DNA of 44,504 nt from Planotetraspora kaengkrachanensis (GTDB lineage Bacteria > Actinomycetota > Actinomycetes > Streptosporangiales > Streptosporangiaceae), in NCBI RefSeq assembly GCF_016862895.1, contig NZ_BONV01000045.1, forward strand, positions 1 through 44,504, in the 5' to 3' direction. This document shows positions 1 through 44,504 of this stretch, one piece after another. Both the position numbers and the translations under genes were made by a program. How positions within the stretch are numbered: the stretch's first letter is position 1; the number at the start of each line of letters is the position of its first letter. The notes under the pieces are model-generated. The model was not told where the DNA came from and ran no database searches. It saw only the letters and a list, made by a program, of their open reading frames with translations.

Positions 1-30
1 CTCATCATGTTCCTTCCGGGGATGTCGTAA
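1..30 (+). CDS. Probable 3' end of kdpB (partial)
   Basis: Frame 1 reads nine codons and then TAA, and its last base is the A of the kdpC start codon (TAATG). A coupled stop/start is what one expects of kdpB just before kdpC. The tail (LIMFLPGMS) is too short to identify on its own, so the call rests on gene order. Confidence 0.4.
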   Translation, partial: LIMFLPGMS

Positions 31-923
31 TGGACCGTCTGCCTAGCTGGATTCGCCAGCACCTCGCCGCGATCAGAGCAGTCATCGTGCTGACTGTGAT
101 CCTCGGCGGTATCTATCCACTGGTCATCACCGGCGTCGCACAGGCGCTGTTCAACTCCAAGGCCGACGGCCAGATCATCGAGAAGAACGGCGCCGAGGTC
201 GGCAGCGCCATCATCGGCCAGAACTTCACCGACAAGGACGGCAACCCGATCGGGAAGTACTTCCAGAGCCGTCCGTCCGCCGCCGGCGACGGGTACGACA
301 TGTTGTCGACCGCCGCGAGCAACCTCGGTCCCGAGGACGTCGTCGACACCCTTCCCGTCCCCGGCGCCACGGACGACGAGGGCAACCCGGACACCGGATC
401 ACAGAGCCTGCTCACCCAGATCTGCGCCAGGTCCAAGGCGGCAGGCGAGCTGAACGGCGTCAGCGGCGCCCGGCCGTACTGCACGGCCGACGGCGTGGGC
501 GCGGTCCTGAAGGTCTTCCCGGCAGCCGGCAAGCCGACCCGCGCGGTCAGCGTCAACCAGGCTTGCCCGGCGGCGCCCTTCATCGCCGACTACCAGGGTG
601 TGAAGGTCGAGTGCGGCAAGCCCGGCGAGGACTACTCGGCCGGCCGGACCGTGCCCGTCCGCGGCGACGCGCCGACGCCCGCGGTTCCCGCGGACGCGAT
701 CACCGCGAGCGGCAGCGGGCTCGACCCGAACATCTCGGTGGCCAACGCCGACCTTCAGGCCCCCCGGGTGGCCAAGGAGCGCGGCCTGGACGTCGCGAAG
801 GTGCGCTCGCTCATCGACGAGAACACCACCGGCAGGGCTCTCGGCTTCATGGGCGAGCCCGCGGTCAACGTCCTGCAGCTCAACCTGGCCCTCGACGACC
901 TGGCCTCCGGCACGGGACAGTGA
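30..923 (+). CDS. kdpC: Potassium-transporting ATPase subunit C (KdpC)
   Basis: Small membrane-anchored subunit of the high-affinity KdpFABC potassium pump, which stabilises the complex next to the KdpB ATPase. The 297-residue product has one N-terminal transmembrane helix (about residues 15-37), the family motif YFQSRPSA (77-84) and the conserved TASGSGLDP block (215-223) followed by the APRVAKERGL stretch. It is longer than the roughly 190-residue enterobacterial protein. The extra length is an insert between about residues 100 and 205 with four cysteines (132, 151, 179, 195), probably extracytoplasmic and possibly disulfide-bonded. I believe this insert occurs in other actinomycete KdpC proteins, but cannot check that here. 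The start overlaps the preceding stop by one base. No kdpD follows; the next gene is a KdpE-type regulator. Confidence 0.95.
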   Translation: MDRLPSWIRQHLAAIRAVIVLTVILGGIYPLVITGVAQALFNSKADGQIIEKNGAEVGSAIIGQNFTDKDGNPIGKYFQSRPSAAGDGYDMLSTAASNLGPEDVVDTLPVPGATDDEGNPDTGSQSLLTQICARSKAAGELNGVSGARPYCTADGVGAVLKVFPAAGKPTRAVSVNQACPAAPFIADYQGVKVECGKPGEDYSAGRTVPVRGDAPTPAVPADAITASGSGLDPNISVANADLQAPRVAKERGLDVAKVRSLIDENTTGRALGFMGEPAVNVLQLNLALDDLASGTGQ

Positions 924-950
924 CGGCCGTGCCAGGGCGACGCTCCCGCA

Positions 951-1082
951 CCGGCCCCGGATTCAGCTCCGGGGCCGGCGCGGGCCCCCGTGGCCGGCGC
1001 GCGCCGGGCGGCGACGCCCGGCGGCGTTCCATCGGCCACTTCGTCCGGCGCTCCGCCGGGCGGCCGGTCCACGGACCGGCCG
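951..1082 (+). other. Cluster of hairpins between kdpC and kdpE
   Basis: Three perfect inverted repeats lie in the 208-base gap: 951-960/969-978 (10 bp, 8-base loop), 1002-1010/1015-1023 (9 bp, GCGA loop of the GNRA class) and 1061-1070/1073-1082 (10 bp, 2-base spacer). A weaker one sits at 1045-1059. None has a U-tract, so they are not classic intrinsic terminators. They could lower readthrough from the kdp genes into kdpE, protect the kdpC mRNA end, or bind a protein. Confidence 0.5.
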
Positions 1083-1131
1083 GATGCTCCACGCGGACCC
1101 TCCCGCCTCGCGGGAAGGACCGGGGGACATC

Positions 1132-1800
1132 GTGACACGCGTTCTCGTCGTCGACGACGAACCCCAGATCATCCGGGCGCTGCGCATCAACCTGGTCGCG
1201 CGCCACTACGAGGTCGCCGTCGCCTCCGACGGGGCGTCGGCGCTCCGCGAGGCGGCCGACTGGCATCCCGACCTGGTCGTGCTCGACCTCGGGTTGCCCG
1301 ACCTCGACGGCGTGGACGTCATCCACGGCCTGCGCGGGTGGACCAACGTCCCGATCATCGTGCTCTCCGGGCGCACCGGGCACCAGGACAAGGTCGACGC
1401 CCTCGACGCGGGCGCCGACGACTATGTCACCAAGCCCTTCGGAATCGACGAGCTGCTCGCCCGCGTCCGGGCGGTCAGCCGCCGGGTCGTGGCCCAGGAG
1501 CCCGGACCCTCCGTGATCCAGATCGGCGACCACTCGGTCGACCTCGTCGACAAGACCGTCTCCGGCGACGTCCGGCTGACGCCCACCGAGTGGCATCTCC
1601 TGGAGATCCTGCTGCGCAACCCGGGCAAGCTGGTCAGCCAGCGGCAGCTGCTGACCCGGGTCTGGGGCGCGGGGTTCCTCAAGGAGACCAACTACCTGCG
1701 CCAGTACATGGCCCAGCTGCGGCGCAAGCTCGAGCGGGATCCCGCTCATCCCGAGCATCTCATCACGGAACCGGGCATGGGCTACCGGTTCAAGCCCTGA
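1132..1800 (+). CDS. kdpE: KdpE-type response regulator
   Basis: OmpR/PhoB-class response regulator expected to control the kdp genes. The 222-residue product has a receiver domain with acidic pocket Asp8/Asp9, phospho-acceptor Asp52 and Lys101 (YVTKPF), then a winged-helix DNA-binding domain from about residue 130 ending in the usual GMGYRFKP. I chose GTG at 1132 because it begins directly at the MTRVLVVDDEP strand. An in-frame ATG at 1084 would add 16 unconserved residues inside the hairpin-rich leader. The sensor kinase KdpD, normally a neighbour, is absent between kdpC and this gene and downstream of it. The following transporter starts 9 bases after the stop, so the two are probably co-transcribed. 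Confidence 0.9.
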   Translation: MTRVLVVDDEPQIIRALRINLVARHYEVAVASDGASALREAADWHPDLVVLDLGLPDLDGVDVIHGLRGWTNVPIIVLSGRTGHQDKVDALDAGADDYVTKPFGIDELLARVRAVSRRVVAQEPGPSVIQIGDHSVDLVDKTVSGDVRLTPTEWHLLEILLRNPGKLVSQRQLLTRVWGAGFLKETNYLRQYMAQLRRKLERDPAHPEHLITEPGMGYRFKP

Positions 1801-1809
1801 GAGGACGCG

Positions 1810-3684
1810 ATGTCCGCAGTAGCGAGCCCGCCCGCCGTTCCCGCGGCGCGGGAGTCCGACGGCGAACGGCACCGGCTCACGGTGATCGGCGGGCTGGCCG
1901 CGCTCTCGCTGGACGCGATGGCGTCCGTGGCGTACGGCCCCGAGGCGATCGTCGTGGTGCTCGCTCTCGCGGGCGGCGCGGGACTGGGCTTCGCCCTCCC
2001 CGTCACCCTGGGGATCGCACTGCTGCTGGCCGTGCTGACCCTGTCCTACCGGCAGGTCATCGCGGCCTTCCCCCAGGGAGGCGGCGCGTACGGGGTGGCG
2101 AAGACCCACCTCGGCCCGCGGGCCGGCCTGCTCGCGGGCGCGAGCCTCATCGTGGACTACGTGCTGAACGTGGCGGTGTCCGTGGCGGCCGGCGTCGCGG
2201 CGCTGACCTCCGCCTTCCCCGGGCTCGTGCCGTACACCGTCTGGTTGTGCCTGGCCGTCCTCGCCCTGGTCACCGCGGTCAACCTGCGGGGCATCGCGCA
2301 CAGCGCCCGCGCCTTCGTCGCGCCCACGGCCGTGTTCGTCGGGGCGATCCTGCTGGTGATCGTGGCGGGTCTGCTCCGTGACGCGCCCGCGACGGCCGTC
2401 GAGCACGCCGCCCAGGCCGGGAACCTGAAGGCAGTCGGCGTCCTGCTGCTGCTCAAGGCCTTCGCGAACGGCTGCGCCTCGCTCACCGGAGTCGAGGCGA
2501 TCGCCAACGCGGTCCCCTCCTTCCGCGCGCCCAGGGTCAGGCGGGCCCAGAACGCGGAGGTCGCCCTCGGCGCGCTGCTGGCGGTCATGCTGATCGGCAT
2601 CGCCGTCCTGATCGGGAAGTTCGCGATCGCGCCCGTCGACGGGATGACCGTGCTCGCGCAGGTCAGCCGGGCGTCCGTGGGCGACGGGCCGCTGTTCTAC
2701 CTGGTGCAGTTCGCGACCGTGGTGCTCCTCGCGCTCGCCGCCAACACCTCCTTCGGCGGCCTGCCCGTGCTGGCCCGGCTGCTCGCCCAGGACAACAACC
2801 TGCCGCACCTGTTCGCCGTGCGCGCCGACAGGAACGTCCACAGGTACGGCATCGCCTTCCTCGCCGTGACCTCCGCCGCGCTGCTGGTCGCGGCACACGG
2901 CGAGATGAACCTGCTGGTCCCGCTGTTCGCCGTCGGGGTCTTCGTCGGCTTCACGTTGTCCCAGGCAGGCATGGTCAGGCACTGGATGACCGACCGGCCC
3001 GACGGGTGGCGCGGGCGCGCGGCGCTGAACGGGTTCGGCGCGCTGCTGACGGCCGTCGCCGCGGTCGTGGTCGCGGTCTCGAAGTTCACCGAGGGCGGCT
3101 GGCTGATCGTGGTCGCGCTCCCGCTGATCGTGCTGCTCATGCGGCGGATCAACCGGTCGTACGCCCTGATCGGCAAGCGCCTGGAACTGGGCAGGACGCC
3201 CGTGCCGCCCCGTCCGCGCAGGTCGCTCGTGGTCGTCCCCGTCCAGCAGGTCAACCGGCTCACACGTGACGCCCTGTCCGCCGCGCTGTCTCTCGGCGAC
3301 CGCGTGGTGGCGGTGCACATCTCCCATCCGGAGAACGAGGAGGGGAGCCGCCGGTTCGGCGAGGACTGGGGCCGCTGGGCGCCCGACGTCGAACTGGTGC
3401 GGCTCTTCGACGCCCACTGGCGGCTGGACGAGCCCCTCGTGGGCTACCTCGGGAGCGTTCCCGAGGCGCACGTGTTCGTGCTCATCGCCGAGGTCGAACC
3501 CGAGCACGTCTGGCAGCGGCTGCTGCAGAACCAGCGCGGCGCCGTCCTCGCCCGCGCGCTGCGCCGGCGCACCGACGTCGTGGTCTGCCGCATGCGGTTC
3601 CGGGTCGGCGGGCCCGCCGAGGAGCAGGCCCAGCAGATGGGACGCGAGACGGAAGGCGACCGGCGCGGGAAGAAGGCCAGATGA
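1810..3684 (+). CDS. KimA-like APC-superfamily potassium transporter
   Basis: The 624-residue protein has about 12 hydrophobic segments (residues ~25-445) and a soluble C-terminal domain (~455-624). The first-helix signature SLDAMASVAYGPEAI is typical of the KUP/KimA (YdaO) branch of the APC superfamily. That branch imports potassium, probably with protons, and in Firmicutes is inhibited by cyclic di-AMP. The start has no overlap but follows kdpE by only 9 bases, and the stop overlaps the next gene by four bases. Sitting directly behind kdpC-kdpE strongly suggests potassium as substrate. I cannot tell from sequence whether its C-terminal domain binds cyclic di-AMP. A general amino-acid permease is the alternative, less likely given the context. 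Confidence 0.85.
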   Translation: MSAVASPPAVPAARESDGERHRLTVIGGLAALSLDAMASVAYGPEAIVVVLALAGGAGLGFALPVTLGIALLLAVLTLSYRQVIAAFPQGGGAYGVAKTHLGPRAGLLAGASLIVDYVLNVAVSVAAGVAALTSAFPGLVPYTVWLCLAVLALVTAVNLRGIAHSARAFVAPTAVFVGAILLVIVAGLLRDAPATAVEHAAQAGNLKAVGVLLLLKAFANGCASLTGVEAIANAVPSFRAPRVRRAQNAEVALGALLAVMLIGIAVLIGKFAIAPVDGMTVLAQVSRASVGDGPLFYLVQFATVVLLALAANTSFGGLPVLARLLAQDNNLPHLFAVRADRNVHRYGIAFLAVTSAALLVAAHGEMNLLVPLFAVGVFVGFTLSQAGMVRHWMTDRPDGWRGRAALNGFGALLTAVAAVVVAVSKFTEGGWLIVVALPLIVLLMRRINRSYALIGKRLELGRTPVPPRPRRSLVVVPVQQVNRLTRDALSAALSLGDRVVAVHISHPENEEGSRRFGEDWGRWAPDVELVRLFDAHWRLDEPLVGYLGSVPEAHVFVLIAEVEPEHVWQRLLQNQRGAVLARALRRRTDVVVCRMRFRVGGPAEEQAQQMGRETEGDRRGKKAR

Positions 3685-4235
3685 GCGCACGCGGCGCCGG
3701 ACATCCGTCGGGGCGGTTCCCGGGCGGATCGACCGGCCCGGACTCCGGGGTGCGGTGGACCCTGCCCGCCATGGTGATCGTGCTCGTCGGCGTCGTGGCC
3801 GGCGTCGTCGCCTGCTTCGTCATGACGCGTGCGGCGGACACCTATCCGCTGACCCACCGGCAGGTCGACGCCCACATCGTGCGGGTGATCGGGCCGCCGG
3901 GCGGTGGACGGTCCGTGCCCGCGCCGGGAGCCGACGTGGAGGTGTCGTGGACGGGCGGGGACGGGGCGGTCCACAGCGGCAGGACGCACGTCGGCCCGCT
4001 TCCGGACCTGAAGGGCTCCGTCCGCGTGTGGGCCGATGCGAGGGAACGGCTGGACTGGGGACCCCCAGGAAACGGCACGATCATTTTGGGATCGGTGCTC
4101 GGGGGGCTCGCGGCGGCGAGTGCCGCATGGTCGGCCGGTCGCCTTCTGCGCGTCGGCCGCCGGGCCTGGACGGCGCGCCGCGCCGTGGCCGGATGGGAGC
4201 GAGAATGGAAGGACATCACCGCCACAGGGCGGTGA
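3681..4235 (+). CDS. Rv1733c-like two-helix membrane protein
   Basis: 184-residue protein with two transmembrane helices (about residues 27-48 and 133-152) enclosing an extracytoplasmic domain of some 85 residues rich in beta-strand patterns (VEVSWTGGDG, SVRVWADARERL). This layout matches the actinobacterial Rv1733c family, whose function is unknown. It overlaps the potassium transporter by ATGA, so it is translationally coupled to it. The stop codon lies inside the 3' arm of the intrinsic terminator. A role in potassium transport or osmotic stress is only an inference from position. Confidence 0.75.
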   Translation: MSARGAGHPSGRFPGGSTGPDSGVRWTLPAMVIVLVGVVAGVVACFVMTRAADTYPLTHRQVDAHIVRVIGPPGGGRSVPAPGADVEVSWTGGDGAVHSGRTHVGPLPDLKGSVRVWADARERLDWGPPGNGTIILGSVLGGLAAASAAWSAGRLLRVGRRAWTARRAVAGWEREWKDITATGR

Positions 4236-4245
4236 TGTCCTTTTT
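4209..4245 (+). terminator. Intrinsic terminator of the potassium gene group
   Basis: A perfect 15-bp stem (4209-4223 with 4228-4242) with an ACAG loop is followed by a run of T ending at 4245. It is the clearest rho-independent terminator in the window. Its 3' arm contains the TGA of the upstream gene. Confidence 0.92.
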
Positions 4246-4272
4246 GCAGGGCTGTTCTGCTAGCGCCGCGGC

Positions 4273-4392
4273 TCAGCCCTGCGGCTCGGGTTCGCCCGCG
4301 GGCCATTCGGCGAGGCGGGCGGTCAGGTACTCCGCGATCGACGCGGAGTCCTCATCCTGGTCGGCCAGGTCCTGTTCGAGGACGCACATCAT
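4273..4392 (-). CDS. Possible 39-residue protein coupled to the SAV_915 gene
   Basis: A 39-codon frame starts at an ATG that overlaps the TGA of the SAV_915 gene as ATGA, the usual actinobacterial coupling arrangement. The product is acidic in its first half (MMCVLEQDLADQDEDS) and has a short amphipathic stretch (IAEYLTARLAEW) before a proline/glutamate-rich end. No family is recognised. It could instead be chance frame openness in GC-rich DNA, but the precise overlap and sensible composition favour a real micro-ORF. Confidence 0.4.
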   Translation of the reverse strand: MMCVLEQDLADQDEDSASIAEYLTARLAEWPAGEPEPQG

Positions 4393-4649
4393 GCGGTCCT
4401 GGCGGCCGGCCGGGACATGGTCCCGGCGGGGTCGATCACGATGCCGATCACGTCGAGGTCGTTGATCATGCACCGGAGCGCGGGTTCGCTGAGGCGTATC
4501 CATTCCTGGTCACTGCCGAGCACCTTGGCCAGCCGTAGCGGCGAGGTGAAGGCCACCGAGGTCTTCTTGCCCGATGCCGTGCGGAACAGGCGAAGGGAAA
4601 GGGAGAGCGTGCCGCGGTTGACGGGCACATATAAAGGATCTTCCAGCAT
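4389..4649 (-). CDS. SAV_915 family protein
   Basis: 86-residue protein recognised by the family pattern near the N-terminus (DPLYVPV, LSLRLFRT), then TSPLRLAKVLG, DQEWIRLSEPALR and VIGIVIDP. This is a small actinobacterial family of unknown function, resembling the N-terminal half of type III secretion chaperone-like SseB folds. The start is well supported: GGAGG lies 7 bases upstream of the ATG. A -10-like TAGCGT on the minus strand at 4688-4683 and two palindromes upstream suggest regulated expression. It is divergent from the ROK regulator. Confidence 0.75.
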   Translation of the reverse strand: MLEDPLYVPVNRGTLSLSLRLFRTASGKKTSVAFTSPLRLAKVLGSDQEWIRLSEPALRCMINDLDVIGIVIDPAGTMSRPAARTA

Positions 4650-4695
4650 GGGTCGCCTCCAGGGAGAACTCGTACAAGGGCGACGCTAGACCCGG

Positions 4696-4730
4696 ATTTC
4701 CGGGAAATGCCTGATCACTACGGAATTCCG
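4696..4730. promoter_or_regulatory. Twin palindromes between SAV_915 and ROK genes
   Basis: ATTTCCGGGAAAT (4696-4708) and CGGAATTCCG (4721-4730) are both perfect palindromes, with centres about two helical turns apart. They lie upstream of the minus-strand SAV_915 gene, next to its -10-like element, and are candidate operators. The regulator is not known; the divergent ROK protein is the nearest candidate. Confidence 0.45.
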
Positions 4731-4836
4731 ACGTCGGTCCCGCGAACGCTGACGCCGCTTTGACGCCCTCGGGACGGCATGCCCGCGCCGGGCGGAGGAT
4801 CCCGGACCCGCCAGGTGCTCTGGCAGAATTCGGAAC

Positions 4837-6054
4837 GTGACACGCGCGGTGCAGCAGACGACACGTGACCTGCGGCGCCACAATCGCTCCGCGTTGCTCT
4901 CGCGCCTGTACGTCCAGGGGCCGACGAGCCGCCAGGACCTGACGATGGAGTCCGGGCTCAGCTCCGCGACGGTGAGCAACGTCGTCTCCGATCTGATCAA
5001 CGACGGCGTCGTCGCCGAGGCCGGGCTGGTCGATTCCGACGGCGGGCGTCCGCGCACGCTCATCCAGGTGCGCGGCGAGTTCGGCCACGTCGTCGGGGTG
5101 GACATCGGCGAGACCCACGTCCAGATCGGGCTGTTCGACTACACGCTCGGGACGCTGGCGACCGCGACGTACTCGGTGGCGGCCACCCGGCTGGAACCCG
5201 AGCCGGTCGTCGGCCTCGTGCTCGCCGGGGTGGCGGAGGTCGTCGCCAAGGCCGGCGTCGACGCGGGCGGCCTGCTCGGGATCGGCGTCGGAGTCCCCGG
5301 GGCCGTGCAGGTCGCCGGGCGCGAACTGGTCTACGCCCCGACCCTCGGCTGGTCCGCGGTGCCCCTCGCCGACATGTTGCGGCGGGACCTTCCCGCGCCG
5401 GTCTACATCGACAACTGCGCCCGCACGCTCGGGCAGGCCGAGATGTGGCGAGGAGCGGGCCGCGGAGCGCGGCGGGCGATCGTCGCGCTCCTCGGCGTCG
5501 GAGTGGGGGCCGCGGTGGCGACGGCGTCCGAGCCGTTCCGCGGCATGGCCGGCCTGACCAGCACGACCAGCGAATGGGGCCACACCGTCATCAACGTGGA
5601 CGGCAGGCCGTGCCGATGCGGGTCACGCGGATGCCTCGAGGCCTACGTGGGGGCGGAGGCGGTCCTCGACGACTACCTGGCGCTTCCTGACGCCCGGCCG
5701 TTCGGGTCGGAGGGGACCGAGGCGCGCCTGGCGGAGCTGGTGGCGCGGGCCGAGGGCGACGGCGGCGCGGCGCAGGTCCTCGGCAGGACCGCGGAGTACC
5801 TGGGCATCGGCATCGCGAACCTGATCAACCTCCTCAGCCCCGACAGGATCGTCCTGTCCGGATGGGTGGGGGAGACCATGGGGGCCGCGATCCTGCCCGC
5901 CGTGCGGGAGACCGTGCGGCGCCACGCCCTGTCCTACATGTACGGCCAGGTCCGCATCGAGCTCGGCCAGCTCGGGCAGGAGGCCGTGGCGCTGGGGGCC
6001 GCCACGTTGCCGGTGGTCCAGGTCCTGGCGAGTGGAGGGTCGCTCCGCGCCTGA
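4837..6054 (+). CDS. ROK family transcriptional regulator
   Basis: 405-residue regulator with an N-terminal winged helix-turn-helix (about residues 10-65, with TSRQDLTMESGLSSATVSNV as the DNA-reading part) fused to a ROK sugar-kinase-like domain from about residue 85. The ROK zinc site is present (His249, Cys259, Cys261, Cys266 in GRPCRCGSRGCLEAY). The kinase catalytic motif is degenerate (IDNCA instead of DNDA), as expected of a regulator that senses a sugar and does not phosphorylate it. The GTG start is 8 bases after a CAGAAT -10-like element at 4823-4828, so translation may be nearly leaderless. It probably regulates nearby carbohydrate-related genes such as the ThuA operon, which is an inference. 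Confidence 0.9.
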   Translation: MTRAVQQTTRDLRRHNRSALLSRLYVQGPTSRQDLTMESGLSSATVSNVVSDLINDGVVAEAGLVDSDGGRPRTLIQVRGEFGHVVGVDIGETHVQIGLFDYTLGTLATATYSVAATRLEPEPVVGLVLAGVAEVVAKAGVDAGGLLGIGVGVPGAVQVAGRELVYAPTLGWSAVPLADMLRRDLPAPVYIDNCARTLGQAEMWRGAGRGARRAIVALLGVGVGAAVATASEPFRGMAGLTSTTSEWGHTVINVDGRPCRCGSRGCLEAYVGAEAVLDDYLALPDARPFGSEGTEARLAELVARAEGDGGAAQVLGRTAEYLGIGIANLINLLSPDRIVLSGWVGETMGAAILPAVRETVRRHALSYMYGQVRIELGQLGQEAVALGAATLPVVQVLASGGSLRA

Positions 6055-6134
6055 CGGCACGGAGCCCGACGTCGCGCCTGGCGGAGGACGACCCCCCTTG
6101 CCATGATCGTCACGCGGTCGTGAGGATGGGGGCC

Positions 6135-7043
6135 ATGCCTGCTTTCACCGCTCCCGACGGGACCGAGCTCGTCTACCACGTGACGGGTGAGGGCGAGCCG
6201 CTGGTCTGCCTGCCCGGCGGGCCGATGCGCGCCTCCGCCTACTTGGGCGATCTCGGCGGGTTGTCGGGGCGCCGCCGCCTGATCATGCTCGACCTGCGCG
6301 GCACCGGCGACTCCGCCGTCCCCTCGGACCCGGCCACGTATCGCTGCGACCGGCAGGTCGCCGACGTCGAGGCCCTGCGCGACCACCTCGGGCTGGACCG
6401 CGTCGACGTCCTCGCGCACTCCGCCGGCGGCGATCTCGCCCTCCTCTACGCGGCGGGGCACCCGCGTCGCGTCCGGACGCTCACGCTGGTCACCGCTCGT
6501 GCGCGCGCCCTGGGCGTGGAGTTCACCGAAGACCACCGCCGGGAGGCGGCGGCCCTGCGCGCGGCCGAGCCCTGGTTCGGCCCCGCGTACGACGCCTACG
6601 AAGCCGTCTGGGCCGGTTCCGCGACCGACGACGACTGGGACGCCGTCGCCCCGTTCTTCTACGGCCGCTGGGACGCCGCCGCCCAGGCGCACGCCGCGGC
6701 CGACCTCGAACAGAGCAACCTGGAGGCGGGGGAGCTGTACGCGGCCTCCGGCGCCTTCGACCCCGGCGCGGCGCGCGCCGCCGTCGCGACGCTGGACGCG
6801 CGGGTCCTGGTCCTCGCGGGCGAGCTGGACGGCGCGCCGCGTCCCGAGGTCGCGGCCGCCGTCGCCCGGATGTTCCCCCGGGCGGAAGCGGCCGTCCTGC
6901 CGGGCGCCGGCCACTACCCGTGGCTCGACGACCCGCGTCGCTTCACCCGCGTCGTGGCGGCGTTCCTCGACGCGGACGGCCCGTCCGCCACGGGGGCGGG
7001 GCAACCGGGATCGCCAGTTGACCTTCAAACGAATGGTACTTAG
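6135..7043 (+). CDS. Alpha/beta hydrolase
   Basis: 302-residue alpha/beta-hydrolase-fold enzyme. The nucleophile elbow is AHSAGG with Ser96, the oxyanion region is LPGGP (26-30), DLRGTGDS precedes the first helix, and the catalytic His is in GAGHYPW near the C-terminus. The order resembles proline iminopeptidase/epoxide-hydrolase-like hydrolases, but the substrate cannot be called. I prefer the ATG at 6135, preceded by GAGGATGGGGG; an in-frame ATG at 6126 would add three residues. The last codons contain the promoter and operator of the next operon, so the two transcription units overlap. Confidence 0.85.
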   Translation: MPAFTAPDGTELVYHVTGEGEPLVCLPGGPMRASAYLGDLGGLSGRRRLIMLDLRGTGDSAVPSDPATYRCDRQVADVEALRDHLGLDRVDVLAHSAGGDLALLYAAGHPRRVRTLTLVTARARALGVEFTEDHRREAAALRAAEPWFGPAYDAYEAVWAGSATDDDWDAVAPFFYGRWDAAAQAHAAADLEQSNLEAGELYAASGAFDPGAARAAVATLDARVLVLAGELDGAPRPEVAAAVARMFPRAEAAVLPGAGHYPWLDDPRRFTRVVAAFLDADGPSATGAGQPGSPVDLQTNGT

Positions 7044-7063
7044 CTTAAGTCGTGGACTAAGTA
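7018..7063 (+). promoter_or_regulatory. Promoter and operator of the aldehyde dehydrogenase operon
   Basis: TTGACC (7018-7023), a 17-base spacer and TAGCTT (7041-7046) form a good housekeeping-type promoter. A 7-bp inverted repeat, TACTTAG (7037-7043) and CTAAGTA (7057-7063), overlaps the -10 and the likely start point, which suits repression. The segment is AT-rich compared with its surroundings. Confidence 0.65.
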
Positions 7064-7107
7064 TCGCGACCCTGGTGCCGCGCACCGGAAGATCCCTCGG
7101 AGTTCGA

Positions 7108-8541
7108 ATGCCATCTCGTCATGCCGACGGCCACCTCTACATCGACGGCGCCTGGCGTCCCTCCGCGTCGGGCCGGTTCGGCGACGTGGAGGAGAAGGCG
7201 ACCGGTGCCCGCATCGGGCGCTACGCCCTGGGCGACGCCGCGGACGTCGATCGGGCGGTGGACGCGGCCCGCGCCGCGCAGCCGGGATGGGCGGCCCTGT
7301 CCGCGCCCGAGCGCGCCGGCCACCTGCGCCGGATGGCCGCGCACCTCCACGACCGTTACGAGGAGCTCGTCACCCTGAGCATGCGGGAGACCGGGGGGGT
7401 CCGGGCCAAGGCCGAGGACGAGGTCTCCACGACCATCCGCCAGCTCGGCATCTCGGCGGTGCAGGCGACGGAGAACGCGGGGGAGGTCCTCCCGCCCTAC
7501 AAGGCGGGCAAGCTGTCCCTGTCGCGGGTGGTACCCCTCGGCGTGCTCGGCGTCATCACGCCGTGGAACTACCCGATGAACCTGGCCATGCGGGCGGTGG
7601 CGCCCGGGCTGGCGTTCGGCAACACGGTCGTGCTCAAACCGGCGGAGCTCACCCCGATCATCGGCGGGCAGGTGCTCGCCGAGGCGGCCGAGCACGCCGG
7701 TCTGCCGCCCGGCGTGCTCAACGTGGTCACCGGCGACGGCCCCGGCGCCGGATGGCCGCTGGCCACCCATGACGGGCTGGACCTGATCGACTTCACCGGC
7801 TCGCGCAGGGTCGGCCTGGACATCGCCGCGTCGGCGGCCGCCGTTCTGCGTCCCATTCGCCTCGAACTCGGGGGGGACAACGCATTCCTCGTGCTCGGCG
7901 ACGCGGACGTCGACCTGGCAGCCTCGCTCGCGATGGTCGCCTCCCTCGAGTTCCAGGGGCAGACCTGCATCAGCTCGAGCAGGCACATCGTGGTCCGCGA
8001 CGTGGCCGAGGAGTACATCGCCGCGGTGACGCGCAGGGTCGAGGCGCTGCGGGTGGGCGACCCGCTGTCCGGCGAGGCCGACCTGGGCCCGTTGATCAGC
8101 ATCGCGCAGCGCGACCGGGTGCATCAGACGATCGTCGAACCGTCCGTCGCGATGGGCGCCAAGCTCGTCGCGGGCGGCACCTACGACGGCCTGTTCTACC
8201 GGCCGACGGTGCTGACCGGCGTCACGCCGGACATGCCGGCCTTCACCGAGGAGATCTTCGGCCCGGTCATCCCCATCACGGTCGTGGACACCGAGGAGGA
8301 GGCCGTCGCCCTGACGAACGGATATCCGATGTTGATGAACTCGGTCTTCACCGCCGACCTCATGCGCGGCATGCAGGTGGCCGAGCGGTTGCAGGCCGGC
8401 GAGGTGCACGTCAACGACGCGCACGCCCGGCACGGCGCGGAGAACCAGATGCCGGGCTTCACCCGGCGCCAGTGGATCGGCGTCCAGCGCACGCCGCTCG
8501 ACCTCCCCGCCTGGACCGCCGATCCGGCGGGCCGTCCGTGA
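7108..8541 (+). CDS. Aldehyde dehydrogenase (NAD(P)-dependent)
   Basis: 477-residue member of the ALDH superfamily oxidising an aldehyde to an acid. Catalytic residues are visible: Asn164 in PWNYP, Glu253 in LELGGD and Cys287 in FQGQTC. The cofactor-binding FTGSRRVG motif is at about 239-246. Length and motif spacing are normal. The ATG at 7108 has TCGGAG about 7 bases upstream. The pattern resembles benzaldehyde/vanillin-type or betaine-aldehyde-type enzymes, which I cannot separate by eye. The stop overlaps the next start as GTGA, so it heads a coupled operon with the ThuA-like and hydroxyacid dehydrogenase genes. Confidence 0.92.
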   Translation: MPSRHADGHLYIDGAWRPSASGRFGDVEEKATGARIGRYALGDAADVDRAVDAARAAQPGWAALSAPERAGHLRRMAAHLHDRYEELVTLSMRETGGVRAKAEDEVSTTIRQLGISAVQATENAGEVLPPYKAGKLSLSRVVPLGVLGVITPWNYPMNLAMRAVAPGLAFGNTVVLKPAELTPIIGGQVLAEAAEHAGLPPGVLNVVTGDGPGAGWPLATHDGLDLIDFTGSRRVGLDIAASAAAVLRPIRLELGGDNAFLVLGDADVDLAASLAMVASLEFQGQTCISSSRHIVVRDVAEEYIAAVTRRVEALRVGDPLSGEADLGPLISIAQRDRVHQTIVEPSVAMGAKLVAGGTYDGLFYRPTVLTGVTPDMPAFTEEIFGPVIPITVVDTEEEAVALTNGYPMLMNSVFTADLMRGMQVAERLQAGEVHVNDAHARHGAENQMPGFTRRQWIGVQRTPLDLPAWTADPAGRP

Positions 8542-8612
8542 GCGGGCAGCCTGTGAGCGGGTCGTCCGTGAGCGGGCAGCCTGTGAGCGGGTCGTCCATG
8601 AGCGGGTCGTCC
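8538..8612 (+). repeat. Five 15-bp units, each starting with a start codon
   Basis: Units of the form GTGAGCGGGCAGCCT and GTGAGCGGGTCGTCC alternate (two exact 30-bp copies), and a fifth unit begins with ATG. They encode SGQP/SGSS spacer residues. Gain or loss of a unit keeps the frame and always leaves a usable start codon. Confidence 0.9.
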
Positions 8613-9278
8613 GCGCGTGAGGGGGCGCGCCGGGCGCTGGTCGTACGCGGCGGCTGGGAGGGCCACGTGCCCGTGGAGGCCACCGAGCTGTTCATCCCGT
8701 CGCTCGCCGAGGCCGGGTTCGACGTGACCGTCAGCGAGGATCTCGACGTCTACACGGACGCGGAGCTCATGACGGCGACCGACCTGGTCGTGCAGTGCTG
8801 GTCGATCGGGACGATGACCCCGGAGCAGAGCGCCGGACTGGTCTCGGCCGTGCGCGCGGGCACCGGCTTCGCCGGCTGGCACGGCGGAGTGGTCGGCACC
8901 TTCGGGGGCAGCCACGACTACCTGAGAATGGTGGGCGGACTGTTCCTGTGGCATCCCGAGGACTTCCTCGAGTACGACGTCACGATCGTGCCCGGACAGG
9001 CCGGCCACCCGATCGTCGCCGGTCTCGGCGACTTCACCGTGACGACCGAGCAGTACTGGATGCTCACCGACTCGCTGAACACGGTCCTGGCGCGGACCAC
9101 GTTCACACCGGAGGACGGCGAGCACGGGGGAGGGCCGGTCGACATGCCCGTGGTCTGGACCCGCCGGTGGGGCGCCGGAAAGATCTTCTTCTCGGCGGTC
9201 GGCCACCGGGTCGCCGATCTGGAGCACCCGACGGTCCGTACGCTCACCGAGCGCGGTCTCGTCTGGGCGGCGCGATGA
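8538..9278 (+). CDS. ThuA domain protein
   Basis: ThuA-like (trehalose-utilisation type) class I glutamine-amidotransferase-fold protein of 246 residues from the GTG at 8538. Recognisable family blocks are ALVVRGGWEGH, GFAGWHGG, HPIVAGLGDF, EQYWML and the closing WGAGKIFF...VGHR. The biochemical role of the family is poorly known; members occur in sugar and sugar-acid catabolic operons. The start is ambiguous in an unusual way: the first 25 codons are five 15-bp units, each beginning with GTG or ATG (8538, 8553, 8568, 8583, 8598), all in frame. The last would give 226 residues, close to where family similarity begins. Confidence 0.85.
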   Translation: MSGQPVSGSSVSGQPVSGSSMSGSSAREGARRALVVRGGWEGHVPVEATELFIPSLAEAGFDVTVSEDLDVYTDAELMTATDLVVQCWSIGTMTPEQSAGLVSAVRAGTGFAGWHGGVVGTFGGSHDYLRMVGGLFLWHPEDFLEYDVTIVPGQAGHPIVAGLGDFTVTTEQYWMLTDSLNTVLARTTFTPEDGEHGGGPVDMPVVWTRRWGAGKIFFSAVGHRVADLEHPTVRTLTERGLVWAAR

Positions 9279-10315
9279 GCGCCCCCGTGGGAGGCTCGGC
9301 GGACCGGGCCGTTCCCGGCGCCGTGGTGCTGGCGATGCCCGCGGGCCTGCCGTCCCGGCTCTTCCGTGGAGAGTGCGCGGAACGGCTCCGCGCACTCGTC
9401 GGCCCCGACTGGGGCCCGCCCGTGACCGGGTTCCACTCCGCCGAGGCTCTCGAACGGCTGGCGCGGGCGCGCGTCCTGCTCACCGGCTGGGGCAGCCCCG
9501 TGATCGACGCCGGGGTGCTCGACCACGCGCCCCACCTGCGGGCCGTCGTCCACGCGGCGGGCACGGTGAAGGGCCACGTCTGCCCCGCGGTGTTCCAGCG
9601 GGGCGTCCTGGTGAGTTCGGCGGCCGACGCGAACGCGGTGCCCGTCGCGGAGTACACCGTGGCGATGATCCTGCTCGCCAACAAGGCGGTGCCCGCGATG
9701 GCCAGGGAGTACCGCGCCCGGCGGGGGGCGATCGACCTCCTCGGGGAGTATCCCGACGTCGGAAACCACGGCAAGACCGTCGGCCTGGTGGGCGCGTCGA
9801 AGATCGGGCGCAGGGTCGCCGAGCTGCTCCGGCCGTTCGACCTCGAGGTGCTGGTCAGCGACCCCTACCTCGACGAGGCCGGCGCCGCCGTGCTCGGTGT
9901 GCGCAAGACCGGCCTCGACGACCTGTTCGCCTCCTGCGACGTCGTGTCCCTGCACGCCCCCGCGATCGAGGAGACGCGGGGGATGGTCGACGCGGCCCGC
10001 CTCGCGGCCATGCGTACGGGCGCGACCCTGATCAACACGGCCCGGGGGTCACTGGTCGACCACGACGCCCTCATCGCGGAGTTGCGGCGGGGCCGGATCT
10101 CCGCCGTACTCGACGTGACGGAGCCCGAGATCACCCCGCCGGACTCGCCGCTGTGGGATCTCCAGAACGTCGTCCTGACGCCCCACGTCGCCGGGTCCCT
10201 GGGCAACGAGCTGGCCCGGCTGGGAGAGCAGGCATTGGACGAGGTGTTCCGGGTCATCGACGGCCGGCCGCTGCGCCACCCCGTCGACCTCGCCGCGCTG
10301 CCGGTCAGCGCCTGA
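9275..10315 (+). CDS. D-isomer-specific 2-hydroxyacid dehydrogenase
   Basis: 346-residue NAD-dependent dehydrogenase. The Rossmann motif is GLVGASKIGRRVAELL (about 163-180). The catalytic set is complete: Arg in NTARGSLVD, Glu in VTEPE and His in TPHVAGS. Enzymes of this family interconvert 2-oxoacids and D-2-hydroxyacids (glyoxylate, hydroxypyruvate, phosphoglycerate types); the substrate is not evident. It starts with an ATGA overlap behind the ThuA gene and is the last gene of the coupled aldehyde dehydrogenase operon. Together these suggest breakdown of a sugar-derived or short-chain aldehyde/hydroxyacid. Confidence 0.9.
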   Translation: MSAPVGGSADRAVPGAVVLAMPAGLPSRLFRGECAERLRALVGPDWGPPVTGFHSAEALERLARARVLLTGWGSPVIDAGVLDHAPHLRAVVHAAGTVKGHVCPAVFQRGVLVSSAADANAVPVAEYTVAMILLANKAVPAMAREYRARRGAIDLLGEYPDVGNHGKTVGLVGASKIGRRVAELLRPFDLEVLVSDPYLDEAGAAVLGVRKTGLDDLFASCDVVSLHAPAIEETRGMVDAARLAAMRTGATLINTARGSLVDHDALIAELRRGRISAVLDVTEPEITPPDSPLWDLQNVVLTPHVAGSLGNELARLGEQALDEVFRVIDGRPLRHPVDLAALPVSA

Positions 10316-10353
10316 AACCACGCGCCGACGTCGGCGCCGGGACGCCCCGGGGG

Positions 10354-10359
10354 TACCCT
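10354..10359 (+). promoter_or_regulatory. -10 element TACCCT of a leaderless transcript
   Basis: TACCCT fits the actinobacterial TANNNT -10 and lies 6 bases before the ATG at 10366, the spacing typical of leaderless mRNAs. No clear -35 is visible. Confidence 0.45.
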
Positions 10360-10365
10360 GCGCTC

Positions 10366-10476
10366 ATGACGCTCGACGATCAGGCTCCGCGTAACGGCCG
10401 GCACGACATGAGGGCATCGGCCGCGCCGGTCTCCATCGCGACTCCGGCGCCGTCGTCCGCGGGACCGGTGGGCTGA
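10366..10476 (+). CDS. Possible 36-residue leader peptide
   Basis: A 36-codon frame begins at the predicted transcription start and ends 4 bases before the ATG of the downstream hydrolase. The product (MTLDDQAPRNGRHDM... then an alanine/proline-rich tail) matches no family I recognise and contains no run of one amino acid that would indicate attenuation. It may only serve to deliver ribosomes to the next gene, or may be chance. Confidence 0.35.
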   Translation: MTLDDQAPRNGRHDMRASAAPVSIATPAPSSAGPVG

Positions 10477-10480
10477 GGTC

Positions 10481-11293
10481 ATGGCGAGCGGAGTCCGGCG
10501 CATCGTCCTGCTCACACTCGGCTGGGAGGAGCTGCCCAAGACGGTCTCGGTGCACGGTGACACTTCGGGGACGCGGCTGCGCGAGCCCGTGCCCGGCGTG
10601 CTGCTCCAGACCGACGGCGGCTGGGTGCTGCTCGACACCGGGTTCAACACCGCGTTGATCCGTGACGCGGCCCTCGCCCGGCGGTTCCACCCGCGGCCGG
10701 AGTATCTCGCCGTGCTCCCCGGGCCAGGTGAGCCGCTCGAGGAGACGCTCGCCGAAGCGGGCATCGCGATGGACGAGATCCGCGCGGTGGCGGTGAGCCA
10801 CCTGCACCTCGACCACGCGGGAGGGCTCAAGCACTTCGCCGGGCGCGTTCCCGTGCACGCCCAGCGGACCGAGCTGCGATACGGCCTGTCCGGCGCGGCG
10901 GAGGCGCACGGCATCTTCCGCGTCGACTTCGACGACCCGCGCATCGACTGGCGGCTCGCCGACGGGGAGGCGGAGCTCGCCCCGGGAGTGACCGCGGTTC
11001 CGACGCCCGGCCACACCCCCGGCCACCAGAGCTTCGTCGTCGACCTGGACGAGTCCGTGGGCGGCGGCGGCTTCGTCTTCGCGTTCGACGCTGCCGACCT
11101 CACAGAGAACATCGACGGGGAGCTCGCGGTGGGCGGGTTCATCGACTGCGGGCCTGAGGACACCGTCGAGCAGATCAGGAAACTCAAGAAGATCGCTGCG
11201 GCGAAGGGGTATCCGCTGATCCCGGGACACGACCCCGTGGCGTGGCCGGCCTACACGGCCGAGTTCGCCGAGCGCTTTCCGGGCCCGCGCTGA
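10481..11293 (+). CDS. Metallo-beta-lactamase-fold hydrolase (lactonase-like)
   Basis: 270-residue MBL-fold enzyme with the two-metal motif HLHLDH (His107, His109, Asp111, His112), a third metal His in the TPGHTPGHQ block, an Asp in FAFDAAD and a late His in PGHDP. The pattern matches the AhlD/AiiA-like N-acyl-homoserine lactonase group, which opens lactone rings. The true substrate is unknown and annotation transfer in this group is unreliable. The TGA of the leader frame and GAGG lie just before the ATG. A lactonase would be chemically consistent with the neighbouring sugar-acid type enzymes, as inference. Confidence 0.8.
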   Translation: MASGVRRIVLLTLGWEELPKTVSVHGDTSGTRLREPVPGVLLQTDGGWVLLDTGFNTALIRDAALARRFHPRPEYLAVLPGPGEPLEETLAEAGIAMDEIRAVAVSHLHLDHAGGLKHFAGRVPVHAQRTELRYGLSGAAEAHGIFRVDFDDPRIDWRLADGEAELAPGVTAVPTPGHTPGHQSFVVDLDESVGGGGFVFAFDAADLTENIDGELAVGGFIDCGPEDTVEQIRKLKKIAAAKGYPLIPGHDPVAWPAYTAEFAERFPGPR

Positions 11294-11372
11294 TACCAAA
11301 AGCCCATGAAATAGCGGCACTCTGGCCCGGCTGAGTGAAAAATGGGGGCGACTGCCACGAAAGGTGGACGCC

Positions 11373-11582
11373 ATGGCCAGCGAGGAGCCCGCCGAGTTAT
11401 CGGGCATCGACTTCCACGAGATGCCCATGCTCGATCTGGTCGCACTTCACGACGAAAGCGCCGAGGGGCTGCATCCCCTTCCCCAGGCAGTCATGGACCG
11501 CATCTGCGAGGCCATACGTGAGGGCATCCATTTCTGCGGATGCGACATGACCGACCTCATGGTCAGGCTACTCGGCGGCTGA
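11373..11582 (+). CDS. Small orphan protein with a CxC motif
   Basis: 69-residue acidic protein starting at an ATG with GAAAGG 8 bases upstream (an in-frame GTG at 11364 would consume that ribosome site). The N-terminal half is acidic and hydrophobic (FHEMPMLDLVALHDES). The second half contains a predicted helix (VMDRICEAIREGIHF) and then CGCDMTDLMVRLLGG with two cysteines one residue apart, ending in GG. No family recognised. The double-glycine end and Cys pair recall peptide precursors, but no maturation or export gene is nearby. A clear terminator follows, so it is an independent transcription unit. Confidence 0.6.
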   Translation: MASEEPAELSGIDFHEMPMLDLVALHDESAEGLHPLPQAVMDRICEAIREGIHFCGCDMTDLMVRLLGG

Positions 11583-11612
11583 GCGCGAGCACCCGCGCCG
11601 TTCGGAACGAGC

Positions 11613-11648
11613 GAGCCCGCCGGAACGCCGTCCCGGCGGGCTCTTTCT
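11613..11648 (+). terminator. Intrinsic terminator after the small orphan gene
   Basis: GAGCCCGCCGG (11613-11623) pairs perfectly with CCGGCGGGCTC (11633-11643) around a 9-base loop and is followed by TTTCT. Confidence 0.85.
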
Positions 11649-11675
11649 GATCTACATTGTAAAGGCGGGGGCGGC

Positions 11676-11730
11676 GGACGGCCCGCGTTCAGACGGACGG
11701 CCCGCGTTCAGACGGACGGCCCGCGTTCAG
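11676..11730. repeat. 19-bp tandem repeat next to rpsR2
   Basis: The unit GGACGGCCCGCGTTCAGAC occurs twice exactly (11676-11694, 11695-11713) with a third, 17-bp copy (11714-11730). The third copy contains the stop codon of the minus-strand rpsR2 gene (TCA at 11727-11729), so the array looks like duplication of that gene's 3' end. Confidence 0.85.
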
Positions 11731-11951
11731 CGGGTGCGGGAGGAGTAAGGGAGAAGGGCTATCTCGCGGGCGTTCTTGATGGCCCGCGCGAGCTGCCGCT
11801 GTTGCCGGCCGCTCACTCCGGTGACCCGGCGGCTGCGGATCTTCCCGCGGTCGGAGATGAACTTGCGCAGCAGATCGGTGTCCTTGTAGTCGATGTAGTC
11901 GACACCGAGCAGGGGGTTGGACTTCTTCCGCGGCACGCGACGGGGCTTCAT
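11727..11951 (-). CDS. rpsR2: Zinc-independent ribosomal protein S18 paralogue
   Basis: 74-residue S18 of the 30S platform. The core is diagnostic: [21 protein letters not shown] followed by [25 protein letters not shown] and ALLPY. The N-terminal CxxC zinc motif of the housekeeping S18 is missing, so this is the C-minus form that replaces the zinc-binding protein during zinc starvation. The start overlaps the stop of the upstream GTPase gene by ATGA, so both share the Zur-type promoter at 13123-13137. Its 3' end carries a tandem duplication. Confidence 0.93.
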
Positions 11952-13099
11952 GCGATCTCCTCCAGATCCAGTACGGCGGCGAACGGGTCGTCGTAACCGG
12001 CCCAGGCGTCGGGGCCGGCGACGGACTCCTCCGGGGTGAGCAGGCACGAGTCGAGCAGGGCGTGAATACGCTCGCGGTCGAGCTCGGGACCCGTGAAGAC
12101 GAGGTGCTGGACGCGGTCGCCGACGACGGGCGCCCAGTCGAGCGAGGCGGCCGCGCGGCGTGCGGGCGAGACCAGCTCCCATGCGGCTTCGGGCAGCGCC
12201 GCCAGCCACGGGCCCGCGTCCTCCACGGACACCACGCCGGCCACCGCGTCCCAGGCCAGCAACCGCTGCGGCCGCGTGGCCAGCCAGAACCGGCCACGGC
12301 TGCGGACCGATTCGGTGACCAGCTCGTCGACGGCCTCGAACAGGCGGTCCGGGTGGAGCGGCCGAAGGCGGTGCCAGACGACCGTGGTGATCTCGTCGGT
12401 CACCGCGTCGGACGGCAGCTGCACGGTCGCCGGGTCGACGCGCGCCGCCAGCTCCTCGGCGCGCAGGGCGGCCCCCGTCACCTCGGGGAGCGGCCCGTCC
12501 ACCGGCGTGACCGGGGTCAGCGGGGTGAGATGGCCCAGCACGGCGCACGTCAGCTCCACGTCGCCCTCGTCGCCGTCGCCCTTGTGGACCATCAGGCCGG
12601 TGGCGTACTCGATCTGCCGGGCGAGCACCTCGGCCAGGTAGCGCTGGTCACCCTGCGCGGCCTGCCTGCCGACCTCGGAAAGGCGGTCCGCGCGGGCGAT
12701 GTCCACGGGCATGTGCACGGCGTCCAGCGCGGTCAGCACGGCGGTGACCCTGAGGAGGTCGCGCGCCTCCTCGCAGTCGAGGGCCTCGGCGACCGACCGG
12801 GGCTCGACCGAGTCCCACAGGTCCGCGATCAGCAACGGGGCCGCGCCGGCCTGCCGTACGAGCTCGGGGACCAGATCCTCGCGGACCGTGCAGGTGACGC
12901 AGCCGTGGGCGAGCCGGACGTCGGTCCTGTCGCGGATCCGGGAGGCGTCGCGGACGACCCGCTCCACCCGGCCGCGGGTCACGTCGCGCAGGTCGTGGTG
13001 GACGGCGAGCGCGCCGGGATGGGCGCGCAGCAGCCGGTCGACGGCGGCGGTCCTCGCCGCGTCGTGCAGGCCCGCGACGAGGACAACAGGGACGGACAC
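11948..13099 (-). CDS. mrf: COG0523 GTPase, MRF-type ribosome hibernation factor recruiter
   Basis: 383-residue protein of the CobW/COG0523 G3E GTPase family, starting at GTG 13099 with GGAGGGAGACCAC just before it. The N-terminal P-loop region is degenerate ([17 protein letters not shown] lacks the GxGKT signature). The metal-binding CxxC-type motif is [10 protein letters not shown], and a C-terminal CobW-C domain follows (about 240-383). In mycobacteria the equivalent gene in the zinc-repressed ribosomal operon encodes Mrf, which recruits the hibernation factor MPY to ribosomes lacking zinc. Position, length and the coupled rpsR2 make the same role likely here. Loss of the P-loop suggests it may not hydrolyse GTP. 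The frame continues upstream to 13138, but that part would span the operator. Confidence 0.82.
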
Positions 13100-13122
13100 G
13101 TGGTCTCCCTCCAGGAATAAAA

Positions 13123-13137
13123 CGGTTATCATTTTCA
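13123..13137. promoter_or_regulatory. Zur-box-like operator in a divergent promoter
   Basis: Read on the minus strand the site is TGAAAATGATAACCG. The left half matches the actinobacterial Zur consensus half-site (TGAAAATGA) exactly; the right half is degenerate. On the plus strand it overlaps a TATCAT -10 element (13127-13132), 30 bases before rpmG2, and it lies just upstream of the minus-strand GTPase gene. Zinc-bound Zur would thus repress both directions. Confidence 0.75.
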
Positions 13138-13161
13138 TTCTACGACCCGAAAGGAGCTGGA

Positions 13162-13326
13162 GTGGCCAGAAGCGAGGTGCGTCCCGTGGTCAAGCTGCGT
13201 TCGACCGCCGGAACCGGCTACACCTACGTGACCCGCAAGAACAGGCGCAACGACCCCGACAGGCTGACGCTGCGCAAGTACGACCCCATCGCCCGGCAGC
13301 ACGTGCTGTTCAGAGAGGACCGATAA
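13162..13326 (+). CDS. rpmG2: Zinc-independent ribosomal protein L33
   Basis: 54-residue L33 of the large subunit, starting at GTG with AAGGAG 5 bases upstream. Diagnostic blocks are [29 protein letters not shown] and KYDP. The zinc-binding CxxC...CxxC set is absent, so this is the zinc-free paralogue (the C-minus form). It is the first gene of the five-gene plus-strand operon and directly follows the Zur-type operator. Confidence 0.92.
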
Positions 13327-13328
13327 CC

Positions 13329-13574
13329 ATGAGGAAGGGCATCCACCCCGAGTACCGTCCGGTCGTCTTCCGCGACCCCAGCGCGGACTTCGCCTTCCTG
13401 ACGAGGTCCACGGTCACCAGTGACAAGACCATCGAGTGGGAGGACGGCAACGTCTACCCGGTGGTCGACGTCGACGTGTCCTCGGCGAGCCACCCGTTCT
13501 ACACCGGCCGCGGGCGGGTGCTCGACACCCAGGGCCGCGTCGAGCGGTTCCGGCAGCGCTACGGGAGCCGGTGA
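13329..13574 (+). CDS. rpmE2: Ribosomal protein L31 type B
   Basis: 81-residue type B L31. It begins [16 protein letters not shown] and has FLTRST, the [24 protein letters not shown] region and the closing [10 protein letters not shown], all typical of the zinc-free YtiA-type paralogue. It has no cysteine, unlike the zinc-binding type A. It lies 2 bases after rpmG2 and its stop shares one base with the next ATG. Confidence 0.94.
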
Positions 13575-13810
13575 TGTCGGCTCACTGCCAGCTGACCGGG
13601 GCCGCACCGGTCTTCGGTAACAACGTCTCCCACTCCCACCGGCGCACCCGGCGCCGGTGGGAGCCCAATGTCCAGCGCAAGCGCTACTGGCTGCCGAGCG
13701 AGGGCCGGTTTGTACGGCTCACGCTCAGCGCGAGGGCGATCAGGACCATCGACAAGATCGGCATAGAGCGGGCCGTCGCGCGGATCCGGGCACGGGGGGA
13801 GAAGGTCTGA
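13574..13810 (+). CDS. rpmB2: Ribosomal protein L28 paralogue
   Basis: 78-residue L28. The family pattern is clear: [30 protein letters not shown], then [20 protein letters not shown] residues and [11 protein letters not shown]. Housekeeping L28 of actinobacteria often carries further cysteines that bind zinc; only one Cys (residue 5) is present. Start and stop codons overlap those of its neighbours as TGATG, so translation is tightly coupled. Confidence 0.93.
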
Positions 13811-14109
13811 TGGCCAAGAAGAGCAAGATCGCGGCCAATGAGCGCAGGAAGGCGGTCGCCGCCCGCTTCGCAGGCCGCCGGGCCGAGCTCAAGGAGCTCG
13901 TCAGGACGGGTTCCGCGGACGAGCGCGCGAGGGCCGTACGCGAGCTGAGCAGGCAGCCGCGGGACGCCAGTGCCACCCGCGTGCGCAACCGGGACGTGGT
14001 CGACGGCCGTCCCCGGGGATATCTGCGCACGTTCGGGATCTCCCGCGTGCGCTTCCGGGAGATGGCCCACCGGGGAGAGCTCCCCGGTGTCACCAAGTCG
14101 AGCTGGTAG
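13810..14109 (+). CDS. rpsN2: Zinc-independent ribosomal protein S14
   Basis: 99-residue S14 of the long, zinc-free type found in zinc-repressed operons; the housekeeping actinobacterial S14 is a 61-residue zinc protein. Visible blocks are [51 protein letters not shown] and the C-terminal KSSW. No CxxC is present where the zinc form has one. It assembles into the 30S head. Coupled to rpmB2 by TGATG. Confidence 0.94.
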
Positions 14110-14116
14110 GAGAGCC

Positions 14117-14287
14117 ATGGCCGTCCCCAAGCGCAAGACGTCCCGCAGCAACACGCGCAGCCGCCGTTCCCAATGGAAGGCGCAGGCCCTCGACCTGGTG
14201 CCCATCGTCCTCGACGGGAGGCGGATCCTCGTTCCCAGGCGACTCGTGAAGGCCTATCACGCGGGGCTCATCGAGCCCCCTTCCTAG
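14117..14287 (+). CDS. rpmF2: Zinc-independent ribosomal protein L32
   Basis: 56-residue L32 starting [21 protein letters not shown], the family signature. The C-terminal half lacks the CxxC...CxxC zinc ribbon of the housekeeping form and ends [15 protein letters not shown]. It is the last gene of the cluster, with AGGAG at 14108-14112 before its ATG. Having five large- and small-subunit replacements plus S18 and MRF makes this a full set for zinc-sparing ribosomes. Confidence 0.93.
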
Positions 14288-14335
14288 GTCCTATCTCCCT
14301 GGGCCCTGTCGCTCCAGGCGAGGGAGCAGCGGTGC

Positions 14336-14380
14336 CCGAGGGGCCCGGCGCGGTGGCCGACCCGCGTCCGGGCCCCTCGG
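14336..14380. terminator. Probable bidirectional terminator
   Basis: A perfect 13-bp stem (14336-14348 with 14368-14380) encloses a 19-base loop between convergent rpmF2 and the glycosyltransferase gene. There is no T-run, so termination would rest on the stem or on another factor. Confidence 0.55.
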
Positions 14381-14383
14381 CGT

Positions 14384-17092
14384 CTACGGACTCCGCCGGT
14401 CCCGGGTGTGCCGGCGGCTGATCCGGATGCCGAGCGCGGAGCGCGACAGCGCCAAGGCCGTGCGGGCGGACGGGTTGATCCGCATCGCCTCGTAGGCCGC
14501 GATGGTGGACAACGCCCTGCCGCCGGGACCGAGCCCGCGGGCGAGACGGCCGATGGTGAGCCACGCCTTGGCCCGGTCGCCGGCGTTGAGCGCCGCCACC
14601 GTCAGGAGCCTGCGCGCCTCGGCGAGCTCGCCCTCCTGGGCCAGGATGTCCGCCATGCCGAGCAGCACGTCCATCGGGCTGCGGTCGAGGAGCACGGTGT
14701 TCCCGACGCGCAGGGCGTCGTCGTGCCGCCCGGACTCGTAGAGCTCCTTGAACTCGGCGACCCGGAAGTCGAGCCGCTGTTCTGCCCGCGCCGCGAGGCG
14801 TTCGTCGTACAGGCCGTCGAGGCCGTCGGACGGCCCGGCCGCCTCCGTCGAGCGCGGCAGGCTGAGCGCGGTCGACATGCGCTCGGTGAAGGCCGGGATG
14901 TCGAACAGGTCCTCCACCTCGCGGAAGCCGTCCTCCGAGATCGGTTCGCACAACACCGCCTGGAGCGCGGCGAAGGCGGCGTCGGGGGTGTACTCGCCGA
15001 AGGACCGGTAGCCGGACACCCCGGCGAGGACCTCGTGGGAGCCGACCCGCTCGTACGTCACCACGCGCAGCCTCTGCTGCACCGCCTCGACCACCGACAA
15101 CGGCATCGGGTCGTCGACGCTCGAGAGGAAGAAGACGTCGGACTCGGCCAGCTCACGCCGTACGCGGCGGCGCGGCAGCGGGCCGAGCCACTCGACGGCG
15201 TCGGAGACGAGCGTGCTCTCACCGAGCCGCCGCGTCCGCTGCCCGATCCAGGTGAAGCGCCAGGGCAGGCCGAGAGCGCGGGCCCGCTCGGCCACCCGGG
15301 AGAACAGGTCGACGCCCTTGCGGTCCTGGACGCTGCCCACCATGACGATCCGCGACTCGCTGGAGACCCCCTCCCTGGCCAATCGCCGCTCGGGATCGCG
15401 GGGCACGGTGTTGTAGACGATCATCGGGTCCCTGGCCCCCAGCGTGCGGAACAGGTCGGCCTGCGCCTTGGAGACGCACAGCAGCTGGACGAGGGGGAGC
15501 AGCTCCAGCATGTCCGTGTGCCTGTCGCCGCGGATGCTCGCCTCGTAGTCCATCACCCACTGCGTCTCGTGGACGTACACGGCGACGCGGATCCCCGACT
15601 CGACGAGGGCGCGCACGACCTCGTTGGCGATGGGGGACCGCCAGAAGAAGGCGAGGCTGTTGACCAGCACCACCTCCATGTCGCGCAACGCCGCGAGCAC
15701 GTCGCTCACGGTCGAGAACGCCTGGATGTCGAAGTAGTGGACGGCCACGGGGCTGCGGGCGAGCAGCGACTGGGTGTAGGTGAGCACCGGGACGGCGACG
15801 CCCGTGGCGTAGGAGAAGTCGTCGCCGAGCACGGCGAGCGAGTGCGGCCGGGTGACCCGGTCACGCACGTCGGCCAGGGCGCGTTCGGTGAGCGTCGCGG
15901 GCGCGGGCGCGGACGCGGGGGAGCGGATGGCACGTTCCACCGGGGCGGGAGACGGCTTCCGCGGGACCCGCGCCGCGAGGATCACGTCGAGGATGTCGTC
16001 GGCCACGCCGTCGCCGAAGCTGAGGAAGTGGTCGAGCGGCTCGCCGTGGGCGTTGCCGGCGAACGTGGCCGACGTCTTGAGCTGCAGGGCGACGTCGGTG
16101 AGCGCGGCGATGGAGCCGACGTTGCGCAGCATGGCGTGCTGGATCACCGGGAAGACGATGTTCAGCCGCTCGGGGTTGTAGAGCACCAGCGGCGTGCCGG
16201 CGCGCAGCGTCTGCAGGTAGGTCGTGGAGAAGAACGTGACGGCCAGGTCGTAGGGTCGCAGCCCCGCCGCGTCGACGAGCACGTCCGCGCCGCGGACGGT
16301 CACGTCCGGCAAAGTCTCCAGCCATTCGAGATGGGAGTCGCGCGACGACGGGTGGGGCTTGACGTCGATCGTCCCGTACGGCGCCAGCGCCGCGACCATC
16401 TCGGTCAGCACCTCACGGTGGTCCTTGGCGGTCAGCTTGCCCTGGTCGGACAACGACTGGTCCAGGACGACGATCCGAAGGGGCTCTCCGGGCGTCCGGG
16501 ATGGGCGGAAGGACAGAGCGCGGGCGGCGTTGACCAGTTCGGGGTCGTCGCTGTGGCCGAGCGCCCCGGTGATCACCACGTCGCCCGACTCGGAACTCGA
16601 CCGGAACCTCAGGTGATTGCTCGTCGCCGGGCCCCAGACGCAGACGGCGGAGGGGCCCGACGCGCCGTAGTACCAGTTCTGGTCGCGCTGGGATCCCGCG
16701 TGCCGCTTGTAGTGGAAGTCGAGATGCCCGTCCTGGACGAGCACGACGGGCAGCCGCCCGTTGAGCGCGCGGGCGACCAGCCGCCCCCGGCGCGACTGGT
16801 CGTTGAACAGGACCAGCCGGTCGACGTCCTCCTTCTCGGCGAATTCCACGATGCGCCGTTCCAGCTCGTCGGCGAATTCCCGGTCGCCGATCGGTTCGCC
16901 CACCTCGAAGAGGTTCCGTACGGTCGTATGGGGGAGGCGGGCCTGCCCTTCGGCGGCGACCCAGGCGGCCACGTCGCCTTCGGCGTCCGCCGTCAGGACC
17001 GAGAAGTCCAGTGCTTGCGGGCGCTCGGTCGCGGTGAGCCGGCCAGTGAGGGCGATTCCATTACGGTTCTCGACGAATATCGCTATATGCAC
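14384..17092 (-). CDS. Large bipartite glycosyltransferase with C-terminal TPR-like region
   Basis: 902-residue cytoplasmic protein from GTG 17092 (GGAG 10 bases upstream; HIAIFVENRNG is the first beta-strand). The N-terminal ~380 residues look like a GT-B capsule/teichoic-type domain: an early VLVQDGHLDFHYKRH, then VLDQSLSDQGKL, a VKPHPSSR motif and FFSTTYLQTL. This resembles polysialyltransferase- or CDP-glycerol-transferase-like folds. Residues ~420-770 look like a GT4 glycosyltransferase (VHETQWVMDYE, CVSKAQADLF, VMVGSVQDRKGVDLF, FFLSSVDDPMPLSVVEA with the E-x7-E style acidic motif). The end (~780-900) has helical repeats like TPRs. It probably adds sugars to a surface polymer or glycoprotein; acceptor unknown. 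No neighbouring glycan genes are seen. Confidence 0.75.
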   Translation of the reverse strand: MHIAIFVENRNGIALTGRLTATERPQALDFSVLTADAEGDVAAWVAAEGQARLPHTTVRNLFEVGEPIGDREFADELERRIVEFAEKEDVDRLVLFNDQSRRGRLVARALNGRLPVVLVQDGHLDFHYKRHAGSQRDQNWYYGASGPSAVCVWGPATSNHLRFRSSSESGDVVITGALGHSDDPELVNAARALSFRPSRTPGEPLRIVVLDQSLSDQGKLTAKDHREVLTEMVAALAPYGTIDVKPHPSSRDSHLEWLETLPDVTVRGADVLVDAAGLRPYDLAVTFFSTTYLQTLRAGTPLVLYNPERLNIVFPVIQHAMLRNVGSIAALTDVALQLKTSATFAGNAHGEPLDHFLSFGDGVADDILDVILAARVPRKPSPAPVERAIRSPASAPAPATLTERALADVRDRVTRPHSLAVLGDDFSYATGVAVPVLTYTQSLLARSPVAVHYFDIQAFSTVSDVLAALRDMEVVLVNSLAFFWRSPIANEVVRALVESGIRVAVYVHETQWVMDYEASIRGDRHTDMLELLPLVQLLCVSKAQADLFRTLGARDPMIVYNTVPRDPERRLAREGVSSESRIVMVGSVQDRKGVDLFSRVAERARALGLPWRFTWIGQRTRRLGESTLVSDAVEWLGPLPRRRVRRELAESDVFFLSSVDDPMPLSVVEAVQQRLRVVTYERVGSHEVLAGVSGYRSFGEYTPDAAFAALQAVLCEPISEDGFREVEDLFDIPAFTERMSTALSLPRSTEAAGPSDGLDGLYDERLAARAEQRLDFRVAEFKELYESGRHDDALRVGNTVLLDRSPMDVLLGMADILAQEGELAEARRLLTVAALNAGDRAKAWLTIGRLARGLGPGGRALSTIAAYEAMRINPSARTALALSRSALGIRISRRHTRDRRSP

Positions 17093-17231
17093 TGTTGAAC
17101 GTCTCCACTGGTCATTGCGGGCGCACGCCGGTGTTCGCCGGCGGCGCCGTCCCCTGGGCAACAGCGGTGGTTCAATCAACGGGATTTATATGCGAATCAT
17201 AGCCGTCGGATAAGAATCGCCCGAAGTGTAC

Positions 17232-17265
17232 CTTGAATTCGATCAGATATCTGATGGGTATCAAG
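17232..17265. promoter_or_regulatory. 34-bp hyphenated palindrome upstream of the glycosyltransferase gene
   Basis: The perfect 14-bp palindrome ATCAGATATCTGAT (17242-17255) is flanked symmetrically by CTTGA (17232-17236) and TCAAG (17261-17265). It lies in an AT-rich island about 150 bases before the minus-strand glycosyltransferase start. This is a strong candidate operator. No T-run follows on either strand, so a terminator is less likely. Confidence 0.6.
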
Positions 17266-17319
17266 AGAATAACAAATGGCGATTCGTGCGAACTTTTTCC
17301 ACCCGGCTTCGTTCCGGCC

Positions 17320-17383
17320 GGCGGCTCGTGCGGCGGCTCGTGCGGCGGCTCGTGCGGCGGCTCGTGCGGCGGCTCGTGCGGCG
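17320..17383. repeat. 12-bp tandem repeat, five units
   Basis: GGCGGCTCGTGC is repeated five times exactly (17320-17379) and continues into a partial sixth unit. It sits 20 bases after the HxlR stop codon, in the noncoding space toward the glycosyltransferase gene. No function assigned. Confidence 0.9.
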
Positions 17384-17403
17384 GTTTTCCGGGTGGCCGT
17401 CCG

Positions 17404-17784
17404 TCAGCGGGAGTCGAACGCCCTGCGGTTGGCCTCGATCTCGGTGTAGTTCGCGCTGGCCCAGGCCGCGAGGGCGAAGACCGGTTCGAGCAGGGTCCGG
17501 CCCAGGCGGGTGAGCTCGTACTCCACCCGTGGTGGGACCTCGGCGTACACCGAGCGGGTCACCAGTCCGTCGCGCTCGAGATGACGCAGGTTGAGGGTGA
17601 GCATGCGCTGGGAGATGCCGCCGACGGCCTCGCGGAGCTCGCCGAACCGCCGCGGTCCGTGCTGGAGCGTGCCGATGATGAGCAGGCTCCACTTGTCGCC
17701 CACCCGGTCGAGGACCTCCCGGACCATCGGCCCTTCACGTGAGACGCGGTCGCACGGGTTGGGTGCCCCTTGCCCGTCCTCCAT
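17404..17784 (-). CDS. HxlR family transcriptional regulator
   Basis: 126-residue winged-helix regulator. The HxlR signature is present: VLDRVGDKWSLLIIGTL, RRFGELREAVGGISQRMLTLNLRHLERDGLV, then EVPPRVEYELTRLGRTL and a C-terminal dimerisation helix. A Cys at residue 11 lies where redox- or aldehyde-sensing HxlR proteins often have one. It is on the same strand as, and about 200 bases downstream of, the DoxX gene. HxlR regulators often control quinone- or electrophile-detoxifying genes. Confidence 0.92.
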   Translation of the reverse strand: MEDGQGAPNPCDRVSREGPMVREVLDRVGDKWSLLIIGTLQHGPRRFGELREAVGGISQRMLTLNLRHLERDGLVTRSVYAEVPPRVEYELTRLGRTLLEPVFALAAWASANYTEIEANRRAFDSR

Positions 17785-17986
17785 CGCGTCTCCCGGTTCC
17801 CGTCGGGATGAATTCGGCCCATCCTTTAATGCTCAAATATCATCGTAATACGGGATAAGAATGAATCCGCCCGGTGAGCCCGCGCGTGCCGCCCCCCTTG
17901 TACGGCACGGCAGGAACGGCCGCGCGCACAGCCCGCGACCGCCCCTGCTCTTCGTGCTCGACCAGGCCGTTCCTCGATGCCCGGTC

Positions 17987-18358
17987 TCAGAAGGCCCAGG
18001 GGCCGAAGCGTCCCCAGGCGATGATCGCGGCGAGGACGAGCAGGATCACGTTGAACGGCACGAGCTTCGTCTCGCTCCGGCGCAGGTGCACCGGGATGGC
18101 GCCGACCTGGACGAGGGCCAGTCCCGTCGCCGCGAGCGGCGTGAGGATCGGCGCGATGTCGAGGGCCGCCGGGAGGATCAGGCCGATCGCGCCCAGCAAC
18201 TCGAGGACGCCGATGAGCTTGACCTGGCCGTCGGAAAGGTCTTCCACCCAGCCCATCTGCGGGGCCAGCGCGGCACGCGACTGGAAGGTCTTCTTGATTC
18301 CCGCGAACAGATAGAGCAGGGCGAGGATGCTCTGCAGCACCCACAAGACGATGTTCAT
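17987..18358 (-). CDS. DoxX family membrane protein
   Basis: 123-residue protein with four predicted transmembrane helices (about 4-22, 44-64, 69-90, 100-119) and the family patterns LQSILALLYLFAGIKKTF and LIGVLELLGAIGLILP. DoxX proteins are integral membrane proteins linked to thiol/quinone redox balance; the catalytic role is not settled. Its start is followed upstream by a region with two tandem palindromic sites, and an HxlR regulator gene follows downstream on the same strand, which suggests a regulator-target pair. Confidence 0.88.
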   Translation of the reverse strand: MNIVLWVLQSILALLYLFAGIKKTFQSRAALAPQMGWVEDLSDGQVKLIGVLELLGAIGLILPAALDIAPILTPLAATGLALVQVGAIPVHLRRSETKLVPFNVILLVLAAIIAWGRFGPWAF

Positions 18359-18501
18359 GGTGACTCCGTGGGGGAGGCCCGCCGCGCGTAGCGGCCGGCA
18401 GGTGCGAAGCGCGCACGAATAGCCACATAAGAGCAGGTCAACGCCATTAGTTACTGTTTGTGCGCATGCTCATGATGCACCAATGCCACATGGCCCGCAA
18501 A

Positions 18502-18538
18502 AGGCACATTGATGTGCCTATGAGACATCGATGTGCCC
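18502..18538. promoter_or_regulatory. Two tandem palindromic operators upstream of the DoxX gene
   Basis: AGGCACATTGATGTGCCT (18502-18519) is an 8-2-8 perfect inverted repeat. A second, related site with core ACATCGATGT (18525-18534) and the same ATGTGCC right arm follows, with centres 19 bases apart. They lie 145-180 bases upstream of the minus-strand DoxX start. The HxlR protein is the obvious candidate binder. Confidence 0.55.
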
Positions 18539-18582
18539 ACGCGCCCTGCTCGGCCGGGCAGGGGCGCGTGGCGGGGGCCCGC

Positions 18583-19611
18583 TCAGCCGAGCCCGGAGTT
18601 TCCCGGCGTGGACGTGGCCCAGGGGGTGACGACGATCCTGCGGATCGCGGTGCCCGCCGCCTGACTCGACCAGGCCGCCGAGACGCGGTCGAGCGGGGCC
18701 ATGTCGAAGGCGACCTTCAGCCCGCCCTCGACGGCGTGCTCCATGACCTGCGAGAAGGCGGCCCGCCGCTGGTCCTTGGTGAGGTCGTTGTTCGTGTATC
18801 CGAGCACCGCGGCCGAGCGGCTGCGCAACGTCGAGGAATCGAGGGTCGCGCTGTCCGCGGCCGATCCGCCGAGATTGACCAGTCGGCCGCCCTGCGCGAG
18901 CACCCGCACCGCCGCCTCGGCGGGCACCCCGAAGAGCGGGTCGATGACGACGTCGACCCCTCCGTCGCAGACGGCCGCCATCCGTCCCGCCAGCGTCGCG
19001 GCGTCGTCGCCGGCTTCGATGGGGACGACCGCGTCCGCGCCGGCGGCCCGGGCCGCCTCCCGCGCCGCGTCGGACCGGCAGGCGGCGACCACGCGCCGCG
19101 CGCCGAGCAGCCGGGCGGCCTGCACGGCCACCTGCCCGACGACGCCGCCCGCCCCGAGGACGAGCACCTGTTCGCCCGGCCGGACCGCGGCCCGCCAGGT
19201 CAGGGCCATCCAGGCCGCGACCGCGGACAGCCCGAGCGCCGCGGCCTGGGTCTCGCCGACGCCGTCGGGGAGCGGCACGAGGTCGTCCTCGGGGACGGAG
19301 CAGTACTGCGCCAGACTTCCGTCACCGGGCCGCATCCCGGCCGAGGTGGGGAACCACACCCGCGTCCCCGCGGGCCCCCATCCGGTGTCCTCCGTGAGAT
19401 GCCCGACGCCCTGCACGCCCGGCACGTACGGCAGCGCGGGAACGCCGAAGTACGAGGAGCCCGAGGCGCACAGGAGGTCGAGCGGCGTGATCGGGGCCGC
19501 CAGCACGCTGACGACGGTCCGGCCCTCCCGCCGCTCAGGTCTGTCCCGCTCACCCCGTCGCGGCGCCTCCCCGCACGCGTGGACGATCGCCGCGCGCATC
19601 ACGTCGCTCAC
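18583..19611 (-). CDS. MDR-family zinc-free alcohol/quinone oxidoreductase
   Basis: 342-residue medium-chain dehydrogenase/reductase. The GroES-like half contains PITPLDLLCASG, PYVPGVQGVG; the Rossmann motif is VLGAGGVVGQVAVQAARLLGA. The structural and catalytic zinc cysteine sets are not seen, which points to the quinone oxidoreductase (QOR) branch using NADPH. The GTG start overlaps the LigA stop as GTGA; an ATG four codons in (19599) is the alternative start. As the last gene of the dioxygenase operon it may reduce an enone or quinone formed in the pathway; that is an inference. Confidence 0.85.
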   Translation of the reverse strand: MSDVMRAAIVHACGEAPRRGERDRPERREGRTVVSVLAAPITPLDLLCASGSSYFGVPALPYVPGVQGVGHLTEDTGWGPAGTRVWFPTSAGMRPGDGSLAQYCSVPEDDLVPLPDGVGETQAAALGLSAVAAWMALTWRAAVRPGEQVLVLGAGGVVGQVAVQAARLLGARRVVAACRSDAAREAARAAGADAVVPIEAGDDAATLAGRMAAVCDGGVDVVIDPLFGVPAEAAVRVLAQGGRLVNLGGSAADSATLDSSTLRSRSAAVLGYTNNDLTKDQRRAAFSQVMEHAVEGGLKVAFDMAPLDRVSAAWSSQAAGTAIRRIVVTPWATSTPGNSGLG

Positions 19612-19970
19612 GTCGCGATGTCCGGGTACGGCAGGCCGAAGTGCTGGAGTCGCCTGCCGTACTCCTTCTGGAAGGCGAGCGGCTCGTCGTAGTCGCGCTC
19701 GAACATCGCGATGAAGAGCGTGAGCGTGAGGAACGGGTGGGCGCCGAGCTCGAACAGCCGCACGTAGTCGTGGGCGGCCAGCGCTTCGCGCTCGGCGTCC
19801 TCGAACTTCAGCCAGGTGCTCGCCTCGCCGGAGTGGCTGCCGAGGATCGCGTTGGCCCGCTCGGCCTCCCACCAGGCGACGGTGCCGCGGGGGTCCTCGC
19901 GGTAACGCTCGACGAGGTCCGGGTCGCGGTCGACGGTGAACAGGAACTTGTCGATCAGGTACTTGCTCAT
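19608..19970 (-). CDS. ligA: Extradiol dioxygenase small subunit, LigA-like
   Basis: 120-residue subunit of a class III (LigAB-type) extradiol ring-cleavage dioxygenase. The family pattern is visible: YLIDKFLFTVDRDPDLVERYREDP, then LTxxExxAL-type residues AEREALAAHDYVRLFELGAHPFL. In the protocatechuate 4,5-dioxygenase the small subunit covers the active-site cleft of the catalytic LigB subunit. It overlaps the LigB gene by ATGA, as expected for subunits made in equal amounts. It is a little shorter than the 139-residue Sphingobium LigA. Confidence 0.88.
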   Translation of the reverse strand: MSKYLIDKFLFTVDRDPDLVERYREDPRGTVAWWEAERANAILGSHSGEASTWLKFEDAEREALAAHDYVRLFELGAHPFLTLTLFIAMFERDYDEPLAFQKEYGRRLQHFGLPYPDIAT

Positions 19971-20830
19971 GCGGTCACCCCGTTGGGATACCAGGTGAAG
20001 TACGCCTCCATGGTGTGGAACAGGTCGAGCGTGTCCACGTAGTCGGCCTTGGCGCCCTCTCCGGCGACGCCCATCATCAGCATGAAGTCCATGAAGCCGT
20101 GGGTGGCGTTGCCCGGCTCCCACAGGCTGTCGAGGGTCACCTCCGACAGGCAGCCCTCGATGTCGCCGGAGGCGATCCACTCGACGGCCTTCCTGTCGAA
20201 CTCCGGGTCGGGTCCGTGCGGGCCGAACTGGCGGGGTCCGCCCAGCTCGAGCGACAGGTGGCCGGTGCCGATGACGGCGACCCGCTTGTCGCTCGGCCAC
20301 GACTCGACGAGCTGCCGGATCGTTCGGCCGAGCTCGACGAAGCGTTTCGGCCGGGGCAGCGGCGGCGCGAAGATGTTGGTGTACACGGGCACGATGGGCA
20401 GGTCGGCCTCGGGACGGAGCGTGATGATCGGGCAGGTCACGCTGTGGTCGATGCGCAACTCGTTGCTGAAGGCGAGGTCGAAGCCGGCGTCCAGGCCATC
20501 ACGCAGGATGTGGGCCGACAGGTCCTCCTGGCCGCGCAGCAGCATGCGCGGCAGGCCGAACTCGCGCTCCTCGTTGTAGAAGTTGGCGTCGTAGAAGGGC
20601 GCCTTCCCGATGAGGAACTGCGGCATGTTGTCCAGCCAGAGCTGGTGGAAGTGGTCGGAGCCGACCATCACCAGCACGTCGGGGTTCGCCCGGGTCAGCG
20701 TCTCGCGGAAGGCCGCGATCTTGGCGACCCACGCGTCGGCGAACGGCGGGCGTTCCTCCGGCGGGGCCGTACTCGCCCGGTAGTAGAAGGGGTGATGCGT
20801 GGACGCGATCACCGCGACCAGTTCTGCCAT
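19967..20830 (-). CDS. ligB: Extradiol dioxygenase catalytic subunit, LigB-like
   Basis: 287-residue catalytic subunit that opens a dihydroxy-aromatic ring next to the diol with Fe(II). Residues matching LigB are present: His12 (ASTHHPF), His60 (GSDHFHQ) and Glu238 (LWEPGN) as iron ligands, and His191 (GTGHLSLELGG) as the catalytic base. Length is close to LigB (302). The substrate may be protocatechuate, gallate, a methylgallate or an N-heteroaromatic diol; sequence alone does not decide. It lies 31 bases after the citryl-CoA-lyase-like gene in the same operon. Confidence 0.9.
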   Translation of the reverse strand: MAELVAVIASTHHPFYYRASTAPPEERPPFADAWVAKIAAFRETLTRANPDVLVMVGSDHFHQLWLDNMPQFLIGKAPFYDANFYNEEREFGLPRMLLRGQEDLSAHILRDGLDAGFDLAFSNELRIDHSVTCPIITLRPEADLPIVPVYTNIFAPPLPRPKRFVELGRTIRQLVESWPSDKRVAVIGTGHLSLELGGPRQFGPHGPDPEFDRKAVEWIASGDIEGCLSEVTLDSLWEPGNATHGFMDFMLMMGVAGEGAKADYVDTLDLFHTMEAYFTWYPNGVTA

Positions 20831-20861
20831 GAGACCTCCCGGGGCGGGTGGGGGTGAGCGG

Positions 20862-21653
20862 TCAGTCTTCGTCCGGCACGTACGTGGCGTTCCGGTCGAC
20901 GGTCATGTAGACGTCCATGCCGATCGGCCGGCGGCGCTCCTCCGCGAGATGCCCGAGGAGCCCCGCGGCCCGTGCGAGCAGGGCGAAGCCGCGCAGCAGG
21001 TCGACCGGCAGGCCCAGGTCGGCCAGGGCGGCCCCGCAGACTCCCGCGCCGTTCAGCGGCAGTGTTCTGCCCAGGACCGTTGGGTGCACCCGGCCGATCG
21101 CCTCGAACAGCCGCAGGTGCGGTCCGCGCAGCCCCTCCTCGTCGGCGACCGCGAGGAGCACCGGCGTGCGCGGGTCCTGCACCTTGTGCACCGGGTGACC
21201 GAGGCCGGGGACCAGCCGCCGGGCCTCGCGCGCCTCGGTGACGGCCGCGAGCGCGAGCGCGTCCCAGCCGTCGCCGTCGGTGGGCAGCGGGCCCTCATGG
21301 GCGGCGAGGACGCCGGCGAGGAAGCGCCCGCTGTCCTCGGTGACGCCGAGGAACCGCGATCCCCCGCCGAGCAGACCGGCGGCGAGCGCCCCCTGCACGG
21401 ACTCCGGCGCGCTGAGGTAGGTCAGCCGGGCGGCGATCGCCGTCGGGGTGAATCCGTGATCGGCGAGTGCGACCAGCACGGTCTCGAATACCCGCGTCTC
21501 CTGTGGCGTGGGCCGGCGCCCGGCCACCAGCCAGAACGCGAGCTCGCCGAAACCGACCTTCCCCATGAGGTCGCCCGCCAGGTCCTGCCCGAGCAGCCGG
21601 ATGGCCGTCGGGTCGGAGGTCCCGATCGAGGTGGGAAACGTCGCGCCGTCCAT
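20862..21653 (-). CDS. Citryl-CoA lyase-like protein (citrate synthase superfamily)
   Basis: 263-residue protein, shorter than citrate synthase (~370-430). The citrate-synthase-like core is seen in VPGLGHPVHKVQDPRTP (His153, His156) and IGMDVYMTVDRNA with an Asp where citrate synthase has its catalytic Asp. The first catalytic His of true citrate synthases (usual GxxHGG) seems replaced by the AAGLLGGGSRFLG segment, as in the citryl-CoA lyase branch. Such enzymes cleave a 3-hydroxy-3-carboxyacyl-CoA into acetyl-CoA and a 2-oxoacid. It sits between a CoA-transferase gene and the dioxygenase, so a CoA-thioester route for the ring-fission product is plausible but unproven. Confidence 0.82.
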   Translation of the reverse strand: MDGATFPTSIGTSDPTAIRLLGQDLAGDLMGKVGFGELAFWLVAGRRPTPQETRVFETVLVALADHGFTPTAIAARLTYLSAPESVQGALAAGLLGGGSRFLGVTEDSGRFLAGVLAAHEGPLPTDGDGWDALALAAVTEAREARRLVPGLGHPVHKVQDPRTPVLLAVADEEGLRGPHLRLFEAIGRVHPTVLGRTLPLNGAGVCGAALADLGLPVDLLRGFALLARAAGLLGHLAEERRRPIGMDVYMTVDRNATYVPDED

Positions 21654-21711
21654 GGATGGTTCCTCGCTGTTCGTCGTCGCTGTCCTGCCCTGCGCGCCCC
21701 CCGTGGGCGCG

Positions 21712-22908
21712 TCAGGTGTCCTGCCGCGCGGGCCGCTCCGGCCGGGTCAGCCACTCGCGTATCTCCGCGCCGTGCTCGTCGAGCGCCGGGGGAGGCAGCC
21801 GGTAGGAGGGCTCGGTCAGGGAGAAGGTGATGGGGTTGCGCACCGAGGGGACGGTCCGGTCGCCGTCGCCGGGTCGCACGACCGGATCCAGGCCCAGTTC
21901 CTCGGCGAAGGCGACGCCCTCGTCGACGGTGTTGATCGGCCCGCAGGGCACACCGGCCGCGGTGAGCGCGTGGAACCACTCCATCTTCGGCCGCCGGCCG
22001 AGCCGTTCCACCAGCAGCGGGCGCAGCGCCTCGCGGTTGGCCGTCCGGTCCCTGGTCCGCGCGAACCGCGGATCGTCGACGAGTTCGGGGACGCCGAGGA
22101 CCTCGCAGAGCTTGCGGAACTGGCCGTCGTTGCCCGCCGCCACGATGAGGTCGCCGTCGGCCGCGGGCAGCGGCTCGTAAGGGAACAGGCTCGGGTGGGA
22201 GTTGCCCATGCGCAGGGGAACGACGCCGGCCGCGACGTACGCGCTGGAATGGTTGACCAGCCCGGACAGCGCGGTGCTCAGCAGGTTGACCTCGACGTGC
22301 TGGCCCTGGCCCGTGGCGGCCCGGTGGTGCAGCGCCGCGAGGATGCCGATGCTCGCGTGCAGGCCGGCCATGACGTCGAAGACGGAGATCCCGGCGCGGT
22401 ACGGCGGTCCGTCCGCGTCGCCGGTGAGGCTCATGAGCCCGGACATGGCCTGCACGATGAGGTCGTAGCCGGGCAGGGAGGCCCCGCCGCCCGAGCCGAA
22501 CCCGCTGATCGACGCGTACACGATCCCCGGGTTGGAGGCGGTCACCGACTCGTAGTCCAGCGCGAACCTGCGCAGACCGCCCGGCTTGAAGTTCTCCACC
22601 ATGATGTCGGCCCGCCGGGCGAGCTCCCTGGCCGCCGCGAGGTCGCCTTCGTCCTTCAGGTCGAGCGCGACCGACCGCTTGTTGCGGTTCACGCCCAGGT
22701 AGTACGTGGACACCTCGTCGTGCACGGGAGGCATCCACGTGCGCGTGTCGTCTCCCGAGGGGCTCTCCACCTTGACGACCTCAGCGCCGAGGTCGGCCAG
22801 GAGCATCGTGGCGTACGGCCCCGCGAGGATGCGGGAGAAGTCGGCCACGAGCAGGCCCGACAACGGCCCGGACGCTGCGGACGGGGTCGCGGCGCTTGAG
22901 GTGGTCAT
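21712..22908 (-). CDS. CaiB/BaiF (family III) CoA-transferase
   Basis: 398-residue CoA-transferase that moves CoA between carboxylic acids. The family signatures are complete: LVADFSRILAGPYATMLLADLGAEVVKVE, TYYLGVNRNKRSVALDLK, and the catalytic Asp in PGYDLIVQAMSGLM. I chose the ATG at 22908; an in-frame ATG at 22941 has no ribosome site. First gene of the minus-strand catabolic operon, with its promoter and candidate IclR operator just upstream. It could load CoA from succinyl- or acetyl-CoA onto the acid cleaved by the next gene's product. Confidence 0.92.
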   Translation of the reverse strand: MTTSSAATPSAASGPLSGLLVADFSRILAGPYATMLLADLGAEVVKVESPSGDDTRTWMPPVHDEVSTYYLGVNRNKRSVALDLKDEGDLAAARELARRADIMVENFKPGGLRRFALDYESVTASNPGIVYASISGFGSGGGASLPGYDLIVQAMSGLMSLTGDADGPPYRAGISVFDVMAGLHASIGILAALHHRAATGQGQHVEVNLLSTALSGLVNHSSAYVAAGVVPLRMGNSHPSLFPYEPLPAADGDLIVAAGNDGQFRKLCEVLGVPELVDDPRFARTRDRTANREALRPLLVERLGRRPKMEWFHALTAAGVPCGPINTVDEGVAFAEELGLDPVVRPGDGDRTVPSVRNPITFSLTEPSYRLPPPALDEHGAEIREWLTRPERPARQDT

Positions 22909-22968
22909 GAAGGAGCGGGTTCCTCTCTGAGGATGGATCATTGGGCCGACCGGCTCATGCGTCCGTTG

Positions 22969-23020
22969 AGCGGACGACTGTCCGCTGTGGCAGTCTGCGC
23001 GTCCCGATCGTTCCTGTCAA
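22969..23020 (-). promoter_or_regulatory. Promoter and operator of the CaiB-ligBA operon
   Basis: On the minus strand TTGACA (23020-23015), 17 bases and CAGACT (22997-22992) form a promoter. The palindrome AGCGGAC-GACT-GTCCGCT (22969-22986) covers the predicted start point. Its core CGGAC-N4-GTCCG recurs upstream of the amidohydrolase gene. Confidence 0.7.
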
Positions 23021-23083
23021 GGTGCGGGACGGCCGGGCCGCGCGCTCTCTCACGGACGGGTGAGGCGTGCACTCGGGGCCGGA

Positions 23084-23884
23084 TCAGGACGCGGTCACCT
23101 GCGGGATCGACTCGTGCAGCGCCCAGTCGGCGCTGATCGCGGCGGCCGTCCTGAGCAGGAGTGGAAGGTGCTCCTCCGTGAGCTTCTCGACCGGCGTCTC
23201 GGCGGCGTGCGCGTTGACGTTGAGCGCCGCGACGACCCGGCCGGTCCCGTCGCGCAGGGGGACGGCCACGGACCGGATGCCGAGCGCGAGCTCCTGGTCG
23301 GTCAGCGCCCACCCCTTGGCCCGCACGTCGCGGAGCTCGGCCTCCCGCTCGTCCGGGCCCGGCTGCCTGCGGGCGCTGATCCCCGACCGGCCGGGCTCGG
23401 CGAGCACCCGGTCGACCTCGGCGGGTGCGAGGCCGGCCAGCAGGACCTTCCCGAGCGAGGTCTGCAGGGCGGGGAAGCGCGTCCCGATGCTCACCGACAG
23501 GGCGACGATCTTCGGCACCGCCACGCGGGCCACGTACACGATGTCCGGGCCGTCCAGCTGCGCGATGGACGACGACTCCCGCGTCCTGGCCACGAGGCTC
23601 TCCATGTGGGGGCGGGCGATCTCCCACAGGCCGGTGGAGTGGACGTAGGAGACCCCGAGTTCCAGCACGCGCGGGGTGAGGGCGAAGCCGCCCTGCTCGC
23701 TCCTGGCGTACCCGAGCTCCTCGAGGGTGAGCAGGATCCGGCGGGCCGTCGGACGGGCCAGCTCGGTGGCGGTCGCCACCTCGGTGAGGGACATCACCGG
23801 CCGCCCCGGCCGAAACGCCCTGATCACATCGAGACCGCGCGCGAGCGCCTCGATGAAGTCGGGTCCGGTGTCCTTGCGCGCCAT
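23084..23884 (-). CDS. IclR family regulator (PcaR/PobR-like)
   Basis: 266-residue IclR protein: N-terminal winged helix (FIEALARGLDVIRAF, SLTEVATATELARPTARRILLTLEELGY) and C-terminal ligand-binding domain (ISxxLPLxxTSLGKVLLA-type stretch: TRFPALQTSLGKVLLAGL; then SVAVPLRDGTGRVVAALNV). PcaR/PcaU/PobR members sense aromatic acids or ring-cleavage products. It lies between its two likely targets, the CaiB-ligBA operon and the amidohydrolase gene. Its own start is preceded on the minus strand by TAGAGT (23925-23920) and CGGACA (23948-23943), the latter overlapping a TCCG-N5-CGGA repeat, which suggests autoregulation. Confidence 0.92.
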   Translation of the reverse strand: MARKDTGPDFIEALARGLDVIRAFRPGRPVMSLTEVATATELARPTARRILLTLEELGYARSEQGGFALTPRVLELGVSYVHSTGLWEIARPHMESLVARTRESSSIAQLDGPDIVYVARVAVPKIVALSVSIGTRFPALQTSLGKVLLAGLAPAEVDRVLAEPGRSGISARRQPGPDEREAELRDVRAKGWALTDQELALGIRSVAVPLRDGTGRVVAALNVNAHAAETPVEKLTEEHLPLLLRTAAAISADWALHESIPQVTAS

Positions 23885-23919
23885 GTCGGTGTCTTTCCTG
23901 TCGGTTCAGTGGCCTTCCG

Positions 23920-23957
23920 ACTCTAACCGTGGTGCGGCGTGATGTCCGCATGTCGGA
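23920..23957 (-). promoter_or_regulatory. Candidate promoter of the IclR gene
   Basis: TAGAGT (23925-23920) with CGGACA (23948-23943) 17 bases upstream. The inverted repeat TCCG-CATGT-CGGA (23945-23957) overlaps the -35. It uses the same CGGA/TCCG half-site letters as the two strong operators but in the opposite order, so it is weaker evidence. Confidence 0.4.
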
Positions 23958-24001
23958 TCGGCCGGCCGGGCCGGGCCGCGATTCCCGGCGTCCCGGCACC
24001 C

Positions 24002-24072
24002 TTGACAGCGACGATGGCTCACCTCATTGTTACATCCACATTGCGTTGACCGCTCTACGGACGTTCGTCCGT
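24002..24072 (+). promoter_or_regulatory. Promoter and operator of the amidohydrolase gene
   Basis: TTGACA (24002-24007), 17 bases and CATTGT (24025-24030) form a promoter. The perfect inverted repeat ACGGACGTTCGTCCGT (24057-24072) lies about 20 bases after the predicted start point and shares the CGGAC-N4-GTCCG core with the site at the CaiB promoter. A protein there could block elongation. Confidence 0.65.
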
Positions 24073-24136
24073 GAATGCCCGCGTGCCGCGATCCCCCGCG
24101 GCGGCGGATGAGGGCCCAGGGAAGAAGTGGGGCACG

Positions 24137-25612
24137 ATGAGCACGACGACCACCCACGACACGAGCAGCGGCGACCTCGGACCTGGACGGCCGGTGGTGT
24201 TCCGCAAGGGCGTCGTCCTGACGATGGACGACCGGCATGACATCCTCCGCGACGCCGACGTGCTGGTGGTGGGTGAGCGCATCGCGGCCGTCGGGCACGG
24301 CCTGGAGGTCCCGGAAGGCACGCTCGAGATCGACGCGAGCGGCGGAGTCGTCATGCCCGGCATGATCGACACGCACCGGCACATGTGGCAGACGGCGATG
24401 CGCGGATACGGCGCCGACTGGACGCTCACCCAGTACTTCGTCTGGTACTACCTCGAGTGGGGGAAGGTCTTCCGCCCACAGGACGTGTACGCGGGCAACC
24501 TGCTCGCCGCGATCGAGGCGCTGGACGCCGGTGTGACCACCACCGTCGACTGGTCACACGGCCTGCAGACCGTCGACCACGCGGACGCCGCCGCGGACGC
24601 CCTCGAGGCGGTGCCGGGACGTTTCGTCCTCGCCTACGGCAACATCCAGCAGGGTCCGTGGGTGTGGTCCACCGCCCCCGAGTTCCGCGACTTCGTCAGC
24701 CGCCGCGTCCACGGGCGCGGGGACATGTTCGGGTTCCAGATGGCCTTCGACGTGACGGGCGACCCCGAGTTCCCCGAGCGGGCCGCGTTCGAGGTCGCCC
24801 GCGACCTCGGCGTCCCCGTCACCACCCACGCCGGTGTCTGGGGCGCGACCAACGACGACGGTATCCGCCTGATGCACGAGAACGGCTTCATGACGCCGGA
24901 GACCGTCTACGTCCACGCCGCGACGCTCAGCCCCGACTCCTACCACCGGATCGCCGCGACGGGCGGCTCGGTCTCGGTGTCCACGGAGAGCGAGCAGAGC
25001 GCGGGCCAGGGTTACCCGCCCACCTGGCGGTTGCGCAAGCACGACATCCCGGTGTCCCTGTCCATGGACACCAGCGTGTGGTGGAGCGGCGACCTGTTCT
25101 CCGCGATGCGCACCACGCTCGGCGCCGACCGCTCGCGAGAGCACATGGAGGCGCACGGCCGGCAGGAGACGGTCACCCACGCGCACCTGCGCGCCGAGCA
25201 CGTGGTCGACTGGGCCACGCGCGGCGGCAGCAGGGCACTCGGCCTGGACGGCGCCGTCGGAAGCATCGAGGCGGGCAAGAAGGCCGACATCGTGCTCATC
25301 AAGAACGACCATTCGCCCGTGATGTTCCCCATGTTCAACCCGTACGGGCACGTCGCCTTCCAGGCGCAGCGCGCGGACGTGCACACCGTCGTGGTCAACG
25401 GCCGGATCGTCAAGCTCGACCACCGGCTGGTCGGGATCGACCTGGCCGCCGCTCGGCGCAGCGTCGAGAGCACCGTCGAGCATCTCGTCGGCGCGCTCGG
25501 CGAGGAGGCGTGGGCCAAGGGAATGAATCCCGACGTCCCCGAGACGAAGGTCTTCGACAACCCCTACACCTACACCGACTGGGACGCCCGCGGCGCCCAG
25601 TGGAAGGCGTGA
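24137..25612 (+). CDS. Amidohydrolase (TRZ/ATZ/cytosine-deaminase-like)
   Basis: 491-residue metal-dependent hydrolase of the amidohydrolase superfamily. Metal ligands are visible: His80 and His82 (DTHRH), His231 (TTHAG), His260 (YVHAATL) and Asp311 (SMDTSVWW). Such proteins usually carry one Fe or Zn ion and hydrolyse C-N or C-Cl bonds on heterocycles, or deaminate purine/pyrimidine-like rings. The C-terminal part has the usual GSIEAGKKADIVL motif. I chose the ATG at 24137; the longer frame to 24071 would run over the operator. It is divergent from the IclR gene and shares an operator with the dioxygenase operon, so it probably makes, or salvages, a precursor of the ring-cleavage substrate. 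Confidence 0.88.
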   Translation: MSTTTTHDTSSGDLGPGRPVVFRKGVVLTMDDRHDILRDADVLVVGERIAAVGHGLEVPEGTLEIDASGGVVMPGMIDTHRHMWQTAMRGYGADWTLTQYFVWYYLEWGKVFRPQDVYAGNLLAAIEALDAGVTTTVDWSHGLQTVDHADAAADALEAVPGRFVLAYGNIQQGPWVWSTAPEFRDFVSRRVHGRGDMFGFQMAFDVTGDPEFPERAAFEVARDLGVPVTTHAGVWGATNDDGIRLMHENGFMTPETVYVHAATLSPDSYHRIAATGGSVSVSTESEQSAGQGYPPTWRLRKHDIPVSLSMDTSVWWSGDLFSAMRTTLGADRSREHMEAHGRQETVTHAHLRAEHVVDWATRGGSRALGLDGAVGSIEAGKKADIVLIKNDHSPVMFPMFNPYGHVAFQAQRADVHTVVVNGRIVKLDHRLVGIDLAAARRSVESTVEHLVGALGEEAWAKGMNPDVPETKVFDNPYTYTDWDARGAQWKA

Positions 25613-25620
25613 GCAGGGGG

Positions 25621-27354
25621 TCACTCACACGTGAGGCGAGGTTCCGGCGTGTAGGTCGTCCGGAACCTCTGCCGCCGGACCTCCTCGCCGTCCTTCTTGA
25701 AGATCCGCCACACGTCGATCGTGAACCCGTCGACGCCGGTCATCGGGATGCACTTGGGACCGTCGTCGGTCAGCGTGGAGAAGCTCTTCACGTTGTAGTG
25801 CGCGGAACTCTGCGATTCCACGTCGAACCGTTTGGTGCTCCAGAAGTTCACCGTGACGGACGTGCTCGTGTACGACGTGGTGATGAACACGCCGTATGGA
25901 GAGTCGTTGCGCCACCGGAAGTCGGGCTGGGGGAAGGAGACCGTCGACTCACGTCCCGCCGGGTAGCGGGAGATGTAGAAGGAGTGCGGCGTGTGCTGCA
26001 CGTCCTGGAAGCCGCCGAAGAAGACGGCGTTGAACATCGTGGTGGTGAACTGCGAGACTCCGCCGCCCACGTCGTCGACGTACCTGCCGTCGAGGATCAT
26101 CGGAGCCTCGACGAACCCCCGCGCCACGTCGCGCCTGCCGACCAGCCCGTTGAGGGAGAAGGTCTCCCCGGGCCTGACCAGGTGCCCGTTCACGATCTCG
26201 GCGATGCGGTGGATGTTGGTCACCCTGGGCGCGCAACACGGATGTTCCGTGGTGTAGGAGCTCACCTGCTGGGTGACGCCGAGCGCGCGCGCCTGCGCGG
26301 TGGTCAGCCGCGGCGCCCCCTTCGTGATCGGCACCTCGACGGTGCGGCTCCCGCCGTCCTCGATCGCGGCGGCGACGAGGCTGCCGAGTCGGCCGGCGTC
26401 GATCGCCTGGCCGGTTCGTGACGGGACGACGCGCGGCTCGCCGTCGACGATCTCGAACGTGGCGTCCCTGGGGGCGCGGTCGTCGCCGATGAGCCGGGAA
26501 CGGAAATCCGCGGCGGTGTCGCCCGCGTCGAAGGACGGGCGCATCAGGCCCGGGCCCGCCGCGACGAAGCGCAGGTCGCCCGCGAGATCCTCGCGGCTCA
26601 ACGTCGCCTGGCGAGAGCCGTTCTTCAGCAGGAACGGGGCCGCGACGGCCGTGCGCGCGGTGGTTCCCGCGACCCGGCGGGCCACTTCGGCGGATACCTG
26701 AGGGGTGACGACGCGCACCGGCAGCCGGACCGGCTGCGCCGACCGGAGGTAGGCGGAGCGGAGCGCCTGAGCGGCCTGCGCCTGGTCGAGTGCGCGGCCG
26801 TTCCGGGGGAGCGTCACAGAGGGTTCGAGGTTCCGGTAGCCGACCTCCGCCTCCCGCACGGGGACGTCGAACTCCGCGGCGAGTTCGGAGACACGCGCGG
26901 TCAGCCGTCCGGTGTCGACGGCCACGCGCGGAGCGACCTCCTGCCCGCCGAACAGGACACGGACCACGGAGACGGGGGTGGGCCAGCCGGTCCCGGCATC
27001 CGCCACGGACCCCCTGACATCGACCGACAGCCCGATCTCCGCGGGCGTGAGGATCTCGCGCTCGCCGCCGGAGTCCGAGGCGGTCGCGCCGAGATGGGTG
27101 ATCAGCGGCCGGGCGGCCGGGTCCGCGATCCCCTTGCGGAGCACCGCCTCCGCGGACGCGGAGGACAGGCCGCCGATGTCGACGCCCGCGACGCGGGTGC
27201 CGGGGAGGACCTCCCCGGACAGTGCGCCGGCGGCGGCGAAGTAGCCGGCCGCTCCCGCCGCCGCGACCACCCAGAGGACGAGGAGGGACCTGCGTAACCA
27301 GCGGCGCGGAGGAGCCGGACTGGAATCGGGCTCGACGAGTTGCGAAGACGTCAT
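25621..27354 (-). CDS. VanW family protein with peptidoglycan-binding-type domains
   Basis: 577-residue protein with a cytoplasmic N-terminus, one transmembrane anchor (about residues 23-46) and a large extracytoplasmic part. Two repeated domains follow the anchor (PG_binding_4-like; GTRVAGVDIGGLSSASA and later NGRALDQAQA), then the VanW domain from about residue 370 (TNIHRIAEIVNGHLVRPGETFSLNGLVGRR, DVGGGVSQFTTTMFNAVFFGG, HTPHSFYISRYPAGRE). Its function is unknown, but it occurs in vancomycin-resistance clusters and widely in Gram-positives. CCAP within TEHPCCAP and a second pair of Cys near the end could form disulfides. Only 8 bases separate it from the convergent amidohydrolase gene. Confidence 0.9.
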   Translation of the reverse strand: MTSSQLVEPDSSPAPPRRWLRRSLLVLWVVAAAGAAGYFAAAGALSGEVLPGTRVAGVDIGGLSSASAEAVLRKGIADPAARPLITHLGATASDSGGEREILTPAEIGLSVDVRGSVADAGTGWPTPVSVVRVLFGGQEVAPRVAVDTGRLTARVSELAAEFDVPVREAEVGYRNLEPSVTLPRNGRALDQAQAAQALRSAYLRSAQPVRLPVRVVTPQVSAEVARRVAGTTARTAVAAPFLLKNGSRQATLSREDLAGDLRFVAAGPGLMRPSFDAGDTAADFRSRLIGDDRAPRDATFEIVDGEPRVVPSRTGQAIDAGRLGSLVAAAIEDGGSRTVEVPITKGAPRLTTAQARALGVTQQVSSYTTEHPCCAPRVTNIHRIAEIVNGHLVRPGETFSLNGLVGRRDVARGFVEAPMILDGRYVDDVGGGVSQFTTTMFNAVFFGGFQDVQHTPHSFYISRYPAGRESTVSFPQPDFRWRNDSPYGVFITTSYTSTSVTVNFWSTKRFDVESQSSAHYNVKSFSTLTDDGPKCIPMTGVDGFTIDVWRIFKKDGEEVRRQRFRTTYTPEPRLTCE

Positions 27355-27565
27355 GGGCTCAGCCGCCAGCCCTCGGGCCCGTCATGCGATCTCCTCACCT
27401 GTACGCCGGTCCCCCGGACGCGTGTGCGGGTGGCGCGTGAACGACGTGGTTCGCGCCCTCATCTGGCCCGCCCCATCGTACGGGCCCGGGGCCCGGCTCT
27501 CCGGGATGGATGCGGACCCGTTGGGGCTCCTTGTTGCGATTCGGCGAACGCCGGATGACGACCTC

Positions 27566-27616
27566 TTGACGGCCCAACATAGACGGGTATAAACACATAC
27601 GAAACAACATCGAAAC
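27566..27616 (+). promoter_or_regulatory. Promoter and candidate DeoR operator of the PTS operon
   Basis: TTGACG (27566-27571), 16 bases and TATAAA (27588-27593). Downstream of the -10, CGAAAC occurs as a direct repeat (27600-27605 and 27611-27616), spaced one helical turn. Direct repeats of this kind suit a DeoR-type repressor. This is the only promoter-like element in the 279-base gap before the operon. Confidence 0.6.
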
Positions 27617-27633
27617 GGCGGTGAATCAACAGG

Positions 27634-28395
27634 ATGTACGCCGAGGAACGGCAACAGGAGATCCTCCGTGAGGCCCGCGCCGCCGGACGTGTGGACGTGG
27701 TGACCCTGGCGGAGCAGTTCGGCGTCACGACGGAGACGATCCGCAGGGATCTGACCGTCCTCGAACGCGCGGGCGTTCTGCGGCGGGTGCACGGCGGCGC
27801 CATCCCCGTCGAACGGCTCGGCTTCGAGCCGGCCGTCGCGACGCGCGACGAGGTCATGACCGCGGAGAAGGAGCGCATCGCCAAGGCCGCCCTCGCCGAG
27901 CTTCCCCAGGACGGCGCCATCGTCATCGACGCCGGCACCACGACCGGCCGTCTCGTCCAGGAGCTTCCCGCCGACCGCGAGCTCACCGTCATCGTCAATT
28001 CGCCGCCACTGGCGACCGTGCTGGCGACCCGGCCCAACGTGACGGTGTTCCTCCTGGGCGGCCGGGTCCGCGGCAGGACGCTGGCGACCGTCGAGGACTG
28101 GGCGCTGCAGCAGTTGTCACAGCTTCACGTCGACGTGGCCTTCATGGCGACCAACGGCTGTTCGGTCGCCCGGGGGCTGACGACCCCCGACCCGTCCGAG
28201 GCGGCGATCAAGCGGGCGATGGTCGCCTCGGCGCAACGTTCCGTGCTCCTGGCCGACCACACGAAGTTCTCCAGCAACTACCTGGCCCGCTTCGCGACGT
28301 TGTCGGAGATCGACGTGATCGTCAGCGACGCCGGCCTCGATCTCGAGCTGGCGTCGGACCTCGCCGCGGCCGGGCCGGAGGTCGTCCGCGCATGA
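27634..28395 (+). CDS. DeoR/GlpR family repressor
   Basis: 253-residue DeoR-type regulator: N-terminal helix-turn-helix (YAEERQQEILREARAAGRV, FGVTTETIRRDLTVLE) and a DeoRC effector domain (VIDAGTTTGRLVQELP, GGRVRGRTLATV, ADHTKFSS). DeoRC domains bind phosphorylated sugars, so the likely inducer is a fructose or mannitol phosphate. It leads the PTS operon and overlaps the kinase by ATGA, and probably represses its own promoter through the CGAAAC repeats. It is the counterpart of FruR in fructose operons of other actinobacteria. Confidence 0.9.
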   Translation: MYAEERQQEILREARAAGRVDVVTLAEQFGVTTETIRRDLTVLERAGVLRRVHGGAIPVERLGFEPAVATRDEVMTAEKERIAKAALAELPQDGAIVIDAGTTTGRLVQELPADRELTVIVNSPPLATVLATRPNVTVFLLGGRVRGRTLATVEDWALQQLSQLHVDVAFMATNGCSVARGLTTPDPSEAAIKRAMVASAQRSVLLADHTKFSSNYLARFATLSEIDVIVSDAGLDLELASDLAAAGPEVVRA

Positions 28396-29333
28396 TCCTC
28401 ACCTTGACGCTGAACCCGAGCCTGGACCGCACGATAGAGGTCGGCTCGCTGACCAGGGGAGCGGTCATCAGGGCGGCCGCAGCACACCTCGATCCCGGCG
28501 GCAAGGGAGTCAACGTCTCACGCGCGCTGCTGGCCAACCAGGTGCGCTCATGCGCGGTCATACCGTTCGGAGGCGACGAGGGGCGGCAGCTCGTCGGGCT
28601 GCTGTCGGCCGAGGGCATCGACATGATCCCCGTCTCCGTCGGCGGATCGACCAGGTCCAACGTCACGCTCGCCGAGCCCGACGGAACGGTCACCAAGCTC
28701 AACGAGCCGGGCACGGCGCTCACCCCGTCCGAGCTCGACACGCTGGCGAGCGCGGTGCTCGGCGCGGCCGAGTCGGCCGACTGGGTCGTCGCCTCGGGCA
28801 GCCTGCCGCCCGGAGTGCCCGTCGACGTCTACGCGGGACTGTGCCGCAGATTCGCCGCCGCCGGCATCCAGACGGCCATCGACACGAGCGGGCCCGCCCT
28901 GGTGGCGGCGGTCGCCGCGGGTCCCACGCTCGTGAAGCCCAACCGCGAGGAGCTCGCGGAGGCGACCGGCACGCCGATCACCCGTCTCGGCGACGTCATC
29001 GACGCCGCGGAGAAGCTGCGCGGGATGGGCGCGCGCTCCGTGCTCACCAGCCTCGGCGCGGACGGCGCGCTCCTCATGGAGGACGACCGGTTCTGGTACG
29101 GCCGGTGCCCCGTCGAGGAGCCGCGCAGCAGCGTGGGGGCGGGCGACGCCATGCTCGCCGGCTTCCTCGCCGCGGGCGCGTCCGGCGAGGCGGCGCTGGC
29201 CGAGGGGCTCGCCTGGGCGAGCGCCGCCGTGGGTTTGCCGGGGAGCCGGATGCCCGCCCCGGCCGACATCGATCGTTCAGCAGTCCGGATCAGCACTCCT
29301 GATCCGGCCCAGCCGCTTGTGTCCGGGGGATGA
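28392..29333 (+). CDS. fruK: PfkB-family 1-phosphofructokinase-type sugar kinase
   Basis: 313-residue PfkB kinase of the FruK/LacC branch. The N-terminal TLTLNPSLDRTIEV, GGKGVNVSRAL, the NEPGTALT segment, GSLPPG and the C-terminal anion-hole motif SVGAGDAMLAGF are all present, with the catalytic Asp in the last motif. FruK phosphorylates fructose-1-phosphate to fructose-1,6-bisphosphate; LacC acts on tagatose-6-phosphate. Which one acts here depends on the product of the dehydrogenase encoded four genes on. It is unusual to find this kinase in a mannitol-specific operon (see Findings). Confidence 0.85.
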   Translation: MILTLTLNPSLDRTIEVGSLTRGAVIRAAAAHLDPGGKGVNVSRALLANQVRSCAVIPFGGDEGRQLVGLLSAEGIDMIPVSVGGSTRSNVTLAEPDGTVTKLNEPGTALTPSELDTLASAVLGAAESADWVVASGSLPPGVPVDVYAGLCRRFAAAGIQTAIDTSGPALVAAVAAGPTLVKPNREELAEATGTPITRLGDVIDAAEKLRGMGARSVLTSLGADGALLMEDDRFWYGRCPVEEPRSSVGAGDAMLAGFLAAGASGEAALAEGLAWASAAVGLPGSRMPAPADIDRSAVRISTPDPAQPLVSGG

Positions 29334-29364
29334 GAAGCGGCGCGTAACCACCGGCACCACCCCA

Positions 29365-29383
29365 GCCGGCCTGCCAGGCCGGC
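29365..29383 (+). other. Intercistronic hairpin before the EIIC gene
   Basis: GCCGGCCT (29365-29372) and AGGCCGGC (29376-29383) pair over a 3-base loop, 8 bases upstream of the AAGGAG ribosome site. No T-run follows, so it more likely stabilises the mRNA or tunes EIIC translation than terminates. Confidence 0.45.
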
Positions 29384-29406
29384 CTCCCCGGAAGGAGCAC
29401 ATTCAG

Positions 29407-30576
29407 TTGGCCACTCCCTATACACCGACGGTCCAGGGGACCGGCATGCGGGCGACCATCCAGCGGTTCGGCGGGCACCTCGCCGGCATGATCATGCCCA
29501 ACATCGGGGCGTTCATCGCCTGGGGCCTGATCACGGCGCTGTTCATCCCGACGGGCTGGGTGCCCAACGCGACCCTGGCCGAACTGGTCGGCCCCATCAT
29601 CACCGTCCTGCTTCCCGTGCTGATCGGATACACCGGTGGCCGCATGGTGCACGGACAGCGCGGCGCCGTCGTCGGCGCCGTCGCGACCATGGGCGTCGTG
29701 GTCGGCGCGGACGTCCCGATGTTCCTCGGCGCCATGATCATGGGTCCGCTGGGGGCGTTCGTGATCAAGCAGGTCGACAGGATGTTCGCGGACCGCATCA
29801 AGGCGGGCTTCGAAATGCTCGTCGACAACTTCAGCGCGGGCATCGTCGGCGGCGTCATGGCCATCCTCGGAGTCCTGGCCATCGGCCCGGTCGTCAGAAC
29901 GATCACCGAGGCCGCAGGCGACGTCGTGGAGTGGCTGGTCCACCACGACCTGCTGCCGCTGGCGTCGGTCCTGATCGAGCCGGCCAAGGTGCTGTTCCTC
30001 AACAACGCGATCAACCACGGCGTCCTCACCCCGCTCGGCGTGGCGGAGTCGGCCGGCGTCGGCAAGTCGATCCTGTTCATGCTGGAGTCGAACCCCGGCC
30101 CCGGCCTGGGCCTTCTCCTCGCGTATATGCTGTTCGGACCCCGGGCGCTGCGGGCCAGCACCCCGGCGGCGATAGTCATCCAGTTCTTCGGCGGAATTCA
30201 CGAGATCTACTTCCCGTACGTTCTCATGAAGCCCCGTCTCATCCTCGCCACGATCGCCGGCGGCGCCGCGGGCATCCTCACCTTCCTGGTCACGGGTGCC
30301 GGGCTCATCGCCTCGCCGTCACCGGGCAGCATCTTCGCCTACTTCGCGGTGACTCCGAAGGGCGGCTACTTCGGGGTGATCGCCGGAATCGTCGTGGCCG
30401 CCGCGGTCTCGTTCGCGGTCGCGTCGGCACTGCTGGGCTTCGGACGGAAGAACGGCGACGAGCAGGCGGAGACCGAGCCCGGCGCCCTGCCCGAGGACGA
30501 GACCGGTACCGGAACAGGCACCCAGACCGACGGCGCGGCCGGCAGTGAGTCCGTGCCCGCCACGAAGGAGTCGTGA
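29407..30576 (+). CDS. mtlA: Mannitol PTS permease component EIIC
   Basis: 389-residue membrane component of the mannitol phosphotransferase system. It matches the N-terminal half of E. coli MtlA almost motif for motif: MPNIGAFIAWGLITALFIPTGW, LIGYTGGRMVHG, VVGADVPMFLG, IKAGFEMLVDNFSAGI, EPAKVLFLNNAINHG, NPGPGLGLLLAYM, GGIHEIYFPYVLM and SPGSIFAYFA. It has about 8 transmembrane segments. The GIHEIYF loop is the known substrate site. TTG at 29407 is preferred because AAGGAG lies 9 bases upstream; an in-frame ATG at 29446 would cut the N-terminus. The EIIB and EIIA domains, fused in E. coli, are separate genes here. The tail (~360-389) is acidic and repetitive. Confidence 0.93.
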   Translation: MATPYTPTVQGTGMRATIQRFGGHLAGMIMPNIGAFIAWGLITALFIPTGWVPNATLAELVGPIITVLLPVLIGYTGGRMVHGQRGAVVGAVATMGVVVGADVPMFLGAMIMGPLGAFVIKQVDRMFADRIKAGFEMLVDNFSAGIVGGVMAILGVLAIGPVVRTITEAAGDVVEWLVHHDLLPLASVLIEPAKVLFLNNAINHGVLTPLGVAESAGVGKSILFMLESNPGPGLGLLLAYMLFGPRALRASTPAAIVIQFFGGIHEIYFPYVLMKPRLILATIAGGAAGILTFLVTGAGLIASPSPGSIFAYFAVTPKGGYFGVIAGIVVAAAVSFAVASALLGFGRKNGDEQAETEPGALPEDETGTGTGTQTDGAAGSESVPATKES

Positions 30577-30581
30577 CCACC

Positions 30582-30890
30582 ATGTCCAGCATCGAGAGCA
30601 AGGACGTCCACAAGATCGTCGTGGCCTGCGACGCGGGCATGGGCAGCAGCGTCATGCTCGCCAGCCAGCTCCGCAAGCAGCTGAAGAGCGCGCAGGTCCA
30701 GGTGGAGCACACCCCGGTCAACTCGATCCCGGCCGACGCCGACGTCGTGGTCTGCCACGTCGGGCTGGCCGACCGGGCCCGGGCCACCGCTCCCGACGTG
30801 GTGCTCATCCCCTTCCAGGTCTTCATCGGAGACCCGGCGGTCGCCAAGCTGGTCGCCACCATCAAGAGCGGCGGCACGATCAATGCCTGA
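30582..30890 (+). CDS. Mannitol PTS component EIIB
   Basis: 102-residue cytoplasmic EIIB of the mannitol/lactose-type fold. The phosphocysteine is Cys16 in IVVACDAGMGSS, the same motif as in the EIIB domain of E. coli MtlA. It takes phosphate from EIIA and passes it to mannitol as EIIC imports it. ATG 30582 has AAGGAG 11 bases upstream; GTG at 30573 would have only a 2-base gap, so I prefer the ATG. Its stop lies inside the EIIA gene, in an 8-base overlap. Confidence 0.92.
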   Translation: MSSIESKDVHKIVVACDAGMGSSVMLASQLRKQLKSAQVQVEHTPVNSIPADADVVVCHVGLADRARATAPDVVLIPFQVFIGDPAVAKLVATIKSGGTINA

Positions 30891-31341
30891 GACGGCCCCG
30901 CTGCCGCTCGACCCCCGCGCCGTCCGCCTCGACGAGCAGGCGGACGGCCGCGACGGAGCGATCCGCCGCTGCGGCGAGGTCCTCGTCGAGGTGGGCGCCG
31001 TGGAGCCCGACTACATCGACGCCATGCTCGAACGTGAGCGCTCGATCTCCACGTACGTCGGCGAGGGCGTCGCCATCCCGCACGGCACCCTGGTGGCCAA
31101 GGACTCCGTCCACCACGACGCGATCTGCGTGCTGCGCTTTCCCGGCGGCGTCGACTGGGACGGCGAGCAGGTCTCCGTCTGCGTCGGCATCGCCGCGCGC
31201 GGCGACGGCCACATCAGGCTGCTGTCGGAACTCGCCCAGATCCTGCTCGATCCCGAGCAGGCACAGGCTCTGCGGGAGGCGACCGATGTCTCCGACGTCA
31301 TCCGCCTGCTGCAACCCTCCAGAGAGGAACCATCCGAGTGA
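30883..31341 (+). CDS. mtlF: Mannitol PTS component EIIA
   Basis: 152-residue EIIA of the mannitol/fructose family. The phospho-His is His67 in EGVAIPHGT, and the MLERERSISTYVGEGVAIPHG segment matches the EIIA domain of MtlA. It takes phosphate from HPr and gives it to EIIB. Overlap with EIIB by ATGCCTGA, and with the dehydrogenase by GTGA, shows tight coupling. Confidence 0.93.
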   Translation: MPETAPLPLDPRAVRLDEQADGRDGAIRRCGEVLVEVGAVEPDYIDAMLERERSISTYVGEGVAIPHGTLVAKDSVHHDAICVLRFPGGVDWDGEQVSVCVGIAARGDGHIRLLSELAQILLDPEQAQALREATDVSDVIRLLQPSREEPSE

Positions 31342-32378
31342 AGGTCGCCCGTTTCCACGCTCCCGGCGACATCCGCATCGAGGACGTGCCGGAGCCCGTC
31401 GCGGGTCCCGGGGACGTGAAGATCCGTGTCCGCAACTGCTCGACCTGCGGCACCGATGTCAAGATCTTCAAGTTCGGCCACCACCACATCAGGCCGCCGA
31501 GGGTCATGGGCCACGAGATCGCCGGCGAGGTCGTCGACGCCGGCGAGGGCGTGACCGGCTGGGCGCCGGGCGACCGCGTCCAGGTGATCGCCGCGATCCC
31601 CTGCGGACAGTGCGAGGAGTGCCGCCGGGGCCACATGACGGTCTGCCCGAACCAGGAGTCGATGGGCTACCACTACGACGGCGGCTTCGCGCAGTACATG
31701 ATCGTCCCGGCGAAGGTCCTCGCCGTCGACGGGCTCAACCGCATCCCCGACGGCCTCGGGTTCGCCGAGGCGTCGGTCGCCGAGCCGCTCGCCTGCGTAC
31801 TCAACGGCCAGGAGCTGGCCCGGGTCGGCGAGGGCGACGACGTGGTCGTCATGGGGTCGGGACCCATCGGCTGCCTGCACGTACGGCTGGCCCGCTCGCG
31901 CGGCGCCTCGCGCGTGTTCCTGGTCGACCTCAACGCGGACCGGCTGGCCATGGCGGCCGATCTGGTCAGGCCCGACGCGGCGATCTGCGCCGCCGACACC
32001 GACGTCGTCGACGAGGTGCTCAAGCTCACCGGCGGAAGGGGGGCGGACGTCGTCATCACGGCCGCCGCGTCCGGGGCCGCCCAGGAGCAGGCGCTGCAGA
32101 TGACGGCCAGGCAGGGACGCATCAGCTTCTTCGGCGGGCTGCCCAAGGACGATCCGATCATCCGGCTCGACTCCAACCTGGTGCACTACCGCGAGTTCAC
32201 GATCGTCGGGGCCAACGGCTCGAGCCCGGCCCACAACAAGCGCGCGCTCCAGCTCATCGCCGACGGATCGGTGCCCGTGGCCGATCTGATCACCCACCGG
32301 CTCCCGCTGGGCGAGGTCCTCGACGCCATCGACATCGTGAGCCGCGGCGCCGCGATCAAGGTCACCATCGAACCCTGA
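31338..32378 (+). CDS. Zinc-dependent MDR polyol(-phosphate) dehydrogenase
   Basis: 346-residue medium-chain dehydrogenase. Catalytic zinc ligands appear as CSTCGTD and GHEIAG; the structural zinc loop has four cysteines (CGQCEECRRGHMTVC). The NAD motif is VMGSGPIGCLHVRLARSRGA. Length and layout match sorbitol and galactitol-1-phosphate dehydrogenases. In the operon it would oxidise the mannitol-1-phosphate made by the PTS to a ketose phosphate, replacing the unrelated MtlD. The GTG start overlaps the EIIA stop. Its last codons are duplicated downstream (32366-32391). Confidence 0.88.
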   Translation: MKVARFHAPGDIRIEDVPEPVAGPGDVKIRVRNCSTCGTDVKIFKFGHHHIRPPRVMGHEIAGEVVDAGEGVTGWAPGDRVQVIAAIPCGQCEECRRGHMTVCPNQESMGYHYDGGFAQYMIVPAKVLAVDGLNRIPDGLGFAEASVAEPLACVLNGQELARVGEGDDVVVMGSGPIGCLHVRLARSRGASRVFLVDLNADRLAMAADLVRPDAAICAADTDVVDEVLKLTGGRGADVVITAAASGAAQEQALQMTARQGRISFFGGLPKDDPIIRLDSNLVHYREFTIVGANGSSPAHNKRALQLIADGSVPVADLITHRLPLGEVLDAIDIVSRGAAIKVTIEP

Positions 32379-32391
32379 CATCGAACCCTGA
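32366..32391 (+). repeat. 13-bp tandem duplication at the dehydrogenase stop
   Basis: CATCGAACCCTGA occurs twice back to back (32366-32378 and 32379-32391). The first copy carries the last codons and the TGA of the dehydrogenase gene, so this is a recent slippage or duplication that is silent for the protein and lengthens the leader of ptsH. Confidence 0.95.
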
Positions 32392-32408
32392 GAAGAAGGA
32401 GGAGCCAG

Positions 32409-32693
32409 ATGCCGGAAAGGACAGTGACCGTCGCCTCGCGGTCCGGCCTGCACGCGCGCCCCGCCAAGATCTTCGTCCAGGCCGTGGCCAGGCAGGGCAC
32501 CGCCGTCCGCATCCGCGTCGGCGACGGCAAGCCGGTCCCCGCCAACAGCATGCTGGCCGTGCTGTCGCTCGGTGCCGGGCACGGCGCCGAGGTCACGCTC
32601 GACGCCGACGGTCCGGGCGCGGAAGAGGTTCTGGACGCGCTCGCCGACCTGCTGTCCCGTGACCTCGACGCCGAGGAGGCCTCCGATGCCTGA
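32409..32693 (+). CDS. ptsH: HPr phosphocarrier protein
   Basis: 94-residue HPr. The phospho-His is His15 in SGLHARPA and the regulatory serine site is Ser47 (ANSMLAVLSLG, equivalent to Ser46). AAGGAGGAG precedes the ATG. HPr shuttles phosphate from EI to EIIA. No HPr kinase is known to be general in actinobacteria, so regulatory phosphorylation of the Ser is uncertain. Co-operonic with EI, so the operon can run without an outside PTS. Confidence 0.95.
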   Translation: MPERTVTVASRSGLHARPAKIFVQAVARQGTAVRIRVGDGKPVPANSMLAVLSLGAGHGAEVTLDADGPGAEEVLDALADLLSRDLDAEEASDA

Positions 32694-34350
32694 GCCGGCG
32701 CCCGGCGTGCTGCGCGGCCTGGGCATCAGCCCCGGCCGCGCCGCCGGCCGGGTGCACACGATGGCCGGACCGCCCCTGCTCCCCGCGCCCGTGCCGGTCG
32801 CGGACACCGACGCCGAGACCGCCCGCGCGGTACGCGGCCTGGAGTCGGCGGCCGGGGAACTGGCCGCCCGGGCCCAGGGCGCGGCCGACCCCACGGCCCG
32901 GGAGATCCTCGAGGCGCAGGCCATGATCGCGGCAGACCCCATGCTGCGGGAGTCGGTCGAGCAGCGGGTGGCCGCCGGGTCGGACGCCGCTCACGCCATC
33001 GACGCCGCGTGCGCCGAGCAGCGGGAGGCGCTGCTGGCCGTCGGCGGCTACATCGCCGAACGGGCGAGCGACCTCGACGACGTCAGGAACCGCGCCGTCG
33101 CCGCCGTGCTCGGCCTGCCCATGCCGGGCCTTCCGTCCCCCGGCCACCCGTTCATCCTGGCGGCCGGCGACCTCGCCCCCGCCGACACCGTCAACCTCGA
33201 CCCCGGCGTGGTGCTCGCACTGGTCACGGAGAAGGGCGGGCCGACCAGCCACACCGCGATCCTCGCGCGGGCCCTCGGCATTCCCGCGGTGGTGGCCTGC
33301 CCCGGGATCCTGTCCGTGGCGGACGGGACCTGGGCGTCCGTCGACGGCGACGCCGGCGAGGTGCGCACCGGCATCGACGAGCGGACGGCGGCGGACGTCG
33401 AGCGCGCGGCCCGCGCCGACCGCGACCGGCTCGCCTCATCGACCGGTCCGGGGCGCACCGCCGACGGGCACCCGGTGAAGCTGCTGCTCAACATCGGATC
33501 AGCGGCGGACGTCCCGGCGGGCTCACCGGGGGAGGGCGTCGGGCTCTTCCGCAGCGAGTTCCTCTTCCTCGACCGCAGGACGGCCCCGAGCCACGAGGAG
33601 CAGACCCGCGCCTACGAGGACGTTCTCCGCGCCTTCCCCGATGCCGCGGTCGTGGTCCGCACGCTGGACGCCGGCACCGACAAGCCCCTGCCGTTCCTCG
33701 GTCTGCCCGAGGAGCACAACCCGGCGCTGGGCGTGCGCGGGCTGCGGGTCGCGCGCCGGTCGCCCGAGGTGCTGGACGCCCAGCTCGACGCCTTGGCCGA
33801 GGCCGCGCGCGCGAGCGGCGCCTCGCCCTGGGTGATGGCGCCGATGGTCACCACGGCGGGGGAGGCGGCCGACTTCGCCCGGCGGGCCCGTGTCCGGGGG
33901 ATCACGCACGTGGGCGCCATGGTGGAGGTCCCGGCCGCGGCCCTGCACGCCGACCGGCTCCTCGCGGAGCTGGACTTCCTCAGCATCGGCACCAACGACC
34001 TCAGCCAGTACACCTTCGCCGCCGACCGGCAGCACGGCGAACTGGCAGATCTGCTCGACCCGTGGCAGCCGGCGCTGCTCCAGCTGATCGAGCGGTGCGC
34101 GGAGGCGGGGCGTGCCGCCGGCAAGCCGGTCGGCGTCTGCGGAGAGGCCGCGGCCGACCCGTTGCTGGCCACCGTGCTGGTCGGGCTCGGCGTCACCAGC
34201 CTGTCGATGTCGGCGAGGAGCGTGCCGGCGGTACGGGACGCCCTCGCCCGTCACTCTCTCGGGCAGTGCAGGGAACACGCCCGGCTCGCGCTGACGGCCG
34301 CCGATCCGGGCGCGGCGAGGGCCGCCGTACGCGAGGCCGCGGCCGCCTGA
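32686..34350 (+). CDS. ptsI: PTS enzyme I (PEP-protein phosphotransferase)
   Basis: 554-residue enzyme I that takes phosphate from phosphoenolpyruvate and gives it to HPr. The active-site His189 is in GGPTSHTAILAR. The PEP-binding half contains GVGLFRSEFLFLDR, VVRTLDAGTDKPLPF, NPALGVRGLR, SIGTNDLSQYTFAADR and GVCGEAAADP. Length is near the usual 560-575. The ATG at 32686 has GAGGAGG 6 bases upstream and overlaps the ptsH stop by 8 bases (ATGCCTGA). Confidence 0.95.
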   Translation: MPEPAPGVLRGLGISPGRAAGRVHTMAGPPLLPAPVPVADTDAETARAVRGLESAAGELAARAQGAADPTAREILEAQAMIAADPMLRESVEQRVAAGSDAAHAIDAACAEQREALLAVGGYIAERASDLDDVRNRAVAAVLGLPMPGLPSPGHPFILAAGDLAPADTVNLDPGVVLALVTEKGGPTSHTAILARALGIPAVVACPGILSVADGTWASVDGDAGEVRTGIDERTAADVERAARADRDRLASSTGPGRTADGHPVKLLLNIGSAADVPAGSPGEGVGLFRSEFLFLDRRTAPSHEEQTRAYEDVLRAFPDAAVVVRTLDAGTDKPLPFLGLPEEHNPALGVRGLRVARRSPEVLDAQLDALAEAARASGASPWVMAPMVTTAGEAADFARRARVRGITHVGAMVEVPAAALHADRLLAELDFLSIGTNDLSQYTFAADRQHGELADLLDPWQPALLQLIERCAEAGRAAGKPVGVCGEAAADPLLATVLVGLGVTSLSMSARSVPAVRDALARHSLGQCREHARLALTAADPGAARAAVREAAAA

Positions 34351-34354
34351 GGTG

Positions 34355-34409
34355 CGGCGCCCGGATCCGCGGGCGCCGGGCTCGGCCGGTCGGGGAACTC
34401 CGACCGGCC
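34355..34409. terminator. Two GC hairpins between ptsI and the flavin oxidoreductase
   Basis: A 9-bp stem (34355-34363/34370-34378) and a 10-bp stem (34384-34393/34400-34409) fill the convergent gap. Both are perfect, without T-runs. The pair would end transcription from both sides. Confidence 0.6.
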
Positions 34410-34417
34410 CGGCGATC

Positions 34418-35779
34418 TCAGTCGGTGTGGGGGAGGGGGATGGCGGAGAAGACGGCGTCGGGGTCGTACCTCCTCTTCGCCGCGCGCAGGCGCCCCGCGT
34501 TGCCGCCGTAAGCCACTTCGGCCTGGTCCCGGTCGTCCGGGCCGAGCAGGTTCGGGTACCCGCCGGGGAGCGCACAGGGTTCGAGCGCGGAGGAGACGGC
34601 GCCCGCCCACGCGCGATGCGCGCCGCCGTCCCCGTCCGGCTCCCAGGCCGCGACGATCTCGGCTGCGAAGTGGTCGCGCCGTTCGCCGAACGCCGTGTCG
34701 CCTGGGGGCACCGCGGCGGCCGCGCCGTGGAAGTGGTGGACGGCGATGCCGGACAGCGGGGACGTCCGCGCGTCGCCGGCGAACACCATCGCGTCGATCG
34801 CTTCGGGCGTGTACGCCGGGAGCGACCGGGTGCGGATCGAGTAGTGCCTGCCTACGGCGATGTGCGCGTCGAACAACCCGAGCATCTCCGCGTAGCTCAT
34901 CGGCGCGACCTGGGAGAGCAGGGGCGTGCCGAGCCGGGTGAGCTCGTCGATGTGCTTGGCGCCCTCCGATGGCGGGCCGCTCCACGCCGGAGACAGGAAG
35001 AGCGTGGGGGAGCCGTCCGGCCCCGACAGGACACCGGTCTGGACGGTCAGCTCGTCCGGCGCGGAGGCGATCAGGTCGGCGAAGCCGCGCAGCACGGAGC
35101 CCGCCTGCGACCATGGGTAGACGATGAGCCCGGCGAGCAGCCCCGGGATCTCGTGCAGCCGCAGGCGCATCGACGTGACGACGCCGAAATTGCCGCCTCC
35201 GCCGCGCAGGGCCCAGAAGAGCTCGCTTTCCCGGGTCTCGTCCGCGATCACGAGACGCCCGTCCGCGAGGACCACCTCGGCGGCGAGCAGGTTGTCGAGC
35301 GCCAGGCCGAATCGCCCGCCGAGCGGCCCGTATCCGCCGCCGAGGGTGAGGCCCGCCATGCCGACGTGCCCCACGGTGCCGGTCACCGCGAAGAGGCCGT
35401 GCGGTGCGGCGGCGGCGATGACGTGGGCCACCGTGGCACCGCCGCTCACGGTGGCGACGGAGGCGTCCGGGTCGACGGCGACGGAGGTCATCGCGGCCAG
35501 GTCGACGACCAGCCCGTCGTGCCGCAACGACCGGCCCGCCCAGTCATGCCCGCCCGCTCGGACGGACAGCGGCAGGCCGTGCGTGCGGGCCGCGTCGACG
35601 GCGGCTTGGACGTCGGACGGCGTCGCGCAGTGCACGATCACCGCGGGGCGATGGGTCACCGCACCGTTCCAGATGCGGATGGTCTGGTCGTAGGCGGGGC
35701 CGGACGTCGAGACGCGCCCGGGCCCGAGTCTCGTCTCCAGGTCGCGCGCGGCGGCGCGGGTCCTGTCATGTGTGCCCAC
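34418..35779 (-). CDS. FAD-linked oxidoreductase, berberine-bridge-enzyme type
   Basis: 453-residue flavoprotein of the PCMH/BBE class. The FAD-binding N-half carries VRAGGHDWAGRSL, whose His is the usual flavin attachment site. Next comes TGTVGHVGMAGLTLGGGYGPLGGRFGLALDNLL, then LFWALRGGGGNFGVVT. A cysteine for a second flavin link (bicovalent BBE) is not seen, so attachment is probably by His only. The BBE C-terminal element (GGNAGRLRAAKRRYDPDAVF) is present. GTG at 35779 has AAGGGAG upstream. It is divergent from a TetR gene with an inverted repeat between them, so it is probably its target. Substrate unknown. Confidence 0.88.
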   Translation of the reverse strand: MGTHDRTRAAARDLETRLGPGRVSTSGPAYDQTIRIWNGAVTHRPAVIVHCATPSDVQAAVDAARTHGLPLSVRAGGHDWAGRSLRHDGLVVDLAAMTSVAVDPDASVATVSGGATVAHVIAAAAPHGLFAVTGTVGHVGMAGLTLGGGYGPLGGRFGLALDNLLAAEVVLADGRLVIADETRESELFWALRGGGGNFGVVTSMRLRLHEIPGLLAGLIVYPWSQAGSVLRGFADLIASAPDELTVQTGVLSGPDGSPTLFLSPAWSGPPSEGAKHIDELTRLGTPLLSQVAPMSYAEMLGLFDAHIAVGRHYSIRTRSLPAYTPEAIDAMVFAGDARTSPLSGIAVHHFHGAAAAVPPGDTAFGERRDHFAAEIVAAWEPDGDGGAHRAWAGAVSSALEPCALPGGYPNLLGPDDRDQAEVAYGGNAGRLRAAKRRYDPDAVFSAIPLPHTD

Positions 35780-35869
35780 GATCACTCCCTTCGCGTGGCG
35801 GGCCCGGTCGGACGGGCCGCCCCAGTCGAGGTGGATCCATGCTCTATTGAGAATGTCGTGGACATGCTT

Positions 35870-35888
35870 ATCAGAGTCAGGCTCTGAT
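35870..35888. promoter_or_regulatory. TetR-type operator
   Basis: ATCAGAG-TCAGG-CTCTGAT, a perfect 7-5-7 inverted repeat in the 132-base divergent gap between the flavin oxidoreductase and the TetR gene, 24 bases before the TetR start. This is a typical place for an autoregulated TetR operator. Confidence 0.7.
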
Positions 35889-35911
35889 GAAAATAGCCCT
35901 AAGGTGGCGAT

Positions 35912-36559
35912 ATGAGTGGAAGCATGGCCGCAGGTGGGAGGCCGGTCAGCCGGCGGGCCGAGTACGCCGAGGCGACGCGACAGGCGATCATCGACGCGGC
36001 GCGCACACTCTTCGGCGAGAAGGGGTTCTTCGCCACCAAGGTGGACGACATCGCGGTCGCCGCCCGGGTGGCGCCGGCCACCGTTTACGCGGTCGGCGGC
36101 GGGAAGCAGGGGCTGCTCAGGACGCTGATGGACGTCTGGACCACGGCACCGATCGTGGCCGACAACATCGAACGCATCGGGAGGCTCGAGGACGCGCACG
36201 CGATCCTGCGCACGGTCGCCACGGTCACCAGGGAGATGCGGCAGGAGTTCGGGGACATCATGCGCGTCATGATCGCCACGGCGCCGCACGATCCGGGGGT
36301 CGCGGAGAGCCTGGCGACGGCCACCGCGCGCTATCGCTCGGGGAACGGGTTCGCCGCGCGGCGCATGGCCGAGCTCGGCGCGCTGCGTCCGGGACTCGAC
36401 GCGCGGGAGGCCGAGGACATCCTGTGGCTCTACTTCGGTTACGCCGGGTTCTTCGCCCTCGTGGACGACAACGGGTGGTCGTACGAGAAGGCGGAGCGGT
36501 GGCTGCTCGAGGCCGCGAGTCACGCGCTCTTCGGGGATGCCGGCGCCCCGGCGGCGTGA
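35912..36559 (+). CDS. TetR family regulator
   Basis: 215-residue TetR regulator. The helix-turn-helix is at about residues 22-66 (TRQAIIDAARTLFGEKGFFATKVDDIAVAARVAPATVYAVGGGKQGLL). The C-terminal effector domain is all helical and not assignable. AAGGTGG precedes the ATG; a second ATG four codons later is possible. It probably represses itself and the divergent oxidoreductase through the inverted repeat at 35870-35888. Confidence 0.92.
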   Translation: MSGSMAAGGRPVSRRAEYAEATRQAIIDAARTLFGEKGFFATKVDDIAVAARVAPATVYAVGGGKQGLLRTLMDVWTTAPIVADNIERIGRLEDAHAILRTVATVTREMRQEFGDIMRVMIATAPHDPGVAESLATATARYRSGNGFAARRMAELGALRPGLDAREAEDILWLYFGYAGFFALVDDNGWSYEKAERWLLEAASHALFGDAGAPAA

Positions 36560-36614
36560 CACGAGGCGGTGCCGCCTTCGCCCGCCGCGTCCCCCTCACC
36601 GGGCGGTCAGCGGA

Positions 36615-36636
36615 CCGGCCCGAGTGCCGGGGCCGG
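36615..36636. terminator. Weak convergent terminator hairpin
   Basis: CCGGCCC (36615-36621) pairs with GGGCCGG (36630-36636) across an 8-base loop in the gap between the TetR gene and the encapsulin gene. No T-run. Confidence 0.35.
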
Positions 36637-36640
36637 GCCG

Positions 36641-37435
36641 TCAGGTGAGGGCGACGGCGGCCTCGCCGGTGTAGGCGAGGAAGGTCAGGGTCTCCTGGAG
36701 GTACAGCCGGACGCTGGTCGCGTCGTGCGACTCGTAGCCGATCGAGAGGTCCTGGCCGATGCGCAGCTCGTAGTCTCCGCCACGGGTGGTCAGCAGGAAC
36801 GCGCCACTGATGGCCGGGGCCCAGATGATCTCCCCGTCGATGAGGCGGGCGAGATGCTCGTGGATGGGGTAGCCGTGGTCGGAGGTCTCGTTGACCGCGG
36901 TGTAGGCGTCCGCGCTGAGCGCGAGCGAGTAGGGGCCGTCGACTCCGGCCAGGCGCAGGGTGGTGATCGCCTGGCTGATCGTGTTCGGGTAGTCCCGCAC
37001 CTCCGGGGGGAGCCCCAGCGGCGGGTTGATCGAGCCGCGCCGGATTCCCTCGATGCCGGCCGCCGTGTACCCCTCGAAGACGGCGCGGTCCTCGGCGTAG
37101 GCCATCTGCCTGGCGGCCTCCTTGGCGGGGTCCCAGTCCGGGTCCTTCGCGCCCCGCTCGACGTCGTCGACGGCCTGGCGGTCCACGGTGAACGGCACCC
37201 GCAGTTCGACGAGGGCCTGGGACCCGCGCAGGCGCGCCCCGACACCCGGGGCGGGCGCCTCGACCGGGGTCAGATGGCCGGTGGGCACCGAGGCGAGGGC
37301 GACGCCGCCCGGCTCGGGCACGTCGACCAGGCGGCGCCCCGCGAGATGCCGGATGAACGTCCGGCGGACCTCGCTCTCGAGGTCGGCCCAGGCCGCTTCC
37401 GAGACGGGCGCGAGTTCGCGGTGCAGGTTGTTCAT
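36641..37435 (-). CDS. Family 1 encapsulin shell protein
   Basis: 264-residue HK97-fold shell protein (linocin M18/Cfp29 type) that self-assembles into a protein nanocompartment. Family blocks are MNNLHRELAPVSEAAWADLESEVRRTFIRHLAGRRLVDV, RVPFTVDRQAVDDVERGA, EDRAVFEGY, PYSLALSADAYTAVNE, GYPIHEHLARLIDG and the closing VRLYLQETLTFLAYTGEAAVAL. The length is the normal ~265. The ATG overlaps the peroxidase stop as ATGA, giving a two-gene cargo-shell operon with the cargo first. Confidence 0.95.
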   Translation of the reverse strand: MNNLHRELAPVSEAAWADLESEVRRTFIRHLAGRRLVDVPEPGGVALASVPTGHLTPVEAPAPGVGARLRGSQALVELRVPFTVDRQAVDDVERGAKDPDWDPAKEAARQMAYAEDRAVFEGYTAAGIEGIRRGSINPPLGLPPEVRDYPNTISQAITTLRLAGVDGPYSLALSADAYTAVNETSDHGYPIHEHLARLIDGEIIWAPAISGAFLLTTRGGDYELRIGQDLSIGYESHDATSVRLYLQETLTFLAYTGEAAVALT

Positions 37436-38607
37436 CGAGGTGTGCTCCTCTTCAGATGCTTGAGGTCGCCGATCGCCAGGGAACCGTCGGATGCGCGCGG
37501 GGACACGGGGGCCACGGTGGGGGCCACTGTGGCGGACACGGCCGGAGGTTCGGTGGCGGTGAGCTCCGCGCCGGCCTCCCGCCCGGTCTCGAGCCGCCCC
37601 GGCGGCGGGGGAGGGTCGTCGAGGAAGTCGGCCGACGGCGCGAAGAACAGGCAGCCGGTGACGGCGGTCGAGACGTCGAGGATCCGGTCGTGGGCGCCCG
37701 GCGGGTCGCCGACGAACATGCGCTCCAGCATCAGCTCCGTGACCGACGGCGAGCTGGAGTAGCCGATGAAGTACGTGCCGAACTCTCCGCGCCCGGGCGC
37801 GCCGAACGGCATGTTGTCGCGCACGATCTGGAGCTCGGAGCCGTCGGGGCCGGTGACGGTGGTGAGCGCCACGTGGGAGTCGCCCGGCTTGACGTCGTCG
37901 GGAAGCTCGATGTCCTGCAGCTTGGTGCGCCCGATGGCCCGCTCCTGCGCCTCGACCGGCAGGGCGTTCCACGCCGCGAGGTCGTGGATGTACTTCTGGA
38001 CGATGACGTAGCTGCCGCCGTCGAAGCCGGGGTCCTGGTCCGGGTCGGCGGCGCCGACGGTCACGGCGTCGTACGCGTCCCGCCCAGTGGGGTTCTCGGT
38101 GCCGTCGACGAATCCGAGCAGGTCACGTTCTTCGAAGTACTTGAACCCCTGCACCTCGTCGCAGACCGTGACGGCCCCCCGCAACCGGTCCATGATCTGT
38201 GCGGCCAGCTCGAAGCAGAGGTCCATCTGGCCGGCCCTGATGTGGAACAGCAGATCGCCGGGCGTGGCGACGGCGGTGTGCCGGGCGCCGGCCACCTCGC
38301 GGAAAGGGTGGAGCTCGGCGGGGCGCGGGCCGGCGAACAGACGGTCCCACACGTCGGATCCGATGGCCGTGACGCAGGTCAGCGCCCCGGACGGGACACG
38401 GAAGCCGACCGACCTGACCAGCCCCGACACGTCGGACAGGAGCTCCCGGACGACCGCCTCGCCCCCATGGTCCACCGTCACGATCAGGAAGATCGCCGAG
38501 CTGGTGAGCGGTGTCAGCACGGCCTGTGGCTCGGGTGCTCGCTCCGTCACGATGAATGCCTGACCCTTCTCCGGTTCGCAGTGCTCCGTCTGATGGGGGA
38601 CATCCAC
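37432..38607 (-). CDS. Dye-decolorizing peroxidase, encapsulin cargo
   Basis: DyP-type heme peroxidase of 391 residues from GTG 38607; GTG 38550 (372 residues) is an alternative and neither has a strong ribosome site. Key DyP residues are seen: distal Asp in GFVDGTENP, proximal His in GDSHVALTTV, and the conserved Arg in IVRDNMPFG. The enzyme oxidises dyes, phenols and perhaps porphyrins with H2O2. After the catalytic domain a Pro/Ala/Thr-rich linker of about 40 residues leads to DGSLAIGDLKHLKRS, which matches the encapsulin cargo-loading consensus (SLxIGSLKG). That shows it is packed into the shell encoded by the next gene. Confidence 0.93.
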   Translation of the reverse strand: MDVPHQTEHCEPEKGQAFIVTERAPEPQAVLTPLTSSAIFLIVTVDHGGEAVVRELLSDVSGLVRSVGFRVPSGALTCVTAIGSDVWDRLFAGPRPAELHPFREVAGARHTAVATPGDLLFHIRAGQMDLCFELAAQIMDRLRGAVTVCDEVQGFKYFEERDLLGFVDGTENPTGRDAYDAVTVGAADPDQDPGFDGGSYVIVQKYIHDLAAWNALPVEAQERAIGRTKLQDIELPDDVKPGDSHVALTTVTGPDGSELQIVRDNMPFGAPGRGEFGTYFIGYSSSPSVTELMLERMFVGDPPGAHDRILDVSTAVTGCLFFAPSADFLDDPPPPPGRLETGREAGAELTATEPPAVSATVAPTVAPVSPRASDGSLAIGDLKHLKRSTPR

Positions 38608-38805
38608 GGAGGATATGTCAGCGAGGTCAGAGGTTGTGGCGCCGGGGTGAGTGTCATGGGACGTCTCGCCGGCGCCGCGTCACATCCTGCGGGCCCGCGG
38701 CCTGGCCGGGCATCCGTCAGATGGCTGCATCCCGGGCGAGGTCCCGCGTGGTCCCGGCCCCGCCCTTCTCCGCCGATGCGCGGGGAGGGCGGGGTCGCAC
38801 GCGCC

Positions 38806-39708
38806 CTACAGGCTGCTGCCGGGCGTCAGCAGGTCGTCGAGGCCGATGCGCCGGAAGAAGTCCACCCGGATGCGGTCGGCCACCGCGGAGACCACCTCGC
38901 TCCCATCGCGGCTGGGGTCGACGTGGGTGCGCAGCGGCCTGGTCCCTGCGGGCATGTCCACCACTCGGACGATGGCCTCCGCCACCTCCGAGACGTCGGC
39001 CGTCGGCGGCAGCAACCCGGCCAGGCGGACGTTGACGTCGTCCATCAGGGTCGCGTACTTCTCGTCGTAGGAGACGACGCGCTCGGCGTCGTCCGGCCGC
39101 CCGGCGTGGAGGAAGTGGTTGGTCCCCTCGGTGTACGCGCCCGGGACGACGATCGCGGTCTCGACGCCGAACCGGATCAGCTCACCGGCGTAGCTGACGG
39201 CGAGGGCGTCCATCGCGGCCTTCGCCGCGAAGTAGGGGCCGAGGAACGGCGGGCACCCGCCGCGCGTGCTCGAACTGCCGACCCACACGAGCAGCCCCTC
39301 GTGCCGGTCCCGCATGTACGGCAGGGCCGCCCGGTTGACGCGCTGGGTTCCCACCACGTTGGTGTCGTACACCTGGGCGATCTGCTCGGGGGTGAACGCC
39401 TCGGCGGGCCCGAGCACCATGTGCCCGGCGTTGTGCACGACCACGTCGAGACGGCCGTGGGCGCGCACGATCTCGCTGATCGCGGCGTCCGCCGACGTCT
39501 GCGAGGACACGTCGAGTTCGATCGGCCGCAGGTCGACGGAGTTGTCCGCGGCGTACTTGTGGAGGTCGGCGACCGCGGGCGCGTTACGGCCCTCGGTCTC
39601 CCTGATGCCCGCGTACACGGTGTGACCCGCGTGGGCGAGGGCGCGCGCGGTGAGCGCGCCGAAGCCGCTGGACGCGCCGGTGACGACGACGATCTTGCTG
39701 GGGTTCAT
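38806..39708 (-). CDS. Short-chain dehydrogenase/reductase
   Basis: 300-residue classical SDR. TGASSGFG cofactor loop (10-17), NAG in HNAGHM, catalytic Ser in GSSSTRGG, and the YFAAK (Tyr-x3-Lys) pair. The extended C-terminal tail after residue 250 is longer than the 250-residue core family. It lies 32 bases after the first SDR gene and has AAGGAA before its ATG, so they are an operon. Substrate unknown. Confidence 0.9.
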   Translation of the reverse strand: MNPSKIVVVTGASSGFGALTARALAHAGHTVYAGIRETEGRNAPAVADLHKYAADNSVDLRPIELDVSSQTSADAAISEIVRAHGRLDVVVHNAGHMVLGPAEAFTPEQIAQVYDTNVVGTQRVNRAALPYMRDRHEGLLVWVGSSSTRGGCPPFLGPYFAAKAAMDALAVSYAGELIRFGVETAIVVPGAYTEGTNHFLHAGRPDDAERVVSYDEKYATLMDDVNVRLAGLLPPTADVSEVAEAIVRVVDMPAGTRPLRTHVDPSRDGSEVVSAVADRIRVDFFRRIGLDDLLTPGSSL

Positions 39709-39740
39709 AGGGGATTCCTTTTCCGGGTGCCGGCCGCGCG

Positions 39741-40499
39741 TCAGATGGCGCCGCCGTTGGCCCTGATGACCTGGCCGTTCACCCAGTGGCCTTCGGGGCT
39801 CGCGAGGAAGGTGACGACGGCGGTGATGTCCTCCGCCGTGCCGAGGCGCTCCAGCGGGGGCGCGGCGGCCAGCCGGCCGAGGTTCTCCTCGGTGTTGTTC
39901 TCGTAGAGCAGGTCGGTGGCGGTCGGGCCGGGGGCCACGACGTTGACGGTGATGTCGCGGCCGCGCATCTCACGGGCGAGGATGAGGGTCATCGCCTCAA
40001 CGGCGCCCTTGCTGGCGGCGTATCCGCTGTAGCGCGGGAAGGCGAGCCCGACGACCGACGACGAGAAGTTGATGAGCGTGCCGCCGGGCCGCAGGCGCCT
40101 GACGGCCTGCTGGGAGACGACGAACGTGCCGCGGATGTTGGTGCGGTGCATCTCGTCGAGCACGTTGAGATCGAGCTCGGCCAGGGTGGACAGGACCATC
40201 CGGCCCGCGGCGTTGACGACCACGTCGACGCCGCCGAAGGTCTGCTCGGCCAGGTCGAACACCTCGGCCATGTCGTTCTCGTCCGCGACGTCGGCCTGGG
40301 CGGCGATCGCCTGGCCGCCGGCCTCGCGGATCTCCTTCACCGTCACGTCGGCCGCGGCCTGGTTTCCTCCGTAGACCACGACGACGGCGAGGCCGTCCGC
40401 CGCGAGCTTCCTGGCCACCTGGTTGCCGATGCCGCGCGATCCTCCGGTGACGACGGCGACGCGTGCCTGGCCGGATTCGTTCTCCGTGGTGATGGACAT
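39741..40499 (-). CDS. Short-chain dehydrogenase/reductase
   Basis: 252-residue SDR with the classical TGGSRGIG loop, NAAG, catalytic Ser in FSSSVVG, and YAASKG (Tyr-x3-Lys). The C-terminal end GxxxxxxGQVIRANGG is typical of FabG-like NADPH reductases. Start ATG 40499 (GGGGA 7 bases upstream) removes a spurious 19-residue extension in the longer frame. It is the first gene of the two-SDR operon and is preceded by GTTA-type palindromes, suggesting inducible control. Confidence 0.9.
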   Translation of the reverse strand: MSITTENESGQARVAVVTGGSRGIGNQVARKLAADGLAVVVVYGGNQAAADVTVKEIREAGGQAIAAQADVADENDMAEVFDLAEQTFGGVDVVVNAAGRMVLSTLAELDLNVLDEMHRTNIRGTFVVSQQAVRRLRPGGTLINFSSSVVGLAFPRYSGYAASKGAVEAMTLILAREMRGRDITVNVVAPGPTATDLLYENNTEENLGRLAAAPPLERLGTAEDITAVVTFLASPEGHWVNGQVIRANGGAI

Positions 40500-40539
40500 C
40501 GAGGTATCCCCGCATTCATAGCAGTGCTTTCGCGTTTGC

Positions 40540-40598
40540 GTTAACAACGATACCACGATTTGGAAGTCTCGTTACCCGTCCTTGTTATCGCCGTTAAC
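40540..40598. promoter_or_regulatory. Paired GTTAnC-type operators upstream of the SDR operon
   Basis: GTTATCGCCGTTAAC (40584-40598) is a pseudo-palindrome (GTTA-n-CG-n-CG-n-TAAC). GTTAACAACGATACC (40540-40554) is a related copy in the inverse orientation. Both contain the palindrome GTTAAC. The two sites flank the AT-rich promoter region of the minus-strand SDR operon, as for a looping or cooperative repressor. The regulator is not identified; an ArsR-like gene is nearby. Confidence 0.5.
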
Positions 40599-40615
40599 AC
40601 CCCGTGCCCTTGGGT

Positions 40616-40982
40616 GTGATCATGCACGGGTTCGGTCATGCGCCCTCTGAGCAGGCGCGACACGAGTCGTGATCATGCACAAACTCGTGATCAATGCGGC
40701 CGACCTGGGTGTTTGCCGTTCGTGATCATGCATGATGCAGTGCATGATCACGGCACGCGTGACTGCAGGTAGACCACGTGATGGCCGAATCTGCGCATGA
40801 TCACAAACAAGGTTGGCGCAGGTCGGCGGGCAGGCTCACGAGGTTGTGCATGATCACGCACGGGGGTGGCGCGGGTCGGCGGGCAGGCTCACGAGGTTGT
40901 GCATGATCACGAGGTTGTGCATGTTCACAAACATGGGGTGGCGCGGGGCGGTGGGTGCGCTCACTAGGTTGTGCGTGATCAA
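40616..40982. repeat. Array of ten GTGATCATGCAC-type motifs
   Basis: Ten copies of a 12-bp motif (forward GTGATCATGCAC or its reverse complement). Forward: 40616-40627, 40669-40680 exact; 40687-40697 and 40722-40733 degenerate. Reverse: 40740-40751, 40846-40857, 40899-40910 exact; 40793-40804, 40917-40928, 40971-40982 with one or two changes. Copies at 40722 and 40740 form a 11-bp-stem hairpin (40722-40732/40741-40751). The second half also has longer direct repeats of about 53 bp (GGCGGGCAGGCTCACGAGG blocks at about 40825 and 40878). No ORF of note covers the stretch. It fills the gap between the ArsR gene and the SDR promoter region. Confidence 0.9.
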
Positions 40983-40986
40983 TCCC

Positions 40987-41580
40987 TCACGCGGAGGGGT
41001 GGGTCTTGACGCTGGGATGGACGGCGACGATGACTCGGTGATCACGGCCGCCCTCGGCCGCCTCGTCGTGATACTTGCTCACCAGTGCGGCCACGGCCCC
41101 CGCCAGCTCTTCCGCGAACGCCGCGCGGTCGGCCGCCGAGGCGAAGCGCACCTCTCCGTCCAGCGCGAACGTCGCCACCCGCTTCCGCGCGGCCGTCGCT
41201 CCTGTGATCAGCTCGCCGACGTCCCGCACCAGCTGCGCCGCCAGCGCGAGCAGCCACCGTGCCGACAACCGATCGGGCGCGCGTGACGGGTCCGGCTGCA
41301 CCGGCGCCAACGCCAGCGGCGAGATCACGTACGAGGCCGCGGTCGCCCGCATCACCCGCTCGGTCATGTTGCCCTTGCGGCGCTCCTCCACCAGCTCCAC
41401 CAGGCCGTGCCGCTCCAGTGCCTTCAGGTGGTAGTTCACCTTCTGCCGCGGCAACCCCACCTTGGCCGCCAGCATCGTCGCGGACCCGGGCTCCGCCAAC
41501 TCCGCCAGCAACCGCGCGCGCACCGGATCCAGCGACACCTCGGCCGCCGCCGGATCCTCGATCACCGCCACATCGAACAT
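40987..41580 (-). CDS. ArsR-like winged-helix regulator
   Basis: 197-residue protein with an N-terminal winged helix (LDPVRARLLAELAEPGSATMLAAKVGLPRQKVNYHLKALERHGLVELVEERRKGNMTERVMRA), typical of ArsR/YnfM-like helix-turn-helix domains, and a C-terminal region of about 110 residues without the ArsR metal cysteines (none seen). It may sense a small molecule via the C-domain. The start codon is close to the predicted transcription start, so the mRNA may be leaderless. The dyad CCGACAA...TTGTCGG spans its promoter. Confidence 0.85.
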   Translation of the reverse strand: MFDVAVIEDPAAAEVSLDPVRARLLAELAEPGSATMLAAKVGLPRQKVNYHLKALERHGLVELVEERRKGNMTERVMRATAASYVISPLALAPVQPDPSRAPDRLSARWLLALAAQLVRDVGELITGATAARKRVATFALDGEVRFASAADRAAFAEELAGAVAALVSKYHDEAAEGGRDHRVIVAVHPSVKTHPSA

Positions 41581-41595
41581 TGCTTCACCATCCCA

Positions 41596-41633
41596 CCGAC
41601 AATTATCTCTGTCAACGCACTAGAAGTTGTCGG
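41596..41633 (-). promoter_or_regulatory. ArsR gene promoter with flanking inverted repeat
   Basis: CCGACAA (41596-41602) and TTGTCGG (41627-41633) form a 7-bp dyad with a 24-base spacer. Between them on the minus strand lie TTGACA (41615-41610) and GATAAT (41607-41602). The dyad would let the regulator control its own gene; the divergent DUF429 gene is next to it. Confidence 0.45.
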
Positions 41634-41707
41634 AAAGTCTCCCGGTCTGGTCGAACGGTACGCCTGATCGGCGATGCCCGGCGCCCGCCCGGCCGTACGG
41701 TGAAGGT

Positions 41708-42451
41708 GTGCTGACGGTGGGGGTTGATCTCGCGGCCGAGGCGGTGCGTACGGCCGTGGCCTGGGTGGAATGGTCGGCGGGAGGAGCGCGTGTCAGGGAC
41801 GTCGCCGTGGGCGCGGACGACGACCTGATCGTCGAGGCGGTCAAGGGAGCCGCCAAGTCGGGGATCGACTGCCCGCTCGGCTGGCCGGACCTGTTCGTGT
41901 CGTTCGTCTCCGCGCATCGGGCGGGCGACGTCGTCGTGCCCACGGGCCTGGGCCGCGACTGGCGCAGGGACCTCGCGCTCCGCCTGACCGACCGGGCCGT
42001 CCACGAACGGACGGGGTTGCGCCCGTTGAGCGTCTCCGCCGACCGCATCGCCCACCCCGCGATGCGCTGCGCCGCCCTGCTGGCGAGGCTCGGCGCGGAG
42101 ACGGGAGCGGCGGTGGCACGCGACGGCGGCGGCCCCGTCGTCGAGGTCTATCCGGCGGCCTCGCTCAAGATGTGGGGCCTGCCGTACCGCGGATACAAGA
42201 GGACGGAGAACGCCGAGGCGCGGGACCGGATGATCGACGTCCTGCTGGCCGCGGCGCCCTGGCTGAGCCTGGGCGACCACGAAGCCGCCTGCCGGAGGTC
42301 GGACGACGCCGCCGACGCGGTCGTCGCCGCTCTCACCGCGCGGGCGGCGGCGTGCGGGCTCGTCACCGCTCCCGGGCCGGAGCAGGCCGCCGGCGCCGCC
42401 ACCGAAGGCTGGATCGCGGTGCCGACCTCTTCGCTGGACTCGCTGCGCTAG
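41708..42451 (+). CDS. DUF429 protein (predicted RNase H-like nuclease)
   Basis: 247-residue DUF429 (COG2410/COG4328-like) protein. The family core is visible: VGVDLAAE near the N-terminus, IDCPLGWP, RLTDRAVHERTGLRPLSVSADRI, VVEVYPAASLKMWGLPYRGYKR and DAADAVVAALTARA. The spaced acidic residues suggest an RNase H-like nuclease fold; activity is not established. GTG 41708 follows a TACGGT -10-like element (41696-41701) by 6 bases, so the gene is probably leaderless. The convergent TetR gene ends 19 bases after it. Confidence 0.85.
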   Translation: MLTVGVDLAAEAVRTAVAWVEWSAGGARVRDVAVGADDDLIVEAVKGAAKSGIDCPLGWPDLFVSFVSAHRAGDVVVPTGLGRDWRRDLALRLTDRAVHERTGLRPLSVSADRIAHPAMRCAALLARLGAETGAAVARDGGGPVVEVYPAASLKMWGLPYRGYKRTENAEARDRMIDVLLAAAPWLSLGDHEAACRRSDDAADAVVAALTARAAACGLVTAPGPEQAAGAATEGWIAVPTSSLDSLR

Positions 42452-42470
42452 ACAGGCGCCCTGTCGTGGT

Positions 42471-43100
42471 TCACATGGTCACCGCGTCGGGCACGGGTCC
42501 GGCGTCGGCCACCGGCTCGATGCCGGCGAGGGCCGCGTCGAGCGGCACCTTGAGGAACTCGATGTTCCCAGTGGCCTGCATCATGACCACGCCGCCCTGG
42601 ATCGCCGCCAGGATCGAGGACGCGACCTTGTCCGCCTCGAGGGACGACTCGGCCGGCCCGTCCGCCTGCGCGCGGCGGACTCCGTCGGCGATCCGGGTGT
42701 GCCACGTCTCGAGCAGGTCGGCGACGATGACGCGGATGCCCGGGTCGGCGGGGCCCAGCTGGGTGGTCAGCGCGCTCAGCGGGCAGTGGACGCCCTGTTC
42801 TCGGTATTTCTCGACCACCGCGTCGCGCCACGCCTGCCAGCTTCCCGCGGGCCCGAGCCCGTCGAGGAAGGGCTGCTGGTCGTCCAGGACCTCACCGGCC
42901 TCGTGCTCGGCGACCGCCCGGAGCAACTCTGCGCGTCCGTCGGGAAAGTAGTGGAACAGCTGGCTTTTGCTGGTCGCCGTCGCCGCGCGGATGTCGTCGA
43001 GGCCGACCTGGTCGGCTCCCCTTGTGCGGACCAGCTCCGCAGTGCCGGCGACGATCCGTTGCCGGGTCGCGGCGCCCTTGGCGGTGAGAGCACGGGTCAT
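42471..43100 (-). CDS. TetR family regulator
   Basis: 209-residue TetR regulator: N-terminal helix-turn-helix (TRQRIVAGTAELVRTRGADQVGLDDIRAATATSKSQLFHYFPDGRAELL) and a TetR_C-like helical domain with CPLSALTTQLG. The TATTCT -10 (43113-43108) lies 7 bases before the ATG, implying a leaderless mRNA. The 7-4-7 palindrome at 43119-43136 overlaps the -35 region, so the gene is probably autoregulated. No divergent target gene is close; the STAS gene lies upstream on the same strand. Confidence 0.92.
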   Translation of the reverse strand: MTRALTAKGAATRQRIVAGTAELVRTRGADQVGLDDIRAATATSKSQLFHYFPDGRAELLRAVAEHEAGEVLDDQQPFLDGLGPAGSWQAWRDAVVEKYREQGVHCPLSALTTQLGPADPGIRVIVADLLETWHTRIADGVRRAQADGPAESSLEADKVASSILAAIQGGVVMMQATGNIEFLKVPLDAALAGIEPVADAGPVPDAVTM

Positions 43101-43107
43101 GGTCAGG

Positions 43108-43136
43108 AGAATACAAGGCTGGACTTCACAGTCCAG
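43108..43136 (-). promoter_or_regulatory. TetR promoter with palindromic operator
   Basis: CTGGACT-TCAC-AGTCCAG (43119-43136) is a perfect inverted repeat over the -35 region (CTGGAC at 43136-43131) with TATTCT at 43113-43108. Start codon follows after 7 bases. Confidence 0.7.
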
Positions 43137-43232
43137 TCCGATGCGGGATCTTCGGGGGGAGGAGCGACCGGGCCGGTGTTCCGTCCGGTCGGCGCCCGGT
43201 TCGGGTGCGGTCTCAAATGTTCATGTGTGGTC

Positions 43233-43577
43233 TCAGCGGTGAACGAGGGACTCGATCGGCGCCGCGTCGACCCGGAAGGCCTCGCGGAGTCGCGTGGCGT
43301 CGAGGACCACGCCCAATGTGCCGTGCACCCCGGTGAGGTGGAGCGTGCCGCCTGCCCGCACGGCATCGTCGAGGCCCTCGATCAGGACCTCCAGGCCGGT
43401 CGAGTCGCAGAACCACAGGGCCGAGGCGTCCACCACGAGCCTGACGCGTCCCTCGGAGACGAGCCGCCTCAGTGCGCCGCGCAACAGTCCGCCGGTCGCG
43501 ATGTCGAGTTCGCCGGCTAGGGCGACCACGGTGACGGCCGGATGATCGTTAACGGTGATGTCGAGCTGAGCAGTCAT
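43233..43577 (-). CDS. STAS-domain anti-sigma factor antagonist
   Basis: 114-residue SpoIIAA/RsbV-type STAS protein: VVALAGELDIAT, LVVDASALWFCDSTGLEVL and the GVHGTLGVVLDATRLREAF region. The conserved phosphorylatable Ser is in DSTG. Such proteins bind and remove anti-sigma kinases when unphosphorylated, releasing a stress-type sigma factor. No kinase partner gene is in the window. GAAGG lies 5 bases before the ATG, and a -10-like TAGCGT is seen at 43624-43619. Confidence 0.9.
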   Translation of the reverse strand: MTAQLDITVNDHPAVTVVALAGELDIATGGLLRGALRRLVSEGRVRLVVDASALWFCDSTGLEVLIEGLDDAVRAGGTLHLTGVHGTLGVVLDATRLREAFRVDAAPIESLVHR

Positions 43578-43925
43578 ATGCGCGCCTTCGGTCGGATCGG
43601 GGCGTGCTGTCCGAAATGACGCTATCCGTTCGAGCGTCTACGGTAAGTAACGTCCGTGCTCGGTTCGAGCCGTGGAAGGCGCACAGCGCAACCTCCCGGG
43701 AATCCGCTGGTCAACCGGGTAAAGCCGGGAACTCCATACCACCTGTCACACGCGACGCGTCGAAGCGGGGCTCCCGGTGGGCGTGGTGTCGGCCGCCCGC
43801 CTCCCGTCCGACGGCCATGATCCGTCTTACCGGCCGCCCGGTATAAACCGGTCTTTGGCGGTAAGAGAGACTCGTATCCGTAACAAACGGTATGCCGGAA
43901 AAGGCAGCAAGGACAGGGAACAGCC
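43578..43925. promoter_or_regulatory. Noncoding gap with promoters for STAS and stress genes
   Basis: 348 bases without a supported gene between divergent STAS and universal stress protein genes. It holds the minus-strand TAGCGT element (43624-43619), an 8-bp dyad TCTTACCG (43825-43832) / CGGTAAGA (43859-43866), two CCGGT copies flanking ATAAA (43839-43853), and CCGT-AACAA-ACGG (43878-43890). These mark the promoter and candidate operators of the universal stress gene. I see no DosR-type box. Confidence 0.45.
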
Positions 43926-44339
43926 ATGTACAAGCGCATCCTCGCGGCGGTCGACAACTCCCCGCGTTCGGGCCGGGTCCTGGAGACGGTCGAGAACCTC
44001 GCCAAGCTCACCGGTGCGGCCGTCGACGTGGTTCACGTGGGCGCCTCGCAGGTGGTGTACGACACGGTCGTCCAGGTTGAGGATGAACGGGAGGCCCAGG
44101 CGGTCGTCGACGGCGCGCTGGCGAGGTTGAAGGAGGCGGGCGTCGCGGCCCGGGGTGAAGTGCTGACGGGGCTTCGCGGCGACGTCTCCAACATCATCGT
44201 CGAGCGGGCGCAGGAGTTCGGCAGCGACCTGATCGTCCTCGGCCCCGCCCGCCACACGCAGCTGGGCGTGCTCGTCGGCGAGAGCGTGAGCGAGAAGGTC
44301 GCGCTGCACACGCCCACGTCGGTCCTGCTGGCCGTCTGA
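43926..44339 (+). CDS. Universal stress protein
   Basis: 137-residue UspA-fold protein: N-terminal ILAAVDNSPRSGRVLE, central beta/alpha core and the nucleotide-binding GxxxxG-x9-GS[V]-like end (LIVLGPARHTQLGVLVGESVSEKVALHTPTSVLLAV). The ATP-type motif is shifted and has GE instead of GS, so ATP binding is not certain. The ATG is preceded by AGGGAA. The product probably acts in the cytoplasm under stress or starvation, as usual for the family. Confidence 0.93.
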   Translation: MYKRILAAVDNSPRSGRVLETVENLAKLTGAAVDVVHVGASQVVYDTVVQVEDEREAQAVVDGALARLKEAGVAARGEVLTGLRGDVSNIIVERAQEFGSDLIVLGPARHTQLGVLVGESVSEKVALHTPTSVLLAV

Positions 44340-44356
44340 TGCCGTGCCGGGTGAGT

Positions 44357-44384
44357 CGTCGGGCGACCCGGTGATCGCCCGACG
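44357..44384 (+). terminator. Terminator hairpin after the universal stress gene
   Basis: CGTCGGGCGA (44357-44366) pairs perfectly with TCGCCCGACG (44375-44384) around an 8-base loop. No strong T-run follows. Confidence 0.6.
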
Positions 44385-44418
44385 TTCATCCGGCCGCGGC
44401 CGCGGAAGCGCCCGTCCC

Positions 44419-44504
44419 GCTGCTCCGCGGTGCCGTCGCGCTGCTCCGCGGTGCCGTCGCGCTGCTCCGCGGTGCCGTCGCGCTGCTCCGCGGTGCCGTC
44501 GCGC
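44419..44504. repeat. 21-bp tandem repeat running off the window
   Basis: GCTGCTCCGCGGTGCCGTCGC is repeated four times exactly (44419-44439, 44440-44460, 44461-44481, 44482-44502) and goes on past the end. The 21-base period keeps a reading frame; on the minus strand one frame reads DGTAEQR repeats. It may be the end of a repetitive gene lying beyond the window or a noncoding satellite. Confidence 0.9.

Follow-up and report, generated by a model that had tools for sequence, protein, structure and literature searches.

A conserved gene cluster with interchangeable ring-opening dioxygenases, a CoA-transferase and a citrate-synthase-fold protein

The gene cluster described here joins a ring-opening dioxygenase, a family III CoA-transferase and a citrate-synthase-fold protein in a set that is real and strongly conserved. 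We propose that the cluster opens a trihydroxylated ring and passes the product into a lower route that depends on CoA and takes the place of the ligC-I-J-K or maleylacetate reductase route, a reading to which we assign a probability of about 45%. With the same reserve, we regard its roughly seven genes as a candidate self-contained catabolic unit. A literature search found no description of the gene set in the titles and abstract openings of the matches listed. The cluster lies in a 44,504-nucleotide stretch of the Planotetraspora kaengkrachanensis genome, called the window below, with these features:

18583..19602, minus strand: medium-chain dehydrogenase/reductase of the quinone-oxidoreductase type (PF00107/PF13602/PF08240; start GTG 19602 or ATG 19599)
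19608..19970, minus strand: LigA-like small subunit (PF07746 at 16.5 bits, below the 25.3 cut-off; co-occurrence with LigB)
19967..20830, minus strand: LigB, class III dioxygenase fold (PF02900, 90.9 bits)
20862..21653, minus strand: citrate-synthase-fold protein resembling 'citryl-CoA lyase' (NCBIfam NF004868, 293.7 bits, cut-off 193)
21712..22941, minus strand: family III CoA-transferase, CaiB/SUGCT-like (PF02515, 392 bits; start ATG 22941 or 22908)
23084..23884, minus strand: IclR regulator, PcaR/PcaU/PobR-like (TIGR02431, 267.6 bits, cut-off 284.75)
23885..24136, no strand: intergenic region between the divergent IclR and amidohydrolase genes, from its layout a probable promoter/operator region
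24071..25612, plus strand: metal-dependent amidohydrolase, PRK08204 subfamily, divergent from IclR (start GTG 24071 or ATG 24137)

The genes for the CoA-transferase, lyase-like protein, LigB and LigA occur on the minus strand exactly where an earlier, sequence-only reading had placed them, and their spacing is operon-like. The CoA-transferase and lyase genes are 58 nt apart, the lyase and LigB genes 31 nt apart, LigB and LigA overlap by 4 nt, and the quinone-oxidoreductase-type gene follows LigA after 5 or 8 nt, depending on the start codon chosen. This operon stands behind the IclR gene and opposite the amidohydrolase. The sequence-only reading saw no lactone hydrolase or hydratase, a statement that overlooks the amidohydrolase (24071-25612, plus strand) within the region it described. 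It left the dehydrogenase-like gene at 18583-19602 and the IclR gene undiscussed.

The gene grouping is not due to chance, since full-length LigB orthologues (77-100% identity) recur across the order, where 80 of 249 genomes carry one. At scores above 100 bits, the 89 loci retrieved via LigB, one of which (L091) is a distant relative, contained LigB (89), LigA (88), the CoA-transferase (88), the lyase (87), IclR (85), the amidohydrolase (84) and the quinone-oxidoreductase-type gene (70). In twelve control loci with a non-orthologous LigB (27-42%), neither a CoA-transferase nor a lyase was matched at E 1e-4. The CoA-transferase, lyase and ring-opener are co-located across Actinomycetota and on alphaproteobacterial plasmids, which supports the earlier idea that a ring-cleavage dioxygenase is linked here to a lower pathway working with CoA. 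The unit also includes the amidohydrolase, which occurs in 112 of 119 distinct LigB loci and in all 8 loci with an intradiol dioxygenase. LigA (119/119) and the quinone-oxidoreductase-type gene (84/119) accompany LigB and are found in none of the 8 intradiol loci. A distantly related cluster (L032, L091) combines a CoA-transferase, LigB and an Amidohydro_2 protein without the lyase.

LigB retains the class III fold. Its AlphaFold model (pLDDT 85.8) matched 3wra (E 1.4e-20) and 1bou (E 1.7e-20) in Foldseek searches and resembles both the gallate dioxygenase DesB and LigAB (TM 0.82), with gallate dioxygenase the nearest on the model. The residues His12, His60, His129, His191 and His244 are invariant. 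In LigAB, we take His12, His61 and Glu242 to be the 2-His-1-Glu metal site and His195 to be the second active-site histidine. The LigB metal site is incomplete, with both histidines kept and the glutamate missing. The Glu242 column is occupied by Gly245 in 121 of 121 loci, next to the invariant His244, and the His195 column by Leu194, also in 121 of 121, with the equally constant His191 three residues earlier.

In 8 of 129 loci (L181, L226-L230, L241 and L244), an intradiol dioxygenase replaces LigBA at the same place, beside the CoA-transferase and lyase; the other 121 carry LigB, and no locus carries both. The ratio of the two is biased because most loci were retrieved through LigB. A lyase-led sample of 30 loci had LigB in 15 and an intradiol gene in 5 within 1.5 kb, and neither in 10, two of which have LigB slightly further off. 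The intradiol enzyme, absent as a ring-opener from the window itself, belongs to the hydroxyquinol 1,2-dioxygenase clade; it is nearest to PnpC (1.6e-74), then hydroxyquinol 1,2-dioxygenase (1.6e-70), with catechol 1,2-dioxygenase at merely 2e-30. Well-supported branches in a CoA-transferase plus lyase tree of 64 loci force at least four changes between the LigB and intradiol states. Moreover, two neighboring architectures, with and without an FAD monooxygenase and a DHPON-hydrolase-like gene, are each seen with either ring-opener (for example, LigB in L174 and L245, intradiol in L181 and L244). The ring-openers are thus interchangeable in this operon. Both probably feed one lower route, and a trihydroxylated ring is therefore indicated.

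We infer a substrate and an order of reactions as follows. The divergent LigBA would open the ring, a step that in other lineages would fall to the intradiol enzyme of the hydroxyquinol-dioxygenase type. The product, a C6 keto or hydroxy acid with one or two carboxyl groups, would be charged by the CoA-transferase, and the citrate-synthase-fold enzyme would cut the CoA ester between its alpha and beta carbons, yielding acetyl-CoA and a C4-type acid. In the version we prefer, a hydroxyquinol-like ring would give a maleylacetate-type acid, whose CoA ester, a beta-keto acyl-CoA, would be split to acetyl-CoA and a maleate- or fumarate-type acid. The quinone-oxidoreductase-type enzyme, which accompanies LigBA only, may serve to hold the substrate in a reduced state; its best NCBIfam model, quinone_pig3, scores 95 bits, below cut-off. 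The amidohydrolase is hard to place in this scheme; it might act on the substrate, an ester, a lactone or a ring-opened intermediate.

We compared the cluster to the hydroxyquinol pathway (hydroxyquinol 1,2-dioxygenase plus maleylacetate reductase), as found for example in Paraburkholderia (L246). The two share a ring-opener of the same dioxygenase clade in 8 loci. However, maleylacetate reductase is absent from 128 of 129 loci (the sole exception is L042), and the CoA-transferase and lyase are present instead. Elsewhere, the window's genome encodes a maleylacetate reductase homolog (47%) and another hydroxyquinol-dioxygenase-like gene. Hydroxyquinol itself may thus already be degraded by a different path in this organism, which counts against our scheme.

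A ring of the gallate or pyrogallol type is possible, although on balance unlikely. With a vicinal triol, LigAB-type and intradiol enzymes would form one and the same product by cutting between two hydroxylated carbons; for gallate, this is 4-oxalomesaconate. The role of lactonase or hydratase would then fall to the amidohydrolase, and a 4-carboxy-4-hydroxy-2-oxoadipate-like acid would receive CoA and be broken into acetyl-CoA and a 2-oxoacid, much as in the second half of the sequence-only proposal. The proximity of the LigB model to gallate dioxygenase fits such a substrate, as do the aconitase-family genes near L174, L181 and L226. By our reasoning, the swap would be chemically neutral on a vicinal triol, and no LigC semialdehyde dehydrogenase would be needed; none was found in the 129 loci beyond one remote match. 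Against it, LigB lacks the residues of the His195 and Glu242 columns, and the intradiol enzyme falls within the hydroxyquinol clade, whereas a carboxylated ring would call for one of the protocatechuate 3,4-dioxygenase type.

The sequence-only reading had proposed protocatechuate 4,5-cleavage, after which 4-carboxy-4-hydroxy-2-oxoadipate would be loaded with CoA and cleaved to acetyl-CoA. The LigAB fold, CoA-transferase and lyase-like gene do share one operon, and the regulator is PcaR/PobR-like. The window's genome, however, carries pobA, pcaH and pcaD at another location (G000:C14), each over its NCBIfam cut-off, with a pcaG-like piece below it, and 33 of the 40 genomes with the cluster have a PcaH above the cut-off. 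Protocatechuate is therefore an unlikely substrate, and we rejected it as the leading candidate. The changed LigB columns also speak against it, as does the lack of a LigC-like dehydrogenase in the 129 loci beyond one remote match; moreover, an intradiol swap for a 4,5-cleaving enzyme would alter the product. We consider the proposed pathway highly improbable. CoA loading followed by C-C cleavage is kept as a hypothesis, though hardly in its protocatechuate form.

Like the lig cluster of Sphingobium xenophagum (plasmid pSH2, L189), the cluster has adjacent LigA and LigB genes, a class III fold and an amidohydrolase-superfamily hydrolase nearby. It differs in its LigB active-site columns, in having the CoA-transferase and citrate-synthase-fold lyase, and in lacking the lig lower pathway. 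Searching the 129 loci (up to 25 kb each) by tblastn at E 1e-8 with queries from L189, we found LigK, both LigI/LigJ amidohydrolases and the tautomerase in none; LigC gave a single remote Gfo/Idh match (22%, L176). This search supports the claim that no LigK-type aldolase lies near the cluster, and with it the idea of a CoA-dependent lower pathway. The expected co-occurrence without ligK held only in part at the genome level: LigK stays below the cut-off in 34 of 40 cluster genomes and exceeds it in 6, and 7 more cluster genomes score 280-302 bits against the cut-off of 304.5. The LigK search of the window's own genome returned only an RraA-like match of 40.5 bits. That genome holds 10 matches to PF04909, presumably the family expected for LigI/LigJ, and none in the window, which is compatible with a remote LigI/LigJ.

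The CoA-transferase has a full-length family III domain homologous to those acting on glutarate/HMG (SUGCT), mesaconate and oxalate (PDB 4ed9, E 3.3e-95). Unlike these, it reaches none of the curated cut-offs among the NCBIfam models listed, the nearest being succinate-glutarate CoA-transferase. The lyase exceeds its curated subfamily cut-off and is homologous (E 4.5e-29, profile) to citryl-CoA lyase from Hydrogenobacter (PDB 6hxp) and the C-terminal module of ATP-citrate lyase, sharing the GxGH histidine and the DPR motif. It differs at the NVDG aspartate, which we assume to be the catalytic residue of citryl-CoA lyase: the position is Ala in 122 and Ser in 4 of 126 lyases (Ala203 in the window), and 11 of 11 family members compared across settings have Ala, Ser or Thr. 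Given this change, the activity name 'citryl-CoA lyase' lacks support. The active site nevertheless appears to be maintained, since His66, His153, Asp160 and Arg162 are kept in 126 of 126 and a new residue, His156, is invariant. We drew no conclusions from the lyase's AlphaFold model, whose mean pLDDT was 67.9. Neighbors that form CoA esters also accompany the lyase in other settings, in favor of the proposed CoA-dependent route: in Cupriavidus, it adjoins a CoA-transferase and an aconitase-family LeuCD pair, and among actinobacterial lyases outside the cluster an AMP-binding CoA ligase adjoins in 3 of 5 larger regions viewed. Also in its favor, both Rhodococcus clusters contain a LeuD-type gene.

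The missing aspartate would suit a protein that is not a C-C lyase at all, such as a thioesterase, a CoA-ester isomerase or a regulator. We think this quite unlikely given the four conserved residues and the new invariant histidine. Because residues needed by their relatives are missing, LigB and the lyase could perform other chemistry. We entertain, as distinctly doubtful, an extension of the trihydroxylated-ring scheme in which the LigB fold, without its second histidine and glutamate ligand, makes the intradiol product. This maleylacetate-type acid would be CoA-charged and then split by the citrate-synthase-fold enzyme, using a new catalytic histidine, to acetyl-CoA and a C4 acid; such chemistry would account for the at least four replacements by a true intradiol dioxygenase. 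Intradiol cleavage by a type I extradiol enzyme has reportedly been achieved with an H200F change.

The amidohydrolase (PF01979; NF006056 at 377.8 bits, cut-off 391) retains His102, His104, His253, His282 and Asp333, and Glu308 is invariant in the 121 readable sequences of 122. The HxxE glutamate of the AtzA/8-oxoguanine deaminase group occurs in 0 of 121, which disfavors a deaminase. This absence also speaks against a hydroxylated N-heterocycle (such as trihydroxypyridine) as the ring, with the amidohydrolase removing or hydrolyzing a nitrogen group. In favor of such a ring, many other members of the amidohydrolase family are N-heterocycle deaminases or chlorohydrolases, and four clusters carry an FAD monooxygenase and a hydrolase nearest to 2,6-dihydroxypseudooxynicotine hydrolase (1.7e-31). 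CoA charging has no obvious use on such a substrate, which we regard as very unlikely. As substrate clues, flanking genes gave little: neither transporters nor oxygenases are frequent, and monooxygenases are linked in just 4 of 129 loci, a point against the trihydroxylated-ring scheme. MetE-like genes adjoin 5 actinobacterial loci (70-72% to the Aminobacter MSH1 copy), and a second MetE-like type lies near 7 others; an O-methylated substrate is possible because of such genes.

Because two unrelated ring-openers have been exchanged repeatedly, the trihydroxylated-ring route lends itself to a direct test: both enzymes should give one product. If the route is correct, widespread soil actinobacteria, together with some rhizobia and their relatives, would degrade a hydroxylated ring by a path that none of the standard lig, beta-ketoadipate and hydroxyquinol schemes includes, obtaining acetyl-CoA straight from the ring-opened acid. 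The name 'citryl-CoA lyase' would be corrected for a large annotated subfamily, and the cluster would provide a natural example of what determines whether cleavage is extradiol or intradiol. Should LigB itself make the intradiol product, the folds of both the ring-opener and the lyase would gain new reactions.

Gene calls and profile searches resolved a tight operon on the minus strand at 18583-22941, with a regulator upstream and a divergent amidohydrolase gene:

Within 18583-22941, minus strand, first gene: CoA-transferase family III (profile match)
Within 18583-22941, minus strand, second gene: citrate-synthase-fold lyase-like protein (profile match)
Within 18583-22941, minus strand, third gene: LigB (profile match)
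Within 18583-22941, minus strand, fourth gene: LigA (gene place and conservation)
Within 18583-22941, minus strand, last gene: quinone-oxidoreductase-type medium-chain enzyme (profile match)
23084-23884, upstream of the operon: IclR regulator, PcaR/PobR-like (267.6 bits, below the cut-off of 284.75)
24071-25612, divergent from the IclR regulator: metal-dependent amidohydrolase

The sequence-only reading had recognized that a LigAB-type dioxygenase is co-operonic with a CaiB-type CoA-transferase and a lyase-like gene, and the operon bears this out. LigA scores under its Pfam cut-off (16.5 against 25.3 bits); we identified it by gene place and conservation. Outside the conserved unit, a Dyp-type peroxidase with both Pfam domains is encoded at 37432-38607 (minus strand); this family is often tied to lignin and dye oxidation. 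A sugar/polyol PTS cluster at 27634-34350 (plus strand) comprises a PfkB kinase, PTS EIIC, zinc-type dehydrogenase and EI-like PEP-utilising enzyme, and opens with a putative DeoR-type regulator assigned by eye. The GTPase at 11948-13138 (minus strand) is near the ribosome hibernation factor-recruiting MRF and ZigA models but reaches neither cut-off (215.5 bits for MRF, 159.3 bits for ZigA). A perfect 12-bp tandem repeat (17319-17384, 5.5 copies) extends into an HxlR regulator frame on the other strand.

The unit is widely conserved. Among 249 genomes of the window's order, 80 encode a LigB orthologue (77-100% identity), and in a phylum sample of 396 genomes eight besides the window's own have one at 79-88%, seven of these lying outside the class. 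The genome_contigs search gave 401 stretches with a LigB relative; the best 80 of these were retained, all at 86-99% among the matches listed, from sources including Planotetraspora, Nonomuraea, Streptomyces, Micromonospora, Pseudonocardia, Geodermatophilus and Nocardioides. Across 89 loci we found LigB in 89, LigA in 88, the CoA-transferase in 88, the lyase in 87, IclR in 85, the amidohydrolase in 84 and the quinone-oxidoreductase-type gene in 70, and the CoA-transferase and lyase were absent from all 12 loci with a non-orthologous LigB. Plasmids of Aminobacter MSH1, Sinorhizobium, Martelella and one Rhizobium carry LigB (66-67%) and LigA (48-52%) adjoining a CoA-transferase and a lyase, which here reach just 32-42% likeness to their counterparts in the unit. 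Two rhizobial plasmid loci (L178, L187) have LigB and LigA with no CoA-transferase or lyase found nearby, which argues against an absolute link. Two distant relatives of the unit, L032 (2536-10678, LigA present) and L091 (6409-10491), combine a CoA-transferase, an Amidohydro_2 hydrolase (assigned by Pfam for L091) and a LigB at 35-39%, with no lyase; a NitT/TauT-like transporter, judged by eye, lies near them. Aminobacter MSH1 and five actinobacterial loci (together L051, L128, L129, L150, L173, L175) have a MetE-like gene within about 0.9-2.3 kb of the core, the actinobacterial copies being 70-72% identical to that of MSH1.

The amidohydrolase is a member of the conserved unit, accompanying LigB at 112 of its 119 distinct loci and the intradiol gene at 8/8, in several gene orders and orientations. 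It retains the metal ligands His102, His104, His253, His282 and Asp333, has an invariant Glu308, and lacks the HxxE Glu of its deaminase/chlorohydrolase relatives.

The ring-opening enzyme itself is exchangeable. A lyase-led search of 394 genomes of the class found 45 places in 44 genomes and returned 30 loci, with LigB within 1.5 kb in 15, an intradiol dioxygenase instead in 5 (66-73% identical to that of a Rhodococcus opacus plasmid cluster) and neither in 10, two of which have LigB a few kilobases off. Among 129 cluster loci, mostly fetched via LigB and including two pairs of identical sequence, 121 carry LigB, eight the intradiol gene and none both. On a CoA-transferase and lyase tree of 64 of these loci, built by a quick search and with two long end branches flagged, the ring-opener label switches at least five times, and starred branches force four of these switches. 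L174 and L181 are sister clusters on plasmids whose sole difference among the genes compared is the ring-opener: LigB in L174, the intradiol enzyme in L181. LigA tracks LigB strictly (119/119 LigB loci versus 0/8 intradiol loci), and the quinone-oxidoreductase-type gene occurs in 84/119 versus 0/8 (Fisher p 9.5e-5, on undeduplicated counts of related, non-independent loci). The simplest reading of these gene patterns is that LigB and the intradiol enzyme would both convert a trihydroxylated ring to the same ring-opened acid. The intradiol enzyme falls in the hydroxyquinol 1,2-dioxygenase clade (PnpC, 1.6e-74; 1tmx, 1.6e-70; catechol 1,2-dioxygenase, 2e-30). A vicinal triol such as gallate could be the ring instead, and the LigB model folds like gallate dioxygenase and LigAB (pLDDT 85.8, TM 0.82); we consider this rival version less likely than the route favored below. 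Four loci (L174, L181, L244, L245) also encode a hydrolase together with an MhpA-like FAD monooxygenase, the L174 hydrolase being nearest to 2,6-dihydroxypseudooxynicotine hydrolase (1.7e-31), a clue that may point to acylated hydroxy-aromatic substrates.

LigB and the lyase both have unusual active sites. Where four canonical LigB proteins in our alignment (L189, L190, L060, L062) show GGxSH and Glu motifs, the orthologs of the cluster carry GHLSL and HGF; Leu194, Gly245, His191 and His244 are each present in 121/121. In all 126 lyase sequences the catalytic Asp is replaced, by Ala in 122 and by Ser in 4, and eleven family members from various settings show Ala, Ser or Thr at this position; a His lies three residues past the catalytic His in 126/126. 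The LigB and lyase motif roles and the LigAB residue numbering are taken here as background.

The lyase-like protein likely performs CoA-ester chemistry, judging by its neighbours in other settings. It adjoins a CoA-transferase, both aconitase-family subunits (large and small) and a tricarboxylate-transporter protein on Cupriavidus necator pBB2, and a CoA-transferase fragment and acyl-CoA dehydrogenase in Pseudosulfitobacter; the Caballeronia NK8 copy has an AMP-binding protein, thioesterase and enoyl-CoA hydratase encoded nearby, and the annotation of Rhodococcus DMU1 shows no CoA-transferase next to the lyase. Five of the ten loci with neither ring-opener, viewed in larger regions, have the lyase without a CoA-transferase, and three of the five adjoin an AMP-binding CoA ligase. 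This arrangement, seen with orthologous lyases (68-78%) in L233, L234 and L236, may represent a second pathway of the same lyase.

Protocatechuate, the ring proposed by the sequence-only reading, is an unlikely substrate, and we give it very little weight. The window's genome has separate 3,4-cleavage genes together on one other contig: 4-hydroxybenzoate 3-monooxygenase (548.5 bits, cut-off 538.7), protocatechuate 3,4-dioxygenase beta (351.4, cut-off 296.4), an alpha-subunit piece (115, below the cut-off of 126) and 3-oxoadipate enol-lactonase (265.9, cut-off 255.9). Among 40 genomes in which the cluster, or at minimum its LigB or intradiol form, is present, 33 have a PcaH above its cut-off. 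A true lig cluster, that of Sphingobium (L189), combines LigK with a Gfo/Idh enzyme, a tautomerase and two amidohydrolases. Across 129 cluster loci, LigK, the tautomerase and both amidohydrolases gave no match at E 1e-8, and the Gfo/Idh query gave one remote match.

We favor, at a probability of roughly 45%, a general CoA-dependent route for trihydroxylated rings, hydroxyquinol-type preference included. A hydroxyquinol-like ring would be opened to a maleylacetate-type acid, which would be charged with CoA and split into acetyl-CoA plus a C4 acid that could be taken on by a maleate-hydratase-like LeuCD. A LeuD-type gene is present in both Rhodococcus clusters and an aconitase-family gene lies near the intradiol locus L226; such genes are rare in other loci. 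Our literature search among open-licence papers showed no description of the cluster. On this reading, the cluster would add a CoA-dependent lower route to known ring-cleavage catabolism.
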